A stretch of 64,000 nucleotides of DNA from Thiomicrorhabdus chilensis DSM 12352. Lineage in GTDB: Bacteria; Pseudomonadota; Gammaproteobacteria; Thiomicrospirales; Thiomicrospiraceae. Positions within the stretch are counted from its first letter, which is position 1; every line of letters begins with the position of its first letter. The notes beneath the pieces are model-generated. The model ran no database searches. It saw nothing but the letters and a program-made list of their open reading frames with translations, and had not been told where the DNA came from. Shown piece after piece: positions 1-64,000 of the stretch. The stretch is taken from assembly GCF_000483485.1 (NCBI RefSeq), contig NZ_KI519609.1:1641460-1705459 (forward strand), in the 5' to 3' direction. The position numbers and the translations under genes were made by a program.

Positions 1-2041
1 CGGAACCTAGGGCTACAATCAATGGATAAATAGATTTTTCATTTATGTACCCATTAGAAGTTAATGGTTCTGTGCCATAAACTTGTTCATAAGACGATTG
101 CCGAATTTTGTTATTCTTATGCCCTGGATTTGAGACCTTACGTGGGATATATAAGCAGTTACCAATGCTATAGACCTCGTAAGCTTCACTTCCTTTATCA
201 CGAAACCCAAGACGTACCTTTGATTCCATTTTTTTCTTAGAAAAAGTCCCTTTCATCAACCCTTTTCTAATTTCATCTCGGATATTTCTTGAAATATCTA
301 GTTCAAGGTCACAGTATTCATAAGCTTCATTTGCAGCATTTCCAATAAAAATTTGGGTTATTTGACCGCCCCTTTCAATAAAGATAAACGAAATACCATT
401 GTTTTTATAAAGAGCATCGAGGCTTTGTTGTGTTTTCTCTTCAGCTTGTGCAAGAATATCAAGGAAATCATCAACGTTATCAGAAAGTTCGAAGTCTTCA
501 ATAAAGTCAATAAACCTATCTCCAAAACGATTAACACCTATTTGCCCAAAGGTGTTGATTTCTACTAGGCTAATATTCTCACCTTTAACCAGGAATGAAG
601 CTAAGGCTCCAAAAAAATTGAACCTTTTAGCGTTTTCACTCTGCTTAACTCTGCGACAAGAATAATAATGAACATTGAAGTCATTATCTAAGCTCACATT
701 TTGAATACTTGAAGAAATGGGGGCTTTCTTGCCAAGAAGCTCTCGCTTTTGAATTACCTCAAATAGAGTCCGCTTGAATACCTCTTTGCTAGGGTTATTG
801 ATATCCCCCTTCAAAAAAAGGGTTTCATAAAAAACTGACTGCATAGGGCTAAACGAGTTATTGATAATACTGTTTAAACGAATCTGTCCATAAGTGTCCA
901 AGTTCTCATTTCTTGAACTTGATATCCAAGGTTCTTCTGATGTGAACTGCGTTATATAAATATCCGCAAGTTCTGGAGACTTACTAACTGTTAAAACAAC
1001 ATCTACATCGTCAGACAACCTCTCCACGGATAACTTTTGAAGTGCTTCAAGTGCTACTTGTTCATCAAATGACTCAAGTTCGTAAAGGCTATCATCAAAA
1101 TAGATAGCAAAATTTTGCGTATTAGAAAGTGATAACCCACCAAAATTTTTCGAGATGTATCCAAATGAGTCATTTTCAGGGTTTGTATATACGGAATACG
1201 AATTCTGTATTTCTGGTCTTATGAATTCTATATTGCACTCTTCTAAAAGATTCTCTAGATGTTTTGACCAATAATATTCATGCAGAACCCTAGTGTTAGC
1301 CTGTTCATCAATGTATTTTTCAGCCTCGCCTTCATCAGTTTGCTTGGTCCTATGCTGAATGTATGGGAAGTTTGGCTTTTTTAATGTACTTTTTCTTAAA
1401 CAATCATAATCAAAAATGTATATACCTTGTTTATAGGCAATAACTCCTTGGCTATCCTTTGGGAGATATCTCTTTGGACTAACTACACTTAAGTTAACCT
1501 CATTGGGTCGCAGAGTGCTTCGTTGAACACTCACAGAGAAAATATGGTCTTGGTCGGAAAAAGAATATGCAAATGACTGACGACCCAGAGTCAGTTCAAT
1601 ATCATTTTCAAGTTCAAGCTTTTCAGTTAAAACAGGTTCAAAACCTTTAAATGCTAAACATAATCGAATAAGTGATAGCGTAAACCATGAAATCTCTTCC
1701 GTAGAACTGAAAGCCTTTTGATAAAGGTCTCTTAACTCAATATCAAATGAAAGCTTATTTTCATTCCCAAAAACTAGGCAAACTCCAAAGTATGTATCCT
1801 TGTTTTTAAAAGATGCTATACCTTTAATGTTCTTTTTTTTCTCATATGATGGATTATTTGAAGATAAACGAGAATTCACATCTTCTACTAGAGCCTTATA
1901 TGCTATTTCAGGCTTATCAGCTTTAGTCATGCATGGAATAAGGGTCATATTTTCATACTGTTTGGTTTTATCAATCAACCATTCAATTAACTGCTCATTT
2001 ACACGACTACAGTCTTTTATTGCCAGAGAATTAAGCTTCAT
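1..2041 (-). CDS. Unrecognised protein, partner of the helicase (3' end beyond window)
   Basis: Reading the minus strand from ATG at 2041 gives about 680 uninterrupted codons that run off the left edge, so the C-terminus is missing. The start overlaps the end of the upstream helicase gene by 11 bases (ATGAAGCTTAA), with a GGAGG-type ribosome site just before it, so the two are very likely translationally coupled. The protein begins MKLNSLAIKDCSRVNEQLIE. It has no signal peptide or membrane segment that I can see and is rich in acidic and aromatic residues. Late segments such as NGISFIFIERGGQITQIFIG look like beta-hairpins, but I do not recognise a family or a catalytic motif. The tight pairing with a helicase-nuclease inside a defence island suggests a subunit of the same system. 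That is inference from context only. Confidence 0.75.
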   Translation of the reverse strand, partial: MKLNSLAIKDCSRVNEQLIEWLIDKTKQYENMTLIPCMTKADKPEIAYKALVEDVNSRLSSNNPSYEKKKNIKGIASFKNKDTYFGVCLVFGNENKLSFDIELRDLYQKAFSSTEEISWFTLSLIRLCLAFKGFEPVLTEKLELENDIELTLGRQSFAYSFSDQDHIFSVSVQRSTLRPNEVNLSVVSPKRYLPKDSQGVIAYKQGIYIFDYDCLRKSTLKKPNFPYIQHRTKQTDEGEAEKYIDEQANTRVLHEYYWSKHLENLLEECNIEFIRPEIQNSYSVYTNPENDSFGYISKNFGGLSLSNTQNFAIYFDDSLYELESFDEQVALEALQKLSVERLSDDVDVVLTVSKSPELADIYITQFTSEEPWISSSRNENLDTYGQIRLNSIINNSFSPMQSVFYETLFLKGDINNPSKEVFKRTLFEVIQKRELLGKKAPISSSIQNVSLDNDFNVHYYSCRRVKQSENAKRFNFFGALASFLVKGENISLVEINTFGQIGVNRFGDRFIDFIEDFELSDNVDDFLDILAQAEEKTQQSLDALYKNNGISFIFIERGGQITQIFIGNAANEAYEYCDLELDISRNIRDEIRKGLMKGTFSKKKMESKVRLGFRDKGSEAYEVYSIGNCLYIPRKVSNPGHKNNKIRQSSYEQVYGTEPLTSNGYINEKSIYPLIVALGS

Positions 2042-5000
2042 AATTAGCCTCCTTTTCTTCATGTTCAAGAACCCTTAGCAGGTCCAATGACAATGCCTTT
2101 ACAGATGAGTTAAGAGACAAAGTAAAGACTCCATTTTCATGACGTTTCATTTGAGGAACCGCATTCTCATTCACTCTTGTGTTCAGAATGACATACTTAA
2201 CTGTATAGCCCGGTAAGCTCTCTTTAATCGTTTCAAACTTCGACTCTGATGACTCGAATAGCCTCTGGTTTAAACCGATTGAAGGATTGATACCAAAATA
2301 CTCAGAATTAGATAAGCTTTTAGCATCAATAGCGAGTACAACATTTTCTTTAACGATATAAAAATCAGCTAATTCATAAATACTATTTAATGTTTTTGAC
2401 TGAATAGAAGATAATTCACGGACATCTATAGAAGCCAAAACCAAAGTTCTAATAACTCTACTTACAACTAATTCACCTAAGTTCCCAATCAAATCAAATA
2501 GAGCCCATGGCTGAACAAATGTATAAAGGCCATTTTCATTAGAAGAGAGAGCGTTGGTAACACTTTGACCATTTTCACTTAAAGCGTTCACAAGCTCTGA
2601 ATGGTTTTCAAGGTAATTAACAACATCCACTTCAAAGCCATTGTTATCAAAGAAAAAACTTGTCTGATTATTGTTAATGTGAGTCTCTCTAATACGATAC
2701 GAATCTATCGGGATATTTTTTTGAACCACAATCAAATCAATAAAAGCTTTAAAACGAAGCTGCTGCCTTTTAGGAAGTTTATGCAAGGCCACATTCAAAC
2801 CTTCCAAATAAGCTTTTATTCCATGGGTCCAGCAAACTGGGCTGCGGTAAGCCTTGTAGAACTCAACAAACGCTAAAACTGTTTGCGTTTCAGTACCAGA
2901 ACGATAACTCGCCAACTTGCTAAGAAGCGTTGATTTACAGTCTTCGAAAACTTCTAGCTCTGGAGATAACTGTTTTTTAGACGTGAGAGGTTCATTATTC
3001 TTAAGACTTAAATAACCATTAGACAACCTTGAATTGACTAAAGACATACAGTTGATTTGTTGATGAATTTTCTCATCATTCTGATGTTGAAAAATAGCCT
3101 CAAATCCTTTGTTAAAAATCTCATCGACTTCATTACATAGATATATTTCTTGCTCTTGCCTTGCATTAGTCCTTTCTACCCTTCCTATGCCCTGCATCAG
3201 CATAGAAATCAGTGAAATTCTATGTTGTTGTTCAAAGAACTTCTGCATTACAGGGTCAGTTTCAGCAGTATTCAAGTCAATTTCAGTATTATAAGTTGCA
3301 TGTTCATTTTGAAGTACATTTTGCCTAGAGTATTCCTCTAACATATATATGTATTTCTGAGCACTCAAAAAAAACCTTTTCTCTGCTGACTGCTTATTGA
3401 GAGAGTTCGTTATCGGAGGCTTTATAGAACTATAAAATGGAGGGGCACAAACATATAACGCATCTAAATCCCTTTTCTTAGCTTGTAAAACTCTACTTTC
3501 TTTTATATTTGAATCGTTAAAAAAGTCTGCTTGCTTTTTCTCTTCACTATTTCTTGAAGACTTGAGTTGTGGATGCTTAAAACCATCAACAATCAAGTTT
3601 AGCCCCCTAGCAGCAGATTGGTAGGCACTAACAATACAAACTGAGTTTCCATGGCCAGAAGATAGAATTAGCTCCATAGGGTTGAAGCCCGGATCTTGTG
3701 CTTGCTGATACACCCTAGAAGGGTAAGGCAATTTCAAAAGCTCTTTTAATTTATAGCTAACTGAGTTTGGATTAGAGTTCGCCTCCTTTAAAAGTTTGAC
3801 TAATTTCTTTTCCAATGACGCCGAGTAAAAAACAATAAGAAGTGGTAATGCCTTAGATGAATTACTGTAACGATTTGCAGACTTTTCTTTCAAAATTACA
3901 AGCCCATAACCTGCACTAATTTCTTCTGCATCCCCTGCCGAACCAAATAATATTTCGAACGAATAAACCTTATCGCCAATAAAAATAGCTTTATCTCTTA
4001 AAGCACCTGAAATAGCTGACAATGCAAAGTTATGCGTTTGTGCTAATGCTAGAGAAAACCTTGGTTTATTTTCATTTAAAGAGCTTCTTTGAGTATTTTC
4101 AATTGCCGAAAATACATTTCTGAATTCAGTTTTTTTATGACGGTTAAAGCGCCCTTTTATAAACTTTCCAACCAGTACTGTATCGCTACCAAGCTTCTCT
4201 TCTTCTTTAGCTTTTATATACGTCATACTTAAGACTTTATCTGCTAGTTCAAAAGAGCCATCAAAGGATTTGTTCTTAATAATTTTCTTCTGGGCTCGCT
4301 CATCTTGCTTCAACTTTGTAAGAGCAAAATCATCATCAGTCATATCCTGATAAACAACCTTTGCTTCTTTACACAGGATAGAAAGCGACCCAGTTGAAAA
4401 GGCTGAGATATGTGCATTGTGAAAACCACCAGTAGCACTCATTAAAAATACTTTATTGCGTTTTAAAGGAGCATTAACCAAAGATACAATGAATCTCTCT
4501 GGCGACATCCTTCTCATATAGACGGGAAATGAGACACTATTTACACCACCACAAGGAGACAACTGATATCGTTCATGCTTGCTTTGCACAATGCCGTAAA
4601 TGGTGTGTCCTCGCCTAAAGGCATAATCGCTATCAATTAATGTCTTTTGATGACATTGATTGGAATGAATCCCATCTTCAAGGATTTCATCAAACTCTCG
4701 GCCATCAGAAAAAGCCTTAATAAACTTCTCCCTACTGACATTACGAACCATCCTTAGCAAGTCTTTAGAAGTAGCAGTATGCAGTTCATCTTCTAAAGAA
4801 TTCCTTTTATCAATATTGAACGGAACACTGACACCTGACAAACTTTTTACACTTTTTTCTAAAGCCTCCCAGTCATTACCAAGAATAGATTCCTCTACAA
4901 GATTAATCTCCTTCTCTAACCCCTCAAGACTACCCTGCTCTTTACTAAAATGGCGCAGATGTAAATATGTTTCAGTAATTAATAGAAAGAAGTAATAAAG

Positions 5001-6503
5001 AGGTACTGTTTTGAAGTTTGCATACTTCTGGAGACTATCACTCCTCACAATCCGGAAAGAGCTAGGCATTATTACAATGTAATAATCATCTAAATGTCGG
5101 CTGGGAGTGAACCCAAAAAATTCTCCCCCAAAAGCACTTGTAGTATTAAAGACTTCACTATCAACTTTACTTTCTACAGTACAGTATGGAGCATTTAAAG
5201 ACCCTGCCCCTAAGTCAGATAGCTTTTCAAAAGTCTCTTCTGAATCCAAGTCATTAGCTTCAGACACAGCTTTAAAGAGACTATTTCTAATTTTTAGGCA
5301 ACGTTCTTTTGCGATAATTCTAGGAATAGAGTCATCTGTTACATGATTATCTAAAAAAGGAAGAAGCCGTTGTCCGGAGTCATCATAAAGTGACTTTAAG
5401 TTTTTATATGACTTGTCACACAAGACATCCCCCATTTCTTTGAACAAAGAACCGATAGACTGAAGCAAATTAAAATCACGAAAGTTTTCATCTAGACTAT
5501 CTTTTATAACTTCTTTAGCTGCATCCGACTCATCTAAGAAAAAGGTAAAATCAGCCATGAAAATTGAAGATTTAATGTCGTCTTCAGCCTCTTCATGCTC
5601 CAATGACATTTGTGCTAGTTCATCAATACTTCTAATGTCCTTGGTCCAGTTTAATCGCCCATTCTTTAGTAGTCGTGGCTTGAAAAAATAGTGTTTTGTC
5701 ATCAATTTTGCCGTTGTCATCCCCAATAGGAAAAACTTGGAACTTGATACTTGAACATGAAAAAAAGGAAAGAAAGAGGCCGTAATCGCTCGAAACTGCT
5801 CATAGGATTTTGGATGTTTTGACCTAAACACCACCTCTAGCAAATCTGAAAATGTCTTATTTTTGTACGAGTCTTCACATAATTTTGTTAAAGTGCCAGA
5901 TAGAGTTTTTGCCAGGTTACGAATACGTTCTTTTTTACTCGCCTCTTCCTGTTCTCGATAAATATTAATAACTTCTTCATCACCATTAATCTCGCCCTGC
6001 TTCTCATCAATTAAATAACTTAAAGCTCTGGCTTGTGATTCAATTATTTCTAAACGTTTAAACTGTTCATCAAGACCATAACTGTTGTCTAATTTTTTAA
6101 TTATCTCTGTGATACTGCTTTTTAATGTTTTAAATAAAGTGTTTGTCGAATTTCCAGCTACAAAGAAGAGGTCCTTGACGATGTCTAAAACATTACCTTC
6201 TACTTCCATATTGGATAAGGCAATAGCAGAAACTGGCCTAACCTTTATTACTTCACATCCGTAATCACCTAATTCCTTAACAATTTTGGCATCAAATTGA
6301 ATTTGGTTATGTTGCGGTGCAGTAAAAATATAAATTTCATTCGCACTCTGACTATTAATTTTCGATTTGACATCATCGAGAACAGCCACTTGAGCAGAGT
6401 AACTTTTTCCTAACCCTGTTCCTGATGTAATTGATTTAACAAAGCCATTTACTGTATCTGCATATGCAAACGGATAGAGTGGTGCAAGGCTTATTTGAGC
6501 CAT
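2031..6503 (-). CDS. Large SF2 helicase fused to a PD-(D/E)xK-like nuclease (1490 aa)
   Basis: The start is ATG at 6503, preceded by AGGAGA seven bases upstream; a TTG at 6527 is open but less likely. Helicase motifs appear in order: a P-loop SGTGLGKSYS near residue 30, a possible Walker B LDESD near residue 330, SATGG (motif III-like) in the middle, AYQSAARGLNL (motif V-like), and QGIGRVERT (motif VI-like, QxxGRxxR). Near the C-terminus GELVVSRVI, ELADFYI and AIDAKS match the spacing of E...D...DxK in PD-(D/E)xK nucleases. This suggests an ATP-driven translocase that also cuts nucleic acid. The gap between the P-loop and the DExx box is unusually long, so a large insertion sits inside RecA domain 1. 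The gene is coupled to the downstream unknown gene. I cannot assign it to a named system (not a typical HsdR, DruE or DISARM helicase). Confidence 0.75.
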   Translation of the reverse strand: MAQISLAPLYPFAYADTVNGFVKSITSGTGLGKSYSAQVAVLDDVKSKINSQSANEIYIFTAPQHNQIQFDAKIVKELGDYGCEVIKVRPVSAIALSNMEVEGNVLDIVKDLFFVAGNSTNTLFKTLKSSITEIIKKLDNSYGLDEQFKRLEIIESQARALSYLIDEKQGEINGDEEVINIYREQEEASKKERIRNLAKTLSGTLTKLCEDSYKNKTFSDLLEVVFRSKHPKSYEQFRAITASFFPFFHVQVSSSKFFLLGMTTAKLMTKHYFFKPRLLKNGRLNWTKDIRSIDELAQMSLEHEEAEDDIKSSIFMADFTFFLDESDAAKEVIKDSLDENFRDFNLLQSIGSLFKEMGDVLCDKSYKNLKSLYDDSGQRLLPFLDNHVTDDSIPRIIAKERCLKIRNSLFKAVSEANDLDSEETFEKLSDLGAGSLNAPYCTVESKVDSEVFNTTSAFGGEFFGFTPSRHLDDYYIVIMPSSFRIVRSDSLQKYANFKTVPLYYFFLLITETYLHLRHFSKEQGSLEGLEKEINLVEESILGNDWEALEKSVKSLSGVSVPFNIDKRNSLEDELHTATSKDLLRMVRNVSREKFIKAFSDGREFDEILEDGIHSNQCHQKTLIDSDYAFRRGHTIYGIVQSKHERYQLSPCGGVNSVSFPVYMRRMSPERFIVSLVNAPLKRNKVFLMSATGGFHNAHISAFSTGSLSILCKEAKVVYQDMTDDDFALTKLKQDERAQKKIIKNKSFDGSFELADKVLSMTYIKAKEEEKLGSDTVLVGKFIKGRFNRHKKTEFRNVFSAIENTQRSSLNENKPRFSLALAQTHNFALSAISGALRDKAIFIGDKVYSFEILFGSAGDAEEISAGYGLVILKEKSANRYSNSSKALPLLIVFYSASLEKKLVKLLKEANSNPNSVSYKLKELLKLPYPSRVYQQAQDPGFNPMELILSSGHGNSVCIVSAYQSAARGLNLIVDGFKHPQLKSSRNSEEKKQADFFNDSNIKESRVLQAKKRDLDALYVCAPPFYSSIKPPITNSLNKQSAEKRFFLSAQKYIYMLEEYSRQNVLQNEHATYNTEIDLNTAETDPVMQKFFEQQHRISLISMLMQGIGRVERTNARQEQEIYLCNEVDEIFNKGFEAIFQHQNDEKIHQQINCMSLVNSRLSNGYLSLKNNEPLTSKKQLSPELEVFEDCKSTLLSKLASYRSGTETQTVLAFVEFYKAYRSPVCWTHGIKAYLEGLNVALHKLPKRQQLRFKAFIDLIVVQKNIPIDSYRIRETHINNNQTSFFFDNNGFEVDVVNYLENHSELVNALSENGQSVTNALSSNENGLYTFVQPWALFDLIGNLGELVVSRVIRTLVLASIDVRELSSIQSKTLNSIYELADFYIVKENVVLAIDAKSLSNSEYFGINPSIGLNQRLFESSESKFETIKESLPGYTVKYVILNTRVNENAVPQMKRHENGVFTLSLNSSVKALSLDLLRVLEHEEKEANYEA

Positions 6504-6680
6504 AACTAAATCTCCTATGCTGCCCAAACGATAGGTACAAACTCCCCTTACCCTTAGGGCAAAATAACAAAAAGCGCTAATTGACCTTAAACCGTCAAAA
6601 AGTTACTTTTACTAAATCTAACTTTCTATTCATTTGCAGAAAGTCGCACAGGAGCAGACTACAAATCTTTCGTAAATTAC

Positions 6681-6730
6681 ATTTAAACATTACTTCAAGT
6701 ACTTGTAAACAAATAAGTACAAAGACTTAT
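6681..6730 (-). promoter_or_regulatory. Candidate promoter with two phased operator-like dyads
   Basis: On the minus strand TTTACA (6709-6704), 17 bases, then TTAAAT (6686-6681) could drive the helicase operon with a leader of roughly 170 bases. A perfect palindrome CAAGTACTTG (6696-6705) lies across the spacer and -35 box. A second dyad, ATAAGT-N6-ACTTAT (6713-6730), sits with its centre 21 bases away, two helical turns. Both share AAGT/ACTT half-sites. The layout resembles a repressor site, but no regulator gene is visible beside it. The rest of the 6504-6789 gap is AT-rich with no open frame. Confidence 0.35.
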
Positions 6731-6789
6731 AAATATAATTCTAAAAATTAAAATTCAAATTGTTATTACCTTATTTTAGAAATTCTTAA

Positions 6790-7452
6790 TTAGAAATTAA
6801 ACACGTCATCTCGTTTAGACTCTATAAAGATTACGAAATCATACCCATACGGAAACCTTGCAACACATCGTCTTGTTCTAAGATGAAATTCCATTTGGTC
6901 CGGCATGCAATAACCGACTTCCAATGGAAAATTGGAACAAACTCCGTCGACAACATCGCTTGCTTCAGTCCTATCACCCTCCGCATCGTAGCCAACCGCG
7001 GAAAAACTCTCAATAAATGGTTTTTTGAACTCTATAAACCCATCTTCCCCCTGATTCCCACCCCAAAAATCAGCATCAAGAATGTCATACAGGTTCCGTT
7101 TCTGATATTGTTTAACCATATCTTTTAGTATGTCTTGATTTGCGTCAATCTGTTTATCAGGATACGGATTTTCTCTAACTTGTAAAAATCGGTAAATCAA
7201 ATTCCCACTTAGAACGTTTTGCCAAGCCATTGCTGTCAGCACTAAATCTTCAAATGCTATAAGGTGTTCTCTATAGGCTTGACAGTAAACATCCATAAAC
7301 CTCATTTCTATTTGTTGTCTATCATCAAGGTTGATATAAATTATCGGATTATTTTTTTGGAAAATATCAACAGCTTTAACTGCCATCGTTCTAAACTTAA
7401 AATCCCTCATCTTTTTGTTGATGGATTTTCTTAGAATTTGTTTATTAGGCAT
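6790..7452 (-). CDS. Unknown 220-residue protein
   Basis: The start ATG at 7452 has GGAG about eight bases upstream. The product starts MPNKQILRKSINKKMRDFKF (basic N-terminus), continues with a likely helical middle, and ends with an aromatic-rich segment containing ADFWGGNQGEDGF and RRCVARFPYGYDFVIFIESK. I see no membrane segment, nucleotide-binding loop or metal-binding cluster, and I do not recognise the family. It lies between the helicase pair and the phosphoesterase operon on the same strand, 51 bases after the broken phosphoesterase, and could be the last member of that operon or a separate unit. Confidence 0.6.
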   Translation of the reverse strand: MPNKQILRKSINKKMRDFKFRTMAVKAVDIFQKNNPIIYINLDDRQQIEMRFMDVYCQAYREHLIAFEDLVLTAMAWQNVLSGNLIYRFLQVRENPYPDKQIDANQDILKDMVKQYQKRNLYDILDADFWGGNQGEDGFIEFKKPFIESFSAVGYDAEGDRTEASDVVDGVCSNFPLEVGYCMPDQMEFHLRTRRCVARFPYGYDFVIFIESKRDDVFNF

Positions 7453-7503
7453 ACTTGTACTCCAAAAAATCGCTACTAAAAAGAATTGTCTATTTTTCTG
7501 AAA

Positions 7504-8068
7504 TTAAATAAAGATGACATTAATAACCGTAGCAGCGTTAGAAAACCAAACTCCATCTCGCTTACGCATACCATGTGCTTGGTGAATGTGACCACAAAGA
7601 TGCATTTTAAGATGCTCTAGCCTGACTATTTCATTCTTTAATGCCTTACATCCTGATTTGTCATCACAAATACCGTAAACAGGTGTATGAGTGATTAAAA
7701 CCTCTGTGTCGCTAGGTATATGACTCCAATCCGCTTCGCTCGGCAAAGTATGTGAACGGCATAGTAAACTCTGAGGGTGAAGCGCCTAAGCCGTAGAACT
7801 TGATGCCATCAAGCTCAACAGCAGAGTTATTTAGATAGTGAACCCCTGTAAAGTCGAACAATTCGGGGGTTCTTGGAAGGTCCTCATCGTGATTTCCACC
7901 AATCAATATGCGATGCTTGAACGGCTGGACACGAAACCAATTAAGAAATGCGTAATTTTCAATATCAATGCCATATTTTGAAAAATCGCCACTACATATA
8001 AGAAAATCACCGTTGGGTAGCGTTCTATCTCGATGATTACCGTGCGTATCACTTTCATTTTTATTATT
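7504..8068 (-). pseudogene. Broken calcineurin-like metallophosphoesterase
   Basis: Two frames together spell one metallophosphoesterase of the type seen in the neighbouring gene at 9666-10397. One frame carries SDTHGNH, ICSGDFSKYG and IGGNHDED, ending with GASPSEFTMPFTYFA. The other carries SEADWSHIPSDTEVLITHTP and LCGHIHQAHGM. Switching between them needs one frameshift near 7745. The frame with SDTHG has no start codon: the only nearby ATG (8058) is out of frame, and compared with the paralogue about six bases are missing where the start and first strand should be. Two independent lesions make a sequencing error an unlikely full explanation. The metal-ligand motifs themselves are all still present, so the decay looks recent. 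Confidence 0.75.
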
Positions 8069-8083
8069 GAAGCCCTTTATAAG
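8065..8083. repeat. 19-bp direct repeat shared with 10397-10415
   Basis: The 19 bases at 8065-8083 are identical to 10397-10415 and similarity continues a few bases further. At 10397-10415 the block spans the junction between the exonuclease stop and the next phosphoesterase start. At 8065-8083 it precedes the broken phosphoesterase. This points to duplication of the exonuclease/phosphoesterase junction within the operon. Confidence 0.8.
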
Positions 8084-8088
8084 TCCTT

Positions 8089-8994
8089 CTAAAGGGCTTG
8101 CTTATCACCATTCTCACGTTTTAACCTTCTAGCCTCACGCCACTCTTTATTAGCATCCAATCTCTTAACTAAGTCATCGACGCTTAATAAAGTTAAATTG
8201 CCGGCCTTGTCAAAAGTATCAATAAACGCACTAAAAGTAGTAAAAACAGGTTTCTCAAAACAGCTATGACCATGGACTGTGTAATCGACATCAGATAGCA
8301 CTCGCTCAACCCCCTCTTGATGCATCTCAGCATGTCTTCGAGTACGCAAACACAACTCACGAGTATCACGTTGCTCCAAATCATTTACAAACTCATTCCA
8401 TGAGCTACCGTATCTAGTCGGAACGCCTGCGTGACTAATACCAATCTTGTAACCATGCGTTTCCAGTTCAATGACGTATGGCAGTGCCATCAATAGCTTT
8501 GCTAAATAAGCTCTGCATTGCTCATCAAGCTTGAAAAACCATCTACCCTCAATCTTTCTGTGAAGTTCCGCAGGTTCATAATACTTGTATCGGTTATAAA
8601 GTTGGATTCGCTCTGGTTCATACTGGTCTAGAATAAACTGGTCGTGATTTCCACGGACTGAGTAAAACCAAGGTTCTTCTAGCAATTTAATCACCTTCTC
8701 ACTTTCATCCCCTCTGTCGCCTAAATCCCCGACCGCTATCAAACGGTCTTTTTTAAAGTCAAAACCAATCTTTTTAAGCTCGCTCATCAACTCAAAATAA
8801 CGACCATGTAAATCGCCAACTATATAGTCTTTACCGAGCTTATTTTCTCCAAGTGTATGCTTGTAAAGTTCGATATTCTCTAGCGTTTTGCGACCACAGT
8901 AGTAATCCAGCGATGCTTTTGCATCATCGCTTAGCGACTCATAACTAGAACCTAATTTTTCCAGCATAAGCTTTCGGTAATATTTAATTTTCAT
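8089..8994 (-). CDS. PPP-family metallophosphoesterase (301 aa)
   Basis: This is a serine/threonine phosphatase or Ap4A-hydrolase-type enzyme. The metal ligands are in order: DLHGR (usual GDxHG), GDLGDRG (usual GDxVDRG, here with Gly for Val), RGNHD, ISHAGVP and HGHSCF. About 65 residues precede the first motif, which is longer than in phage lambda phosphatase-type proteins, and start MKIKYYRKLMLEKLGSSYES. The gene sits 18 bases after its upstream neighbour in a chain of phosphoesterases. Substrate cannot be read from the sequence: phosphoprotein, dinucleoside polyphosphate or RNA/nucleotide ends are all possible. It is paralogous to the protein at 11293-12117. Confidence 0.85.
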   Translation of the reverse strand: MKIKYYRKLMLEKLGSSYESLSDDAKASLDYYCGRKTLENIELYKHTLGENKLGKDYIVGDLHGRYFELMSELKKIGFDFKKDRLIAVGDLGDRGDESEKVIKLLEEPWFYSVRGNHDQFILDQYEPERIQLYNRYKYYEPAELHRKIEGRWFFKLDEQCRAYLAKLLMALPYVIELETHGYKIGISHAGVPTRYGSSWNEFVNDLEQRDTRELCLRTRRHAEMHQEGVERVLSDVDYTVHGHSCFEKPVFTTFSAFIDTFDKAGNLTLLSVDDLVKRLDANKEWREARRLKRENGDKQAL

Positions 8995-9012
8995 TTACAT
9001 AATCCAAACTTC

Positions 9013-9669
9013 TTAGTTAACAAACTTGTTAATCAAATCGCATAATTTCTGAGGTTTAAAGTCGATACGTTCAACAGACACGTTTATCTCTTTAGATTTA
9101 TCCGTTTTTGCATCATTAGTGTGAACATGACCGTGAATATTTAAGTCACAGTCTTCATGTTTAAACACTTCGGCCATAGAATCTCTAGTTTCTTTTGCTT
9201 TGCCACGCATATAAGGGTTATCACTCACTAATGGATAGTGAGAAAACATGATTTTTAAACCGCACACTTCCCTGATTAAACCACTTACCCACTGTGGTTT
9301 TAACAGCCAAGGCTGACAGTCCTTGATGCCGTAAACGACTTCTAGCTTCCCTGGAAAATCTTCTACAAACCTTTTAAACTTATTAATCATCGAAATATCG
9401 TGATTACCCAAAACCAGGATGATTCTGCCATTAAGCATGGGTAATACATCAGTGGCTTTTTTAAATGCAAAATCACCCAGGTGAAGCACCAGGTCATCTT
9501 CGCCAACAGTCGAATTCCAGTTATGAATTAACCATTCGTCAGGGTTATCAAACCCATCAGATTTCATGCCTTCTAATCGGCTTGGCTCGTACTTATTGAT
9601 GTTATTGTGATAAAAGTGTGTATCACTAACTAACCAAGTCTCTTTATTGATTTCGTTTAACCAACTCAT
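9013..9669 (-). CDS. Calcineurin-like phosphoesterase (218 aa)
   Basis: The metallophosphoesterase ligands are SDTHFYHNN near residue 16, LHLGDFAF, LVLGNHD, MFSHYPL and NIHGHVH. The SDTHFxHxN start is typical of a subfamily common in phages and accessory regions; its substrate is not known to me. The start ATG at 9669 overlaps the upstream stop (ATGA, 4 bases), so it is coupled to the phosphoesterase at 9666-10397. No signal peptide is present, so a cytoplasmic location is expected. Confidence 0.85.
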   Translation of the reverse strand: MSWLNEINKETWLVSDTHFYHNNINKYEPSRLEGMKSDGFDNPDEWLIHNWNSTVGEDDLVLHLGDFAFKKATDVLPMLNGRIILVLGNHDISMINKFKRFVEDFPGKLEVVYGIKDCQPWLLKPQWVSGLIREVCGLKIMFSHYPLVSDNPYMRGKAKETRDSMAEVFKHEDCDLNIHGHVHTNDAKTDKSKEINVSVERIDFKPQKLCDLINKFVN

Positions 9670-10397
9670 AATTTATCCTTACTCTTAACTGACACTACTT
9701 GAGGTTGATTTTTAAGAGAGTAATCTTCATTCATCAATGAACTGTTTAATGCGACATAACCGTGAGAATCATCTCGTCCATACCCACCGTGAATGTGACC
9801 AAATAAATGTGCTTGCAACTTATTCAATTCTTTAATTCTTTCGGCTAAAAATGGACAGCCCAATGCAGACTCATAAAATTCGCTTGATTCTTTTCTTCTC
9901 TTACGCCCAATCGAGAATTCAGCATACTTATCATCTAAAATGAATTTAGCTGGGCCATGTGTAATCAACACATCAGCATCAACAGGAATCTTATTCCAAT
10001 GCTCAAGCTCTTCACCTTTATCTAACTGAAAGCCCCAATTGTGGAATTCAGGTGTATAAGGGCTTCCCCAGAATTTAACACCATTGATTTCAATCGATTC
10101 ATTGATTAATAAATGAACTTCATCAGGTATAACCATGTATCTGAAATCTTTATCAGTTTCAAACTGTTCGCAAAATCTGTCGTGATTACCTGGCACTAAG
10201 ATTTTATGTTCAAATGGTAGCTCTTCAAACCAATCTAAAAAGTCGTTCAAATCTCTCGAACTCATTGAATGACGCATAAAATCGCCTGAATGAATAACAA
10301 CTTGAGGCTGATGTTCTTTTGCAATTTCCTCTAGCCACTCTTCACACTTGCTGTCTTTATGCCAACCATGTGTATCAGATAAATGTACAATTTTCAT
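9666..10397 (-). CDS. Calcineurin-like phosphoesterase (243 aa)
   Basis: I place the start at ATG 10397 (MKIVHLSDTHGWH), because the first metal motif sits at residues 7-10, as usual in this family; an upstream in-frame codon at 10451 would add an unrelated leader inside the exonuclease gene. Motifs: SDTHG, IHSGDFM, VPGNHD, LITHGPA and LFGHIHGGYG. All ligand positions are present. It is the intact relative of the broken copy at 7504-8068, and the junction with the upstream exonuclease shares a 19-bp repeat with that copy. The closest general description is an Icc/YfcE-like phosphodiesterase; the true substrate is unknown. Confidence 0.85.
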   Translation of the reverse strand: MKIVHLSDTHGWHKDSKCEEWLEEIAKEHQPQVVIHSGDFMRHSMSSRDLNDFLDWFEELPFEHKILVPGNHDRFCEQFETDKDFRYMVIPDEVHLLINESIEINGVKFWGSPYTPEFHNWGFQLDKGEELEHWNKIPVDADVLITHGPAKFILDDKYAEFSIGRKRRKESSEFYESALGCPFLAERIKELNKLQAHLFGHIHGGYGRDDSHGYVALNSSLMNEDYSLKNQPQVVSVKSKDKL

Positions 10398-10408
10398 ATT
10401 GAAGCCCT

Positions 10409-10939
10409 TTATAAGCCCTTCATGAGTTCTTGAACCGCTTCCCAAGTCCAAATGTGTTTAAGTGTGTCTGCATCTGCTTTATGAGCAGTTAAGCCTTTTT
10501 CTCTAAATTTTTCACTCGCAACAATCTGTGCTTTGTAAGCAATTTCGTTTGGAATCTTCTGCTCATGGATTAATGTATGAATCAATTTAAATTTAGGCTC
10601 AGGATAGGTTTCACCTGTCATTTCACTAACATCATCGAGAAGCATCAAAAGCCAATTCAAATCTGCGCCATTATCAGCGTAAACCGTTTTGCCTTTTAAG
10701 TCGCTAGACAGCTCACGAGCAACTGTTTCAGCGTTGATGCCATATTGATTAATATAATTCTTGGAAAAACCATGCATATCTTGAGCGTTGTAATCCCAAA
10801 GATAATCAGCGTCATTCCAAACTGGCAAAGGCTTAATTAAAAAGCACTTCAAATCCTCTTCAGACGTACCGTAGGCTATTTCGATTGGAAATCCATTAAT
10901 CGCTGAAGCTTCAAAATCAATGAAGATTGGCTTTTCCAT
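10409..10939 (-). CDS. DEDDh-type 3'-5' exonuclease (176 aa)
   Basis: IFIDFEAS at residues 5-12 gives the D and E of Exo I. YADNGADLNWL supplies the Exo II Asp, and AHKADADTLKHIW near residue 150 supplies the final His and Asp of a DEDDh active site. The length (176 aa) fits small oligoribonuclease/epsilon-like exonucleases. It overlaps the upstream gene by 23 bases and lies 11 bases before a phosphoesterase start, so it is one transcription unit with the phosphoesterases. An enzyme trimming 3' ends beside several phosphatases suggests processing of nucleic-acid ends or small nucleotide products. That link is inference. Confidence 0.75.
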   Translation of the reverse strand: MEKPIFIDFEASAINGFPIEIAYGTSEEDLKCFLIKPLPVWNDADYLWDYNAQDMHGFSKNYINQYGINAETVARELSSDLKGKTVYADNGADLNWLLMLLDDVSEMTGETYPEPKFKLIHTLIHEQKIPNEIAYKAQIVASEKFREKGLTAHKADADTLKHIWTWEAVQELMKGL

Positions 10940-11300
10940 ACCTATTCTTCCATTCTTTTGGAGAAAGTAGATTCATTCTAAAGTTTCCGTGTTTTGACTG
11001 ACTCTTAAAGTCTGCAATCACATCATTCATATCTCGACTTTCATCAGTTAAACCACTTTTAGCAAGAATGTACTCACGCCCCGATTCAGTAATTGCCTTA
11101 TAGACGTCCTTGCCATCGTGTTTCACTTTTTCAAGCGCAACGATTGGAGTCGTTCTTCGAGCACCACCATCTGGCTTCAAACCCACAATACATGCAAAGC
11201 TTTCGTCCTCAAAGATAACTTCCATAACACGCCAAACGTGGAGATAAATAGATGGCTGCTTATCCACTGGTGTAGCAGTTCTGTATATGTAATTAAGCAT
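10917..11300 (-). CDS. Unknown 127-residue protein in phosphoesterase operon
   Basis: It begins MLNYIYRTATPVDKQPSIYL and ends KEWKNRYGKANLH. It is a small mixed alpha/beta protein with no motif I recognise and no membrane segment. The start overlaps the end of the upstream PPP-type phosphatase by 8 bases, and its end overlaps the exonuclease start by 23, so expression is almost certainly coupled. It could be a specificity or partner subunit. The sequence does not show a function. Confidence 0.65.
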   Translation of the reverse strand: MLNYIYRTATPVDKQPSIYLHVWRVMEVIFEDESFACIVGLKPDGGARRTTPIVALEKVKHDGKDVYKAITESGREYILAKSGLTDESRDMNDVIADFKSQSKHGNFRMNLLSPKEWKNRYGKANLH

Positions 11301-12117
11301 TTATGTTCTCCTCAACTAACTTAAATAACTCACCAACTTCTAAAATATGGTAATTCTGAGAGCCCGCTCCAGCATCAATAAACACTGAATTACAGTGGAC
11401 AGCAGGCTTTGCACCCACACCTGTATGACCATGAACGGTTACTCCTATTCCATCGAGCCACCTGTTTTCGACAGGCACTTCTGCTTCCCATTTTCTGTGG
11501 CGATGATAATCGTAAAACTCAGCAATGACATCACGAGTCCACAAAGCCTCTTCTCGCACCATTTCGTCCTGTTCTAGAGATTCGAGAAAATCTGACCAAG
11601 CTTTGAACTCAAGTGGTACACCTGCATGAACAAGACCTACATCACCCCGTTCAGTCTCAATAGTCATTGCAAGAGGAAGTTTCTTCAAAAGCGTGTAAAT
11701 ACGATGCTTTGCATTATCGTTCCACAATCTGTCAAACCACTTGCCTCCGTTATATCTATGCAATTCCGCAGCGTCCCATTTCGTCTTTTTAACCGCTTCG
11801 GAAGGCGTACAACATGGAATGTCACCAGGAAAGTCATAACGATTAATTAGCAACTGCTCATGGTTACCACGAATCGAGTAAAACCACTCTTTTTGATACA
11901 GCATATCAAGCACTTTTACATTGTCTTTACCACCATCTATGAGGTCCCCAACGGCAAACAATCGGTCTATTGACTCATTAAACGTGACGTTATCAAGTGC
12001 GTTTAATAATCGTTTTTTATTGGCATGAATATCACCAATGACAAAATCACGACCATTTTCATTAAGGCAGATTTCTTTGTGATAACCCTGTTTCTGTCCT
12101 CTACCATATTGCACCAT
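11293..12117 (-). CDS. PPP-family metallophosphoesterase (274 aa), first gene of operon
   Basis: Motifs run VIGDIHANK (GDxHA/G) near residue 28, AVGDLIDGG (GDxxDRG with Gly replacing the usual Arg), SIRGNHEQ, LVHAGVP and HGHTGVG. All six metal-binding positions are present; the lost Arg normally contacts phosphate, so specificity may differ from classical PPP phosphatases. It is the first gene of the minus-strand operon, divergent from the type I RM genes. Its paralogue is at 8089-8994. Substrate unknown. Confidence 0.85.
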   Translation of the reverse strand: MVQYGRGQKQGYHKEICLNENGRDFVIGDIHANKKRLLNALDNVTFNESIDRLFAVGDLIDGGKDNVKVLDMLYQKEWFYSIRGNHEQLLINRYDFPGDIPCCTPSEAVKKTKWDAAELHRYNGGKWFDRLWNDNAKHRIYTLLKKLPLAMTIETERGDVGLVHAGVPLEFKAWSDFLESLEQDEMVREEALWTRDVIAEFYDYHRHRKWEAEVPVENRWLDGIGVTVHGHTGVGAKPAVHCNSVFIDAGAGSQNYHILEVGELFKLVEENINA

Positions 12118-12150
12118 ATTATTTCCGCATATTTTTAAATAGACATCTAA

Positions 12151-12180
12151 ATGATAAACAAACTAAGCAAAAAACGCCAA
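12151..12180 (-). promoter_or_regulatory. Candidate sigma-70 promoter of phosphoesterase operon
   Basis: On the minus strand TTGGCG (12180-12175), an 18-base spacer and TATCAT (12156-12151) lie about 35 bases before the ATG at 12117. The gap 12118-12271 is very AT-rich and shared by two divergent operons. Confidence 0.45.
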
Positions 12181-12232
12181 TAAATTTTGCATCATTTTTT
12201 TTCTGTTCTTTTTCTTTATATTCCGGTTTTTT

Positions 12233-12241
12233 ATGTCATAA
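12233..12241 (+). promoter_or_regulatory. Candidate extended -10 box of type I RM operon
   Basis: ATGTCATAAT holds a TGn-CATAAT extended -10 about 30 bases before the first gene at 12272; no clear -35 is visible upstream in the T-rich tract. Confidence 0.3.
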
Positions 12242-12271
12242 TCGCTTTAACTAAAATCAACTTGGTGATTT

Positions 12272-12892
12272 ATGACCAAACAGATATCGAACAAAAAACA
12301 AATATACAAACTCAAAGATGTTGCTGAAATAAAAGCTGGCTACCCCTTTCGAGGAAAAATACAAGAAAGTCCAAACGGGCCTGCACGAGCTGTTCAGCCA
12401 AAAGACATTTCCGAATTAGGCGAACTTATTGAAGAGGATTTAATTTGCACGGAACTAACAGGAAAAAGAACTGCAGATTGGCTTAAACGCGGAGACGTAA
12501 TCCTTATCAATAAAGGCTGGAGAAATACAGCTACTTACATTGAGCAAGACTATGAAGACATCACTTTGGCTCCCACCCTATTTTTGATTAGACCTAAAAA
12601 GGATTGGGCTTCTAAATTAAATATGCAATTTATTGCCTGGCAGATTAACCAAACCCCCATACAAAATTATTTCAAACGCTCAGCAGAAGGTTCTCTTCAA
12701 GTCAGCTTAAGACGACAAATCATTGAAGACGCTGTTATTGGCATCCCTCCACTTGAAGAACAAAACACTCTGGCAAATATTTACGAAAACAGCATTCAAC
12801 AACAAAAAGTTTTGGCTACAATGGTACGCAATATTCATAACCAAATGACAGTGCTTGCTCAAAACCTTGTTCAGACAGAAGAAAAACAATAG
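12272..12892 (+). CDS. Half-length HsdS-like specificity protein (206 aa)
   Basis: It has one target-recognition domain followed by one conserved helical arm. KLKDVAEIKAGYPFRGK near residue 13 and IEDAVIGIPPLEEQNTLANI near residue 150 are typical of HsdS halves, and the C-terminus is a coiled-coil-like helix. Normal HsdS has two such halves, and a full-length HsdS lies downstream at 14408. The gene is only 8 bases ahead of hsdM. It may dimerise to give a symmetric specificity subunit, swap with the full HsdS, or modulate the complex. It is not obviously broken, since its start, arm and stop look natural. Confidence 0.75.
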   Translation: MTKQISNKKQIYKLKDVAEIKAGYPFRGKIQESPNGPARAVQPKDISELGELIEEDLICTELTGKRTADWLKRGDVILINKGWRNTATYIEQDYEDITLAPTLFLIRPKKDWASKLNMQFIAWQINQTPIQNYFKRSAEGSLQVSLRRQIIEDAVIGIPPLEEQNTLANIYENSIQQQKVLATMVRNIHNQMTVLAQNLVQTEEKQ

Positions 12893-12900
12893 GAACCACC

Positions 12901-14418
12901 ATGGCACATACACCAATTAACCAAGATGAAATCAACAAAGCCGTTTGGGGCGCGTGCGATACTTTCCGCGGCACAGTAGACCCATCCATTTACAAAGACT
13001 TTGTTCTTACCATGCTGTTCTTAAAATATATCTCTGATGTGCATCGCGATAAACACGAAGAACTATCAAAGCAGTTCGATGGCAATGAACAGATGATTAC
13101 CGCCATGATGGCAAGTCAGTCTTTCAAAATTCCAGCATGCGCTACCTTTTGGGATTTATATGAAAAACGTCATGAAGCAGGCAACGGAACCCGTATTGAT
13201 ACCGCACTACATGCCATCGAAGAAGCCAATGGCAGCAAACTTAAAAACGTTTTCCAAGACATTAGCTTTAACACAGACAAGCTTGGAGATGAAAAACAAA
13301 AAAATGAAATCCTGCGCCACCTATTAGAAGACTTTGGTAAAGAAAAACTCGATCTTCGTCCGAGCCGCGTAGGCACATTGGATGTCATTGGTAACGCTTA
13401 CGAATTCTTAATTAAAAACTTTGCCACAGGCTCAGGAAAATCAGCCGGTGAATTCTATACACCTCCAGAGGTGTCAGACCTACTTGCAGTTCTTTTAGAC
13501 CCACAAGAAAATGACCAAATCTGTGACCCCGCCTGTGGTTCCGGTTCGCTATTAATGAAGTGCGGTAAGCAAATTCAAAAGAAATTTAACGGTTCAAAGC
13601 AATACGCTCTATTTGGGCAAGAAGCGATTGGTTCAACTTGGTCACTGGCCAAAATGAATATGTTCCTGCATGGCGAAGACAACCACCGCATTGAATGGGG
13701 TGACACCATTCGCAACCCAAAACTACAAGACAGCAACGGCGGTCTATTGCACTTTGATGTAGTTACCGCCAACCCACCATTCTCGTTAGATAAGTGGGGC
13801 CATGAAAACGCAGCAGATGATACTTGGGGACGTTTTGAGCGTGGTGTACCACCGAAAACCAAAGGCGACTATGCGTTTATCTTGCATATGATTGAAACCC
13901 TTAAACCGCAAACAGGTCGCATGGGCGTGGTTGTGCCGCATGGCGTGCTATTTCGCGGCGCGGCAGAAGGCAAAATCCGCACCAAACTTATTGAAGAAAA
14001 CCTACTCGATGCGGTGATAGGTTTACCTGAAAAACTATTTTTCGGCACTGGGATTCCAGCGGCAATTTTGATTTTCAAAAAACACAAAACCACCAATGAT
14101 GTCCTGTTTATTGATGCCAGTCGAGAGTTCCAGTCAGGCAAAAACCAAAACAAACTCACCGAAGAGCACCTCACCAAAATCGTTGATACCTACGGTAATC
14201 GTGAAACGGTGGATAAATACGCCTACCTTGCCACCCTCGATGAAATCAAAGAAAACGACTACAACCTCAATATCCCGCGCTATGTCGATACCTTTGAAGA
14301 AGAAGCCGAAATTGACCTAATGGCGGTGCGCTCCGAGCGTCTTGCCCTGCAAAACCAATTGTCAGAGCTAGAAACCCAAATGGAAGGCTATCTAAAGGAG
14401 TTGGGTTATGACTCGTGA
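12901..14418 (+). CDS. hsdM: Type I RM methyltransferase subunit HsdM (505 aa)
   Basis: It transfers methyl groups from S-adenosylmethionine to adenine N6 in the HsdM2S complex. The N-terminal HsdM helical domain is followed by the SAM-binding motif DPACGSGSLL near residue 206 and the catalytic TANPPFSLDKW near residue 283 (NPPF type). Length matches the family. AGGAACCACC precedes the ATG. It is followed by hsdS with an 11-base overlap. Its codon use looks less AT-rich than the gajAB genes further down the operon. Confidence 0.95.
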   Translation: MAHTPINQDEINKAVWGACDTFRGTVDPSIYKDFVLTMLFLKYISDVHRDKHEELSKQFDGNEQMITAMMASQSFKIPACATFWDLYEKRHEAGNGTRIDTALHAIEEANGSKLKNVFQDISFNTDKLGDEKQKNEILRHLLEDFGKEKLDLRPSRVGTLDVIGNAYEFLIKNFATGSGKSAGEFYTPPEVSDLLAVLLDPQENDQICDPACGSGSLLMKCGKQIQKKFNGSKQYALFGQEAIGSTWSLAKMNMFLHGEDNHRIEWGDTIRNPKLQDSNGGLLHFDVVTANPPFSLDKWGHENAADDTWGRFERGVPPKTKGDYAFILHMIETLKPQTGRMGVVVPHGVLFRGAAEGKIRTKLIEENLLDAVIGLPEKLFFGTGIPAAILIFKKHKTTNDVLFIDASREFQSGKNQNKLTEEHLTKIVDTYGNRETVDKYAYLATLDEIKENDYNLNIPRYVDTFEEEAEIDLMAVRSERLALQNQLSELETQMEGYLKELGYDS

Positions 14419-15619
14419 TTCTTATTCTCAGCTTGAATTAATGCAAGCTAGGGTAAAAAGCGTACCTAGCAATTGGCTTTTCTCTTATGTTGGCAAAGTG
14501 TTTGATATAAAAAACACATTTAGAAAACCTATCAGCGATGAAATTCGTCAAAAGAATCCAGGTCAATACCCATATTACGGTCCAACTAAAATACAAGGCT
14601 TCATTGATACATATGAACAAGATGGTGAATTTGCCCTAATTGGAGAGGACGGCGACCATTTTTTAAAGTTCAGAAATCTGCCTATGACTCAACTTATAGA
14701 GGGCAAGTGTACCGTTAATAATCATGCTCATATTGTTGCTGGAACCAATAGTGCGACAAGGGAATGGTTTTATTACTACTTTATGCATAGGGACATTTTT
14801 AGCTTCTTGACACGACAAGGTGCTGGTCGCTTTAAATTAAATAAAGCAGCACTTGAACATATACCTTTACTTGTCCCACCTCTCCCCGAACAAAAGAAAA
14901 TCGCGGAGATTTTATCGACTTGGGATAAGGCGATTACCACCACCGAGCAACTGCTGGCCAATAGCCAACAGCACAAAAAAGCCCTTATGCAACAACTACT
15001 CACAGGCAAAAAACGCCTCCACGACCACACAGGCCAACCGTTTACTGGGGAGTGGCATAATTGCCATATCGGAAAATTGTTGAAAGAAAGCCGAATACCG
15101 TCAAGCTTGAATAACCCTGATAATCGTTTAACTGTTCGGTTAAATTTAAAAGGAATTGAAAAACGGGAGTTTCGTGGAACTGAGTCAATTGATGCGACAG
15201 CTCATTTTATTCGAAAATCTGGTCAATTTATTTATGGCAAACAAAATATCCACAAAGGCTCATTTGGGTTAATTCCAAACGAATTTGATGGTTTTGAAAC
15301 ATCTCAAGATTTACCAGCTTTTGATTTCATTGGAATATGTGAACCAAGCTGGTTCTTTTACTACGTTTCTCAAAGCTGGTTCCATCAATCGCTTGAAAAC
15401 CGTATGAGCGGAACAGGCTCAAAACGCTTAAGTCCTTCGGAGTTTTTTAAAGTCAGAGTTTTGCTTCCTGAACTTAAAGAACAACAAAAAATCGCAGCCG
15501 TCTTAACCGCCGCCGACCAAGAAATCGACACCCTAAAACAAAAACTCGACCATCTAAAACAAGAGAAAAAAGCCCTCATGCAACAGCTTTTAACCGGTAA
15601 GAAAAGAGTCTTAAGTTAA
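14408..15619 (+). CDS. hsdS: Type I RM specificity subunit HsdS (403 aa)
   Basis: It has two target-recognition domains and two conserved arms. The arms are recognisable as near-repeats: LPEQKKIAEILSTWDKAITT near residue 158 and LKEQQKIAAVLTAADQEIDT near residue 358, each followed by QQLLTGKKR. It directs HsdM and HsdR to a bipartite DNA target, which cannot be predicted by eye. The start overlaps the end of hsdM by 11 bases. gajA follows after 20 bases. Length is normal for a complete HsdS. Confidence 0.93.
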   Translation: MTRDSYSQLELMQARVKSVPSNWLFSYVGKVFDIKNTFRKPISDEIRQKNPGQYPYYGPTKIQGFIDTYEQDGEFALIGEDGDHFLKFRNLPMTQLIEGKCTVNNHAHIVAGTNSATREWFYYYFMHRDIFSFLTRQGAGRFKLNKAALEHIPLLVPPLPEQKKIAEILSTWDKAITTTEQLLANSQQHKKALMQQLLTGKKRLHDHTGQPFTGEWHNCHIGKLLKESRIPSSLNNPDNRLTVRLNLKGIEKREFRGTESIDATAHFIRKSGQFIYGKQNIHKGSFGLIPNEFDGFETSQDLPAFDFIGICEPSWFFYYVSQSWFHQSLENRMSGTGSKRLSPSEFFKVRVLLPELKEQQKIAAVLTAADQEIDTLKQKLDHLKQEKKALMQQLLTGKKRVLS

Positions 15620-15639
15620 TTAAACTCAAAAGGAACTTC

Positions 15640-17433
15640 ATGCAAATTGTTAAGCTTGATATCAATAACTTTAGAGGAATAAAGTCAGCCTCTATTTTAT
15701 TACCTAAACACGGCGTATTGATTGGAGACAACAATACTGGGAAAACGACAATTCTAGAAGCTCTTGACCTAGTACTTGGGCCAGATAGGCTAAACAGATA
15801 CCCTCCTATTGACGAACATGACTTCTATTCTGGAATCTATTTAAATGAAGAGCCTAGCGAAGGAGGAGGTGATTCCCCAAAGATTGAAATCCATACCGTT
15901 ATAACCGAACTCAGTACAGAGCAGAGAATCGAGTTTGGTAATTATATCGAATTCTGGGATTCAACGTCCTCACAGCTATATGACATACCTGACCCTGAAG
16001 GGGTAGATGCTACACATATTAAGCCAGCTATAAGAGTTACTTTCCATGGTTGGTATGACCCAGAAGAAGACGATTTTCAAGCTAAAACTTTCTTTTCTAG
16101 GTCTATTACAGAAGATGACCCTCCAAGACAGTTTACAAAAAAGCACAAGCAAATTTGCGGCTTCCTTTACCTTAGAACAGTGAGAACAGGAAGAAGAGCA
16201 CTTAGCTTAGAAAAAGGCAGCCTTTTAGATATTATCCTGCGATTAAATGAGGTAAGGCCTCAAATGTGGGAAAAAACTCTTAAAGAGGTATCTACTATAT
16301 CCATTGCTGAAGACCCTGAATTAGGTATATCTTCAATTCTCGAAAGCATCAATTCTTCTCTAAAAAAATATGTTCCTAAAGAGTGGGGAGTTGAGCCTCA
16401 ACTCAAACTTTCAAACTTAACGAGAGAGAATCTTAGGCAAGTTATAACCGCTTTTATTGCTTCTGGCGACGGAACTCATATAGCCCCCTATTATCGTCAA
16501 GGAACAGGGACAATAAATATGCTGGTTTTAGCAATGCTATCGCAAATCGCCGAAGCAAAGCAAAACGTTATTTTTGCAATGGAAGAGCCCGAAACTGCAA
16601 TTCCTCCTTATGCTCAAAAAAGAATTATTCATGAAGTTCAAAGCTTGTCCTCCCAAACTCTATTCACATCTCACTCCCCTTTCGTTTTAGAAGAGTTTGA
16701 AATAAAAGATACATTAGTGCTCACTAGAGGAAGTGAAGGAACCTTAGAACGAAAAAGTATTACTCTTCCATCTGGGGTTAAGCTAAAAAGCTATAGGCAG
16801 AATTTTAGAACTAGATTTTGTGAAGGCTTATTAGCTCGAAAAGTCCTTGTTGCAGAAGGGGCTACAGAGGCATCAGCATTTCCAGCTGCCTGTAGAAGGC
16901 TCTATGAATTAGAACCGGATAAATATCTACCTCTTGAGGCCTTAGGCATCAGTATTATTGATGCTGGAGGAGAAAAACATATTCCAAATATTGCATCTAT
17001 TTATAAAGGGCTTGATAAGCAAACATTCTCAATTTGCGATGCTCAAACAGAAGAGAATCAACAACGAATTGAAGAACAAGTCGAATTAAACTTGATGCAC
17101 GAGGAAAAGGGTTTTGAAAAACTAGTCGTAAATGGAACTACTGAAGATGCATTAAATGCATATGCAGACTCTATAGATTGGCCACCCCATTTAAGGGAGA
17201 AATTCTTCCCATTAAACAATGAAAATACCAGAACAGCCATTTTAGAGTTCTTTAAGAGTACAAAAGCAGAAGGTACAGTAGCTGATTTTTTATCAGACCT
17301 ACCTATTGAAGCCATCCCAGAATGGATCAAATCTGCCGCAGAAGAATTGAAAACTAAATGTCTTAAAGAAATTGAACCAATAACTGAGGAAGATGCTTCT
17401 CCTTCTTCAGTTCTAGAAGTGAGTTTTTTGTGA
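15640..17433 (+). CDS. gajA: Gabija protein GajA, OLD-family ATPase/TOPRIM nuclease (597 aa)
   Basis: The N-terminal ABC-type ATPase has Walker A GDNNTGKTTILEAL near residue 30, a signature-like YRQGTGTINML, Walker B VIFAMEEPE and the switch TSHSP. The C-terminal TOPRIM domain has VLVAEGATEASAF near residue 400 and an acidic SICDAQTEE. This is the class 2 OLD architecture; class 2 OLD genes paired with a UvrD-like helicase are the Gabija anti-phage system. GajA nicks or cuts DNA and its ATPase domain senses nucleotide state. Length fits known GajA. It overlaps gajB by 4 bases and is embedded between hsdS and hsdR. Confidence 0.9.
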   Translation: MQIVKLDINNFRGIKSASILLPKHGVLIGDNNTGKTTILEALDLVLGPDRLNRYPPIDEHDFYSGIYLNEEPSEGGGDSPKIEIHTVITELSTEQRIEFGNYIEFWDSTSSQLYDIPDPEGVDATHIKPAIRVTFHGWYDPEEDDFQAKTFFSRSITEDDPPRQFTKKHKQICGFLYLRTVRTGRRALSLEKGSLLDIILRLNEVRPQMWEKTLKEVSTISIAEDPELGISSILESINSSLKKYVPKEWGVEPQLKLSNLTRENLRQVITAFIASGDGTHIAPYYRQGTGTINMLVLAMLSQIAEAKQNVIFAMEEPETAIPPYAQKRIIHEVQSLSSQTLFTSHSPFVLEEFEIKDTLVLTRGSEGTLERKSITLPSGVKLKSYRQNFRTRFCEGLLARKVLVAEGATEASAFPAACRRLYELEPDKYLPLEALGISIIDAGGEKHIPNIASIYKGLDKQTFSICDAQTEENQQRIEEQVELNLMHEEKGFEKLVVNGTTEDALNAYADSIDWPPHLREKFFPLNNENTRTAILEFFKSTKAEGTVADFLSDLPIEAIPEWIKSAAEELKTKCLKEIEPITEEDASPSSVLEVSFL

Positions 17434-19247
17434 ACTTAACTGCTGAACAGAACCTTGTAATGTCATCTAGTAATCACCTACTTGTTACTGGAGGTCCTGG
17501 CTCCGGAAAAACGACTATATCCATTTTAAAAGCTGCTCATATCTCAGAACACGAGTTAAATAAAGGTCAAAAAGTTCTTTTTTTAAGCTTTGCCAGGGCA
17601 ACCATCTCTCGTGTTATCGAAGCCATTGAGCATGAACAGAGTATTTCTCCTGAAATAAAAAAAAGAATTGACGTTGATACCTACCATGCTTTTTTCTGGA
17701 GAGTGTTGAAAACCCACGGTTATCTTTTAGGGTTACCAAGAAAACTACAAATCTTAGCTCCACATGAGGAAGCTGTAGCTTTATCGGAAATACGCTCAAG
17801 ATATGCCGGGAAAAAGCTTTCTCAGCAAGATAAAATTGAAAAGCGAGACCTTGAAGAAAGAGAAAGGTACCGCTTGGCAAGAGAAGAAGGAAAAATCTGT
17901 TTTGATTTTTTTGCCAAATTTACTTTAGATATTATTCAACCTAGCTCACAAATAACTGAACTAATATCTGAAGCATTTCCAGTTATTATCGTTGATGAGT
18001 TTCAAGACACTAACCAAACACAATGGAACGTAATAAAAGCGCTTGGTTCAGCCTGTCGAATTATCTCTCTTGCAGATCAAGAGCAAAGAATCTTCGAGTG
18101 GATTGGAGCAGACCCCAAGCGTTTAGACCATTTTAAAAGCGCGTTTCAACCCGATGTAGTTGATCTAAGTGATGTCAATCACAGAAGTGCAGGAACAGAC
18201 ATAGCAGTTTTTGGAAATGATGTTCTAACTGGAAACTACAGAGAAGAAGCCTATAAAGGAGTTAGTATAGAGTTATTTGATGCATTGAAAGCACCCGCTT
18301 TCACTAAACTTATAACCACAGTATACACTGCTAGAAAACGGTTAATTGCTTCAGGCAAGCCAGATTGGTCTTTAGCAGTTTTAGTTCCAACCAAAAAAAT
18401 GACTAGACTTGTATCTGATGCATTTCGGAGTCCTCCTAGCTCACTAACACCAATAAGCCACAATGCAGTTATTGATGTTTCTGGAGCGATACTTGCAGCT
18501 GAAACCATAGCTCATTTGCTAAATTCTTTTCAAAGCAAAAAAGAGCACTTCTTTATATTTGTTGAGTTAGTTTGTAATTTTTTTGAAGGCAAAGGCGGTG
18601 AAAAACCTAGTCTTTCAAACCTGAAAGAGGCACAAAAAATTAGAGAATCATACTCTCTGATGCAAGAGAAACTAAAATCAGGAAAAAAATTATCTAAGGG
18701 CAGTGTCATATTCAAAATTGTACAGACATATCAACAAGTATTAATGATTGAGTATACTGGTGACCCTGAAAAAGACTGGCTAACAGTTCGTCAAACCCTT
18801 GAAAATGGATCATGTACCCGCCTCAAAAAATTAGCTATTGAAGCTAAAAATGTTCGCATATTAGATAGGGGTACAGAACTTCGATCGCGGCTTGCTTTAA
18901 GCTGGAACAACAGCCATTATCTCGATGCATTGAACATAGTTAAAGACGCCTTTACACAGGAACACTTCGCAACTAAATCTAAACCGGAGTCAGGGGTTGT
19001 TGTTATGAATATGCACAAGTCAAAAGGAAAACAGTTTGATGAAGTTATTATCTTTGAAGGCTGGCCAACGATTGTAAGAAGGAAAATAGTCGCTAATAAT
19101 GACCGAATTGTGCGACTTAACGATAAAGAAAATATTGACACTCAGTCAAGACAAAACTTGAGAGTTAGTATTACAAGAGGTAAACAACACACGACTCTGC
19201 TGACACCAAAAGTTGATCCATGTGTAATTTTAACCCAAAGACCTTAG
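17430..19247 (+). CDS. gajB: Gabija protein GajB, UvrD-like SF1A helicase (605 aa)
   Basis: It starts at GTG, overlapping the gajA stop (GTGA). Motif I is LLVTGGPGSGKTT at residues 14-26, motif II VIIVDEFQDTN near residue 187, then LADQEQRIFEWIGA, the late motif MNMHKSKGKQFDEV and motif VI LRVSITRGK. It is a 3'-5' SF1A-type NTPase and partner of GajA. At 605 residues it is longer than the roughly 500 residues I associate with GajB; the extra length lies mainly between motifs III and V. It ends 8 bases before hsdR. Confidence 0.88.
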   Translation: MNLTAEQNLVMSSSNHLLVTGGPGSGKTTISILKAAHISEHELNKGQKVLFLSFARATISRVIEAIEHEQSISPEIKKRIDVDTYHAFFWRVLKTHGYLLGLPRKLQILAPHEEAVALSEIRSRYAGKKLSQQDKIEKRDLEERERYRLAREEGKICFDFFAKFTLDIIQPSSQITELISEAFPVIIVDEFQDTNQTQWNVIKALGSACRIISLADQEQRIFEWIGADPKRLDHFKSAFQPDVVDLSDVNHRSAGTDIAVFGNDVLTGNYREEAYKGVSIELFDALKAPAFTKLITTVYTARKRLIASGKPDWSLAVLVPTKKMTRLVSDAFRSPPSSLTPISHNAVIDVSGAILAAETIAHLLNSFQSKKEHFFIFVELVCNFFEGKGGEKPSLSNLKEAQKIRESYSLMQEKLKSGKKLSKGSVIFKIVQTYQQVLMIEYTGDPEKDWLTVRQTLENGSCTRLKKLAIEAKNVRILDRGTELRSRLALSWNNSHYLDALNIVKDAFTQEHFATKSKPESGVVVMNMHKSKGKQFDEVIIFEGWPTIVRRKIVANNDRIVRLNDKENIDTQSRQNLRVSITRGKQHTTLLTPKVDPCVILTQRP

Positions 19248-19255
19248 AGAGAACC

Positions 19256-22200
19256 ATGTACAAGCTAATCGCAAAATTCCACGAAGAAGTCAGTGCTAAG
19301 ATTCCAGCTTTAACTTTGCTGGCAAATCTTGACTATCAATACCTATCGCCAGAACAAGCGAATGATATGCGTGATAGTTTGTCCTCAGTGGTGTTGACGG
19401 ATATTTTGCGTGAAACGATGAAAGACCAATCTTTTGAGTTCCAAGGAAAGTCACACCCTTTATCCGAAGCTGCGATAGATAAAATAGTTCAAGAGTTAGC
19501 TACCCCAGCAATGAATGAGGGGTTACGTGCTGCCAATGAAAAGCTCTATAACGCTCTAACCTATGGAGTTGGTATTACCGAGTTTATTGATGGTAAAAAA
19601 GTGAGTCCAACAATTCAAATAATCGATTGGGAAAACCCTGATAATAATGAATACCATTTTACGGAAGAGTTTGAGGTTTTAAATGCTCATGGCACAGGCA
19701 AACGTATTCCTGACATTGTTTGCTTTGTTAATGGCTTACCTTGGGTAGTGATTGAAGCCAAGCGCCCAGATTCTTCTCATACTGGTAAACCTACCGTTGA
19801 AGAAGGTATTTCTCAAAACATTCGTAACCAAAAAGTGGATGAAATACCCCACTTGTTTGCCTATTCTCAATTACTTCTCTCCATTAATGGTCATCAAGGG
19901 CTTTATGGCACTTGCGGCACGCCTGCGAAGTTCTGGGCAAAGTGGAAAGAAGAAGACATTTCAGAAAACACTTTTTCTAAAATTAAAAACCTAGCATTAA
20001 AGCCTGAACAACTTGCAGCCATTTTTGAACACAGACCTCAATATACCAAACAAGACTATCTTTCTTTAATTAGCGGTGGCGATTTAATTGTCACCGACCA
20101 AGACCGATTATTAATCTCTTTACTTAAACCTGAACGTCTTTTAGAAATGACTCGCCTATTTGTGTTGTTCGATACTAAGGTGGGTAAAGTGGTTGCTCGT
20201 TATCAACAGGTATTTGGCATTAAAGCCTTGGTGGAGCGCATTACCACCTTTGATGATAAAGGAGCTCGAAACGGTGGTGTAATTTGGCATACCACAGGGT
20301 CTGGTAAATCTTTTACCATGGTGTTTTTAGCCAAAGCACTCATCTGGTTAAAAGAGTTGGCTAAATGCCGTGTGGTCGTGGTCACTGACCGTGTGGATTT
20401 GGAAGACCAGTTAGCCCGAACTTTTGCGACAGGCGGTGCGCTATCGGATAAAGATAAAAAATCCGCCATGGCCACCACAGGTAAACGTCTTGCAGAACAA
20501 ATAGGTAAAGGTAACGAACGTATTATTTTTTCTATCATCAATAAGTTCGGCACCGCCATTAATCTACCAGAATGCTATAACGATAGTCCTGACATGATTG
20601 TACTTGTTGATGAGGGTCACCGCAGCCAAAATGGTGAAAACAATGTACGCATGAAACAGGCTTTACCTAAAGCCGCCTACATTGCGTTTACTGGAACGCC
20701 TTTACTAAAAGATGATAAAACCGAAAATAAGTTTGGCAAAATCATTCACTCTTACACCATGCAACAGGCCGTTGAAGACCAAACGGTCACTCCCCTACTT
20801 TATGAAGAACGAATTCCTGAACTGAGTACTAATGACAGTGCTATTGATGCCTGGTTTGAACGCATTACCTCTGACTTAAGTAGTAAACAAAAAAGTGACT
20901 TAAAGAAAAAGTTCTCACAAAAAGGCCAAATCTATCAAACCGAAGGTCGTCTTGAACTGATTGCTTATGATATTTCAGACCACTTTCAGAACTTTAAAGA
21001 TTTGGGGTTAAAAGGTCAGCTAGCTTGTGACTCTAAAGCCTCTGCTATTCGCTATAAACAATTACTCGACAAGATAGGTAAAGTCTCCTCAGTGGTCGCC
21101 ATGTCTCCTCCTGACACCCGTGAAGGTCATATAGACATTGATAGTGAAAGCACCGATTTAGTTCAGAACTGGTGGAAAGAAAACGTTGGCTCACAAGATG
21201 AAAAAGCCTACACCAAATATATTATCAGTGAGTTTGCTAAAGAATCTGGGCCAGATATCATGATTGTCGTAGATAAACTCCTAACTGGATTTGATGAGCC
21301 AAAAAACACGGTTCTCTACATCGACAAACCTCTTAAACAACATAACCTGATTCAAGCCATTGCACGCGTTAACCGCCTACATAGTAAAAAGCAGTTTGGT
21401 TATCTAATTGATTATCGTGGGATTCTAAAAGAACTCGACACCACGATTGAACAGTACCAAGATTTAGCAAAACGTACTCAAGGTGGATTTGATATTGATG
21501 ACCTGAAAGGCCTATATCATCAAATGGAAACGGAGTATAAAAAGTTACCACGCTTGTATTCAGAGCTTTGGGCTATTTTTGATGATGTTAAAAACAAACA
21601 AGATGGTCCGGCTTTAAGAGCCTTCTTAGCACCTAAGATTGAAAATATTGAAGGTAACTTGACCGATACCAACCTGAAAAAACGTGATGATTTCTACGCC
21701 GCTTTAACACAGTATACAAACTGCTTAAAAGTAGCTCTTCAATCATCTAGTTATTTTGAAGATAAGAGTTTTGATAATAAGCGACAGCTCTATAAAGACA
21801 CTTTAAAAATGATGGTTCAACTTCGTCAACAAGTTCGTCAAGATGCAGAAGAAACGGTTGCTTATGATGAGTATGCAGATGACATTAAAGCCTTGCTTGA
21901 TAAGCACATTGGCGGTGTAAATATTGAAGAGCCTGAAGGCGCTTATTTAGTTGGTGAAATGGGCGTTGACTCAAAACCACATGAAATGAGTGATGAAGAG
22001 GCTCGAAATAAAAAAGATGTGATTACGGGCCGTGTTACCAAACGCATTGAACAAGACTTAGCCGATGACCCTTATGCCCAAGAGTACTTTTCTAAATTGC
22101 TAAAAGAAGCCATTGAGCAAGCTAAAGAAATGTTTGATGCTCCTGTTAAACAATATCTATTGTTTGCGGACTTTGAAGAAAAGGTTAAAAATCGAGAAGT

Positions 22201-22525
22201 TGAAGGATTGCCAGCTGACAAACTCAACGGGCTTGACCCAAAAAACAAACGCCATGTCCAAGCTTACTTTGGCCTATTCCTAAAACAGTTTGATGGTGCA
22301 TTACCTTTTACCAATGACTCTTGTTTTGATTATGCTGTGCAAATAGACGAAATTGTTAGAAAAGCAGTGTCTGAATACTCTATTAATCCCCAAGAAATCG
22401 AGAATCAAATCACGACTGGTTTGCTTCCACTCTTGTTCCAAGATATTGGTATAGAAAAAGCACAAGCAATTATCTCGGAAGTCATTAAAATCACCCGTCT
22501 AGGTTTGTCAGGTTATAAATCTTAA
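19256..22525 (+). CDS. hsdR: Type I restriction endonuclease/translocase subunit HsdR (1089 aa)
   Basis: I choose ATG at 19256 (MYKLIAKFHEE), with AGAGAG before it and located after the gajB stop; an open frame starting at 19220 would overlap gajB. The nuclease domain is RIPDIVCFVNGLPWVVIEAK (PD...ExK) near residue 165. The SF2 motor has HTTGSGKSFTMVF, VLVDEGHRSQ (DEGH), AFTGTPL and QAIARVNRL. The C-terminal helical domain binds the methylase core. It pumps DNA and cuts at collision. Stop and the next start overlap as TAATG. Confidence 0.95.
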   Translation: MYKLIAKFHEEVSAKIPALTLLANLDYQYLSPEQANDMRDSLSSVVLTDILRETMKDQSFEFQGKSHPLSEAAIDKIVQELATPAMNEGLRAANEKLYNALTYGVGITEFIDGKKVSPTIQIIDWENPDNNEYHFTEEFEVLNAHGTGKRIPDIVCFVNGLPWVVIEAKRPDSSHTGKPTVEEGISQNIRNQKVDEIPHLFAYSQLLLSINGHQGLYGTCGTPAKFWAKWKEEDISENTFSKIKNLALKPEQLAAIFEHRPQYTKQDYLSLISGGDLIVTDQDRLLISLLKPERLLEMTRLFVLFDTKVGKVVARYQQVFGIKALVERITTFDDKGARNGGVIWHTTGSGKSFTMVFLAKALIWLKELAKCRVVVVTDRVDLEDQLARTFATGGALSDKDKKSAMATTGKRLAEQIGKGNERIIFSIINKFGTAINLPECYNDSPDMIVLVDEGHRSQNGENNVRMKQALPKAAYIAFTGTPLLKDDKTENKFGKIIHSYTMQQAVEDQTVTPLLYEERIPELSTNDSAIDAWFERITSDLSSKQKSDLKKKFSQKGQIYQTEGRLELIAYDISDHFQNFKDLGLKGQLACDSKASAIRYKQLLDKIGKVSSVVAMSPPDTREGHIDIDSESTDLVQNWWKENVGSQDEKAYTKYIISEFAKESGPDIMIVVDKLLTGFDEPKNTVLYIDKPLKQHNLIQAIARVNRLHSKKQFGYLIDYRGILKELDTTIEQYQDLAKRTQGGFDIDDLKGLYHQMETEYKKLPRLYSELWAIFDDVKNKQDGPALRAFLAPKIENIEGNLTDTNLKKRDDFYAALTQYTNCLKVALQSSSYFEDKSFDNKRQLYKDTLKMMVQLRQQVRQDAEETVAYDEYADDIKALLDKHIGGVNIEEPEGAYLVGEMGVDSKPHEMSDEEARNKKDVITGRVTKRIEQDLADDPYAQEYFSKLLKEAIEQAKEMFDAPVKQYLLFADFEEKVKNREVEGLPADKLNGLDPKNKRHVQAYFGLFLKQFDGALPFTNDSCFDYAVQIDEIVRKAVSEYSINPQEIENQITTGLLPLLFQDIGIEKAQAIISEVIKITRLGLSGYKS

Positions 22526-23277
22526 TGTGTACTCAGCAAGACCAATTCAGCTTTGTCTATGGAGATGAAGCCATCGCATATTATGTTATTTGGAAACCAG
22601 ACTGCAAAGCTGAAAAGATACTCATAAAAGTCCACCCTACTTCTGAAGTCATTGTTACTGCACTTGAAGGCACTAATCCAGATGAAATCCATCAAGCCAT
22701 TCTGAAACGAGCACGCTGGATATGGCAGTCATTACAGGAATTTAAGTCTCATCAGGAGTTAGTCCAACCTAAACATTACCAAAGTGGCGATATGATGTTT
22801 TATCTCGGACGACGTTACATGCTCAAGCTATTAGAATCTGAAGAGCAGAAACCGAGCGTAAAATTAATACGCGGACAACTTCAGGTAAACCTAAAACCTC
22901 AAGATAGACATAATACCGCTTTAATAAAAAAGCTAATTAATGCCTGGTACCGCTCGCAGTCAGACAGAATCTTTAAAGACAGATTAAAACAGTTAGTTCC
23001 TCAAACTCAATGGGTAAAAACCATACCTGAAATTCAAACTCTCGCCATGCAAAAACAGTGGGGAAGCTGTTCCATTAAAGGTAAGATTTTATTAAACCCT
23101 CACCTAATTAAAGCTTCTAAAGAATGTATTGACTATGTCATTCTGCATGAGCTATGTCACTTACAAGAACACAACCACTCAGAACGTTTTTGGCGCTTAT
23201 TGTCTCGAGTTATGCCGAATTACTCAGAAGTTAAAGCCAAACTCGATAGCATGGCTGAACTTTATCTCAGCGAATAA
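22525..23277 (+). CDS. YgjP-like M48-type metallopeptidase domain protein (250 aa)
   Basis: YVILHELCHLQEHNHSERFW near residue 210 holds the HExxH zinc site, with a third ligand His downstream, as in the YgjP/DUF45 family. A conserved basic/aromatic middle, MQKQWGSCSIKGKILLNP, precedes it. Genes of this family commonly follow type I hsdR. The overlap TAATG with hsdR supports co-translation. The role in restriction is not established; proteolytic control of HsdR is a natural idea but not shown by the sequence. Confidence 0.85.
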   Translation: MCTQQDQFSFVYGDEAIAYYVIWKPDCKAEKILIKVHPTSEVIVTALEGTNPDEIHQAILKRARWIWQSLQEFKSHQELVQPKHYQSGDMMFYLGRRYMLKLLESEEQKPSVKLIRGQLQVNLKPQDRHNTALIKKLINAWYRSQSDRIFKDRLKQLVPQTQWVKTIPEIQTLAMQKQWGSCSIKGKILLNPHLIKASKECIDYVILHELCHLQEHNHSERFWRLLSRVMPNYSEVKAKLDSMAELYLSE

Positions 23278-23311
23278 AAAAATATTACATCCTCTTTACC
23301 TGTAGAACTTC

Positions 23312-23448
23312 GGTTTCATAAACTCTTATATACTCCTGCATCCGTCACCAAAGAGTTTTACAAATTGTTATATAGTTCTTGATTCGTCATTAAATAGTTT
23401 TACAAAATATATAAGAGTTCTTCATTTATCACGAAAGAGTTTTACAAA
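23312..23448. repeat. Tandem 42-bp-phased repeats (iteron-like)
   Basis: AGTTTTACAAA occurs exactly at 23354, 23396 and 23438, a constant 42-bp period (four helical turns), and a weaker copy (GGTTTCATAAA, 8 of 11) sits one period earlier at 23312. Each is preceded by a related stretch (such as TTCTTGATTCGTCATTAAA in the third). They lie in the gap between the ygjP-like gene and the relaxase, and could bind an accessory mobilisation or replication protein. Confidence 0.75.
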
Positions 23449-23576
23449 TTTCCCTTCCTATCAACCAGCTTCCAACCTACATAACAAGCACAACTTTTCA
23501 AAAATTGAATTGATTGCCAAAATTTTCAAATCAAATCCCCACTTAGTTCTCAAAATCTTATAGATTGAATTAAAAG

Positions 23577-23670
23577 GCCGTGAGGCGAGGTTTCGAAAGG
23601 AGTTTACTCCTTCGCCGAATAGTAGTTGTCGAAGACAGCTGCTAGTAGGTTATAGACTAACCCTACGGTC
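23577..23670 (+). other. Multi-hairpin segment, candidate oriT
   Basis: Reading along the plus strand, GGCCGT (23577-23582) can pair with ACGGTC (23665-23670) to enclose three stems: GGCGAGG (23584-23590) with CCTTCGCC (23609-23616), or an alternative tight hairpin AAGGAGT-TT-ACTCCTT (23597-23612); AGTAGTTGTC-GAA-GACAGCTGCT (ten pairs, 23621-23643); and GTAGGTTA (23645-23652) with TAACCCTAC (23658-23666, one bulge, competing slightly with the outer stem). It sits 30 bases before the relaxase start, where MobV-type plasmids carry oriT. A structured RNA leader is the alternative. Confidence 0.5.
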
Positions 23671-23700
23671 ATTCGATTTATTTAATTTGGAGAGCGGAAT

Positions 23701-25335
23701 ATGACTGGAACGGTAATTGTAAGGTTGGAAGCCATAAAGACTACAGGGAATCTCACACATGATTTAGATAATTCACGTAGACCAAACTATGTAGACCATT
23801 CAAGGTCACACCTAAACAAGATTGTCATGGGTCAAAAGTTTAAAGAGTCTAAGTCTTTATTTAAACATCAAAAGAAAAACGTTATTCAACATTTCAATAC
23901 TGAAAAAGCACGGCTAAGAGAATTAATAACACCTGAAAATTTAGATGAGAAGGAATATTTAAAAGAACGAAGACGTATCCGTAATTGGCAATCACATATG
24001 AAAAATCACTTGGCAGGTTTTATTGGCTTTGGGCGTAATGCCCAAGCCAATGACTTAAACCATGACGAGATGGATGCGTGTGCCAAAGATTACGTAAACT
24101 CATTTTGTAAACGACGCAATGTAGAAGTCTTATACTTAGTTCGACACATGGATGAAACCACCGTTCATTATCACTTTGTCACTACCAACTATAATCCAGA
24201 GCTTAAACAGACTATTCGCTTAACCCGTGACAATTTAAGAAAAGAACAAGACATGATTGGTCACGCATTTTCTTCGATGGGATTAACCCGTGGATTAGAT
24301 AAACAAGAACGTTTGAAACAAGTGGCACAAAAGCTAAATCAACCAATGCAAAATGGAAACTACAGCCCAGAGGTATGGAAAGAATCTAATGTAATTCATC
24401 GCTCAGTTAAACAATTGCATGAAGGTTTACCACTTGAAATTGAAGAAAAACAAAAAGAAGCTGAAAAAATCCAATCTGAAATAAACGCTCAGCAAAAAAA
24501 GTTAGAGAAGAATGTGCGTCTTATTACACAGAATGAAACTAAGTTAAAAGAGCTTTCAAATCAAGAAGCAAGTCATCAAGTCCAAATCGAAAAAATTGAG
24601 AAGCGTTTACAGCATTATGAAGAACGTGTTATAGACGCACAAGCCGAAATAGAACGATTATCTCTTGAACTTCAACCTATCAAAGCGACAAGGATTGACT
24701 ATGTAAAAGGCTATGAAGAAAAATGGTTTGGTTCACCTAAACCCATTATAAAAAAAGCCAAGGTAGTGTCGCCTAAACTCGCCAATGAACAATTCAAAGC
24801 TTTAAAGGCAAAAGAAATAAAACTAGAGCAAGAACAACGACGTTTAAAACAACAAAGACAACAAGCTCAGGCAGAACAATTAAAAGCAGAAGCAGAACTT
24901 CAGGCGTTCTTTGCCCGACAGTCCCATAAACATATGATGGTGTTTGGCAAACCCGTAGATTCAAATGAAGAGTTTTTGGACTTTATTAAATGGTTTGACC
25001 AAAAGTCTGGTTGGGTAACCACCAATATAGGAACACGTTTTAAAGTTCAAGAACAAAACGGACAAGTTATTAGAGTAGTTGTTGAAAATACCGAAAGTAA
25101 AACAGCTTATGAAAAAGCCTATACCCTTCTATTGGCGACTCATAAATCAAAATTAGACCAAGGCTTCTTTGAAGGCTCAGATGAAGTGTTTATCGAGTTT
25201 TATAAATTAATAACTAAAAAGCCTGAGAAATATGATTTTGAACTTATGCTCACTCCTGAACAAGAAGCATTACTTATTAACAAAAAACTTTTAAGCGTTT
25301 ATGAAAACGAGCCTTTAGACGAGCTGAATCGATAG
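23701..25335 (+). CDS. MobV/Pre-like plasmid mobilisation relaxase (544 aa)
   Basis: The first 230 residues resemble the Pre/Mob family: an N-terminal strand TVIVRLEAIKTTGNLTHDLD, then RSHLNK, then HMDETTVHYHFV near residue 150, the HxDExxxHxH metal site. The second half (residues 235-440) is a long Lys/Glu/Gln coiled coil, followed by a small folded C-terminus. It would nick and covalently join DNA at oriT. AGCGGA lies just before the ATG. No replication protein, coupling protein or conjugation gene is visible, so the element would depend on a helper. Gap 25336-25496 is AT-rich and contains nothing I recognise. Confidence 0.8.
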   Translation: MTGTVIVRLEAIKTTGNLTHDLDNSRRPNYVDHSRSHLNKIVMGQKFKESKSLFKHQKKNVIQHFNTEKARLRELITPENLDEKEYLKERRRIRNWQSHMKNHLAGFIGFGRNAQANDLNHDEMDACAKDYVNSFCKRRNVEVLYLVRHMDETTVHYHFVTTNYNPELKQTIRLTRDNLRKEQDMIGHAFSSMGLTRGLDKQERLKQVAQKLNQPMQNGNYSPEVWKESNVIHRSVKQLHEGLPLEIEEKQKEAEKIQSEINAQQKKLEKNVRLITQNETKLKELSNQEASHQVQIEKIEKRLQHYEERVIDAQAEIERLSLELQPIKATRIDYVKGYEEKWFGSPKPIIKKAKVVSPKLANEQFKALKAKEIKLEQEQRRLKQQRQQAQAEQLKAEAELQAFFARQSHKHMMVFGKPVDSNEEFLDFIKWFDQKSGWVTTNIGTRFKVQEQNGQVIRVVVENTESKTAYEKAYTLLLATHKSKLDQGFFEGSDEVFIEFYKLITKKPEKYDFELMLTPEQEALLINKKLLSVYENEPLDELNR

Positions 25336-25496
25336 AAATGTGGTTATTGATTAACAGTATCCATATTCCAGTGCCATTTTTTAAAAAGTTGTCTGAAAAA
25401 AAGAAAAAACTATATCTACAAACAAATATTAAAAATATGATTAAAGAGAATTAAAGAAAAAACAAAATAAATAAATTTTAAAAAGGAGTCTCTTAC

Positions 25497-25679
25497 ATGA
25501 GAAAACTATTATCACCATCAGAAACAGCTCAATTACTTGGAGTAACAGTTGGAACTCTAGCGGTATGGAGAACTACTGGGAGACATGACCTGCCGTTTAC
25601 AAAAGTAGGAGGAAGAGTATTCTATTTAAATGAAGATGTTGACCTGTGGCTAGAATCTAGAAAAAGAACTTGCACGTAA
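25497..25679 (+). CDS. AlpA/excisionase-like HTH protein (60 aa)
   Basis: LLSPSETAQLLGVTVGTLAV forms a winged-helix/MerR-like HTH at residues 4-24, followed by RVFYLNEDVDLWLESRK, the usual helix_turn_helix_17 pattern. AAGGAG precedes the ATG. Such small proteins act as excisionases or integrase activators on islands. It is the last gene before the tRNA cluster, which suits an island boundary, but no integrase is in the window, so it may lie to the left or be lost. Confidence 0.75.
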   Translation: MRKLLSPSETAQLLGVTVGTLAVWRTTGRHDLPFTKVGGRVFYLNEDVDLWLESRKRTCT

Positions 25680-25700
25680 AAATTTTAGTCAGATTCTATT

Positions 25701-25719
25701 GGGGGCACAGCGGGGGCAC
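25701..25719. repeat. Two GGGGGCAC direct repeats, 11 bp apart
   Basis: GGGGGCAC occurs at 25701-25708 and 25712-25719, one helical turn apart, between the AlpA-like gene and tRNA-His. The position is right for recombinase arm-type sites at an island end, which is inference. The rest of 25680-25784 is AT-rich without a gene. Confidence 0.5.
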
Positions 25720-25784
25720 GGCAAAAAAGCAAGAAATACTTAAAAACTATTGAGTGCGTAACATACTGAAATATAAAAGAAAAA

Positions 25785-25861
25785 TGGGGCGAATGACGGG
25801 GATCGAACCCGCGACAACAGGAATCACAATCCTGGGCTCTACCAACTGAGCTACATCCGCC
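25785..25861 (-). tRNA. tRNA-His (GTG)
   Basis: A full cloverleaf with an extra G at -1 (GGCGGATG acceptor start), anticodon GTG in loop TTGTGAT, T arm GGTTCGATCCCC and an encoded CCA. It is the last of three tRNA genes transcribed on this strand. Its 3' end faces the AT-rich island, the usual target geometry for a tyrosine-recombinase element. Confidence 0.97.
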
Positions 25862-25889
25862 ATAGATGGCGTGATCGACACGCCGGAAA

Positions 25890-25966
25890 TGGCGCGCCCA
25901 TCAGGATTCGAACCTGAAACCCTCGCCTTAGAAGGGCGATGCTCTATCCAGTTGAGCTATGGGCGC
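25890..25966 (-). tRNA. tRNA-Arg (TCT)
   Basis: A 77-nt cloverleaf, GCGCCCAT acceptor, anticodon TCT in loop CTTCTAA, T arm GGTTCGAATCC, encoded CCA. Middle gene of the tRNA operon. Confidence 0.97.
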
Positions 25967-26017
25967 TCTTTCGAACCTTGTTACTGAGACCCGAAAGAAA
26001 TCAGGCCCTCAAGAATA

Positions 26018-26094
26018 TGGTCGGAGTGGAGGGATTTGAACCCCCGACCACCTGTACCCAAAACAGGTGCGCTACCAAGCTGCGCTACACTCCG
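26018..26094 (-). tRNA. tRNA-Pro (TGG)
   Basis: A 77-nt cloverleaf, CGGAGTG acceptor, anticodon TGG in loop TTTTGGGTA, T arm GGTTCAAATCC, encoded CCA. First gene of the Pro-Arg-His operon. Confidence 0.97.
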
Positions 26095-26107
26095 TAAGAT
26101 GGGGCGT

Positions 26108-26136
26108 ATTGTATAGACGACCCCCACTACTGTCAA
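26108..26136 (-). promoter_or_regulatory. Sigma-70 promoter of the tRNA operon
   Basis: A consensus TTGACA (26136-26131), a 17-base spacer and TACAAT (26113-26108) precede tRNA-Pro by 13 bases. The stretch after the -10 (ACGCCCC) is GC-rich like a stringent-control discriminator. Confidence 0.8.
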
Positions 26137-26327
26137 CCAGTAATTATGAAATTTTGGTTATTTTTTTAGGGCGTATCAGCGCGGTTTATGGGTATCTTTA
26201 GCTAAGTATTTGATTCCTTTTTTGAATCCTGTCGCTTCGCCCAATAAAAACCATGTAATCCAAGCAGAAATGCGACAAAATCGGGTATCATATTGGTTTT
26301 TAATTGATACATCATTTGGGAGATGTT

Positions 26328-27188
26328 ATGTCTGCTAAGATCCTTGACGGTAAAGCCATTGCAGAAGAGTTACGCGAGTCCATTAAAGAAGAGGTTAACC
26401 AACAGGTTGCTCAAGGCAAAAAACCGCCGGGGTTAGCGGTCATTATGGTGGGGGAAGATCCGGCCTCTCAAGTGTATGTGCGCAACAAGAAAATCGCTTG
26501 CCAAAAAGCCGGTTTTAATGACGTCTCAGAAGTGTTGCCTGCGGAAACCTCCCAAGAAGAGGTTTTGGCGCTGATCGACAAACTCAATGCGGACGATACG
26601 GTGCACGGGATTATTGTGCAATTGCCGGTTCCGAAACATATTGACCCGGAAACCATTATCGAGCGTATTTCCCCTTGTAAAGACGTGGACGGATTTCACC
26701 CATATAATGTAGGTCGTTTGGCCACCCGCATGACTCAGCTTGCCCCCTGCACCCCGCATGGCGTCATGACCATGTTGGCCAAAACCGGAATTCCATTGCG
26801 TGGTTTGAATGCGGTTGTGGTGGGAGCCTCCAACATTGTTGGGGTTCCGATGGCTCTGGAACTACTGAATGAGCGTGCTACCGTCACCATCTGCCACAGT
26901 GCCACCAAAGATCTGCCTCAAAAAGTCTCGGAAGCAGACTTGGTAGTGGTCGGCGTGGGCATTCCCAACATGGTCAAAGGCGATTGGATTAAAGACGGGG
27001 CGATTGTCATCGATGTGGGCATCAACCGTCTTGACGACGGTACTTTGTGCGGCGACGTGGAATACGATGTCGCCAAGGAAAAAGCCAGCTGGATTACGCC
27101 GGTTCCGGGTGGTGTCGGACCCATGACCATCGCCACCCTGTTACAGAACACCCTGCAAGTGGCCTATCACCTGGATTGCAAAGCCTAG
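26328..27188 (+). CDS. folD: FolD, methylene-THF dehydrogenase/methenyl-THF cyclohydrolase
   Basis: It interconverts 5,10-methylene-, methenyl- and 10-formyl-tetrahydrofolate in the cytoplasm with [21 protein letters not shown] near residue 48 carries the catalytic Tyr and Lys, [11 protein letters not shown] near residue 165 is the nucleotide-binding loop, and [19 protein letters not shown] near the end is the family signature. I prefer ATG 26328 (MSAKILDG), with GGGAGA before it; an earlier ATG at 26304 has no good ribosome site. Length 286 aa is normal. Confidence 0.96.
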
Positions 27189-27195
27189 AATATTT

Positions 27196-27221
27196 GAAAA
27201 TGGACAGGCCTGTTCATTTTC
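27196..27221. repeat. CAGGCCTG-centred dispersed palindrome (one of 12 copies)
   Basis: This copy is the centre of a near-perfect 26-bp palindrome in the folD/ABC convergent junction. The core CAGGCCTG also occurs at 30059, 31987, 32400, 32631, 33417, 39414, 41765, 42073, 48694, 52683 and 57062, all in the core half and none in the island. Several intergenic copies extend to CAGGCCTGYTNATTYT. Confidence 0.75.
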
Positions 27222-27233
27222 GATCTTGCCCAT

Positions 27234-27274
27234 AAAAAAGCCCGTTGCAGAGTCATTCTGCAACGGGCTTTTTT
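27234..27274. terminator. Bidirectional rho-independent terminator
   Basis: A 12-bp stem GCCCGTTGCAGA/TCTGCAACGGGC (27240-27268) with a 5-base loop is flanked by A6 on the left and T6 on the right, so it can stop both folD and the converging ABC transporter gene. Confidence 0.93.
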
Positions 27275-27303
27275 GTTGACGCCAAACCGTGCTCAACCGG
27301 TTA

Positions 27304-29127
27304 TCAACGATACAATTTGTGATAGGTGCCCTGCTGGGCAATCAACTCGTCATGGCTGCCGCTTTCAATGATATGGCCGTCCTCAAACACCAGAATACGG
27401 TCAGCCTGTTTGATCGAACTCAAACGGTGAGCCACAATCAAGGTGGTGCGATTTTCCAGAAACGGTGCCAAATCCTGATACAACTTACGTTCGGTTTCCA
27501 TGTCCAAGGCCGAGGTCGCTTCGTCCATAATCACCACTTTAGGATCCTGAAGAATCATGCGCGCAATCGCCAGACGCTGGCGTTGACCTCCGGAGAGTTT
27601 AATGCCGTTTCGACCAACAACGGCATCCAATCCCTTTTCCAGGGACTTGACCACATCGTCGAGCTGCGCCTGTTGCAACGCCTGCCATAATTTGGATTCG
27701 TCTATTTCCTGCCCCAAAGTCAGATTGAAACGGATGCTTTGATGAAACAAAACCGGCTGCTGCAAAACCGTCGCCACATGCTCACGCACGGTCGATTGAC
27801 CAATTTCATCAATAGGTTGCCCGCCGTACAGAACCTGGCCGGATAACGTTTCATAAAAGCCCAATAGAATTTGCACCAGAGTGGTTTTTCCTCCCCCGCT
27901 CGCCCCCACCAGCGCCAGTTTTTCGCCTGGCTGAATGGTGAAATTAAGATTATGCAACACCTGTTCGCTTTTCCCGGGATAGGCGAAACTGACATCCTTA
28001 ACCGCCACTGAAATGGGTTTTGGATCAACAAACGGATTGACCCGGCACACATAAACCGGTTCCTGCTTCAAATCCAGCACTTCGTTGATGCGCTGTAAGG
28101 CCCCGCTGGCCGCACTGTAACCGTATTGAATCGCCAGCATCTCCTGCACTGGCCCCAACATATACCAAAGGTAACCGAACACGGCGATCATCTGCCCGAT
28201 ACTCAGATCCGAAAACACCACCATAAGCATGCCCACACCGCGGAACACGTCAAACCCAACCAGGAAGATCATGAAGGAAAAACGGCTGGCGGCGTCACTT
28301 TTCCAAGTAAAGGCTTCGGAATGCTGCTTGATGGAGTAGGCGCTTTGACGAACCCGGTCAAAGAAATTGCTGTCCTGATTGGCGGCGCGCACCTGTTGAA
28401 GCGCATCCAATGTTTCGGTCAGCGACTGTTGAAACACATCGACCGCACTGTTTTCCTGTTTTTTAAGGGTCTTGACCTTACGCCCGAACACCATGGTGAA
28501 ATAGACCACCACCGGATTCAGAAAGATAATGAACAGCGCCAACTGCCAGTTCAGCCACAACAACACCAAGCTGACGCCCACCAAGGAGAACACTGCGATA
28601 ATCAACTTGCTGACGGTGGTGCCTAAAAAGGTGTCGATGCTGTTGACGTCATTCAACAAGGTCGCAGAGACACTGCCGCTGCCAAGCGTCTCATACTGTG
28701 CCATGGAAACACCCTGCACGCGTGCCAACAAATCCTTGCGGATTTTAAAGGTCACGTCCTTGGCGATGACGGTGAACTGCTGCATCTGCCAGACGCCAAA
28801 GCCCAAGCCGAAAATTCGCAACAGTATGGTGATGATCGTGATGGCGGTAATGTAATAGACCGGGCCGTACCAATCCGGACTGACGAAGGATTGCAGAAAC
28901 GCCACAATCGGCCCCGGCTTATCCAACAGCACCTCGTCCACCAGAATCGGCAGCAATAGCGGCAAAGGCACGGTGGCCAGCATCGCCAAAAAGGCGATGA
29001 TGTGCGCTTTCACCAGTTGCGGCTTATGCTGTTTGACCAGCTCAAAGATACGCGTCCAGGTATAGGATCGTTCAGACAAAGCCCTGACTTTGACTTTTTG
29101 GGGTATTTCGGCAGCCATGCCTCTCAT
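27304..29127 (-). CDS. ABC exporter, fused membrane and ATPase domains (607 aa)
   Basis: A six-helix ABC membrane domain (about residues 20-330) is followed by an ATPase with Walker A LVGASGGGKTTLV, signature LSGGQRQRLAIARMI, Walker B VVIMDEATSALD and the switch His in VAHRLSSI. This is an MsbA/MdlB-like half-transporter; the substrate is not evident. I choose ATG at 29127, which has TAGGA six bases before it and lies just after the tatD stop; an open frame to 29193 would overlap tatD. Probably the last gene of the yceD-tatD operon. Confidence 0.85.
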   Translation of the reverse strand: MRGMAAEIPQKVKVRALSERSYTWTRIFELVKQHKPQLVKAHIIAFLAMLATVPLPLLLPILVDEVLLDKPGPIVAFLQSFVSPDWYGPVYYITAITIITILLRIFGLGFGVWQMQQFTVIAKDVTFKIRKDLLARVQGVSMAQYETLGSGSVSATLLNDVNSIDTFLGTTVSKLIIAVFSLVGVSLVLLWLNWQLALFIIFLNPVVVYFTMVFGRKVKTLKKQENSAVDVFQQSLTETLDALQQVRAANQDSNFFDRVRQSAYSIKQHSEAFTWKSDAASRFSFMIFLVGFDVFRGVGMLMVVFSDLSIGQMIAVFGYLWYMLGPVQEMLAIQYGYSAASGALQRINEVLDLKQEPVYVCRVNPFVDPKPISVAVKDVSFAYPGKSEQVLHNLNFTIQPGEKLALVGASGGGKTTLVQILLGFYETLSGQVLYGGQPIDEIGQSTVREHVATVLQQPVLFHQSIRFNLTLGQEIDESKLWQALQQAQLDDVVKSLEKGLDAVVGRNGIKLSGGQRQRLAIARMILQDPKVVIMDEATSALDMETERKLYQDLAPFLENRTTLIVAHRLSSIKQADRILVFEDGHIIESGSHDELIAQQGTYHKLYR

Positions 29128-29134
29128 AAAAATC

Positions 29135-29910
29135 CTAAACCAGCTTAAACAGACGGTTGAAATTGTAGGTGGTGGCCTGCGCGACTTCATCAAACGTCAA
29201 ACCTTTGAGTTTGGCGATCTCTTCAACCACATAGCGTGTATAACCCGGCTGATTGGTCTTGCCCCGGTAAGGCACCGGTGCCAGATAGGGCGAATCGGTT
29301 TCCACCAATAAACGTTCCAGCGGGATTTGCGTGGCGACTTCCTTGAGTTCAACGGCATTTTTAAAGGTGACGATGCCTGAGAAAGAGATGTAGAAACCGA
29401 TTTGCATGGCGCGTTGCGCCGTGGCCATGTCTTCAACAAAACAGTGCATGATGCCGCCGATTTCATCCGCCCCTTCTTGCTCCAGAATGCTGAGGCAATC
29501 CGGTGTGGAGTTGCGGGTGTGGATGATCAAGGGTTTATCCAACTGTTTGGCAATGCGGATGTGCTGCCTGAAACGTTCGTGCTGCCATTCCATCGATTCG
29601 GCTTCGGCATCGAAATGGAAATAATCCAGCCCGACTTCACCGATGGCGATCACCTTGGGGTGGGAAGCCGCTTCAATCAGCGCCTCGTCAGACACCACCA
29701 CATCGGGGTCTTCACAAGGGTGCACGCCAATCGCGGCATAGACTTCATCAAATTGTTCAGCCAATTTTAATACTTCTGGCCACTGCTGCGGGTTAATCGC
29801 CACACATAGAATACGTTTCACGCCTAATTCCGCGGCACGTTCGATGACTTCTTCCACCGAACCGACTTTGTCTTCCGGCAGGATATTCAAATGACAATGT
29901 GAATCGACTA

Positions 29911-29914
<4 letters not shown>
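29135..29914 (-). CDS. tatD: TatD-family metal-dependent hydrolase/DNase (259 aa)
   Basis: VDSHCHLN at the extreme N-terminus gives the first two zinc ligands. GEVGLDYF carries the bridging Glu, HTRNS and MHCFVED give the later His, and ETDSPYLAPVP gives the final Asp. It starts at GTG 29914, overlapping the holB stop as GTGA. This family cuts DNA 3'-5' and is often called YcfH when it follows holB, as here. Confidence 0.9.
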
Positions 29915-31559
<1,645 letters not shown>

Positions 31560-32591
31560 TCATTTAAGCAATTGATATTTACGCACCGCGCGGTTGTGTT
31601 CGTTCAGGGTTTCCGAAAAATAGTGTTCGCCATTGCCTTTGGAAACAAAATACAATGCCTTGGTTTGATCGGGATGCATCACCGCCTCAATTGCCTCGCG
31701 GCTCGGCAGGGCAATCGGCGTAGGCGGCAAACCATTGATACGATAGGTGTTGTAAGGGGTGGTTGTCAATAAATCTCGTTTGCGGATATTGCCGTCATAA
31801 CTCGGACCTATGCCATAGATGACGGTGGGATCGGTTTGCAGACGCATACGCTTGTTCAAACGGTTAATGAACACGCCGGCAATCAACGTACGCTCTTGCG
31901 CAACGGCGGTCTCTTTTTCAACCAACGACGCCATAATGAGAGCCTCATAAGGACTTTTGAACGGCAACCCCTGCTGTCGATTCTGCCAGGCCTGTTGCAA
32001 AACCGCTTGCAAGTCGGTCTGGGCACGCAACAGAATATCCTTGTCGGAATCTCCGGCCTGATAAAAATAGGTTTCCGGCAGGAATTGTCCTTCCAGTCCG
32101 GCAAAAGGATAAGCGGACGAGTTCGCGTTCGACAGAGCAAACACCTCATACAACTCCGACAACCGCTCCGTCGACAATTGCTTGTCGATTTTGGGCAATG
32201 CCTGAACTTGCTGCAAAGTCTCCTTAAAAGTGTGCCCGGCAATCAACGTCACCGGATATTTGACGGTTTCACCTTTAATCAAGGCCTCGGTTAGCTCTTG
32301 AACCGTCCAGCTTGGCTCAATCATCATCTCGCCAGTTTTGATCAAGCCATGCCGGTCAAAATAACGTAAATACCAGACATACCACTTAGGGGAATTCAAC
32401 AGGCCTGCCTGATGCAGCTGACTGGCGACACTCGCTGCTGAAGCACCCGGTTGAATCTCAACCACGGCTGGCTGCGTTTGGGTTGAGATGGGTTCAATCA
32501 AAAACTGGCGAACCTGATAACCCAAAACCAATGCGGCTACTATAAGCAGTAGGCCCATCCACTTGAACAATTTTAAGAAAATACGTTTCAC
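31560..32591 (-). CDS. mltG: Endolytic murein transglycosylase MltG (343 aa)
   Basis: It has one N-terminal membrane helix (residues 11-25, LLLIVAALVLGYQV) and then a periplasmic LysM-like region and YceG domain. ASLVEKETAVAQE near residue 218 contains the catalytic Glu of the family. It cuts nascent glycan strands. It starts at GTG, with a one-base overlap with the pabC stop. The order pabC-mltG-tmk matches E. coli. Confidence 0.93.
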   Translation of the reverse strand: MKRIFLKLFKWMGLLLIVAALVLGYQVRQFLIEPISTQTQPAVVEIQPGASAASVASQLHQAGLLNSPKWYVWYLRYFDRHGLIKTGEMMIEPSWTVQELTEALIKGETVKYPVTLIAGHTFKETLQQVQALPKIDKQLSTERLSELYEVFALSNANSSAYPFAGLEGQFLPETYFYQAGDSDKDILLRAQTDLQAVLQQAWQNRQQGLPFKSPYEALIMASLVEKETAVAQERTLIAGVFINRLNKRMRLQTDPTVIYGIGPSYDGNIRKRDLLTTTPYNTYRINGLPPTPIALPSREAIEAVMHPDQTKALYFVSKGNGEHYFSETLNEHNRAVRKYQLLK

Positions 32592-33460
32592 TAAACTACC
32601 TGTTTCGCGTTATTCTGTTGCCACTCATACCAGGCCTGCTGAATTTCAAATGTACGTTCAACCGCAAAAACCTGCTCTTCAAATTTCGCAACCGGCATGA
32701 TGCCGCGTAGCGCATTGCTCAAGAAAACCTCATCGGCCTGAGCCAAGTCCTCCAGACGAACGATGCGCTCACACCACGTCAAACCCAAGTTCTTTATGAT
32801 CTGAGGCAGCGTATGACGGGTTGTCCCGGCGACTCCGCTCTGGCTCAAATCGGGCGTAATCACTTCCTTTCCCTGAATCAGAAACAGGTTGGATTGAGTG
32901 GCGCAAATCACCTGCTGATTGGCGTTCAGCATCAACCCTTCTGCAAATCCGGTGTCCGCCAATTCGGCTCTGGCGAGAACGTTTTCCAAACGGTTAAGAT
33001 GTTTCAGCCCCGCCAACTGTGGATTGATGCCACAAACGGAATCACAGCGTTTCAATTGCAATGGCTCCGGCTGTTTGGCCATCTCTTCGCTCGTGGCATA
33101 CACAGGGTGTGGCGACAACTGCACCACCAGATTGATCGAAGGGTCGCTTGGCGGTTGGTAGCCAACTCCTCCCTGCCCCCTGGAAACAATTAATTTGAGC
33201 ACTTGAGGTTGAGGCAAATCCTGCTCGGATAGTACCCCTGCAAGCTGTTCAAGAGTTTGAGCCTGATCGAGCTTTGGAAAACCCAAACGCAACGCACTTT
33301 GCTCAATCCTGAACCAATGTCCAGACCAGTTGTAGATTTTGCCCTGACACACCAACATGGTCGTGAAAAAACCGTCGCCATACTGAAACGCCCGTTCCAA
33401 TAAACTGATTGTTGAACAGGCCTGCCCATTTACCCAAGTTCGCGTTGTCGGCTTGCTCAA
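32591..33460 (-). CDS. pabC: Aminodeoxychorismate lyase (289 aa)
   Basis: A class IV PLP enzyme that releases pyruvate from aminodeoxychorismate to give 4-aminobenzoate for folate. ERAFQYGDGFFTTML near residue 23, GLKHLNRLENVLAR near residue 153 with the PLP lysine, and SNALRGIMPV near the C-terminus are fold-type IV hallmarks. It overlaps pabB by 4 bases and mltG by one. Two copies of CAGGCCTG lie inside its coding region (32631 and 33417). Confidence 0.92.
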   Translation of the reverse strand: MSKPTTRTWVNGQACSTISLLERAFQYGDGFFTTMLVCQGKIYNWSGHWFRIEQSALRLGFPKLDQAQTLEQLAGVLSEQDLPQPQVLKLIVSRGQGGVGYQPPSDPSINLVVQLSPHPVYATSEEMAKQPEPLQLKRCDSVCGINPQLAGLKHLNRLENVLARAELADTGFAEGLMLNANQQVICATQSNLFLIQGKEVITPDLSQSGVAGTTRHTLPQIIKNLGLTWCERIVRLEDLAQADEVFLSNALRGIMPVAKFEEQVFAVERTFEIQQAWYEWQQNNAKQVV

Positions 33461-34854
33461 TCCAAAGCCTCCTGGCTTCTGAGGGCTCGAATCAAGCCTT
33501 TAGCCTTATGGCGGGTTTCAGTCAATTCATGTTGCGGATCCGAATCCGCAACGATGCCGGCTCCGGCTCGAAACTGAACAATTGACTGTTCACCCTGCTG
33601 GCTATGCACCATGGTGCGAATCAGAATATTTAAATCCAGGGAACCATCACGATTGATGTATCCCAAAGAACCGGTGTAGGCTTCTCTGGGCATCTGTTCG
33701 AGTTCGGCGATGATCTCCATGCAACGAACTTTCGGACAACCGGTAATAGTGCCTCCCGGAAACAGGGCATGTACAATGTCCAGCGGATCATAGCCGTCTT
33801 GCAACTGGCCGCGCACATTGGAGACGATGTGATGCACATGCTCATAGGTCTCCACCACCATCAACTCATTGACTTCAACCGTACCGGGCTGACAAATTCG
33901 CCCCAAATCATTGCGTTCCAGGTCAATCAACATGATGTGTTCGGCGCGCTCTTTGGGGTGCGAAATCAATTCATCAATCAATGCCTGATCGGTCGCCAAA
34001 TCATCACTGCGTTTGCGGGTTCCGGCTATCGGGCGGGTTTCTACCCAGGGGGGCTGATACTTGACCAATCGCTCGGGTGAAGAGCTGATGATGCTCCACG
34101 GTTGCTGTTCATCAAAATAAGCCAAAGCCGCAAACGGAGCCGGGTTATGAGTACGCAAGGCACGATAAACATCCACATAATTAGACTTCTCCGCCAGTTC
34201 GACCTGCCAGAGACGCGACAGATTGACCTGAAAAATGTCCCCGGAAAGAATATATTCTTTTATGGCTTTGACGCCCTCCAGATACTTCTGTTCCGGTTCT
34301 TCCTGAGCATTTTGGATTTGAATCGCGCGCTCGTTCACCGGTGTCGTCAAGGCTGATTCGATATCCGCTTGAATCTGCGGTATCAGGTGCGCAAATTCAG
34401 GTTCGGCAACAATTTGAACCTCTGCGGTTTGATGATTCACCACCACAGCAGTCGGAACTCGGGTCAGGTTGGCGAGTGGAAATTGCGAGCTTGGCAAGTC
34501 CAAACTGGGTTCAATCGCCTGAGCATAATCGTAACTGAAATACGCAAACCAGCCCCCGTAAAACGGCAAATGACAATCCGTTTCCGTCAATTTCATGTCT
34601 GAAAACGTCTGTTTGACCTCGGATTGGAAGCGCACGATATCCGCCACATCCTCTAAGCGGATCACCTCTTGTGGAAATGCAAATAGAATATCGTACTGGC
34701 CCAACACCCCCTGAGCGACGCTTTCCAGTAAAAACGGATAACGCTGAGGGTGCAACTGATGCAATGTGGCAAGATCCAAATGCTGGTTCTCAGAAACGCA
34801 AACAGGCTGTATGTGTACAGCCTGCTGGGTTTTGATAGATTGGCTTCTATCCAT
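33457..34854 (-). CDS. pabB: Aminodeoxychorismate synthase component I (465 aa)
   Basis: A chorismate-binding enzyme with ISSSPERLV, ERNDLGRICQPG and PGGTITGCPKVRCMEII. It sits directly before pabC, which supports the PabB call. One oddity is the motif TRPIAGTRKR near residue 277, where E. coli PabB has a Lys in PIKGT; PIAGT is the form typical of anthranilate synthase TrpE. Some PabB enzymes do carry Ala. I chose ATG 34854, with GAGAAG before it, over a TTG 15 bases upstream. Confidence 0.85.
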   Translation of the reverse strand: MDRSQSIKTQQAVHIQPVCVSENQHLDLATLHQLHPQRYPFLLESVAQGVLGQYDILFAFPQEVIRLEDVADIVRFQSEVKQTFSDMKLTETDCHLPFYGGWFAYFSYDYAQAIEPSLDLPSSQFPLANLTRVPTAVVVNHQTAEVQIVAEPEFAHLIPQIQADIESALTTPVNERAIQIQNAQEEPEQKYLEGVKAIKEYILSGDIFQVNLSRLWQVELAEKSNYVDVYRALRTHNPAPFAALAYFDEQQPWSIISSSPERLVKYQPPWVETRPIAGTRKRSDDLATDQALIDELISHPKERAEHIMLIDLERNDLGRICQPGTVEVNELMVVETYEHVHHIVSNVRGQLQDGYDPLDIVHALFPGGTITGCPKVRCMEIIAELEQMPREAYTGSLGYINRDGSLDLNILIRTMVHSQQGEQSIVQFRAGAGIVADSDPQHELTETRHKAKGLIRALRSQEALD

Positions 34855-34896
34855 GCTTACGCTTCTCAATTAACTGTGTCGGGTGAAAAGTAACGA

Positions 34897-36135
34897 TTAT
34901 ACTTTACCCAACACCAAACTGGCGTTGGTTCCACCAAAACCGAATGAGTTTGAAAGCGCAAAATCGACCTTGGCATCACGTGCTTCGTTGGCCACATAAT
35001 CCAAATCACACCCCTCTTCGGGGTTTTCCAGATTGATGGTTGGCGGCAACTTCTGCTCTTTGATTGCCAAAGCGGTAAAGACCGCCTCCATCGCCCCGGC
35101 CGCACCTAAAGCGTGACCAGTCATGGACTTGGTCGAACTCATCGCCAAATTGTATGCATGCTCGCCAAAAGTCGATTTAACCGCCATGGTTTCGCATACA
35201 TCGCCAGCCGGCGTCGAAGTGCCATGTGCGTTGATGTAATTGATTTTGGAGACATCCAGTTTGGCATTGTTCAAGGCGGTAGCCATACAACGCGCTGCAC
35301 CTTCTCCGCCTTTGGCCGGTAAGGTCATGTGGTAAGCGTCACCACTCATTCCAAAGCCCAAGACTTCGGCGTAGATTTTGGCACCACGTGCCTTGGCGTG
35401 CTCATACTCTTCCAGCATCACCGCTCCGGCTCCGTCACTCAACACAAAACCGTCACGGTCTTTGTCCCAAGGACGACTCGCTGCCTGAGGATTGTCATTA
35501 CGCGTGGATAAAGCTCTTGCCGCCGCAAACCCACCCAAGCCGAGTTCGGTGGTCGCATATTCGGCACCGCCGGCCACCATCATATCGACATCGCCGTATT
35601 CGATCATGCGGGCGGCATCACCAATGCTGTGCGTTCCAGTGGCACACGCAGTACCAATCGCCATATTCGGGCCTTTCAAACCAAACATGATAGACAGGTT
35701 ACCTGAAATCATATTAATGATGGCACTGGGTACAAAAAAAGGTGAAATACGACGCGGGCCAGACTTCTGAGCGATTGCATGCTGATTTTCGATTGAACCG
35801 ATTCCGCCGATTCCGGAACCGATGGACACACCGATTCGAGTGGCATTCTCTTCTGTGACTTCAATTCCCGAATCACGAATCGCCTGCACGCCTGCAGCAA
35901 TGCCGTAATGAATAAAAGGGTCCATCTTTTTCGCTTCTTTGGCAGAGATATAATCGGTGACTTCAAAGCCTTTGATCACTCCGCCAAACTTGACTGAAAA
36001 AGGTTCAGTATCAAACTTGGTCAGGTAATCGATACCGCTTTTGCCTGCCAACAGACTTTCCCAAGTTTCTGAAACCGTTAATCCTACAGGCGTCAAAGCC
36101 CCCAAACCGGTAATCACAACACGACGCTTAGACAA
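34897..36135 (-). CDS. fabF: 3-oxoacyl-ACP synthase II (412 aa)
   Basis: A condensing enzyme of fatty-acid elongation. It has the catalytic triad Cys in [12 protein letters not shown] near residue 164, His in [11 protein letters not shown] near residue 304 and His in [10 protein letters not shown] near residue 341. Length is normal. It follows acpP with an 89-base gap that holds a strong hairpin, so its level relative to acpP is probably set by readthrough. Confidence 0.96.
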
Positions 36136-36163
36136 AATGCATCCTCATTTTTAAAGTCCATAT

Positions 36164-36191
36164 ATAAAAAAAGCCGTAAAAATACGGCTTT
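36164..36191 (-). terminator. Attenuating terminator between acpP and fabF
   Basis: On the minus strand AAAGCCGTA-TTTT-TACGGCTTT is followed by a T run (36172-36166). It is a complete intrinsic terminator placed inside the fab operon, so it probably yields abundant short acpP transcripts with partial readthrough into fabF. Confidence 0.88.
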
Positions 36192-36224
36192 CTCGTCAAC
36201 AAACGCAGGTTCGAGACCCTGGAA

Positions 36225-36461
36225 TTAATCCAAGTTTGCTTCGATGTACGCTTTAGCTTGCGCCAAAGTTGCGATTTTCTCTGCTTCTTCATCAGGAATT
36301 TCGCAATCAAATTCTTCTTCTAGAGCCATTACTAGCTCAACAGTGTCTAGAGAATCCGCACCTAAGTCATCTACAAATGATGCATCAGCCGTTACCTGAT
36401 CTTCTTCTACACCTAATTGCTCAACAACAATTTTCTTTACGCGTTCTTCAATACTGCTCAT
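36225..36461 (-). CDS. acpP: Acyl carrier protein (78 aa)
   Basis: A small acidic four-helix protein carrying fatty acyl chains on phosphopantetheine. The attachment Ser is in [20 protein letters not shown] near residue 37. It starts [10 protein letters not shown], with TGGAGA before the ATG. It has its own candidate promoter upstream and a terminator downstream, as expected for a very abundant protein. Confidence 0.98.
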
Positions 36462-36515
36462 GGAATTCTCCAGTCTTCTTATAGTGTTTAAAAATAGGGT
36501 TAAATAATTTTTCGT

Positions 36516-36544
36516 ATTTTCGCTTTATCTGCTTAGATTATCAA
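36516..36544 (-). promoter_or_regulatory. Candidate acpP promoter
   Basis: On the minus strand TTGATA (36544-36539), 17 bases, GAAAAT (36521-36516). It lies in the 146-bp fabG-acpP gap, about 55 bases before the ATG. Confidence 0.45.
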
Positions 36545-36607
36545 GTTTTTAATTACGCTTTTCTTGATTTGAATCATAAATCGAACGGCAATCGATGCCA
36601 CTCGGCA

Positions 36608-37348
36608 TTAAATCATGTACATTCCGCCGTTGACGTTCAAGGTCTGTCCGGTAATGTAAGAGCCACCTTCGCCAGCCAAAAAAGTGACCGATTTGGCAAT
36701 GTCTTCAGGTTCGCCCAAACGACTCAACGGAATCTGATTGGTCAAGGCGGCACGCTGTTCTTCAGGCAAAGCACGTGTCATATCGGTATCGATAAACCCA
36801 GGGGCAATGGTGTTCACAGTAATGTTTCTGGCCCCCACTTCACGTGCCAAAGATTTACTGAAACCAATGATGCCCGCTTTAGCTGCGGCATAGTTGGTCT
36901 GCCCGGCATTACCCATAACCCCAACCACGGAAGCGATATTGATAATGCGTCCACCTTTGGCTTTCATCATGCCACGCAAACAGGCTTTGCTCATACGATA
37001 AACCGAACTCAGGTTGGTCTGGATGATGTCATCCCACTCCTCATCCTTCATGCGCATCAATAGATTGTCACGGGTAATGCCGGCGTTATTCACGAGAATG
37101 GTCGGTACGCCAAACTCTTTGGTGATTTCAGCCAATACATCCGTGATCATCTGCGCATCCGTGACATTCAGACATTTACCCGCACCCTGCGCACCCGCTT
37201 CGGACAAGTAAGCACTGATTTTTTCAGCACCGCCTTCGGAAGTGGCTGTACCAATTACGGTTGCACCCTGTGCCGCTAAATCTAAAGCGATCGCTTTACC
37301 AATTCCGCGACTGGCTCCGGTCACCAATGCAACTTTACCTGTTAACAT
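36608..37348 (-). CDS. fabG: 3-oxoacyl-ACP reductase FabG (246 aa)
   Basis: An NADPH-dependent short-chain reductase: TGASRGIGKAIAL at residues 10-22, NNAGITRDNL, the catalytic Ser in IINIASVVG, YAAAKAG with Tyr/Lys near residue 153, and a C-terminal GQTLNVNGGMYMI. It lies in the fabD-fabG-acpP order usual for gammaproteobacteria. Confidence 0.97.
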   Translation of the reverse strand: MLTGKVALVTGASRGIGKAIALDLAAQGATVIGTATSEGGAEKISAYLSEAGAQGAGKCLNVTDAQMITDVLAEITKEFGVPTILVNNAGITRDNLLMRMKDEEWDDIIQTNLSSVYRMSKACLRGMMKAKGGRIINIASVVGVMGNAGQTNYAAAKAGIIGFSKSLAREVGARNITVNTIAPGFIDTDMTRALPEEQRAALTNQIPLSRLGEPEDIAKSVTFLAGEGGSYITGQTLNVNGGMYMI

Positions 37349-37387
37349 ACTTTGTTCCTTACTAAAATGATTCGAATAGCGACTATT

Positions 37388-38311
37388 CTATAAACTTGAA
37401 ATGGCTTTTTCCAGTGTGGCATTGTCATAAACTGCGACCATGCCCATTTTACGGTCAATCCTGCGATTCAAGCCCATCAAAACCTTTCCTGGTCCCAGCT
37501 CAAACAACTGATCAACACCATTGGCTTTCATTGCTTCAACCGTCTTAACCCATTGCACCGGACGGTAAAGCTGTTGAACCAAGGCCTGCTTGATCTGCTC
37601 GGCAGATTGCGACACTTCGACATTAACGTTATGCAAGACCGGCGTGCTCGCTTCGGAAAAAGTCATGCCCGCCAGTTTTTCCTGCAAGGCATCGGCGGCC
37701 GGCTTCATCAACGAACAGTGCGATGGCACACTCACCGGAAGCGGAACAACACGGCTTGCTCCGGCCTCTGTGGCAGCCTCCATAGCGGCTTCAACTGCGA
37801 CTTTTTCGCCGGCAATCACGACCTGGCCGGGCGAATTGAAATTGACAGCCTCAACCACACCTGACACCTGCTCGCACACAGCCACCACCTGAGCGTCTTC
37901 CAGCCCAAGTACCGCAGCCATAGCACCTTGCCCTTCCGGCACGGCCGACTGCATCAAACGGCCACGCTCTGCAACCAACTCAATCCCTTGAGCCAAAGTC
38001 ATCACGCCACTGGCCACCAAAGCGCTGTACTCACCCAAAGAATGCCCTGCCATATAAGCAGGAGACACAGCTTTCTGTTCAGCCAGTGTACGGTAAACAG
38101 CAATTCCGGCGGCCAACATCGCCGGCTGGGTCACGTCGGTTTGGTTCAGCTTACCCTCTGGATCATTTTGGACAAGATTCCACAGGTCATAACCCAATGC
38201 ATCAGACGCTTCAGTAAAGACCTCTTTTACCGAAGAATGTGTTTCAGCCAGTTCGGCCAACATTCCAACAGACTGCGAACCCTGCCCAGGGAAAACAAAT
38301 GCATATGACAT
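37388..38311 (-). CDS. fabD: Malonyl-CoA-ACP transacylase (307 aa)
   Basis: It loads malonyl groups onto ACP. FPGQGSQSVGM at residues 7-17, the nucleophile Ser in AGHSLGEYSAL near residue 91, and VPSHCSLM with the catalytic His near residue 200. I choose ATG 38311 (MSYAFVFPGQ), with AGGA before it, over a TTG two codons earlier. Confidence 0.96.
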   Translation of the reverse strand: MSYAFVFPGQGSQSVGMLAELAETHSSVKEVFTEASDALGYDLWNLVQNDPEGKLNQTDVTQPAMLAAGIAVYRTLAEQKAVSPAYMAGHSLGEYSALVASGVMTLAQGIELVAERGRLMQSAVPEGQGAMAAVLGLEDAQVVAVCEQVSGVVEAVNFNSPGQVVIAGEKVAVEAAMEAATEAGASRVVPLPVSVPSHCSLMKPAADALQEKLAGMTFSEASTPVLHNVNVEVSQSAEQIKQALVQQLYRPVQWVKTVEAMKANGVDQLFELGPGKVLMGLNRRIDRKMGMVAVYDNATLEKAISSL

Positions 38312-38403
38312 AAACAATTCCTAACTCAATTCATTTTGATTGATGACTTCCAATCTACCAGAAACCAAAAACCACTTTCACTTCTTATTCTACTCAAATG
38401 TTC

Positions 38404-39381
38404 TTAATACTTGATCAGTGCGGAACCCCAAGTGAAACCACCGCCAAACGCTTCAATCAAAATCGTCTGTCCTCGCTGAATACGTCCATCCCGTACAGCC
38501 TCGTCCAGAGCAAGCGGCACTGAAGCGCTCGAAGTATTCGCGTGTTTATGCACGGTGACCACCGTCTGATCATCAGCCAACTTCAGTTTTTTGGCGGTCG
38601 CTTTAATAATTCTCAAGTTCGCTTGATGCGGCACCAACCAATCAATGTCCTCTTTGTGCATGTCATTGGCCTCTAAGGTTTCTGTGGCAATGCGGCTCAA
38701 GGTGTTAACGGCCACCTTAAAGACTTCATTGCCTTTCATTGACATGGTTCTTTCCGCAATTTCATCGGTTTTCGGCAATTTGGATGGGCCGGACGGGACG
38801 TGCAGCAACTCTTCGTACTGGCCGTCGGCATGGATATGGGTGGATAAAATTCCAGGCTCCGAAGACGCCTCTAAAATCACCGCGCCAGCTCCATCCCCAA
38901 ACAAAACACAAGTATTACGATCACTCCAATTCGTGATACGCGACAGAGTTTCCGCCCCGACCACTAAGGCGCGTTTCGACATACCGGTTTTGATAAATTG
39001 ATCCGCCACACTCAAGGCATAAACAAAACCTGAACAAACGGCCTGAACATCAAATGCTGGTGAGCCTTTGATATTCAGTTTCTGCTGCAACAAACAGGCG
39101 GTGCTTGGAAAAATTTTATCCGGGGTGGTGGTTGCGACGATGATCAGATCGATCGACTGGGCATCGATGCCAGCCATCTCAATCGCTTTTAGGGAAGCTT
39201 GCTCGGCTAGATCACAGGTCGTTTCACCGTCGGCGGCAATATGTCTTTGCTGAATACCGGTTCGCTCTTGAATCCATTCGTCGCTGGTTTCCACCATTTT
39301 TTCAAGATCCAGGTTCGTGAGGACCTTTTCCGGCAGATAGCCACCTGTTCCAATAATACGACTGTAGATTTTTTGATTCAT
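38404..39381 (-). CDS. fabH: 3-oxoacyl-ACP synthase III (325 aa)
   Basis: It starts fatty-acid synthesis by condensing acetyl-CoA with malonyl-ACP. The triad is Cys in [13 protein letters not shown] near residue 115, His in [11 protein letters not shown] near residue 250, and Asn in [10 protein letters not shown] near residue 280. It is preceded by plsX and followed by fabD. Confidence 0.96.
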
Positions 39382-39425
39382 GAGACTATTCTTTTTATTT
39401 TTGTAGTTTCCAACAGGCCTGTCCG

Positions 39426-39448
39426 AAAAACGTCGGTCTTTAACCGAC
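39426..39448 (-). terminator. Hairpin at plsX stop codon
   Basis: On the minus strand GTCGGT-TAAAG-ACCGAC followed by GTTTTT forms a terminator-like hairpin with the plsX stop TAA in its loop. It could lower transcription into fabH or be blocked by terminating ribosomes. Confidence 0.6.
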
Positions 39449-40468
39449 CTTCTCAGAGGTTTGACGTTTAATCAGGCTGGACACTTCTGCAGAAATAAGC
39501 GCTGGAACATTTTTACTGACTTCCAGTCGCGCTTCGGCAATGGCATGCAAAAACGAAAACTGATCGGCACCGCCATGGCTTTTGATGACAATCTTCTTCA
39601 ACCCCAATAAGGACGCTCCGTTATACCGACGCGGATCGACCTTATCTTTAAAGGACTTTAACACAGGGTAAGCCAAAAGCGCGACCAGCTTCGTCAACAG
39701 ATTTTTCTTAAAGGCATCCTTCAGGTAGAAGGAGATCATTTTGGCCACCCCTTCACTGGACTTCAGAGCGATATTACCGTCAAAACCGTCACAAGCGACG
39801 ACGTCGGTATCGCCCTTATAGATGTCATCCCCTTCAACATAACCGACATAGTTGATATTGGTTCCTTGCAGAATCTGGTGTGCATCCTTGATACGCTGAT
39901 GCCCTTTGATTTCTTCCTCACCGATGTTCAACAAGCCGACTTTAGGATGCGGATTATCATCCACCGCCTTGGCCAGCACCGAACCCATGATCGCAAATTG
40001 CGCCAGGGTATCACCGTCAATTCCGACATTGGCACCCAAATCAAGTACGTGGACATGCCCTTTCATGGTCGGCATAGACGTGCAGATGGCTGGACGATCA
40101 ATATCGGGCAGGGTCTTTAACACAAACTTGGCAACGGCCATCAAAGCTCCGGTATTGCCGGCACTGACGCAGGCTTGGGCCTCATCTTCCTTAACCAAAT
40201 TAAGGGCGATTCGCATGGAGGATTGGCGTTTATTTCTTAGGGCTTTTGAAGGCAGGTCATCCATTTCAACCACTTGTTCGGCATGCTGAACGGTTACCCG
40301 GGAGACATCGTATTGATATTTGGACAACTCAGCGTGGATCAGGTCTTCTTTACCGACCAGAACAACGTGAATATCAGAAAACTTAGACAGTGCATCTAGT
40401 GAAGCTGGAACGGTGACCGAGATGCCGTGGTCACCGCCCATTGCGTCGATGGCAATTTTAATACTCAA
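39440..40468 (-). CDS. plsX: Phosphate acyltransferase PlsX (342 aa)
   Basis: It converts acyl-ACP to acyl-phosphate for phospholipid synthesis. The N-terminal [18 protein letters not shown] and central [12 protein letters not shown], then [11 protein letters not shown] and [14 protein letters not shown], are PlsX signatures. It sits 6 bases after rpmF and before fabH, the standard order. Confidence 0.96.
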
Positions 40469-40474
40469 GACAAC

Positions 40475-40651
40475 TTAGCCTTTATCTTGAACGACTTTTT
40501 TACCTTTGTAGTAACCATCAGCGGTAACGTGGTGACGACGGTGAACTTCACCTGTTGTTTCGTCAACCGTCAAAGTCGGTGCAGATAACGCATCGTGAGA
40601 ACGACGCATACCACGTCTTGATGGGGTTTTACGACTCTTTTGAACAGCCAT
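40475..40651 (-). CDS. rpmF: Ribosomal protein bL32 (58 aa)
   Basis: Translation of the minus strand gives a basic 58-residue protein starting [20 protein letters not shown] and ending [12 protein letters not shown], a textbook L32. AGGAGA lies before the ATG. It lacks the CxxC zinc pair found in some L32 forms. It is located between yceD and plsX as in E. coli. Confidence 0.97.
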
Positions 40652-40676
40652 GTCAATCTCCTAAAAATTAATCAAT

Positions 40677-41219
40677 CTATTTCTTTAACCCTTGCAACAC
40701 TGCAAACGGATTAGGTTTTTGAGAGTCCTGATCATCAGAACCGCTCTCTAATTCAATCTCTTCGTCCAATGCGGAATCCGATCTATTTTCATAGTCCATT
40801 GAACTTCCTTCTTTCATGGGCGCAAGGGGCACACATAAAAGCAGTTCATCCTCCACCCATTCCGGCAGAGAAACTCTCTCTTCAAGAAGTTCAAAGATTT
40901 CCACATCGTCCGGAACCTCATCAACCACGGCTGATGATTCCGCCAACACGCCCTTAACGGCCGTCTTTACTGGATAGTCAAATGCCTCTAAAGAACGTTG
41001 GCATTCTAAATTTAAAGTGGTTTCCAACTTCATGCTATAGGCTGGCATTTTCAGCGCCTTATCATAAAAGAAGTCCATTTCAACCATCACATCACGATCA
41101 TGATCCAAAACCAGCTCAGCAAGGCGCTTTAAACGCCCCTGATTGACTCGTGCCACAATATGTTTATTATGGTTAGCCATGTAAAGCGGATCAATCAATT
41201 CGGGAAGCTTCTCAAACAT
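40677..41219 (-). CDS. yceD: YceD-family 23S rRNA accumulation protein (180 aa)
   Basis: A DUF177 protein needed for normal 23S rRNA levels in E. coli. KLPELIDP near the N-terminus aligns with the E. coli start, LECQRSLEAFDYPV is the usual LECQRC region with Ser for the second Cys, and the tail KPNPFAVLQGLKK is diagnostic. It is the first gene of the operon. The start sits about 2 bases after the predicted transcription start, so the message may be leaderless. Confidence 0.92.
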   Translation of the reverse strand: MFEKLPELIDPLYMANHNKHIVARVNQGRLKRLAELVLDHDRDVMVEMDFFYDKALKMPAYSMKLETTLNLECQRSLEAFDYPVKTAVKGVLAESSAVVDEVPDDVEIFELLEERVSLPEWVEDELLLCVPLAPMKEGSSMDYENRSDSALDEEIELESGSDDQDSQKPNPFAVLQGLKK

Positions 41220-41227
41220 AGCGGCGA

Positions 41228-41256
41228 ATAATACCTGTATCAGTTAATTAAGTCAA
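41228..41256 (-). promoter_or_regulatory. Strong promoter of yceD operon, predicted leaderless
   Basis: On the minus strand TTGACT (41256-41251), exactly 17 bases, TATTAT (41233-41228); each box matches consensus at five of six bases. Transcription should begin near 41221, while the yceD ATG is at 41219. No Shine-Dalgarno sequence can fit. Confidence 0.75.
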
Positions 41257-41427
41257 AAAAAAGGCGGCTTTTTTACAAAAAATGTTTACGACCTAGATAT
41301 TTCATAAACATTCTTTAAAACAAAGACATACTTTCAGTTTAAATCTGGAGAAACCCTCTCGATTTCAACCACATAAACGGCCCGGAACCCAAGCCTCATA
41401 TTCTAACTCAAATAGTCCAATACTTTT

Positions 41428-42042
41428 ATGCAAAAAATCACACACAAGAATCAATTGCCACCAATCATTCTCGGCTCTTCCTCCCCTTTCAGGAAGGCAT
41501 TGCTGGAAAAGCTACAATTGCCCTTTGCACAAAACGCGCCGCAGGTGGATGAAACCCCACTTGAAAACGAGTCACCACTGGACATGGTACAACGCCTGTC
41601 ACGACTCAAGGCCAAAACTATTGCCGAGCAGTTTCCCGACCACATCACTATTGCCTCGGATCAGTGCGCAACCTTTAACAACCAAGCAATCGGCAAACCG
41701 CACACTCACGAAAACGCTGTCAAACAATTGCAGGACTTCAGCGGCCAGTCAATCACCTTCTATACAGGCCTGGTGGTATTTGATCCACGCACTCAAAGCT
41801 ACCACCAACGGCATGACGAAACCATTGTGCACTTCAGGCCCCTGAACGAGACAACCATTCAGAATTACCTACTGGCCGAAACACCCTATCAATGCGCAGG
41901 AAGTTTTAAATCGGAAGGACTTGGCATCACACTCTTCTCAAGCATACAAAGTCGCGACCCCAATGCTTTGATTGGATTGCCGCTCATTGAGCTGACCACC
42001 ATCTTTCAAGAAATGGGCATCACCCTCCCACTAGCGGAATAA
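41428..42042 (+). CDS. Maf-like nucleotide pyrophosphatase (204 aa)
   Basis: It removes pyrophosphate from non-canonical NTPs. The family start is ILGSSSPFRKALLEKL, followed by DETPLENESP, the catalytic segment TIASDQCATFNNQAIGKPHT and DPNALIGLPL near the end. The YceF subgroup commonly lies opposite yceD/rpmF, as here. The 208-bp gap to yceD contains the divergent promoters. Confidence 0.9.
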   Translation: MQKITHKNQLPPIILGSSSPFRKALLEKLQLPFAQNAPQVDETPLENESPLDMVQRLSRLKAKTIAEQFPDHITIASDQCATFNNQAIGKPHTHENAVKQLQDFSGQSITFYTGLVVFDPRTQSYHQRHDETIVHFRPLNETTIQNYLLAETPYQCAGSFKSEGLGITLFSSIQSRDPNALIGLPLIELTTIFQEMGITLPLAE

Positions 42043-42061
42043 AAAACTCACCTCAATAAAA

Positions 42062-42082
42062 AACAGGCCATACAGGCCTGTT
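42062..42082. terminator. Hairpin built from the CAGGCCTG repeat
   Basis: AACAGGCC (42062-42069), a 5-base loop and GGCCTGTT (42075-42082) form an 8-bp stem in the maf/gph convergent junction, with A6 on the left for the minus-strand gene. The right arm is a CAGGCCTG copy, the left arm a half copy. Confidence 0.6.
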
Positions 42083-42151
42083 CATTTCTATTTGCCGTTA
42101 CTCATTAATATAATGAGCGTGCCATTACACCCTTTGAATTATTAAATAAGA

Positions 42152-42820
42152 TCAAATCCGCGTCATCAGCCACGCATGCAGGGCATGCAAATCTTCAAAA
42201 TGTGCCAAGGGTTCGTGCACATCCAACTCATGCGATTCATGCACTCCATGCGCCAGGGCCACACGATCCATATTAATATTGCGCGCCATCTGCAGATCGA
42301 AAGTCGTATCTCCCACCATCAACGCCGACTCCAGCGGAACATCCAACTCGGCCAATATCTGTTCCAACATTAAAGGGTCCGGCTTGGAAGCCGACTCTAC
42401 CGGCGTGCGTGTCATGTCAAAATAGACTCCAAACCCACACTCCTGCAGAACCTGATCCAGCCCTTTACGGCTTTTGCCTGTGGCAATCGCCAGCTTGACC
42501 CCCTGATTCTTCAAACTGAAAAGCATGGCTTCGGCACCGTCAAACGCTTCCATGGCCACTTCACTTTCGTGCAAAAAACACTGGGTATAAGCTTGCGCCA
42601 TCGCTTCAATCTGGTCGACACCGACCTCGGGATACAGACCCAAAATCGCCTTCTCCAAACTCAAGCCGATAATCTGCTTAGACTCATGATCCGATAATAC
42701 TGGCAAACCGCAGCGCTCGGCCGCCGCTTGAATCGACGCCACAATACGCGCTTCAGAATTCATCAAGGTGCCATCCCAATCAAAAATCACTAACTCATAT
42801 TTTTTCACTTCACCCACCAC
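42152..42820 (-). CDS. HAD-family phosphatase, Gph/PpaX-like (222 aa)
   Basis: IFDWDGTLMNSEARI has the HAD nucleophile and acid-base Asp, IATGKSRKGLDQVL the motif II/III region with Lys, and MVGDTTFDLQMA the motif IV Asp pair. Probably phosphoglycolate-type or a related sugar-phosphate phosphatase. The frame starts at GTG 42820, right after rluC; a GTG at 42805 (VKKYEL) is an equal alternative. Co-transcribed with rluC. Confidence 0.85.
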   Translation of the reverse strand: MVGEVKKYELVIFDWDGTLMNSEARIVASIQAAAERCGLPVLSDHESKQIIGLSLEKAILGLYPEVGVDQIEAMAQAYTQCFLHESEVAMEAFDGAEAMLFSLKNQGVKLAIATGKSRKGLDQVLQECGFGVYFDMTRTPVESASKPDPLMLEQILAELDVPLESALMVGDTTFDLQMARNINMDRVALAHGVHESHELDVHEPLAHFEDLHALHAWLMTRI

Positions 42821-42827
42821 CTAACTC

Positions 42828-43793
42828 TTACTCAACGTTTCCCGGCAACGCCAAGGTCTCAATAATCTTTTTAAAATCGGGCCACAAAGGCGCTTCAATA
42901 CACATCCACTGCTTGGTGACCGGATGAGTAAACCCAAGAAACTGGGCATGCAAACCCAAGCGTTTCAGACCTAAAGGACGAAACCGTTTATTTACATCAC
43001 GGTCACCGTACTTATCATCCCCAATCAACGCACAACCTTGCGACAAGGCATGCACACGAATCTGATGCGTGCGACCGGTTTCCAACTTGACCGACACCAA
43101 ATCACACTCACGCAAATGCCGTTCCACCGTGAAAAAACTCACCGAAGGCTTGCCATCCGCAGCCACCACCACATGCCAGCCACCCTCTTTGGGGCGGTCC
43201 TTACGCAAAGGCAAATCCACCTTATGTTTGCGTTTTGGCCAGCGCCCCTCGACAATCGCCAAATAACGTTTATCCAATTTATTGTCGCGAATCTGTTGTT
43301 GCAGGTCTTTCAAAACCGAAGCTTTTTTGGCAATCAACAGGCAGCCCGATGTATCACGGTCAATCCGGTGCACCAATTCCAACCTTTTGGCCAAGGGGCG
43401 CAACAACCTCACCACTTCAATCAAACCCCAGTTAACTCCGCTGCCACCATGCACCGCCACCCCGGAAGGCTTGTTGACCACCATGAGGTCTTTGTCTTCG
43501 AAAAGAATATTGTCTTCAATACGCTGCATCTGGCTGCGCGGGATATCACTTTCCACAACGGTTTTGGCCTCTGGAACACTTACCGGCGGAATGCGCACCA
43601 CATCCCCTGAAACCAAACGGGTTTGCGCCTTGACACGCCCCTTATTGACCCTGACCTCGCCCTTGCGAATAATCCGATAAACCAAAGTCTTAGGTGCCTT
43701 TCTTAAAAAACGCATTAAAAAATTATCGACCCTTTGTCCTTCATCTTCTTCGGTGACTGTTACAAACTGAACTTTTGGCGATTGCGCCGTCAT
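42828..43793 (-). CDS. rluC: 23S rRNA pseudouridine synthase RluC (321 aa)
   Basis: It has an N-terminal S4 RNA-binding domain (residues 18-75) and a RluA-type catalytic domain with LVHRIDRDTSGCLLIAKK containing the catalytic Asp. The position opposite rne is the classic RluC context; in E. coli the enzyme modifies 23S U955, U2504 and U2580. It lies upstream of the gph-like gene on the same strand. Confidence 0.93.
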   Translation of the reverse strand: MTAQSPKVQFVTVTEEDEGQRVDNFLMRFLRKAPKTLVYRIIRKGEVRVNKGRVKAQTRLVSGDVVRIPPVSVPEAKTVVESDIPRSQMQRIEDNILFEDKDLMVVNKPSGVAVHGGSGVNWGLIEVVRLLRPLAKRLELVHRIDRDTSGCLLIAKKASVLKDLQQQIRDNKLDKRYLAIVEGRWPKRKHKVDLPLRKDRPKEGGWHVVVAADGKPSVSFFTVERHLRECDLVSVKLETGRTHQIRVHALSQGCALIGDDKYGDRDVNKRFRPLGLKRLGLHAQFLGFTHPVTKQWMCIEAPLWPDFKKIIETLALPGNVE

Positions 43794-44006
43794 AGCCTTA
43801 CCATTCCTTGCCTAATCCTTCTCACACCCAATATACACAACCCCGCGAGAAACTGGGGGAATGGGCGACTCTCTGTTAATTTGGCGTCAGTTTACCCGGT
43901 GTTTGATAATATGTCATTGCATAGCGACAAAATGAGTGCTATATTTGCGTGGCTTAATTTGTAAGCGTATGTTAGAGATGGCACAACTCAAAACTGTGCA
44001 GGAATT

Positions 44007-44035
44007 TTGAAAATCGGTTCACAGCACTTTATATA
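44007..44035 (+). promoter_or_regulatory. Candidate rne promoter
   Basis: TTGAAA (44007-44012), 17 bases, TATATA (44030-44035). It would give a leader of about 620 bases before rne. Positions 43794-44006 show no gene. Confidence 0.5.
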
Positions 44036-44041
44036 TAAGGC

Positions 44042-44664
44042 TTTGAACCTTTTAAATCACCCATCAAAAACACACTTACAGACGATACTGTGACAAACTC
44101 CGTTTAAATCGATAGCCAATTGCTCGAATTTAAACGAGTGGACCCCAAATTAACGGGCGCGACTTTCAAAACATCGAGTTATAAGACGCCTGATTAATGA
44201 TACGGGACAAAGACCAATATCGTAAGAATTGCACGACTCTCAAGCAAAATTCATTTGCTTGAGCCTGGCTAGAGCTTAATGCCAAATCCCAATAAAAAAA
44301 CCATTAAGCTCGATAAAAATGTTGTAACAAACGTCGGTGATTTAAATGCCGACTGGTAAACAAATAAGATTATTGTGAATCGACTCCTTAAACACCTATT
44401 TAATTTAAGATGAGTCACGGTTAAAAAACCAACCTGTTAGTCCTTGAAAAAACGACACAATCGTAATCCACTAACAATTTTCATTCACATCCAAAACGCT
44501 GTTTACCCACCATAAAGCAGACAACAATTCGCCAGAATTGAATTTTTACGACCTTAGTAGGCCTATCCGGCTACTAAGCCTTCCGAGCAATCGGCTTTGT
44601 TCCCGTCGAAGTCCCCCGTATCTCTTGTAGTTAACGTGTTTTTGAAACAACTAAAGAGAACAGC
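44042..44664 (+). other. Long rne leader with terminal hairpins
   Basis: About 620 bases without a gene. Near its end CTTAGTAG (44553-44560) pairs with CTACTAAG (44571-44578), and AGCC (44577-44580) with GGCT (44593-44596) forms a second small stem. RNase E mRNA in E. coli has a structured leader through which the enzyme controls its own message; this leader is of comparable position and could serve the same role. Confidence 0.5.
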
Positions 44665-47265
44665 ATGAAAAGAATGCTCATAAATGCGACCCAGCCCGAA
44701 GAGCTGCGCATTGCACTTGTCGATGGACAAACCCTATATGATCTAGACGTAGAAACCCCACTTCACCAAAAGAAAAAAGCCAATATCTACAAAGGCCGCA
44801 TCACTCGCATCGAACCAAGCTTGGAAGCGGCATTTGTGGACTACGGTTCAGACCGACACGGCTTTTTGCCTTTCAAGGAAATCGCTGAACAATACTATCC
44901 TGACAGCAAACCGGAATCCGGACGCTACAGCATCAAAGACATTCTCAGCGAAGGCCAAGAAGTCATTGTTCAAGTTCAAAAAGAAGAACGCGGCAATAAA
45001 GGTGCGGCACTGACCACACAAATCACCTTGGCGGGCCCTTACATCGTCATGATGCCAAACAACCCGAAAGCCGGTGGAATTTCACGCCGCATCGAAGGGG
45101 ATGATCGATCTGAAATCCGCGATTCACTGCGCGATCTCGACATTCCGGAAGGCATGGGTTTAATCATTCGCACCGCCGGTGTCGGAAAAAGTTCTGAAGA
45201 ACTGCAATGGGGCGTCAGCTACCTAGTGCAACTCTGGGATGCCATTCTAAAAGCGGCCGACTCCAAACCGGCTCCGTTTTTGATTCACCAGGAGTCCGAT
45301 ATGGTCATTCTGGCGATTCGCGACTACCTGCGTCAGGATATCGGTGAAATCATCATTGATGACATGGAGACCTTCCACAAGGCACGTGACTTTATTCAGC
45401 ACGTGATGCCGCAGCAGGTCTACAAGGTCAAACCCTATCAAGACACCATTCCGCTGTTTACGCGTTTTCAGATTGAATCTCAAATCGAATCCGCCTACCA
45501 GCGCGAAGTCACCCTACCCTCAGGTGGTGCCATTGTCATTGACATCACCGAGGCCTTGACCGCCATCGACATCAACTCAAGCCGCTCCACTAAAGGTGGC
45601 GACATTGAAGAGACCGCCTTCCATACCAACATGGAAGCGGCTTGCGAAATCGCACGCCAGTTACGTCTGCGCGACATTGGCGGACTGGTGGTTATCGACT
45701 TCATCGACATGCATTCCAACCGCCACCAACGTGAAGTGGAAAACAAAATCAAAGAAGCGGTCAAATCAGATCGTGCCCGTGTACAGATTGGCAAGATCTC
45801 TCGCTTTGGCCTGCTCGAAATGTCACGCCAACGTCTGCGCCCTTCGATCGATGAATCCACACAGATCGTCTGCCCACGCTGTAAAGGCGTTGGGGTGATT
45901 CGTGGTGTTGAGTCACTTGCGCTGTCCATTCTTCGTCTGCTTGAAGAAGAATCCATGAAGGAAAACACCCGTCGCGTCACCGTGCAACTGCCGGTTGATG
46001 TGGCAACGTTCCTTTTAAACGAAAAGCGTAATCAAATCACTAAAATTGAAGATCGTCACAATCTGCATGTTCTGATTGTGCCGAACGAGCATTTGGAAAC
46101 CCCGCAATACAGCATGGAACGAACTCGCAACGGTGAAGATTCCTCCTCCAATGCCAGCTATGAAATCAAAGAGATGATTCTGCCGGAAGACCACCTGGTA
46201 ATTGAACCGGCAAAACCAGCGGCTCCGGAAGAACCGGCGATTAAGAATGTTCAGCCAAGTGCGCCACCGCCAAGTGCCACGGCACCAAAGGCTGCATCCT
46301 CTGCCGAATCCAAGCCGGGACTATTGGCTCGAGTCTGGAAAGCTTTATTCAGCACAGCTGAAGAAGCCCCGGAAGAAACCTCTAAAAAAAGCGATGCTTC
46401 ACAACAGGGTCGTCAACGCAAAGATAACCGTAGAAGCGGTGGCAACCGTCCGTCCAACCGCCGCAACAACCGTCGTCGCAATGCGGATGACCAGGATAAG
46501 GATCAAGCCAATAAACGTGGCAACGAACCTCGTGAAAAACGCGAAGAAAGTGGAGACCAGAACGCAGAACAAGGCAAGCCTCGCAGACCACAACGTGACC
46601 GTCGCCCACGCAAGGATCGCGAACCTAAAGCGACGGATCAAGGTGACCTTAAAGCCAAGCAGGAGACTTCAACCGATAATCGCTCCGAAAAGGCAGGCGA
46701 CAGACCGAGAAGAGCACCTAAAGGAAATGAGGCCAAAGTCGATTCCGATCAGACTGATAGCCGCTCTACTGGGCCGGAATCTTCTCAGAAAGAGGAAGAC
46801 AACAAAGGTCGTCGTACCGGTCAACGTCGCCGTAGCCGCTACAACAGTCGAAACTATAATCGCCGTCGTCGCGCACCGGCCGGAGCCGAAACTATGTCGA
46901 TCGATTCTCCTCACCCTGAGCACGCGGCAGCCAAGACACTGCCGACTCCAACGCCTGAAATTGCACCACAAGCTCAGGCCGAACCAAAAGTCGAATCTAA
47001 GGGTGAACCTCAGGCCGAAAAACCAACTGAAACCGTGGTCAGCCAGCCTGAAGTAAAAAACGAGACTGCTGACAAGGTGGAAAACGTCACCGAACCGTCA
47101 AGTGAACAGCCGACAGAACAAGAGAAGAAATCAAGACCTTCTCGCAGTCGCCCAAGAAGAAGAGACCGCTCTCGTTCAAAACCGGATTCCAAAAAATCCG
47201 CTAACGAAAGTGAATCTCAAACAGAAAACCAACAACCGGAAAAGGTCAACGAGCCGACCGAGTGA
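44665..47265 (+). CDS. rne: Ribonuclease E (866 aa)
   Basis: An endoribonuclease for mRNA decay and rRNA/tRNA processing. It has an N-terminal S1 domain (about residues 35-125), the catalytic region [21 protein letters not shown] near residue 293 and [14 protein letters not shown] near 345 with the Mg-binding Asp residues, and the zinc link CPRCKGVG near residue 405. Beyond about residue 510 it is a disordered Arg/Glu/Pro-rich scaffold. At 866 residues it is shorter than the E. coli enzyme, mainly in the scaffold. Confidence 0.96.
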
Positions 47266-47302
47266 TTGGCTAAACATTTGACTTTTATAGTCAGTGGACA
47301 AT

Positions 47303-47333
47303 AAAAAAGGCGCTATGAAATAGCGCCTTTTTT
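47303..47333 (+). terminator. rne terminator
   Basis: Stem GGCGCTA/TAGCGCC (47309-47327) with a 5-base loop, A6 before and T6 after. Lies between rne and the IS element. Confidence 0.9.
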
Positions 47334-47382
47334 ATTTGATATGTCCCGTCCTGAAATAGGTTGACACATTGGAGACCTATCC

Positions 47383-47790
47383 ATGGACATTCCGCATAGA
47401 AAAAGAACCCAACGTGATTACACTCTAGGCTTTAAATTATCCGTTGTAGAACAAGTAGAAAAAGGCACGTTTACCTACAAGCAAGCTCAAAAACATTACG
47501 GCATCCAAGGCCGTAGTACTGTATTAACCTGGTTGAGAAAACATGGTAATCTGGACTGGACAAAACTCCATAAGGAACCGACCGTGTCAAAACCCCAATC
47601 CAAGACTGCCCCCGAAACCCCAGCACAAGCCATCAAACGTCTAGAGCGCCAGCTATCAGACGAACAGCTCAAAAATAGCATTCTAAATGAAATGGTCGAT
47701 CTTCTGGATAGTCAGTACGGAACGCAGCTCAGAAAAAAGCACTTAGCCAAACAATTGAAAAAAGACGGCAACAAAAAAGAGTCAGTCTAA
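47383..47790 (+). CDS. IS3-family OrfA (135 aa)
   Basis: An N-terminal HTH (KRTQRDYTLGFKLSVVEQVE, then ALTAAQ-type KQAQKHYGIQGRSTVLTWLR) binds the element ends, followed by a leucine-zipper-like tail. The classic slippery heptamer A_AAA_AAG lies in frame at 47733-47739. The -1 frame is open from there into orfB, so a fused OrfAB transposase can be made. Confidence 0.92.
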   Translation: MDIPHRKRTQRDYTLGFKLSVVEQVEKGTFTYKQAQKHYGIQGRSTVLTWLRKHGNLDWTKLHKEPTVSKPQSKTAPETPAQAIKRLERQLSDEQLKNSILNEMVDLLDSQYGTQLRKKHLAKQLKKDGNKKESV

Positions 47791-47804
47791 CGCACCTGTG
47801 CCAA

Positions 47805-48608
47805 TTGTTTGGCTTATCAAGACAAGCCTATTACCAAGCTAAGACTCGAGATGAAAAGCGCTATGAGCAATGGCAACGCATAGAAAGTATTGTGCTGGAT
47901 ATTAGAAGAAAACTACCACGACTCGGCACGAGAAAGCTTTATCATCTTATTAAAGACACACTGGAATCACTCGATATTAAAATAGGCCGAGACGGCCTAT
48001 TTAGCTGCTTACGCAGCTTGGGTCTGTTAGTGAAACCCACAAAGAGTTACATCAAAACAACCTATAGTAAACACTGGATGAAAAAGCATCCCAACCTTTA
48101 CGTTGAGCCAAACTTAACGCAACCTGAACAAGTGTTTGTCAGCGACATCACCTATGTAGAAAGTGAACAAGGCATTCACTACCTGTCATTAGTAACGGAT
48201 GCCTACTCACGCAAGATCGTTGGACATAAGCTCAGCCACGATATGAAAGCTGGCAATATGGTTCAAGCCTTTGAACAATCCGTAAAAGGTAAAGACTATA
48301 AAAACCAGCTCATCCACCACTCAGACAGAGGCTCACAATACTGCTCAGAGCGTTATCAATCGAGCTTAAGAAAACATGGTGTCAGGCCATCGATGACCGA
48401 TGGCTATGACTGCTATCAAAATGCACTTGCCGAGCGAGTGAACGGAATTTTAAAGCAAGAGTTTTTACTGTATAAATGTAAAACCTTTAACGAACTTAAA
48501 ATCCTGATTGACGAATCAGTAAGGCTTTATAATGAATACAGACCGCACCTGAGTCTTGGAATGAAAACGCCAGAAGAAGTGCACAAAAAAGGCCAGTTAC
48601 TTACGTAA
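47805..48608 (+). CDS. IS3-family OrfB, DDE transposase (267 aa as listed)
   Basis: Integrase core: VFVSDITYV (first Asp), HHSDRGSQY (second Asp), and ALAERVNGILKQEF (Glu), with the C-terminal RPHLSLGMKTPEEVH typical of IS3/IS150 transposases. The listed TTG start is only the first start-like codon; the frame is open upstream to the orfA slippery site, so the natural product is probably OrfAB by -1 frameshift. Confidence 0.92.
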   Translation: MFGLSRQAYYQAKTRDEKRYEQWQRIESIVLDIRRKLPRLGTRKLYHLIKDTLESLDIKIGRDGLFSCLRSLGLLVKPTKSYIKTTYSKHWMKKHPNLYVEPNLTQPEQVFVSDITYVESEQGIHYLSLVTDAYSRKIVGHKLSHDMKAGNMVQAFEQSVKGKDYKNQLIHHSDRGSQYCSERYQSSLRKHGVRPSMTDGYDCYQNALAERVNGILKQEFLLYKCKTFNELKILIDESVRLYNEYRPHLSLGMKTPEEVHKKGQLLT

Positions 48609-48702
48609 CTGACCTTATTTAAAACCGTCAACGTATTTTAGGACGGGACAATATCCCTGTAAAACGGAATCAAGTTCCCTATTGCACTCTAACCAGGCCT
48701 GC

Positions 48703-49194
48703 TTATTTTAAATTCAGCTTCTCCTGCTTGATATGCCTCAACAAACCTTCCGACGCATCGGTCACCATATCAAACACCAGGTCAAAACCCTGCGGGCCAC
48801 CGTAATATGGATCAGGCACTTCGGTTTGAGCAAACTGTTCGGCAAATTCAAGAAACATAGTTATTTTGGAAAAATGCTCGGGCAATGCCTGCTCTTTCAA
48901 CAAGCTGTAATTCGCCTCATCCATGGCCAGAATATAGTCATACTCGATAAAGTCTCCAAAATCGACTTTTCTCGCCCTCAAATCCTGCATCTCAATGCCG
49001 CGATCGCGTGCCACTTCCATAGAACGTGAATCCGGAGGATTACCAACATGGTAGGCATGGGTACCGGCCGAGTCGATTTCAATTAACGCATCCAGCGCTT
49101 CATCTCTGACCAACTTACGAAATACCGCATGAGCGGTAGGAGAACGGCAAATATTGCCCATGCAGACAAATAAGACTTTTACTTTTTCAGACAT
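48703..49194 (-). CDS. Low-molecular-weight protein tyrosine phosphatase (163 aa)
   Basis: LFVCMGNICRSPTAHAVF at residues 8-25 is the CX5R active-site loop, and VPDPYYGG near residue 130 holds the general-acid Asp. A cytoplasmic phosphatase; arsenate reductase activity is excluded by the DPYYG motif typical of Wzb/PtpA types. No kinase partner sits beside it. Confidence 0.92.
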   Translation of the reverse strand: MSEKVKVLFVCMGNICRSPTAHAVFRKLVRDEALDALIEIDSAGTHAYHVGNPPDSRSMEVARDRGIEMQDLRARKVDFGDFIEYDYILAMDEANYSLLKEQALPEHFSKITMFLEFAEQFAQTEVPDPYYGGPQGFDLVFDMVTDASEGLLRHIKQEKLNLK

Positions 49195-49250
49195 AATCCG
49201 ATCAACCTTCGTTAAAATAGGCCCATTAGTTTACAGGCCAATCAATCAAA

Positions 49251-49961
49251 ATGCACTCCTCTGCCGCAACCACAACTGCCACTCAACCTTTATTTGACTA
49301 TTCAGATGACTGGATACTTTATGTGGACGACAGCATCATTGTCGCAAACAAACCTTCCGGCCTATTATCCGTTCCCGGACGCGGCCCGGATAAACAGGAG
49401 TGCCTGATTTCACACCTACAAATCCACTTTCCTGATGCACTGGTGGTGCACCGCCTGGACATGGACACCAGCGGCATCATGCTGTTTGCACGAAACCCGC
49501 AAGCCCATAAAGACTTAAGCCGTCAATTCCAGGACCGCCTTACACAGAAGTCCTACCGAGCTCTGTGCGCGGGCAAACCCACTCAAACTTCGGGCAACGT
49601 CAGACTGCCAATGCGGTGTGACTGGGAACGGCGTCCATTGCAGATGATTGACTGTATACATGGCAAATACGCGGAAACACACTGGCAATTACTGCAACAA
49701 TATCCCGAGTTTTTTGAGGTCGAACTGACTCCGGTCACAGGTCGGTCCCATCAATTGCGTTTGCATATGAAAGCCCTTGGCCACCCTATTTTAGGCGACA
49801 ACCTGTATGCCGACCCATACAGCTTGGAGTTGATGCCGAGACTGATGTTGCACGCCCAAGCGTTACATTTCACCCATCCAGTGAGCCTACAAGCTATGAG
49901 CATCACCTGCCCGGCCGACTTTACGGCATTCATTGAAGGTCGAACAAAAAACATGGCATAA
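49251..49961 (+). CDS. rluA: RNA pseudouridine synthase RluA (236 aa)
   Basis: There is no S4 domain. The catalytic motif is VVHRLDMDTSGIMLFA near residue 65, plus VNKPSGLLSVPGR-type ANKPSGLLSVPGRG near residue 40 and TGRSHQLRLHMKALGHPILG. The close fit to E. coli RluA, which modifies 23S U746 and tRNA U32, supports the name. Confidence 0.9.
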   Translation: MHSSAATTTATQPLFDYSDDWILYVDDSIIVANKPSGLLSVPGRGPDKQECLISHLQIHFPDALVVHRLDMDTSGIMLFARNPQAHKDLSRQFQDRLTQKSYRALCAGKPTQTSGNVRLPMRCDWERRPLQMIDCIHGKYAETHWQLLQQYPEFFEVELTPVTGRSHQLRLHMKALGHPILGDNLYADPYSLELMPRLMLHAQALHFTHPVSLQAMSITCPADFTAFIEGRTKNMA

Positions 49962-50014
49962 ATAATGCTTAAACTCTGCAACAACGTACCACTTTTTGCA
50001 AAGGGCCAATCAGA

Positions 50015-51340
50015 ATGTCAGACATCGATTTACAACAGGACGATAAAGCAACCTTGGAAATGCTCGAAATGATGGGCGAACTGCCATCCGAACAGCTAGA
50101 CCAAGACAACAACGAAACCGATGTGGACGAACTTCTGATGGCCGTTCAACAGGCCAACGCCGGCGAAGATGAAACCTCGATTGAAGTTGAGGATAAGCCT
50201 GCTGTTGAGCCAACGGTTGAACCCGATGCCACCGATGACGAAACCCTCGATCTGGATGACATCGACTCCATTCTGGCCGCAGCCGGTGAAGCGGAGACAG
50301 TCACAACAAGTGATACTGATGTGACGGATATTGAGACGGAACCTTCGGAGCCCGCACCACAAAACTTGGATGAGATGGAATCGATGCTCAACGAGCTTGC
50401 AAGCGAGCCCCCTAAAAACGCCGAACTCGAAGTCACGGGAACTGATTCTCAAGAAGAGATAATCAAAGACAATGCCTCAGACAAAGAGAATAGCGAAGAC
50501 CTGGAAGAAGAAGCCATTGCAGAGCCATCGGAACCCCTTGCAGAATCGTTTGATGACAGCCTGACAGAAGAATCCGCTACCGAGACTTCAGAGACTGAAA
50601 TAAGCGACACAGAAATAGACGACCTGATGAACCCGGCTGACGAAGTCGAAGCTTTAAACTCGGATGAGATGGTGCTTGAGGAAGCCGAATCCAGCGAATC
50701 CGAAGAATCCAATGACCCATCCCTTGAAAATGACAAGGAAAACGATGAAATCGACGAGCCAAGCGACGAAAGCATGGACGAGGTCATGATGGAAAACGAA
50801 ATCTCGGAAATTACCGAAACTCCAGATATTTCGAATTCTGAAGCACTGCAGGATCAAATGGAAGAAAATGGACTGGATGAATTCGAAGAAGTCGAAGCGA
50901 TTCAGACCGCCATGTCCGATTCAGATCGCAACACGGAAGAATCAACCGAAGCAGATGACGCCCACATGATCAATCAGGCCACCGACTCCATCGAAAACAT
51001 GGAGCAAGCGATTTCCATCGACCAGGAAGTTCAAGCCATCGCTTCTGAGGTAAAGGATACGGCTCAGGAGGCCACTTTATTGGCCATCGCCACTACCCGC
51101 AAGGCACATGAGTCTGCCGAAAGGACTCAAAAAGCCATTGAAGCGACCTTTGCCGCGGCAGAAAGAGCATTTGAAGCCGCGAAAAACGCCGGTTATACTT
51201 TGGAACTGGAAGGTTTGGATGGCACACTTTCCATGGATGAAATCGACCAACAGCTAGCGGAAATAAAAGAGAAAAACCAGCAATTGAAATCGATTAACTT
51301 GAGCCTGAAAACTCGCATCGCAGAATTGAAACCTGAATAA
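50015..51340 (+). CDS. Acidic low-complexity protein with C-terminal coiled coil (441 aa)
   Basis: I do not recognise it. Residues 1 to about 310 are extremely rich in Glu, Asp and Ser. They contain short recurring helix-like units such as LDDIDSILAAAGE and LDEMESMLNELASE. The last 110 residues change to an Ala/Lys/Glu helix (ATTRKAHESAERTQKAIEAT) ending in a coiled coil. There is no signal peptide or membrane helix. The next gene, 17 bases on, has a similar Ala-rich helix near its N-terminus, so the two probably interact. Confidence 0.7.
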   Translation: MSDIDLQQDDKATLEMLEMMGELPSEQLDQDNNETDVDELLMAVQQANAGEDETSIEVEDKPAVEPTVEPDATDDETLDLDDIDSILAAAGEAETVTTSDTDVTDIETEPSEPAPQNLDEMESMLNELASEPPKNAELEVTGTDSQEEIIKDNASDKENSEDLEEEAIAEPSEPLAESFDDSLTEESATETSETEISDTEIDDLMNPADEVEALNSDEMVLEEAESSESEESNDPSLENDKENDEIDEPSDESMDEVMMENEISEITETPDISNSEALQDQMEENGLDEFEEVEAIQTAMSDSDRNTEESTEADDAHMINQATDSIENMEQAISIDQEVQAIASEVKDTAQEATLLAIATTRKAHESAERTQKAIEATFAAAERAFEAAKNAGYTLELEGLDGTLSMDEIDQQLAEIKEKNQQLKSINLSLKTRIAELKPE

Positions 51341-51357
51341 GCACATAGGCCCATGCC

Positions 51358-52548
51358 ATGAATGACAACCAAATTACCGACGATCTACTTGAAGAACTGG
51401 AACAGCTGGAAAACTCGGCTGAAGCCCTCGAAAAACAAGTGAATCACAGCCAGGAAAAACAAAAGGCTTTCGAGAAATTGGATTCGGCCTCAAACATTGA
51501 TGCCACCTCCCTGGCCCTAGAGGCGGCAAAAACCTCTCAAGAAGCCGCATTTCAAAGCCAAAAAGCGGCCGAAACTTCCATCAAACACGCCAACCGCCAA
51601 AAAGCGCAAATCATTGAATTGACCGATGCCAATTTTTCTTGGCGTCAAGCGGTTAAAACGGCCAACCACGAGTTGAAAGCGGCAAGATCAAGCTTTACCA
51701 TCATGTTGATCATCAGCATCGTCATGGGCGCTGTCTCCATGTCGGTTGTAGGCTGGTTGCTTTACAGCATGAACAAAAAAGAAAACCAGTTCAAAGGTGA
51801 AGTGCTTGATATTATCCAAACTGAAAATGCCTTGCACAACAAACAGATCACCATCAAAGTGGATGAGATTTCTTCACTACTGGAGCTGCTGACCGCTGAA
51901 ATCAAACGCATCAGCCCGACACACAAACAGCACACCCAAGTTGAACCAACCTCCCCCACTCCTGTGGAGAATGACTCGATGCAGGCCGAAGACAGTCCTT
52001 CTGAAAACGTCATCGACTTACAGCAAGAAGCGGTTTCCGCAGCGCCACAAGAAACGCCTACGGAAGAAGTCGCCATCAAACCTGCTGTTGTTAGCGAGAA
52101 CAAGCCTGCGACATTAGTCATGGATGAGACCCAGTACAAGGAGTTGAAGTCTTTGATCGAGCGCATTCTGTCCGAACAGCAAGCCCTGCAAGCCAAAGCC
52201 ATGGTGACCGGTGAAGTCACTTCCAGCGCCTTGTCGGCCAGCCAGGCACAACAGCTTAAAGACATTATCTATTTGGTCAAAAGTCAGTCTAAAACACTGA
52301 AAAAAATTCAAACCGACCTCTCCAAACAACCGTTGGCAAGCCAAACAAACCAACAAGTGGAGACCTCCGTCAAACAGGCACAGCAAAATTATCAACAGAT
52401 TCAAAAAAGCCTAAGCGAATTAAAAGCACAGCTGAACACCCTAAAAAACCAGCAAAACAGCTTGCAAGAGCAAGTGAAAACCTTACAGGCGGAAACCGAA
52501 AAACTGGCGGCTGAACCTAAACCTTACAGCTACCGTATTCCCAAGTAA
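51358..52548 (+). CDS. Single-pass membrane coiled-coil protein (396 aa)
   Basis: The N-terminal 100 residues form a predicted cytoplasmic helix (LALEAAKTSQEAAFQSQKAA), then one membrane helix IMLIISIVMGAVSMSVVGWL near residue 115, a Pro/Glu/Thr-rich linker and a long Gln/Lys coiled coil (residues 300-385, with QNSLQEQVKTLQAE). It is coupled to the acidic upstream gene, suggesting a membrane anchor plus soluble partner. The family is unknown to me. Confidence 0.7.
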   Translation: MNDNQITDDLLEELEQLENSAEALEKQVNHSQEKQKAFEKLDSASNIDATSLALEAAKTSQEAAFQSQKAAETSIKHANRQKAQIIELTDANFSWRQAVKTANHELKAARSSFTIMLIISIVMGAVSMSVVGWLLYSMNKKENQFKGEVLDIIQTENALHNKQITIKVDEISSLLELLTAEIKRISPTHKQHTQVEPTSPTPVENDSMQAEDSPSENVIDLQQEAVSAAPQETPTEEVAIKPAVVSENKPATLVMDETQYKELKSLIERILSEQQALQAKAMVTGEVTSSALSASQAQQLKDIIYLVKSQSKTLKKIQTDLSKQPLASQTNQQVETSVKQAQQNYQQIQKSLSELKAQLNTLKNQQNSLQEQVKTLQAETEKLAAEPKPYSYRIPK

Positions 52549-52739
52549 TCTTTCCTGAAAACCGGTTCAAACCATTTGGCTTTTCAAGTGCACACATTTG
52601 CCTTGAAGAGCCGTTTTACTCTTAGCCGCCGTCTGCTTTTTAATCCAACCTTTATCTTTCATCGGCATTTCTGAAAAACCGGCAGGCCTGGTTATCAAGC
52701 CAACCCGGGATGCACAGATATTTACAAAATTACCGCAAT

Positions 52740-52768
52740 TTGACTTTTGCCAAGTCCGAAAATAGCAT
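52740..52768 (+). promoter_or_regulatory. Candidate lrgAB promoter
   Basis: TTGACT (52740-52745), 17 bases, TAGCAT (52763-52768), 44 bases before the lrgA ATG. The remaining 52549-52739 gap contains one CAGGCCTG (52683) and no gene. Confidence 0.5.
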
Positions 52769-52812
52769 TAGAATGGACACCTAACTGACAAGCATTCCAT
52801 CGGACCGAATCC

Positions 52813-53181
52813 ATGCCGTTCTTAACCGTCATCACCCTACTTCTAATCTATCAACTGATTGGTGAGCTTATTGTACTCGGCTTTTCTTGGCCCATACCCG
52901 GCCCGGTGGTAGGCATGCTTTTGTTGCTCATGACATTACTCCTCCGCGCTTCGTTTGCGACCGAGATGCGCGCCTCAACCGATAAAATACTCACCCACTT
53001 GTCTTTACTGTTTGTGCCCGCCGGTGTCGGGTTGATGGTTCATTTATCCAGATTGGAGCAGGAATGGCTGGCGATTACTCTGGCGCTGTTCATCAGCACC
53101 GTGCTAGGTTTGTTGGTCACCGCCTGGAGCATGATGCTGTTCTCCAAATGGTTCCAATCGGAGCGCGGCTATGACAAATGA
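52813..53181 (+). CDS. lrgA: CidA/LrgA-family membrane protein (122 aa)
   Basis: A holin-like inner-membrane protein with about four hydrophobic helices. ITLLLIYQLIGELIVLGF and WPIPGPVVGMLLLLMTLLLR carry the family PGPVxGM signature, followed by LSLLFVPAGVGLMVH. It overlaps lrgB by 11 bases. In Staphylococcus the pair modulates autolysis and carbon-overflow transport; here the role is inferred by family only. Confidence 0.88.
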   Translation: MPFLTVITLLLIYQLIGELIVLGFSWPIPGPVVGMLLLLMTLLLRASFATEMRASTDKILTHLSLLFVPAGVGLMVHLSRLEQEWLAITLALFISTVLGLLVTAWSMMLFSKWFQSERGYDK

Positions 53182-53896
53182 TTCAGCCATCTGGGTCTAC
53201 CTCTCGGCCAGCCCGCTGTTTGGGTTGACCTTAACCCTGGTGAGCTACTTACTGGCGGTAAAACTCTACCAAACCGGGCGCGGCAACCCACTTTTGAATC
53301 CGGTTGCGCTTTCCATTCTGCTGATTATGGGCGTACTGTACGCTTTCAACCTCACTTATGAAGCTTATTTTTCAGGCGCGCAGTTCATCCATTTCCTGCT
53401 TGGACCGGCAACGGTGGCCTTGGCCATACCGCTTTTTGACCAATTCGGTAAACTCAAGAAAGTCTGGTTGCCTTTAACGGCCGCTCTGGTATTGGGAATC
53501 ACGGTCTCCGGTTTCAGCGCCTACTTCATCGCCCTGCAACTGGGTGCCAGCGAACAGACCCTGCTGTCCCTAATCCCCAAATCAGTGACAGCCCCCATCG
53601 CCATGGGGATTTCTGAAAAAACCGGAGGGCTGCCTACACTGACCGCGGTATTCGTCGTCATTACCGGAATTCTGGGTGCTATTCTGGGCAGCACCCTCTT
53701 CAAACTCTTGAAAATTCGCGATGACAGCGTCAAAGGTGTGGCCATGGGCGTCACAGCACATGGATTGGGCACGGCAAGATCGTTTCAACTCAGCCCGGAA
53801 ATGGGGGCTTTTGCCGGTTTGGCCATGGCATTGTCAGCCTCAATCTCGCCGTTTCTATTACCGTTGGTACTCTCCTTTGTGCAACGTTTTCAATAA
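53171..53896 (+). CDS. lrgB: LrgB/CidB-family membrane protein (241 aa)
   Basis: A polytopic inner-membrane protein. The family motif PKSVTAPIAMGISEKTGG near residue 137 and GVAMGVTAHGLGTARSFQ near residue 190 are diagnostic. It is overlapped by lrgA and convergent with the cupin gene. Confidence 0.9.
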   Translation: MTNDSAIWVYLSASPLFGLTLTLVSYLLAVKLYQTGRGNPLLNPVALSILLIMGVLYAFNLTYEAYFSGAQFIHFLLGPATVALAIPLFDQFGKLKKVWLPLTAALVLGITVSGFSAYFIALQLGASEQTLLSLIPKSVTAPIAMGISEKTGGLPTLTAVFVVITGILGAILGSTLFKLLKIRDDSVKGVAMGVTAHGLGTARSFQLSPEMGAFAGLAMALSASISPFLLPLVLSFVQRFQ

Positions 53897-53930
53897 ACGG
53901 CGAGCCGTGACAAGCGATATTTCACAGGAC

Positions 53931-54596
53931 TTACAAGTGCCCGGTCTTGACCCAAATCAGGGTCTCCTCTTCTACCCAAGGATCGTGCAGGCTCAAATGT
54001 GGACTCCTAATCCAAGTACCCTTGGGATATCGACCGTGCTCATCGATAAACTCCCCTTGCAATACCAGAATCTCTTCGCCTCCCCAATGATGATGGGGCT
54101 GAAACTTTTCGCCTTCCGGCCATAAAACCAACGCCGTGTGCTCGGTTTTGAAACTGTGCAAACCCATTACCTGCAAATGACCGATGCCTGCTTGCCAGGG
54201 CGTTTGCAGAGTATTGATGACCACTTTGTTCTGATCCTCAGGATCAAACTGTTCCAGCTTCACAAACAGTTTGCAACGCTCTTTGGAGTGCGGGGAATGC
54301 ATTGATCCAGGCGGGTTTCGCAGATAAGTTCCCGCAGGGTAATCTCCTTTTTCATCAGAAAACACCCCTTCTAATACGAAGATCTCCTCTCCCAAATCAT
54401 GGCGGTGAGCCGGAAATGACGCCCCCGGCAAAAACTCGACAATGCTAGTGGCTCGACCTGCCTCACTGTATTCTCTCTCCAAAGGCTTTCTCAACACGTG
54501 GTCGGCACGACTGCCTTGCCACTCCATGCTTTCGGTTTCAATCACCACCTTCCGGGAAAGATCCATATTCAAAAAGTCCGCTTGGCGTGCAGTCAT
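53931..54596 (-). CDS. Double-cupin ChrR-like protein (221 aa)
   Basis: It has two cupin cores: FPAHRHDLGEEIFVLEG near residue 60 and QPHHHWGGEEILVLQGEF near residue 170, each supplying His/Glu metal ligands. It resembles the cupin module of ChrR-type anti-sigma factors but lacks the N-terminal zinc anti-sigma domain, and no sigma factor gene is adjacent. It may be a metal- or redox-linked sensor or an oxygenase-like enzyme. Confidence 0.75.
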   Translation of the reverse strand: MTARQADFLNMDLSRKVVIETESMEWQGSRADHVLRKPLEREYSEAGRATSIVEFLPGASFPAHRHDLGEEIFVLEGVFSDEKGDYPAGTYLRNPPGSMHSPHSKERCKLFVKLEQFDPEDQNKVVINTLQTPWQAGIGHLQVMGLHSFKTEHTALVLWPEGEKFQPHHHWGGEEILVLQGEFIDEHGRYPKGTWIRSPHLSLHDPWVEEETLIWVKTGHL

Positions 54597-54694
54597 ATAG
54601 TGTCATCCTGTTAAATTAGCCTGTCATAATCCCATATTTTACGCAGGACTGCCATGATACAATAATTGGATTGAACTTAATTTCAGGATTATCA

Positions 54695-55147
54695 ATGGAT
54701 TATCAAACCTTGCTCATCCCTGCTCTGGAAGAAGCGGAATTGGGATTTTCAGAAGGCGGGGTACCTGTTAGAGCGGCCTTGTTCGATGCTCAGGGGCATC
54801 TTCTGAGCCGAGGTCGAAACCGACGCGTTCAAGACAATGATCCATCCATTCATGGTGAAACGGATGCTTTCCGCAAAGCCGGTAGGCAAACAAACTATCG
54901 CGACAAAATCCTGGTGACCACCCTCGCCCCGTGCTGGTACTGTTCCGGATTGATTCGTCAATTCAACATCGGCACCCTGGTAGTGGGGGAATCCCAAGAT
55001 TTTTCAGGGCACCTCGACTGGCTAAGTGAAGCCGGTGTCAAAATCATAGAACTTAACGATTCCAAATGCATTCATCTGATGCAGTCTTTTATCGCACAAT
55101 GCCCAGATATATGGAACGAAGATATTGGCGAATGCAACTGTGACTAA
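54695..55147 (+). CDS. Cytosine-deaminase-like nucleobase deaminase (150 aa)
   Basis: Zinc deaminase fold: HGETDAFRKAG near residue 55 (His ligand and catalytic Glu) and TTLAPCWYCSGLI near residue 82 (two Cys ligands). The tail LVVGESQDFSGHLDWL resembles yeast cytosine deaminase more than tRNA deaminase TadA. I choose ATG 54695, with AGGA before it, over TTG 54671. It overlaps the start of the NMT1-GGDEF gene by a few bases. Confidence 0.82.
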   Translation: MDYQTLLIPALEEAELGFSEGGVPVRAALFDAQGHLLSRGRNRRVQDNDPSIHGETDAFRKAGRQTNYRDKILVTTLAPCWYCSGLIRQFNIGTLVVGESQDFSGHLDWLSEAGVKIIELNDSKCIHLMQSFIAQCPDIWNEDIGECNCD

Positions 55148-57059
55148 AATTCAACAGCGACTCATCATTTTTCTCTTCTCGATTATCAGTCCCCTGCTGC
55201 AGGCAGAAGACTTAACACTCGACCCCATAAAGGTTCAATTCAAATGGCAACACCAATTTCAATTCGCCGGTTACTATGCGGCTAAAGAACAAGGCTTTTA
55301 TCGAGAGGCCGGGTTGGACGTCCGTTTTCTGGAAGCACAGCCTGGCGAGGATCCAGTCGATTCGGTACTCAATGGAAAAGCTCAATTTGGCGTAGGTACC
55401 AGTGAGCTGCTGCTTCACCGTTATCATGGCAAACCCGTGGTGGTGCTCGGAGTCATTTTTCAGCATTCCCCTTTAAGTCTTATCACCTTGAAAAACCAAG
55501 GCTTGGACAACATTCACCAACTTGGCGGACGTAAACTGATGATCGAGCCGAGCTCTGCGGAACTATTTGCCTATCTGCAGCAGGAAGGGTTCACCCCTAA
55601 AGCCTATGACATCATCGAACACAGCGCCAATATAAACGACCTCATCAGCGGCAAGGTGGATGCGATGTCCGTCTATATGACTGACGAGCCGTTTCTGCTT
55701 CAACAAAGAGGAATTGAATTCAATAGTTTCACCCCACGCATGAGTGCGATTGACTTCTACGGGGATAATTTCTTCACGCTAGAATCCCAAATCGAACAAA
55801 ACCCAGGGCGTGTCGACGCTTTTTACCAAGCCACCATAAAAGGCTGGCGATACGCCATGCAACATCCACATGAAATCATACAGCTCATCCATGAAACATA
55901 CAGTCAACGCCACTCCATCGCGCACCTCCAGTTCGAAGCGCAGGTAATGCAGGAACTGATGCGCCCGATGTTGATTGAACCCGGCTACATGAATATAGGG
56001 CGCTGGCATCACATCGCCCAGACTTACCACAGCCTTGGCCTGCTGCCGGAAAAGGTCGATGTTGCAGAAATGCTGTATTTCCCCAACGATCAAAAAGCCT
56101 TGGCGAAACTGCACCGACAACTTCTTATGGCCCTGTTTGGCTTAATTCTGCTGAGCGGATTGAGTCTGTTTATATGGCGTCACCACAAGCGCACCTTGGC
56201 CAATAAAGAACGGTTCGATACCATCTTCATGAACGCGCCGCTGGGCATGATTGTAATTGACCAAGATTTTTCGGTTCGCCAATGGAACAGCCGAGCGTCG
56301 CAAATATTCAATCTAAACAGTGGGGAAGCCTTCGGTCAGAACCTGATTGAGTTGATTGTGCCTGAACATCAACAAGCCAGCGTTGAACAGAATTTGAACT
56401 CGGTATTTGAACAGAACATGATTGTCCGTGCAGAGAACAACAATCTTAAAAAAGGACACGAGGATATCCTCTGCGAATGGCTTAATGCCCCTTTTAAAGA
56501 CCAATCATTGAAGTCAACACATATCATATGCATGGTTCGAGACATCACCCAACAAAAACAGATGGAAAACCAACTCCGTCATGCGGCTCATTACGACAAC
56601 TTGACCGCACTTCCCAACCGCGCCTTGACCCTTGAATTGCTCAAAACCGCTTTATCGAACAGCCAGCGCCATAAAACCAAAGTGGCCGTTTTATTCATCG
56701 ACCTCAATGATTTCAAACCGATCAATGACTCGCTGGGCCATCAAATGGGTGATTTACTGCTCCAGAAAATCGCCAACAGGCTGACTAAGTCATTACGCAC
56801 AAACGATCATGTTGGTCGCTTGGCCGGAGATGAGTTCATTGTGATCTTGCAAGATATCCACAGTCTGTCAGAAGCGAAAAAAGTCGCCGACAACCTGAAA
56901 AGTTTGATCAAGCAGCCATGCGAAATTGATGGACAGAACCTCAGCGTGCATGCCAGCATTGGAATCAGCCTGGCTCCGGACGACAGCCTGAATCTCGACA
57001 AACTGATTCAGTTAGCCGACCAATCCATGTATGAAGACAAACAATCCATCAAACGATAG
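55140..57059 (+). CDS. NMT1/THI5-like sensor diguanylate cyclase (about 639 aa)
   Basis: A signal peptide (LIIFLFSIISPLLQA) leads into an NMT1/ThiY-type periplasmic domain (VQFKWQHQFQFAGYYAAKEQ to about residue 270), one membrane helix (LMALFGLILLSGLSLFIW near 335), a PAS domain and a GGDEF domain with RLAGDEFIVIL. The motif is AGDEF, still compatible with activity, and RTND five residues before it is a product-inhibition site. NMT1 domains bind thiamine-pyrimidine-like or other small ligands. The start is GTG 55140 or TTG 55125. Coupled to the deaminase gene. Confidence 0.88.
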   Translation: MTKIQQRLIIFLFSIISPLLQAEDLTLDPIKVQFKWQHQFQFAGYYAAKEQGFYREAGLDVRFLEAQPGEDPVDSVLNGKAQFGVGTSELLLHRYHGKPVVVLGVIFQHSPLSLITLKNQGLDNIHQLGGRKLMIEPSSAELFAYLQQEGFTPKAYDIIEHSANINDLISGKVDAMSVYMTDEPFLLQQRGIEFNSFTPRMSAIDFYGDNFFTLESQIEQNPGRVDAFYQATIKGWRYAMQHPHEIIQLIHETYSQRHSIAHLQFEAQVMQELMRPMLIEPGYMNIGRWHHIAQTYHSLGLLPEKVDVAEMLYFPNDQKALAKLHRQLLMALFGLILLSGLSLFIWRHHKRTLANKERFDTIFMNAPLGMIVIDQDFSVRQWNSRASQIFNLNSGEAFGQNLIELIVPEHQQASVEQNLNSVFEQNMIVRAENNNLKKGHEDILCEWLNAPFKDQSLKSTHIICMVRDITQQKQMENQLRHAAHYDNLTALPNRALTLELLKTALSNSQRHKTKVAVLFIDLNDFKPINDSLGHQMGDLLLQKIANRLTKSLRTNDHVGRLAGDEFIVILQDIHSLSEAKKVADNLKSLIKQPCEIDGQNLSVHASIGISLAPDDSLNLDKLIQLADQSMYEDKQSIKR

Positions 57060-57085
57060 ACCAGGCCTGCTGATTCTTAAAAAAA

Positions 57086-60000
57086 TTATGTCTGCGCCGT
57101 GACCGTCTGGTTTCTACCCTGCTGCTTAGCGCGATAAAGCGCATCATCAGCGGCTTTAATCAACTTCTCGGGATCCACTTCCTGACTTGCCGATGAAACC
57201 GCCAGACCGATACTCAGAGTCACATGCTCCGCCACGGGGGATTGCGCATGCGGGAGCTGCAATCTCTGTAAATGTTGATGAATCGAGGCTGCAATTTTCA
57301 GCGCTTCCTGCTCGCAAGTGTCCGGCAACACAATCACAAACTCTTCCCCCCCATAACGTGCAACCAAATCGGTAGAACGCATCACACACGCGGTTAAAAC
57401 CCCAGTTACTTGTTTCAGACAGGCATCGCCTTGAGGATGTCCATAATGATCGTTATAGGCCTTGAAGCCGTCAATATCGCATAGTATCAATGATAAGCTG
57501 CTTTGCGAGCGTGCTTGACGCACCAATTCCCGCTGAATAAATTCGTCGAAATAACGTCGGTTATACAGGCCGGTCAAGCCGTCCGTTGTCGCCAAATGAT
57601 TCAACTTTTCAATCGCTTGCTGCAACTGTTTCTCAACCTTTTTGCGCTCCTCATTCTCTTTCACCACCAAAGAATTCAACTCTAAAATCGTATCATTCTG
57701 CTTTCTCAACTCGATGTTTTGTGATTTAAGCGCTTCATTCTTAATGTCGATGGCGTGGGTACGATCCACCACCTTCTGTTCAAGCTGCTCATAAATTACA
57801 GCATTGTCGATGGCAATGGCGATATGACCGCTCAAGTGTTTAAGCAGTTCGATACGCTCCAGCGTAAACACCTCCGACACCACATTATTCTCAAGGTAAA
57901 TAGCTCCCTTCACCTGACCATGGAGGTTAAGCGGAGCGCAAAGCGCCGATTTCACGTGGCGTCGCCTTACTTCCTCATCACGACCGAAAAGGGGACTTTG
58001 CTGGGCATCGCCCAGTACAATCGCCTCCCCGCTTCGAAGTACATAATTGACAATGGAATGAACCATATCCTCATGTTCCAAATATGGGGTTCTTTGCATC
58101 ACTTTAACGCTATCGGTCTGTACAGACGCTTCCGCCTGAACCAGCAACTTGCCATTTTCCTGCAATAACAACAGGCCGTGCTGTGCCCCGGCATTTTCAA
58201 TCATGATGCCGATCAATCTCTCCAACAATTCGGGCAGCTTTTTCTCGCTTGCAATGATCTCCGTTGCTTTTTTCAATGCAGACACATCAAAAACCGACGT
58301 CTCGATCCCGGTATTGTCCTGCGCCCCCGTTTGTACTTTTGTGGCTCCCCACCGTTGAAAACAACGATTGGCCTCTTGGCGATAGAGCGTTGAAGCCTTG
58401 GCTTGATCGAGTTCCTGATACACGTCGGCGGCCAAGGTACTGGCTATCGCCTGCATATTCATCTGCCCAAAAATGCCGGCCGCCTCAATGGCCGAATCGT
58501 AACAGCGAATCGCTTGCGGATACGCCTTTGCAATCCGATAGCGCTCACCTTCCAAAATTCGCAAACGTACCAAAAAATTCTCGGGACAGGCTTCCGCCCA
58601 AAGTCGGAAGCGTTTGATCGTGCCTTGGATAACCAAACGAAAATGGTGACGTTTAATATGCCCTAAAGGTGCGAGTTTGGCTTGAATCAAGGCCGTCAAA
58701 AAATAATGTTCCGCAGAATGCAACATCCCCTTTGAATCAGCCAAATACATTTGGCTTTGCCGACTGGCCTCCAAAGCCGGTTCATATTGTCTATGTAAAT
58801 AAAGCGTCAGCATTTTATTCACATAGTAATAATGAGCGAAGTGGCGGGAACCATAACCTTCAAGGGAATCCACATAGTCGGCTTCATCAAAATCCGCACT
58901 GCTGAAAGACAAGTGGCTGGGCGTTTCGCCGCGTAAATTCTGAATCGCCTGTTTAACCCCGACAATCGCCCCCAACTGTTCCTCGGCACCAATGCGTTTT
59001 AAACTGGTCTGAAAGCGTTCGATCTCCTTCAAAATGGCATCAAATGACTTACCCCGCATAAACAGGCTTTGAACGATTCCCGCCGCTGCACACCCGGTAT
59101 GAAACCAGTCTCCAACTTCCAAGCCATGATGATATGCCCCATACCAGTTCTGCTCGGTAACGGCCGCCGCCTTTTGCCAACTCATCGCAAAATAACCAAA
59201 TACAAACTGCGCTTCGGCTTTTTGCAAAGTATTACCGTAACGCTCCAATAGAGCCATCGACAGCTGGCCATATTCATAACCGATATTATGCTTTCCTAAG
59301 ACCCCACCCTGAAAAATAATGCCAAACACAACATAGCCAATCACCGCCTCTCGACTGTTTCCGTGCTTGAGGCACAAAGCGACGACTTTAAGGGAAATGG
59401 CAACGCACAACTCAGGTTTAATCTGGTAGGCGGCTTTTAAAATCGAAGACAGCAAGCGTATCGCCATCCTGATATGTTCATCCTCCACTTCCGGCAAATC
59501 AAGAAGCGCGGTGATATCTAACCTTCTTAACTTTACCTGCAAAGCTAAAAAGTCCTTGGCAAACCAAGCGGGGTTAAAGCTGGCGGGCAAACTGACGTCC
59601 AATAGCCGCATGGCGCTGCGTCCCACCTCATAGGCCTGATTGAACTCCGAGATATCGGTATAGAATTTGATGATTAATTCATAGATACGGGTCTTTTCCA
59701 GAACATCATCGCTAAGCGCCAACGCCTGATTATAAAAAGTGATGGCTTGATCGGCCCGATTGCAAAGATGTTCACATTCCGCGCGGTTCCTGAATATTAA
59801 CGCCGCTTGGGGATGCCCGGACAGATCCGGCATCCACTCCATCGTGTTTTGAATGTAACGCAACGCCAACTCAAAATCACCGCTTGCCTTTGCCTCCTGT
59901 GAAGCCTGATGATTGAGTTCTGCGAGCGTCTGCCTCTCATGGGGTTTGGTCAACTGGGCGCACGCCTCATTCAAATGATAAACGCACTCAAACAAAGCCT

Positions 60001-62122
60001 CTTTTTCGGGATTCGTATGGGCATCAAGCAGATAACGTCCGATCAATTCATGTACTTTTTGACGTTCAGAAGAGGAGAATAACGACCATACAGCCTGCTG
60101 GATTCTGTCGTGCGTGAACAGGTAGTGAGAAGGGGGTTCTTGCGGTCCGCTCATCTCGGGTTTTATCCAGCCTTCAGTCAATGCAATTTGCAACGAGTCC
60201 TCAAAGTTTTCCCGATTCGCCACGTCCGTATAGATTTCTCTGACGGTTCGACAATCAAAACGATTGCCAATGCACGATGCAATTTTCAGCAACGACCTGA
60301 CGTTTTCCGGGAACCTCACAATTCGCTGCGATAGAAACTCCACCACATTGTCACTGACAGGCAGGCGACTCATGTGTTGCAAATCACACTCCCAACGGGA
60401 TTCGTCGGCATTGTAAACAAGCACGCCATCTTTATGCAGCTGCTTCAAATATTCGGTAACAAAAAAAGCGTTTCCACGGGTCTTCTCAAAAATAATCTCG
60501 CAAACCCGGTCAACTTCAGGAATAGGCAAATAATCCAAAACCAGCTGGCGCACCGCATCTTGTGAAATTTCCGCCAGCTCTATGTTCTCAACCCCGATGC
60601 CTAAAGCGCTTATTTTTTGCAACAACTGAGAAAGCGCATGTGATGAATCGACCTCATTATCACGATAGATTCCAATGACCAGCAAATGCGAAATGTCCTG
60701 CAAAGCAATTTCAAGCCATTCTAAAGTCGAATCATCGGCCCATTGCAAATCGTCCAATACCAAAACAAATGGACGCTCGGGAGTGGCAAAAGCCTGCACA
60801 AGGCGGCACAGAAGAGCATTAAAACGGGCTTTTTCATCACTGGGAGGCAAAGCTTCAATATTAGGCTGCCCACCCAAAACCCACTGCAATTCGGGAAGCG
60901 CCTCAACCACAATGCCGGCCTGATCACCCAAAGCGTCCTGGAGCCTCTTTTTCCAGAATTGCAACGCCTCTTCTTCATCGGCCACCACCTGGCGGATTAA
61001 GTCACGCAAGGCCGCATACAACATTTCAAAAGGCGTGTTCTGCCGATACTGGTCAAATTTCGCGATTATTCGATAACCACCATCATCACCAAACTCATCC
61101 AAGGCACTCGTCACCAAACTGGACTTACCCACTCCGGAAGCACCACTTACGGCCACCATAGACGCATGGCCACGGTGCAACTGCTCATGCAGAGCCTTCA
61201 CCAGCCTCTCCAATTCATACTCGCGGCCATAAAGCTGATCACTAAAACCTCGAGGAGAGAAGCCTCCCATGCCATCGGGACTGAAATCAGCTATGTGACC
61301 TTCCTTTTTGAAAGCTTTGAAACAGCGTGTCAGATCCGCCTTGAGCGACGAGGCGCTTGAGTAACGGTCGCCCGGCATCTTCTCAAGCAACTTGCTGACA
61401 ATGTGCGAGACGGCAGGTGGAATATTCGCTACAAACTCGACAAGTTCCGGGGCGGTCTTGGCAATGTGGCTATGTAAAAGACTCGCGGCATCTTTAGACA
61501 CGAAAGGAAGCCGACCACTCAGCATCTGAAAGAAAATCACCCCTAACGAATAAAGATCGGCTGAAAGTCCTATCCGCTGATTCAGTCTGTCGCTCTGCTC
61601 CGGCGCACGATAAGGCTGAACAGCCTGTGGAACCGACCAAGACTCTTCTGCCTCAAGATGAAAACGCCTTGAAGCGGCACCAAAGCCAGTCAACATGATT
61701 TGTGTACCGGAAGGTTTAACAAGAATGCAGGAGGATGACAGGTTCCCGTGCAACACGCCCTGCTGGTGCATCGAGTCCACGGCATCGGTCAATTGAATGG
61801 CCAATACAAAAAACTTTTCAAGCGGACACGGATTTTGTTGCAGAAAATGCTCCAAGGGAATGCCTTCAAAATACTCCCGCACCAAAATATTCTGACCTTG
61901 GATAGATTCCAAACCATGGGCTTTTATAATCGCCGGATGGTCAAAACGTTGCAGCAGCTGATATTCTTGATTCAGGTTCTCGGAACTAAGATTGCTCGAA
62001 TAAGCCGCTTTAGTTTTTTTACACACCAAACTCCCAGCATAGCTGGAATGAGTCGCTAAAAAAAGTTCCGAATTCTGGGTTTTGGCAAGGTTTTTATCTA
62101 TCTTGTAGCCGATTGTTTCCAA
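57086..62122 (-). CDS. Giant pseudokinase-AAA ATPase-TPR-GAF-diguanylate cyclase (1678 aa)
   Basis: Domains in order: a protein-kinase fold (1-270), an AAA_16 ATPase with SGASGVGKSSLV near residue 328 and VLVLDDLQWAD near 455, a TPR-like helical region (about 720-1290), GAF (about 1330-1460), a coiled coil, and GGDEF with ARYGGEEFVIVL and an RSTD inhibition site. The kinase catalytic loop reads LHGNLSSSCILV instead of HRDLKxxN, and DFG is replaced by TGFG, so both catalytic Asp residues are missing, while the alpha-C Glu region (NQEYQLL) remains. Similar fused proteins are known, usually with an intact kinase. The start is TTG with AAGG upstream. Confidence 0.88.
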   Translation of the reverse strand: METIGYKIDKNLAKTQNSELFLATHSSYAGSLVCKKTKAAYSSNLSSENLNQEYQLLQRFDHPAIIKAHGLESIQGQNILVREYFEGIPLEHFLQQNPCPLEKFFVLAIQLTDAVDSMHQQGVLHGNLSSSCILVKPSGTQIMLTGFGAASRRFHLEAEESWSVPQAVQPYRAPEQSDRLNQRIGLSADLYSLGVIFFQMLSGRLPFVSKDAASLLHSHIAKTAPELVEFVANIPPAVSHIVSKLLEKMPGDRYSSASSLKADLTRCFKAFKKEGHIADFSPDGMGGFSPRGFSDQLYGREYELERLVKALHEQLHRGHASMVAVSGASGVGKSSLVTSALDEFGDDGGYRIIAKFDQYRQNTPFEMLYAALRDLIRQVVADEEEALQFWKKRLQDALGDQAGIVVEALPELQWVLGGQPNIEALPPSDEKARFNALLCRLVQAFATPERPFVLVLDDLQWADDSTLEWLEIALQDISHLLVIGIYRDNEVDSSHALSQLLQKISALGIGVENIELAEISQDAVRQLVLDYLPIPEVDRVCEIIFEKTRGNAFFVTEYLKQLHKDGVLVYNADESRWECDLQHMSRLPVSDNVVEFLSQRIVRFPENVRSLLKIASCIGNRFDCRTVREIYTDVANRENFEDSLQIALTEGWIKPEMSGPQEPPSHYLFTHDRIQQAVWSLFSSSERQKVHELIGRYLLDAHTNPEKEALFECVYHLNEACAQLTKPHERQTLAELNHQASQEAKASGDFELALRYIQNTMEWMPDLSGHPQAALIFRNRAECEHLCNRADQAITFYNQALALSDDVLEKTRIYELIIKFYTDISEFNQAYEVGRSAMRLLDVSLPASFNPAWFAKDFLALQVKLRRLDITALLDLPEVEDEHIRMAIRLLSSILKAAYQIKPELCVAISLKVVALCLKHGNSREAVIGYVVFGIIFQGGVLGKHNIGYEYGQLSMALLERYGNTLQKAEAQFVFGYFAMSWQKAAAVTEQNWYGAYHHGLEVGDWFHTGCAAAGIVQSLFMRGKSFDAILKEIERFQTSLKRIGAEEQLGAIVGVKQAIQNLRGETPSHLSFSSADFDEADYVDSLEGYGSRHFAHYYYVNKMLTLYLHRQYEPALEASRQSQMYLADSKGMLHSAEHYFLTALIQAKLAPLGHIKRHHFRLVIQGTIKRFRLWAEACPENFLVRLRILEGERYRIAKAYPQAIRCYDSAIEAAGIFGQMNMQAIASTLAADVYQELDQAKASTLYRQEANRCFQRWGATKVQTGAQDNTGIETSVFDVSALKKATEIIASEKKLPELLERLIGIMIENAGAQHGLLLLQENGKLLVQAEASVQTDSVKVMQRTPYLEHEDMVHSIVNYVLRSGEAIVLGDAQQSPLFGRDEEVRRRHVKSALCAPLNLHGQVKGAIYLENNVVSEVFTLERIELLKHLSGHIAIAIDNAVIYEQLEQKVVDRTHAIDIKNEALKSQNIELRKQNDTILELNSLVVKENEERKKVEKQLQQAIEKLNHLATTDGLTGLYNRRYFDEFIQRELVRQARSQSSLSLILCDIDGFKAYNDHYGHPQGDACLKQVTGVLTACVMRSTDLVARYGGEEFVIVLPDTCEQEALKIAASIHQHLQRLQLPHAQSPVAEHVTLSIGLAVSSASQEVDPEKLIKAADDALYRAKQQGRNQTVTAQT

Positions 62123-62290
62123 CGTTGAAACCTTTAGACAATGTGATGCGTAATTAGGAAATGAATCTTAAGATTCTACCTAAATGTATCTAATACGTAA
62201 ACGTAAATCCCCTATTAACATCCTGTAAAATCAAGAGCTTCGAATATCTTAAGTGTCCATTAAATAACTTTGGTACGCCGCCATCTCCAT

Positions 62291-62312
62291 AAAAATTTTG
62301 AGCTTTCTCAAA
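62291..62312 (-). terminator. Terminator overlapping the chemotaxis-receptor stop
   Basis: On the minus strand TTTGAG-AAAG-CTCAAA is followed by ATTTTT; the stop TGA is inside the stem. The rest of the 62123-62307 gap contains no gene that I can see. Confidence 0.65.
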
Positions 62313-64000
62313 GTTTAAGACTGGCCATTACCGCCTGCAGTTCTTTCGCACTGATGGACATAGCGCCACTCAACTGGGCTGACTGATCGGCCAAAGCCGC
62401 ATTTTCCTGGGTGAACTGGTCAAGCTGGGACACCGCTTGGTTCACCTGTTCTGTGGCGCTCATTTCCTGATCGGCCGCCGAACTTATCTGCTTAACAATC
62501 ACAACCAGACTATCGATATTCTCATTGATTTGCTGCAAGGCACGAGCGGAATCACTGGAAAGGCTCTGTCCATGATCGACCATCGACAGGTTTTGCTCCA
62601 CCAGATCCTTGATTTCATTGGATGCCTGCGAAGCACGCAGCGCCAAATTGCGCACTTCTCCGGCCACCACTGCAAATCCGCGACCATGCTCACCTGCTCG
62701 CGCCGCTTCCACCGCGGCATTCAGTGCCAATAAATTGGTCTGGAAAGAGATGCCGTCGATCATTTTCACGATATCCGCAATCTTTTGACTGGCCTGATGG
62801 ATCTGCCCCATTGATTCCTGAGTCTGGTTGACCACCATGGCCCCCTGCTGTACGTGCTTTCTGACCTCACCGACCAGTTCAGAGGCATTGCCGGATTCTT
62901 GGGCGGTATTGCGAATGGTTTGAGTCAGTTCTTCCATGCTGGCGGCCGTCTCTTCCAACGAAGCGGCTTGCTGTTGCGTACGCGCATTGAGGTTTTGATT
63001 GTCTTTTTCCAGAGAGCGGGTGTTTGCCACCACCGTTTCGGCGGTAGCGGCCGTTTGAGCAAGAATGGAATGCAGGTTTTCAATGGCGCTGTTAATGCCT
63101 GACTTCAACCGTTTCAGATTGCCCTGGTAGTCCCCCTCAATCTGTTTACTCAGGTCGCCCTTGGAAAAGTCCAGCATCACGCCATTGATTTCCAGCATCG
63201 CCGATTCCAAGGCCGAAACCGAATCATTCACCGCTTGCTTAAGTCCCTGCAAATCGCCTGGCAAGGGTTTATCGATTCGCTGAGTGAACTCACCGTTCGC
63301 CATAAAAAACATGACACGGGTCACTTCGGCAATGGCACTTTTCAAATTCAGCATCGCCTCCACACTGCTTTGCACCGTCAACCGGTTTCTGGGAAGCAGA
63401 TTTTCCGATAAGGCATTCAAATGACGTGATAGCGAAATATCGATTCCGGCCACTCCCAGCACCTTGCCGTTATCAATGATTGGCATCACCACACTGGTAA
63501 TTAGGAACTCCTCATCCCCCACCGGATACATATAAGGATCCACCACCTGCGGCTGTTTGGTGTGCAACGGCTTTAAATAAAAATCCCCCAATCCCGGCAC
63601 GTCATAATCCACTAAAGGCTCCAAGCCAAGCTGGTTACCGGAACGCCCCCAAAAAGGCATAAATCGCCCGGTTTGGTCATACCAATCAAGGTCACGACAC
63701 TGATCATCCTGGGAATCATAAGCATTGGGTTCCCAGCCACTCCAACAAGCCAAAAAGTTTGGGTGTCCTTCAAGGTGTGCTTTAATCACCCCCAATGCCT
63801 TCTCTCTTGAAGCCCCATTACGTTGCAGCTCTAACAACTCCTGCGCCATGGCCTTAACCGTTTGCTGTGCCAAGGAGATGTCTTCTTGAGCCTTGCCAAG
63901 TGTCAACTGCCCGCCAAAATCGGCATTTTTTATCGATTCAATCACCTCACCCAATACTTCACCCGCTTGCTGATGTTGACTTAAAAAGGCGGTGAGACGC
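62308..64000 (-). CDS. Methyl-accepting chemotaxis protein (N-terminus beyond window)
   Basis: The frame is open to the right edge, so the N-terminal membrane helix is missing. Visible parts: a dCache-like ligand domain ([40 protein letters not shown]), a HAMP-like helical segment, and the signalling domain with the conserved tip [20 protein letters not shown] and [16 protein letters not shown]. It relays ligand signals to CheA/CheW. No C-terminal CheR-tethering pentapeptide is seen: it ends MASLKL. Confidence 0.93.

What the first reader, a model, noticed from the sequence alone, without database searches (positions are those of the whole stretch)
1..6503. Coupled helicase-nuclease and unknown large protein: candidate undescribed defence pair
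The two genes overlap by 11 bases. One is a 1490-residue SF2 motor with a long insertion in its first RecA domain and a C-terminal E...D...DxK nuclease-like module. The other is an at least 680-residue protein that matches no family I know. They share an island with type I RM, Gabija and a phosphoesterase operon. I could not place the pair in Hachiman, Druantia, DISARM, BREX or other named systems from memory.
Basis: partly seen in the sequence, partly recalled or inferred. Interest (0 to 1): 0.8.

Follow-up and report, generated by a model that had tools for sequence, protein, structure and literature searches.

The report
Divergent ApsAB-type anti-plasmid gene pair
Two coupled genes in a mobile defence island encode a DNA motor with a cutting domain and a probable guide-binding Argonaute-like partner, a very divergent relative of the E. 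coli ApsAB system that removes plasmids, so the pair is probably a plasmid-clearing defence and not a new kind of system.

Summary
In detail: a 1490-aa SF2 helicase with a C-terminal PD-(D/E)XK nuclease overlaps by 11 bases a 706-aa partner whose last 26 residues lie outside the window. The pair is not undescribed. The helicase is an ApsA-family protein (HMM built without it: 169 bits, E 2e-50; hhalign P 9e-36); ApsAB is an anti-plasmid system of E. coli (Zongo 2024). An ApsB-type partner follows the helicase in 27 of 28 related loci; the 28th is cut by its contig end. The window's partner itself is not significant to an ApsB HMM (E 3.2). Only its MID (guide-pocket) region matches by profile comparison (score 37.1; reached by 0 of 500 shuffles and 0 of 96 natural proteins). 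There it has R388 for the essential K413, S for G, and ends in D; 24 of 24 aligned partners keep K, G and terminal N. A confident AlphaFold model of the Amphritea ApsB matches DdmE best (Foldseek 1e-15; Z 14.7), then Argonautes, whereas the paper reported ApsB and DdmE models as different. The pair sits in a 46-kb tRNA-His island with type I RM and Gabija. No helicase match exists in 61 other genomes of the order; one congener keeps a partner remnant. Verdict: deep variant of a known kind.

The parts
2031..6503 (-). ApsA-type SF2 helicase-nuclease, 1490 aa
   Evidence: HMM of 25 relatives without the window gives 168.9 bits; hhalign P 8.5e-36 over 1164 columns
6402..6422 (-). Walker A GTGLGKS (residues 28-34)
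   Evidence: aligns with GFGKS 218-222 of ApsA
5523..5534 (-). motif II DESD (residues 324-327)
   Evidence: aligns with DELH of ApsA
4431..4439 (-). motif III SAT (residues 689-691)
3171..3194 (-). motif VI QGIGRVER (residues 1104-1111)
   Evidence: aligns with QAVGRVER of ApsA
2319..2474 (-). PD-(D/E)XK nuclease core E1344...D1380...D1393-A-K1395
   Evidence: invariant in the seven-helicase alignment; D1380, D1393 and K1395 align with D1420, D1433 and K1435 of ApsA
1..2041 (-). probable ApsB-type (Argonaute-like) partner; the last 26 residues and the stop lie outside the window (706 aa in all)
   Evidence: read from the genome; partner position kept in 27 of 28 related loci; identity by sequence only local
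746..892 (-). MID-like guide-pocket motif Y384-x3-R388...Q401-S402...K432 of the partner
   Evidence: profile alignment puts it on Y409/K413/Q431G/K489 of ApsB; two of three MAFFT modes left a gap at the QG column
12901..22525 (+). neighbouring defence genes in the same island: HsdM, HsdS, GajA, GajB, HsdR
   Evidence: PADLOC
25778..25832 (.). right copy of a 55-bp perfect direct repeat (probable att) overlapping tRNA-His; left copy at window coordinate -19904, beside a tyrosine integrase

Best explanation
The pair is a deeply divergent member of the ApsAB family of anti-plasmid systems. The 706-aa partner is an Argonaute-like protein that binds a guide by its 5' end in a MID pocket and finds matching plasmid DNA. 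It recruits the 1490-aa ApsA-type protein, which moves along the DNA by its SF2 motor and cuts with its PD-(D/E)XK domain, so that plasmids are lost. Shown here: ApsA homology with the catalytic motifs intact, gene coupling, island context. Inferred: that the partner is an ApsB homologue with an altered pocket (R for K, S for G, D at the end), that it uses guides, and that plasmids are its target. Shown only for E. coli ApsAB (paper): both proteins are needed, K221, E533 and ApsB K413 are essential, K1435 of the nuclease partly, eight phages were not restricted, and pSC101 and IncFII/IncFIB plasmids were not affected.
For: Helicase: HMM of 25 relatives built without the window scores it 168.9 bits, E 1.7e-50; best of 2000 shuffles 5.5 bits; hhalign P 8.5e-36 over 1164 columns; blastp E 6e-8 against an ApsA with the exact published residue numbers. 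Helicase and nuclease motifs kept. Partner ORF directly downstream in 27 of 28 related loci, the 28th cut by a contig end. Partner: MID region found in register by profile comparison, score 37.1, reached by 0 of 300 shuffles and 0 of 96 natural proteins and 0 of 200 block shuffles, best 33.6; the best hit still covers that region when each of five clades is dropped. An ApsB-type model has the Argonaute fold, DdmE first. Experiments on ApsAB: PMC11096173, sections 9, 11, 12, 25.
Against: The partner is not significant to the ApsB HMM (E 3.2; 17 of 2000 shuffles score higher), nor in my semi-global profile score (z 1.1), nor against four clade-level profiles; dropping clades weakens the hit to P 0.002-0.04. 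Two of three MAFFT modes did not place Q401 on the QG column. K413, whose change to alanine abolished activity in E. coli, is R388 here. The AlphaFold model of the window's partner failed (pLDDT 37). The helicase's place is unresolved: in the tree it falls between DdmD and the other ApsA (support 79/68), and grouping with the beta or the gamma ApsA is not rejected (p-AU 0.26, 0.15).
Confidence: 0.72

Rival explanations
1. The motor is ApsA-type but the partner is an unrelated or third-class targeting protein (neither ApsB nor DdmE), which would give the pair another trigger or target, perhaps phages.
For: Partner E 3.2 to the ApsB HMM, nothing against DdmE, no credible library hit. The motor family is already known to work with two partner classes without detectable sequence similarity (PMC11096173).
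Against: Specific in-register match at the MID motif with shuffle and natural-protein controls; same place, overlap and similar length as ApsB genes.
Confidence: 0.18
2. A degenerating ApsAB: the motor is intact but the partner's changed pocket and C-terminal residue reflect loss of function.
For: Among 25 aligned partners only the window departs from K, G and terminal N. Broken relatives exist: the helicase on E. coli plasmid pSTEC639_1, partly deleted copies in the paper, and a partner remnant in congener G025.
Against: Both reading frames are intact over 1490 and 706 codons; Y, Q and the last K of the pocket are kept and K to R is conservative. The 56-residue remnant in G025 also has D at the place of D706 (then one K and a stop), so the D is not peculiar to this copy.
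Confidence: 0.1

Closest known systems
ApsAB (E. coli; Zongo et al. 2024, PMC11096173)
   Same: Gene order and tight coupling; SF2 helicase with long insert before motif II plus C-terminal PD-(D/E)XK; partner of about 700 aa; MID-like Y, Q, K; genomic-island setting with other defence systems
   Different: 17-20% identity in the helicase and 11-17% in the partner over 25 and 24 relatives; the stretch of about 180-190 residues before the motor in E. coli ApsA and G747 is absent; K413 to R, QG to QS, terminal N to D; partner not found by the ApsB HMM
Betaproteobacterial ApsAB-like pairs (Acidovorax plasmid pACDW039_1, Variovorax, Cupriavidus; L032, L065, L074, L075)
   Same: Motor close to the N-terminus (Walker K41 in Acidovorax), LMSATGG motif III, downstream partner
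   Different: Helicase 17-19% identical; their four partners keep Y/K/QG/K/N; a window-plus-beta clade is neither supported nor rejected
DdmDE (Vibrio cholerae, Lactobacillus casei)
   Same: Same logic: helicase-nuclease plus Argonaute-like partner (PMC12409362, passages); ApsA profile matches three DdmD-like proteins (P 3.5e-13); the ApsB-type model's best fold match is DdmE
   Different: PADLOC's DdmD and DdmE models recognise L046 but not the window; window helicase to DdmD only P 0.0014; partner to DdmE none

Membership tests
ApsAB | ApsA-family SF2 helicase motifs (GxGKS, DExx, SAT, QxxGRVER) | tested here: met
ApsAB | C-terminal PD-(D/E)XK nuclease residues on ApsA | tested here: met
   D1380, D1393-A-K1395 align with D1420, D1433-V-K1435; also E1344
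ApsAB | ApsB-family gene directly downstream | tested here: inconclusive
   A 706-aa gene is there with an 11-base overlap, but it is not significant to the ApsB HMM (E 3.2); local profile match in the MID region only
ApsAB | MID-like motif Y-x3-K...QG...K | tested here: inconclusive
   Y384, R388, Q401-S402, K432: Y, Q and the last K kept, K413 replaced by R, G by S. The strict motif fails; the register rests on a weak alignment, and two of three MAFFT modes gap the QG column
ApsAB | Destabilises plasmids; both proteins needed | not testable with these tools
   shown for E. coli ApsAB only (PMC11096173)
DdmDE | DdmD and DdmE sequence models | tested here: not met
   no PADLOC hit up to E 1, although PDLC04130 and PDLC04131 recognise L046
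Argonaute fold (long pAgo-like) | Argonaute fold of the partner | tested here: inconclusive
   found for the Amphritea ApsB homologue; the window partner's own model is unusable (pLDDT 37)

The most novel reading that the evidence does not exclude
The window's partner belongs to a third class of guide-binding partner for the ApsA/DdmD motor family, beside ApsB and DdmE, with an arginine pocket and an acidic C-terminus that could mean another guide end or another target; and ApsB, DdmE and this class are all Argonaute-fold adaptors of one anti-plasmid superfamily.
Probability: 0.25. Interest if true: 0.6.

Novelty: new variant of a known kind. Interest (0 to 1): 0.42.

Why it matters
It extends the anti-plasmid ApsAB family to a lineage that the four annotation libraries searched here miss, offers a natural variant of the pocket residue found essential in E. 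coli, and together with the ApsB model supports joining ApsAB and DdmDE in one Argonaute-guided plasmid-clearing superfamily.

Tried and rejected
Searches with the helicase alone found no other member: genome contigs, viral contigs (with the alignment), plasmids at E 1e-3, phages, PDB sequences, 95 relatives, 369 class genomes. In 86 relatives it gave the G025 remnant (E 1.2e-9) and a G006 match (E 0.003) inside a 799-aa ORF that I take for chance (it looks like an EAL-domain protein from memory). Family profiles of both proteins had no PDB match up to E 10. Only a loose search of 398 phylum genomes (23 with a match at E up to 1, of which three large ORFs were followed) and a loose plasmid search (four records, two followed) opened the family.

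pPIWI-RE was considered from memory and dropped: no Pfam hit. DdmDE was considered next and is a relative, not the family. The AlphaFold model of the window's partner was not searched because of its low confidence. My semi-global profile score was uninformative for the partner (z 1.1; the best of 77 natural controls reached z 2.9). Four clade-level ApsB profiles did not find the partner. The hit in G281 (E 6.5e-4, ORF 820 aa) was not followed. WYL regulators lie divergently upstream in L029 and L031; the one ORF that I tested upstream of the window's pair (6790-7452) has no credible Pfam match, so regulators were not counted as part of the system.

Rows left out before a count: the motif table holds 24 partners besides the window; seven of the 27 partners (L063, L064, L066, L068, L070, L071, L073) are not in it, L068 and L070 being the same contigs as G747 and G701. 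The 24 include near-duplicates (such as L049 and L050). The alignment A3 holds 20 of the 27. The tree leaves out L056, L059 and L061.
Full report
What is there. The window lies at 1641460-1705459 of a 2.44-Mb, 99.99% complete genome. Its first 6.5 kb hold two genes on the minus strand. The first in reading order (2031-6503) encodes 1490 aa. The second starts at 2041, overlaps it by 11 bases, and runs 80 bases past the window's edge including its stop; read from the genome it is 706 aa. Neither protein, nor the 220-aa product upstream, has a credible hit in PADLOC 2.0, Pfam, PHROGs or NCBIfam, and neither of the two has one among PDB sequences.

Finding relatives. Direct searches with the helicase were empty. 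A search of 398 phylum genomes at E up to 1 gave, among 23 genomes with a match, three large ORFs (G747, with three collinear matches, G701 and G589), and a loose plasmid search gave an Acidovorax and an E. coli plasmid. In all five the helicase homologue is followed at once by a 678-747-aa partner; in the E. coli plasmid the helicase is broken into three ORFs. An alignment of seven helicases (A1) then found 28 loci in the public genome set. In 27 of 28 the partner lies directly downstream; in the 28th (L061) the contig ends inside the helicase. The same profile finds a match at E 1e-3 in 7 of 398 phylum genomes and 3 of 369 class genomes, own genome included in each, and in 1 of 62 genomes of the order, the window's own. 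Three of these genomes hold DdmD-like proteins: G723 and G735, of which G723's matches the PADLOC and PDB DdmD and DdmE, and, more weakly, G350.

Identity. In E. coli, 147 of 5426 complete genomes carry the pair or part of it, 141 of them over at least 80% of its length, all 152 places on chromosomes. In the four E. coli chromosomal loci that I opened both products are called hypothetical. Strain 15.TR.026_OXA has the residues at exactly the numbers published for ApsAB: GFGKS 218-222, DELH 532-535, SAT 823-825, QAVGRVER 1140-1147, D1420, DVK 1433-1435 in ApsA; Y409, K413, QG 431-432, K489, N743 in ApsB (paper PMC11096173: abstract, outline and sections 9, 11, 12, 25 read). ApsAB destabilises IncL, p15A, ColE1 and pMB1 plasmids but not pSC101 or IncFII/IncFIB, needs both proteins, loses activity in K221A, E533A and K413A, partly in K1435A, and did not restrict eight phages (same sections).

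The window's helicase is an ApsA-family protein. An HMM of 25 relatives without the window scores it 168.9 bits (E 1.7e-50) against 5.5 bits for the best of 2000 shuffles; hhalign gives P 8.5e-36 over 1164 columns. It is only 17-20% identical to any of them and lacks the 180-190 residues before the motor in E. coli ApsA and G747. In a 26-row tree it has an end branch of 2.12 changes per column. Its exact place is open: it sits beside DdmD at 79/68, and clades with the beta or the gamma ApsA are not rejected (p-AU 0.26 and 0.15). I therefore call it a third deep lineage or an intermediate; the paper reports intermediates that I could not compare, since supplements were closed.

The partner is the weak link. 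It does not score with the ApsB HMM (E 3.2, 17 of 2000 shuffles higher) or with DdmE. Profile comparison with 20 ApsB-type proteins finds one segment, residues 377-491, in register on the MID motif, score 37.1. None of 300 shuffles (best 26.9) or 96 natural proteins (best 25.9) or 200 block shuffles (best 33.6) reaches it. Dropping any one of five clades keeps the region but weakens it to P 0.002-0.04. In that register the window has Y384, R388, Q401-S402 and K432, although two of three MAFFT modes gap the QG column; the 24 other partners in the table all keep Y, K, QG, K and a C-terminal N, where the window ends in D. With position, overlap and length this makes ApsB homology probable, not shown. 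The alternative is a third partner class.

A trace in the genus. The partner as query found, in 1 of 85 other relatives, a 56-residue stretch of 46% identity to its C-terminal end (G025, L082:9323-9490), among transposase-like ORFs, with no significant helicase match in the 20 kb around it and no open frame for the rest. It too has D at the place of D706, followed by one K. So this partner lineage was once in another species of the genus, and the D is not peculiar to the window's copy.

Fold. The window partner's own model is unusable (pLDDT 37). The Amphritea ApsB homologue folds well with 20 sequences (pLDDT 81, pTM 0.81). Its best Foldseek matches in the PDB are two L. casei DdmE entries (E 1.1e-15 and 3.2e-15, TM about 0.5), then Argonautes; no V. 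cholerae DdmE is among the 50 rows shown. By VIA-align the first five rows are DdmE (Z 14.7 to 12.7; 9ezy, 5.8 A over 527 residues), then mostly Argonaute and Piwi proteins at Z 9-11, with one more DdmE entry (Z 10.6) among them. The paper found a loose likeness of ApsB to prokaryotic Argonautes but no typical PIWI and PAZ domains, and ApsB and DdmE models that differ. The solved structures now suggest that the two share the Argonaute fold along their length. I saw no paper that says so in searches, which cover open-licence PMC texts and of which 90 and 94 listed 15 of 123 and 10 of 24 papers. DdmE is described as a catalytically inactive long pAgo that uses DNA guides and recruits DdmD (PMC12409362, passages).

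Setting. The island runs from a 55-bp perfect direct repeat at window coordinate -19904 to its copy at 25778, which overlaps tRNA-His; a tyrosine integrase (Pfam E 3.7e-16) lies just inside the left copy; G+C is 34-42% in the bins inside and 43-54% outside, apart from 41% in the bin just left of the island and 44% in the one across its right edge. It carries type I RM, Gabija and phosphoesterase genes. Of the relatives' neighbours that I tested, Shango genes stand in L066, L052 and L074, a DrmD-like helicase in L062 and Gabija in L048; E. coli L034 has TerB, ATPase and helicase genes next to the pair.

Mechanism. I think the partner carries a guide and marks plasmid DNA, and the ApsA-type protein unwinds and cuts it. 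Motor and nuclease residues are shown; guide use and target are inferred from ApsAB and DdmDE.

Noticed in passing
window 25778-25832 and window coordinate -19904 (G000:C1:1621555): 55-bp perfect direct repeat flanking a 46-kb low-G+C island with a tyrosine integrase at the left end and tRNA-His at the right end.
   Followed up: partly
L082:9323-9490 (genome G025, same genus): Isolated 56-residue remnant of the partner's C-terminal end (46% identity) among transposase-like ORFs, without a helicase nearby.
   Followed up: partly
window 12272-12892: Short Methylase_S (HsdS-like) protein, 206 aa, directly upstream of hsdM: a possible alternative or remnant specificity half.
   Followed up: no
L002:3009-5831 (window coordinates about -6991 to -4169): 940-aa protein with two AAA modules and a peptidase M41 domain, PADLOC matches to part of IetA models (E 1e-29); a possible further defence gene of the island.
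   Followed up: no
window coordinates -13142 to -8508: 1544-aa protein in the island's left part, not analysed.
   Followed up: no
L032 (NZ_AP029020.1) 10216-16517: An intact ApsAB-like pair carried on a 365-kb Acidovorax plasmid: an anti-plasmid-type system on a plasmid.
   Followed up: no
L033 (CP061233.1) 8925-15859: ApsAB on the 1-Mb E. coli plasmid pSTEC639_1 with the helicase broken into three ORFs and the partner frame intact.
   Followed up: no
L029:11089-11961 and L031:11826-12776: Divergent WYL-domain regulators upstream of two ApsAB-like pairs.
   Followed up: partly
window 8089-12117: Run of calcineurin-like phosphoesterase genes (three of those tested match Metallophos) with a further copy just outside the window; role unknown.
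   Followed up: no
literature: PMC12904381: This review's text swaps the names DdmD and DdmE (passage seen).
   Followed up: no
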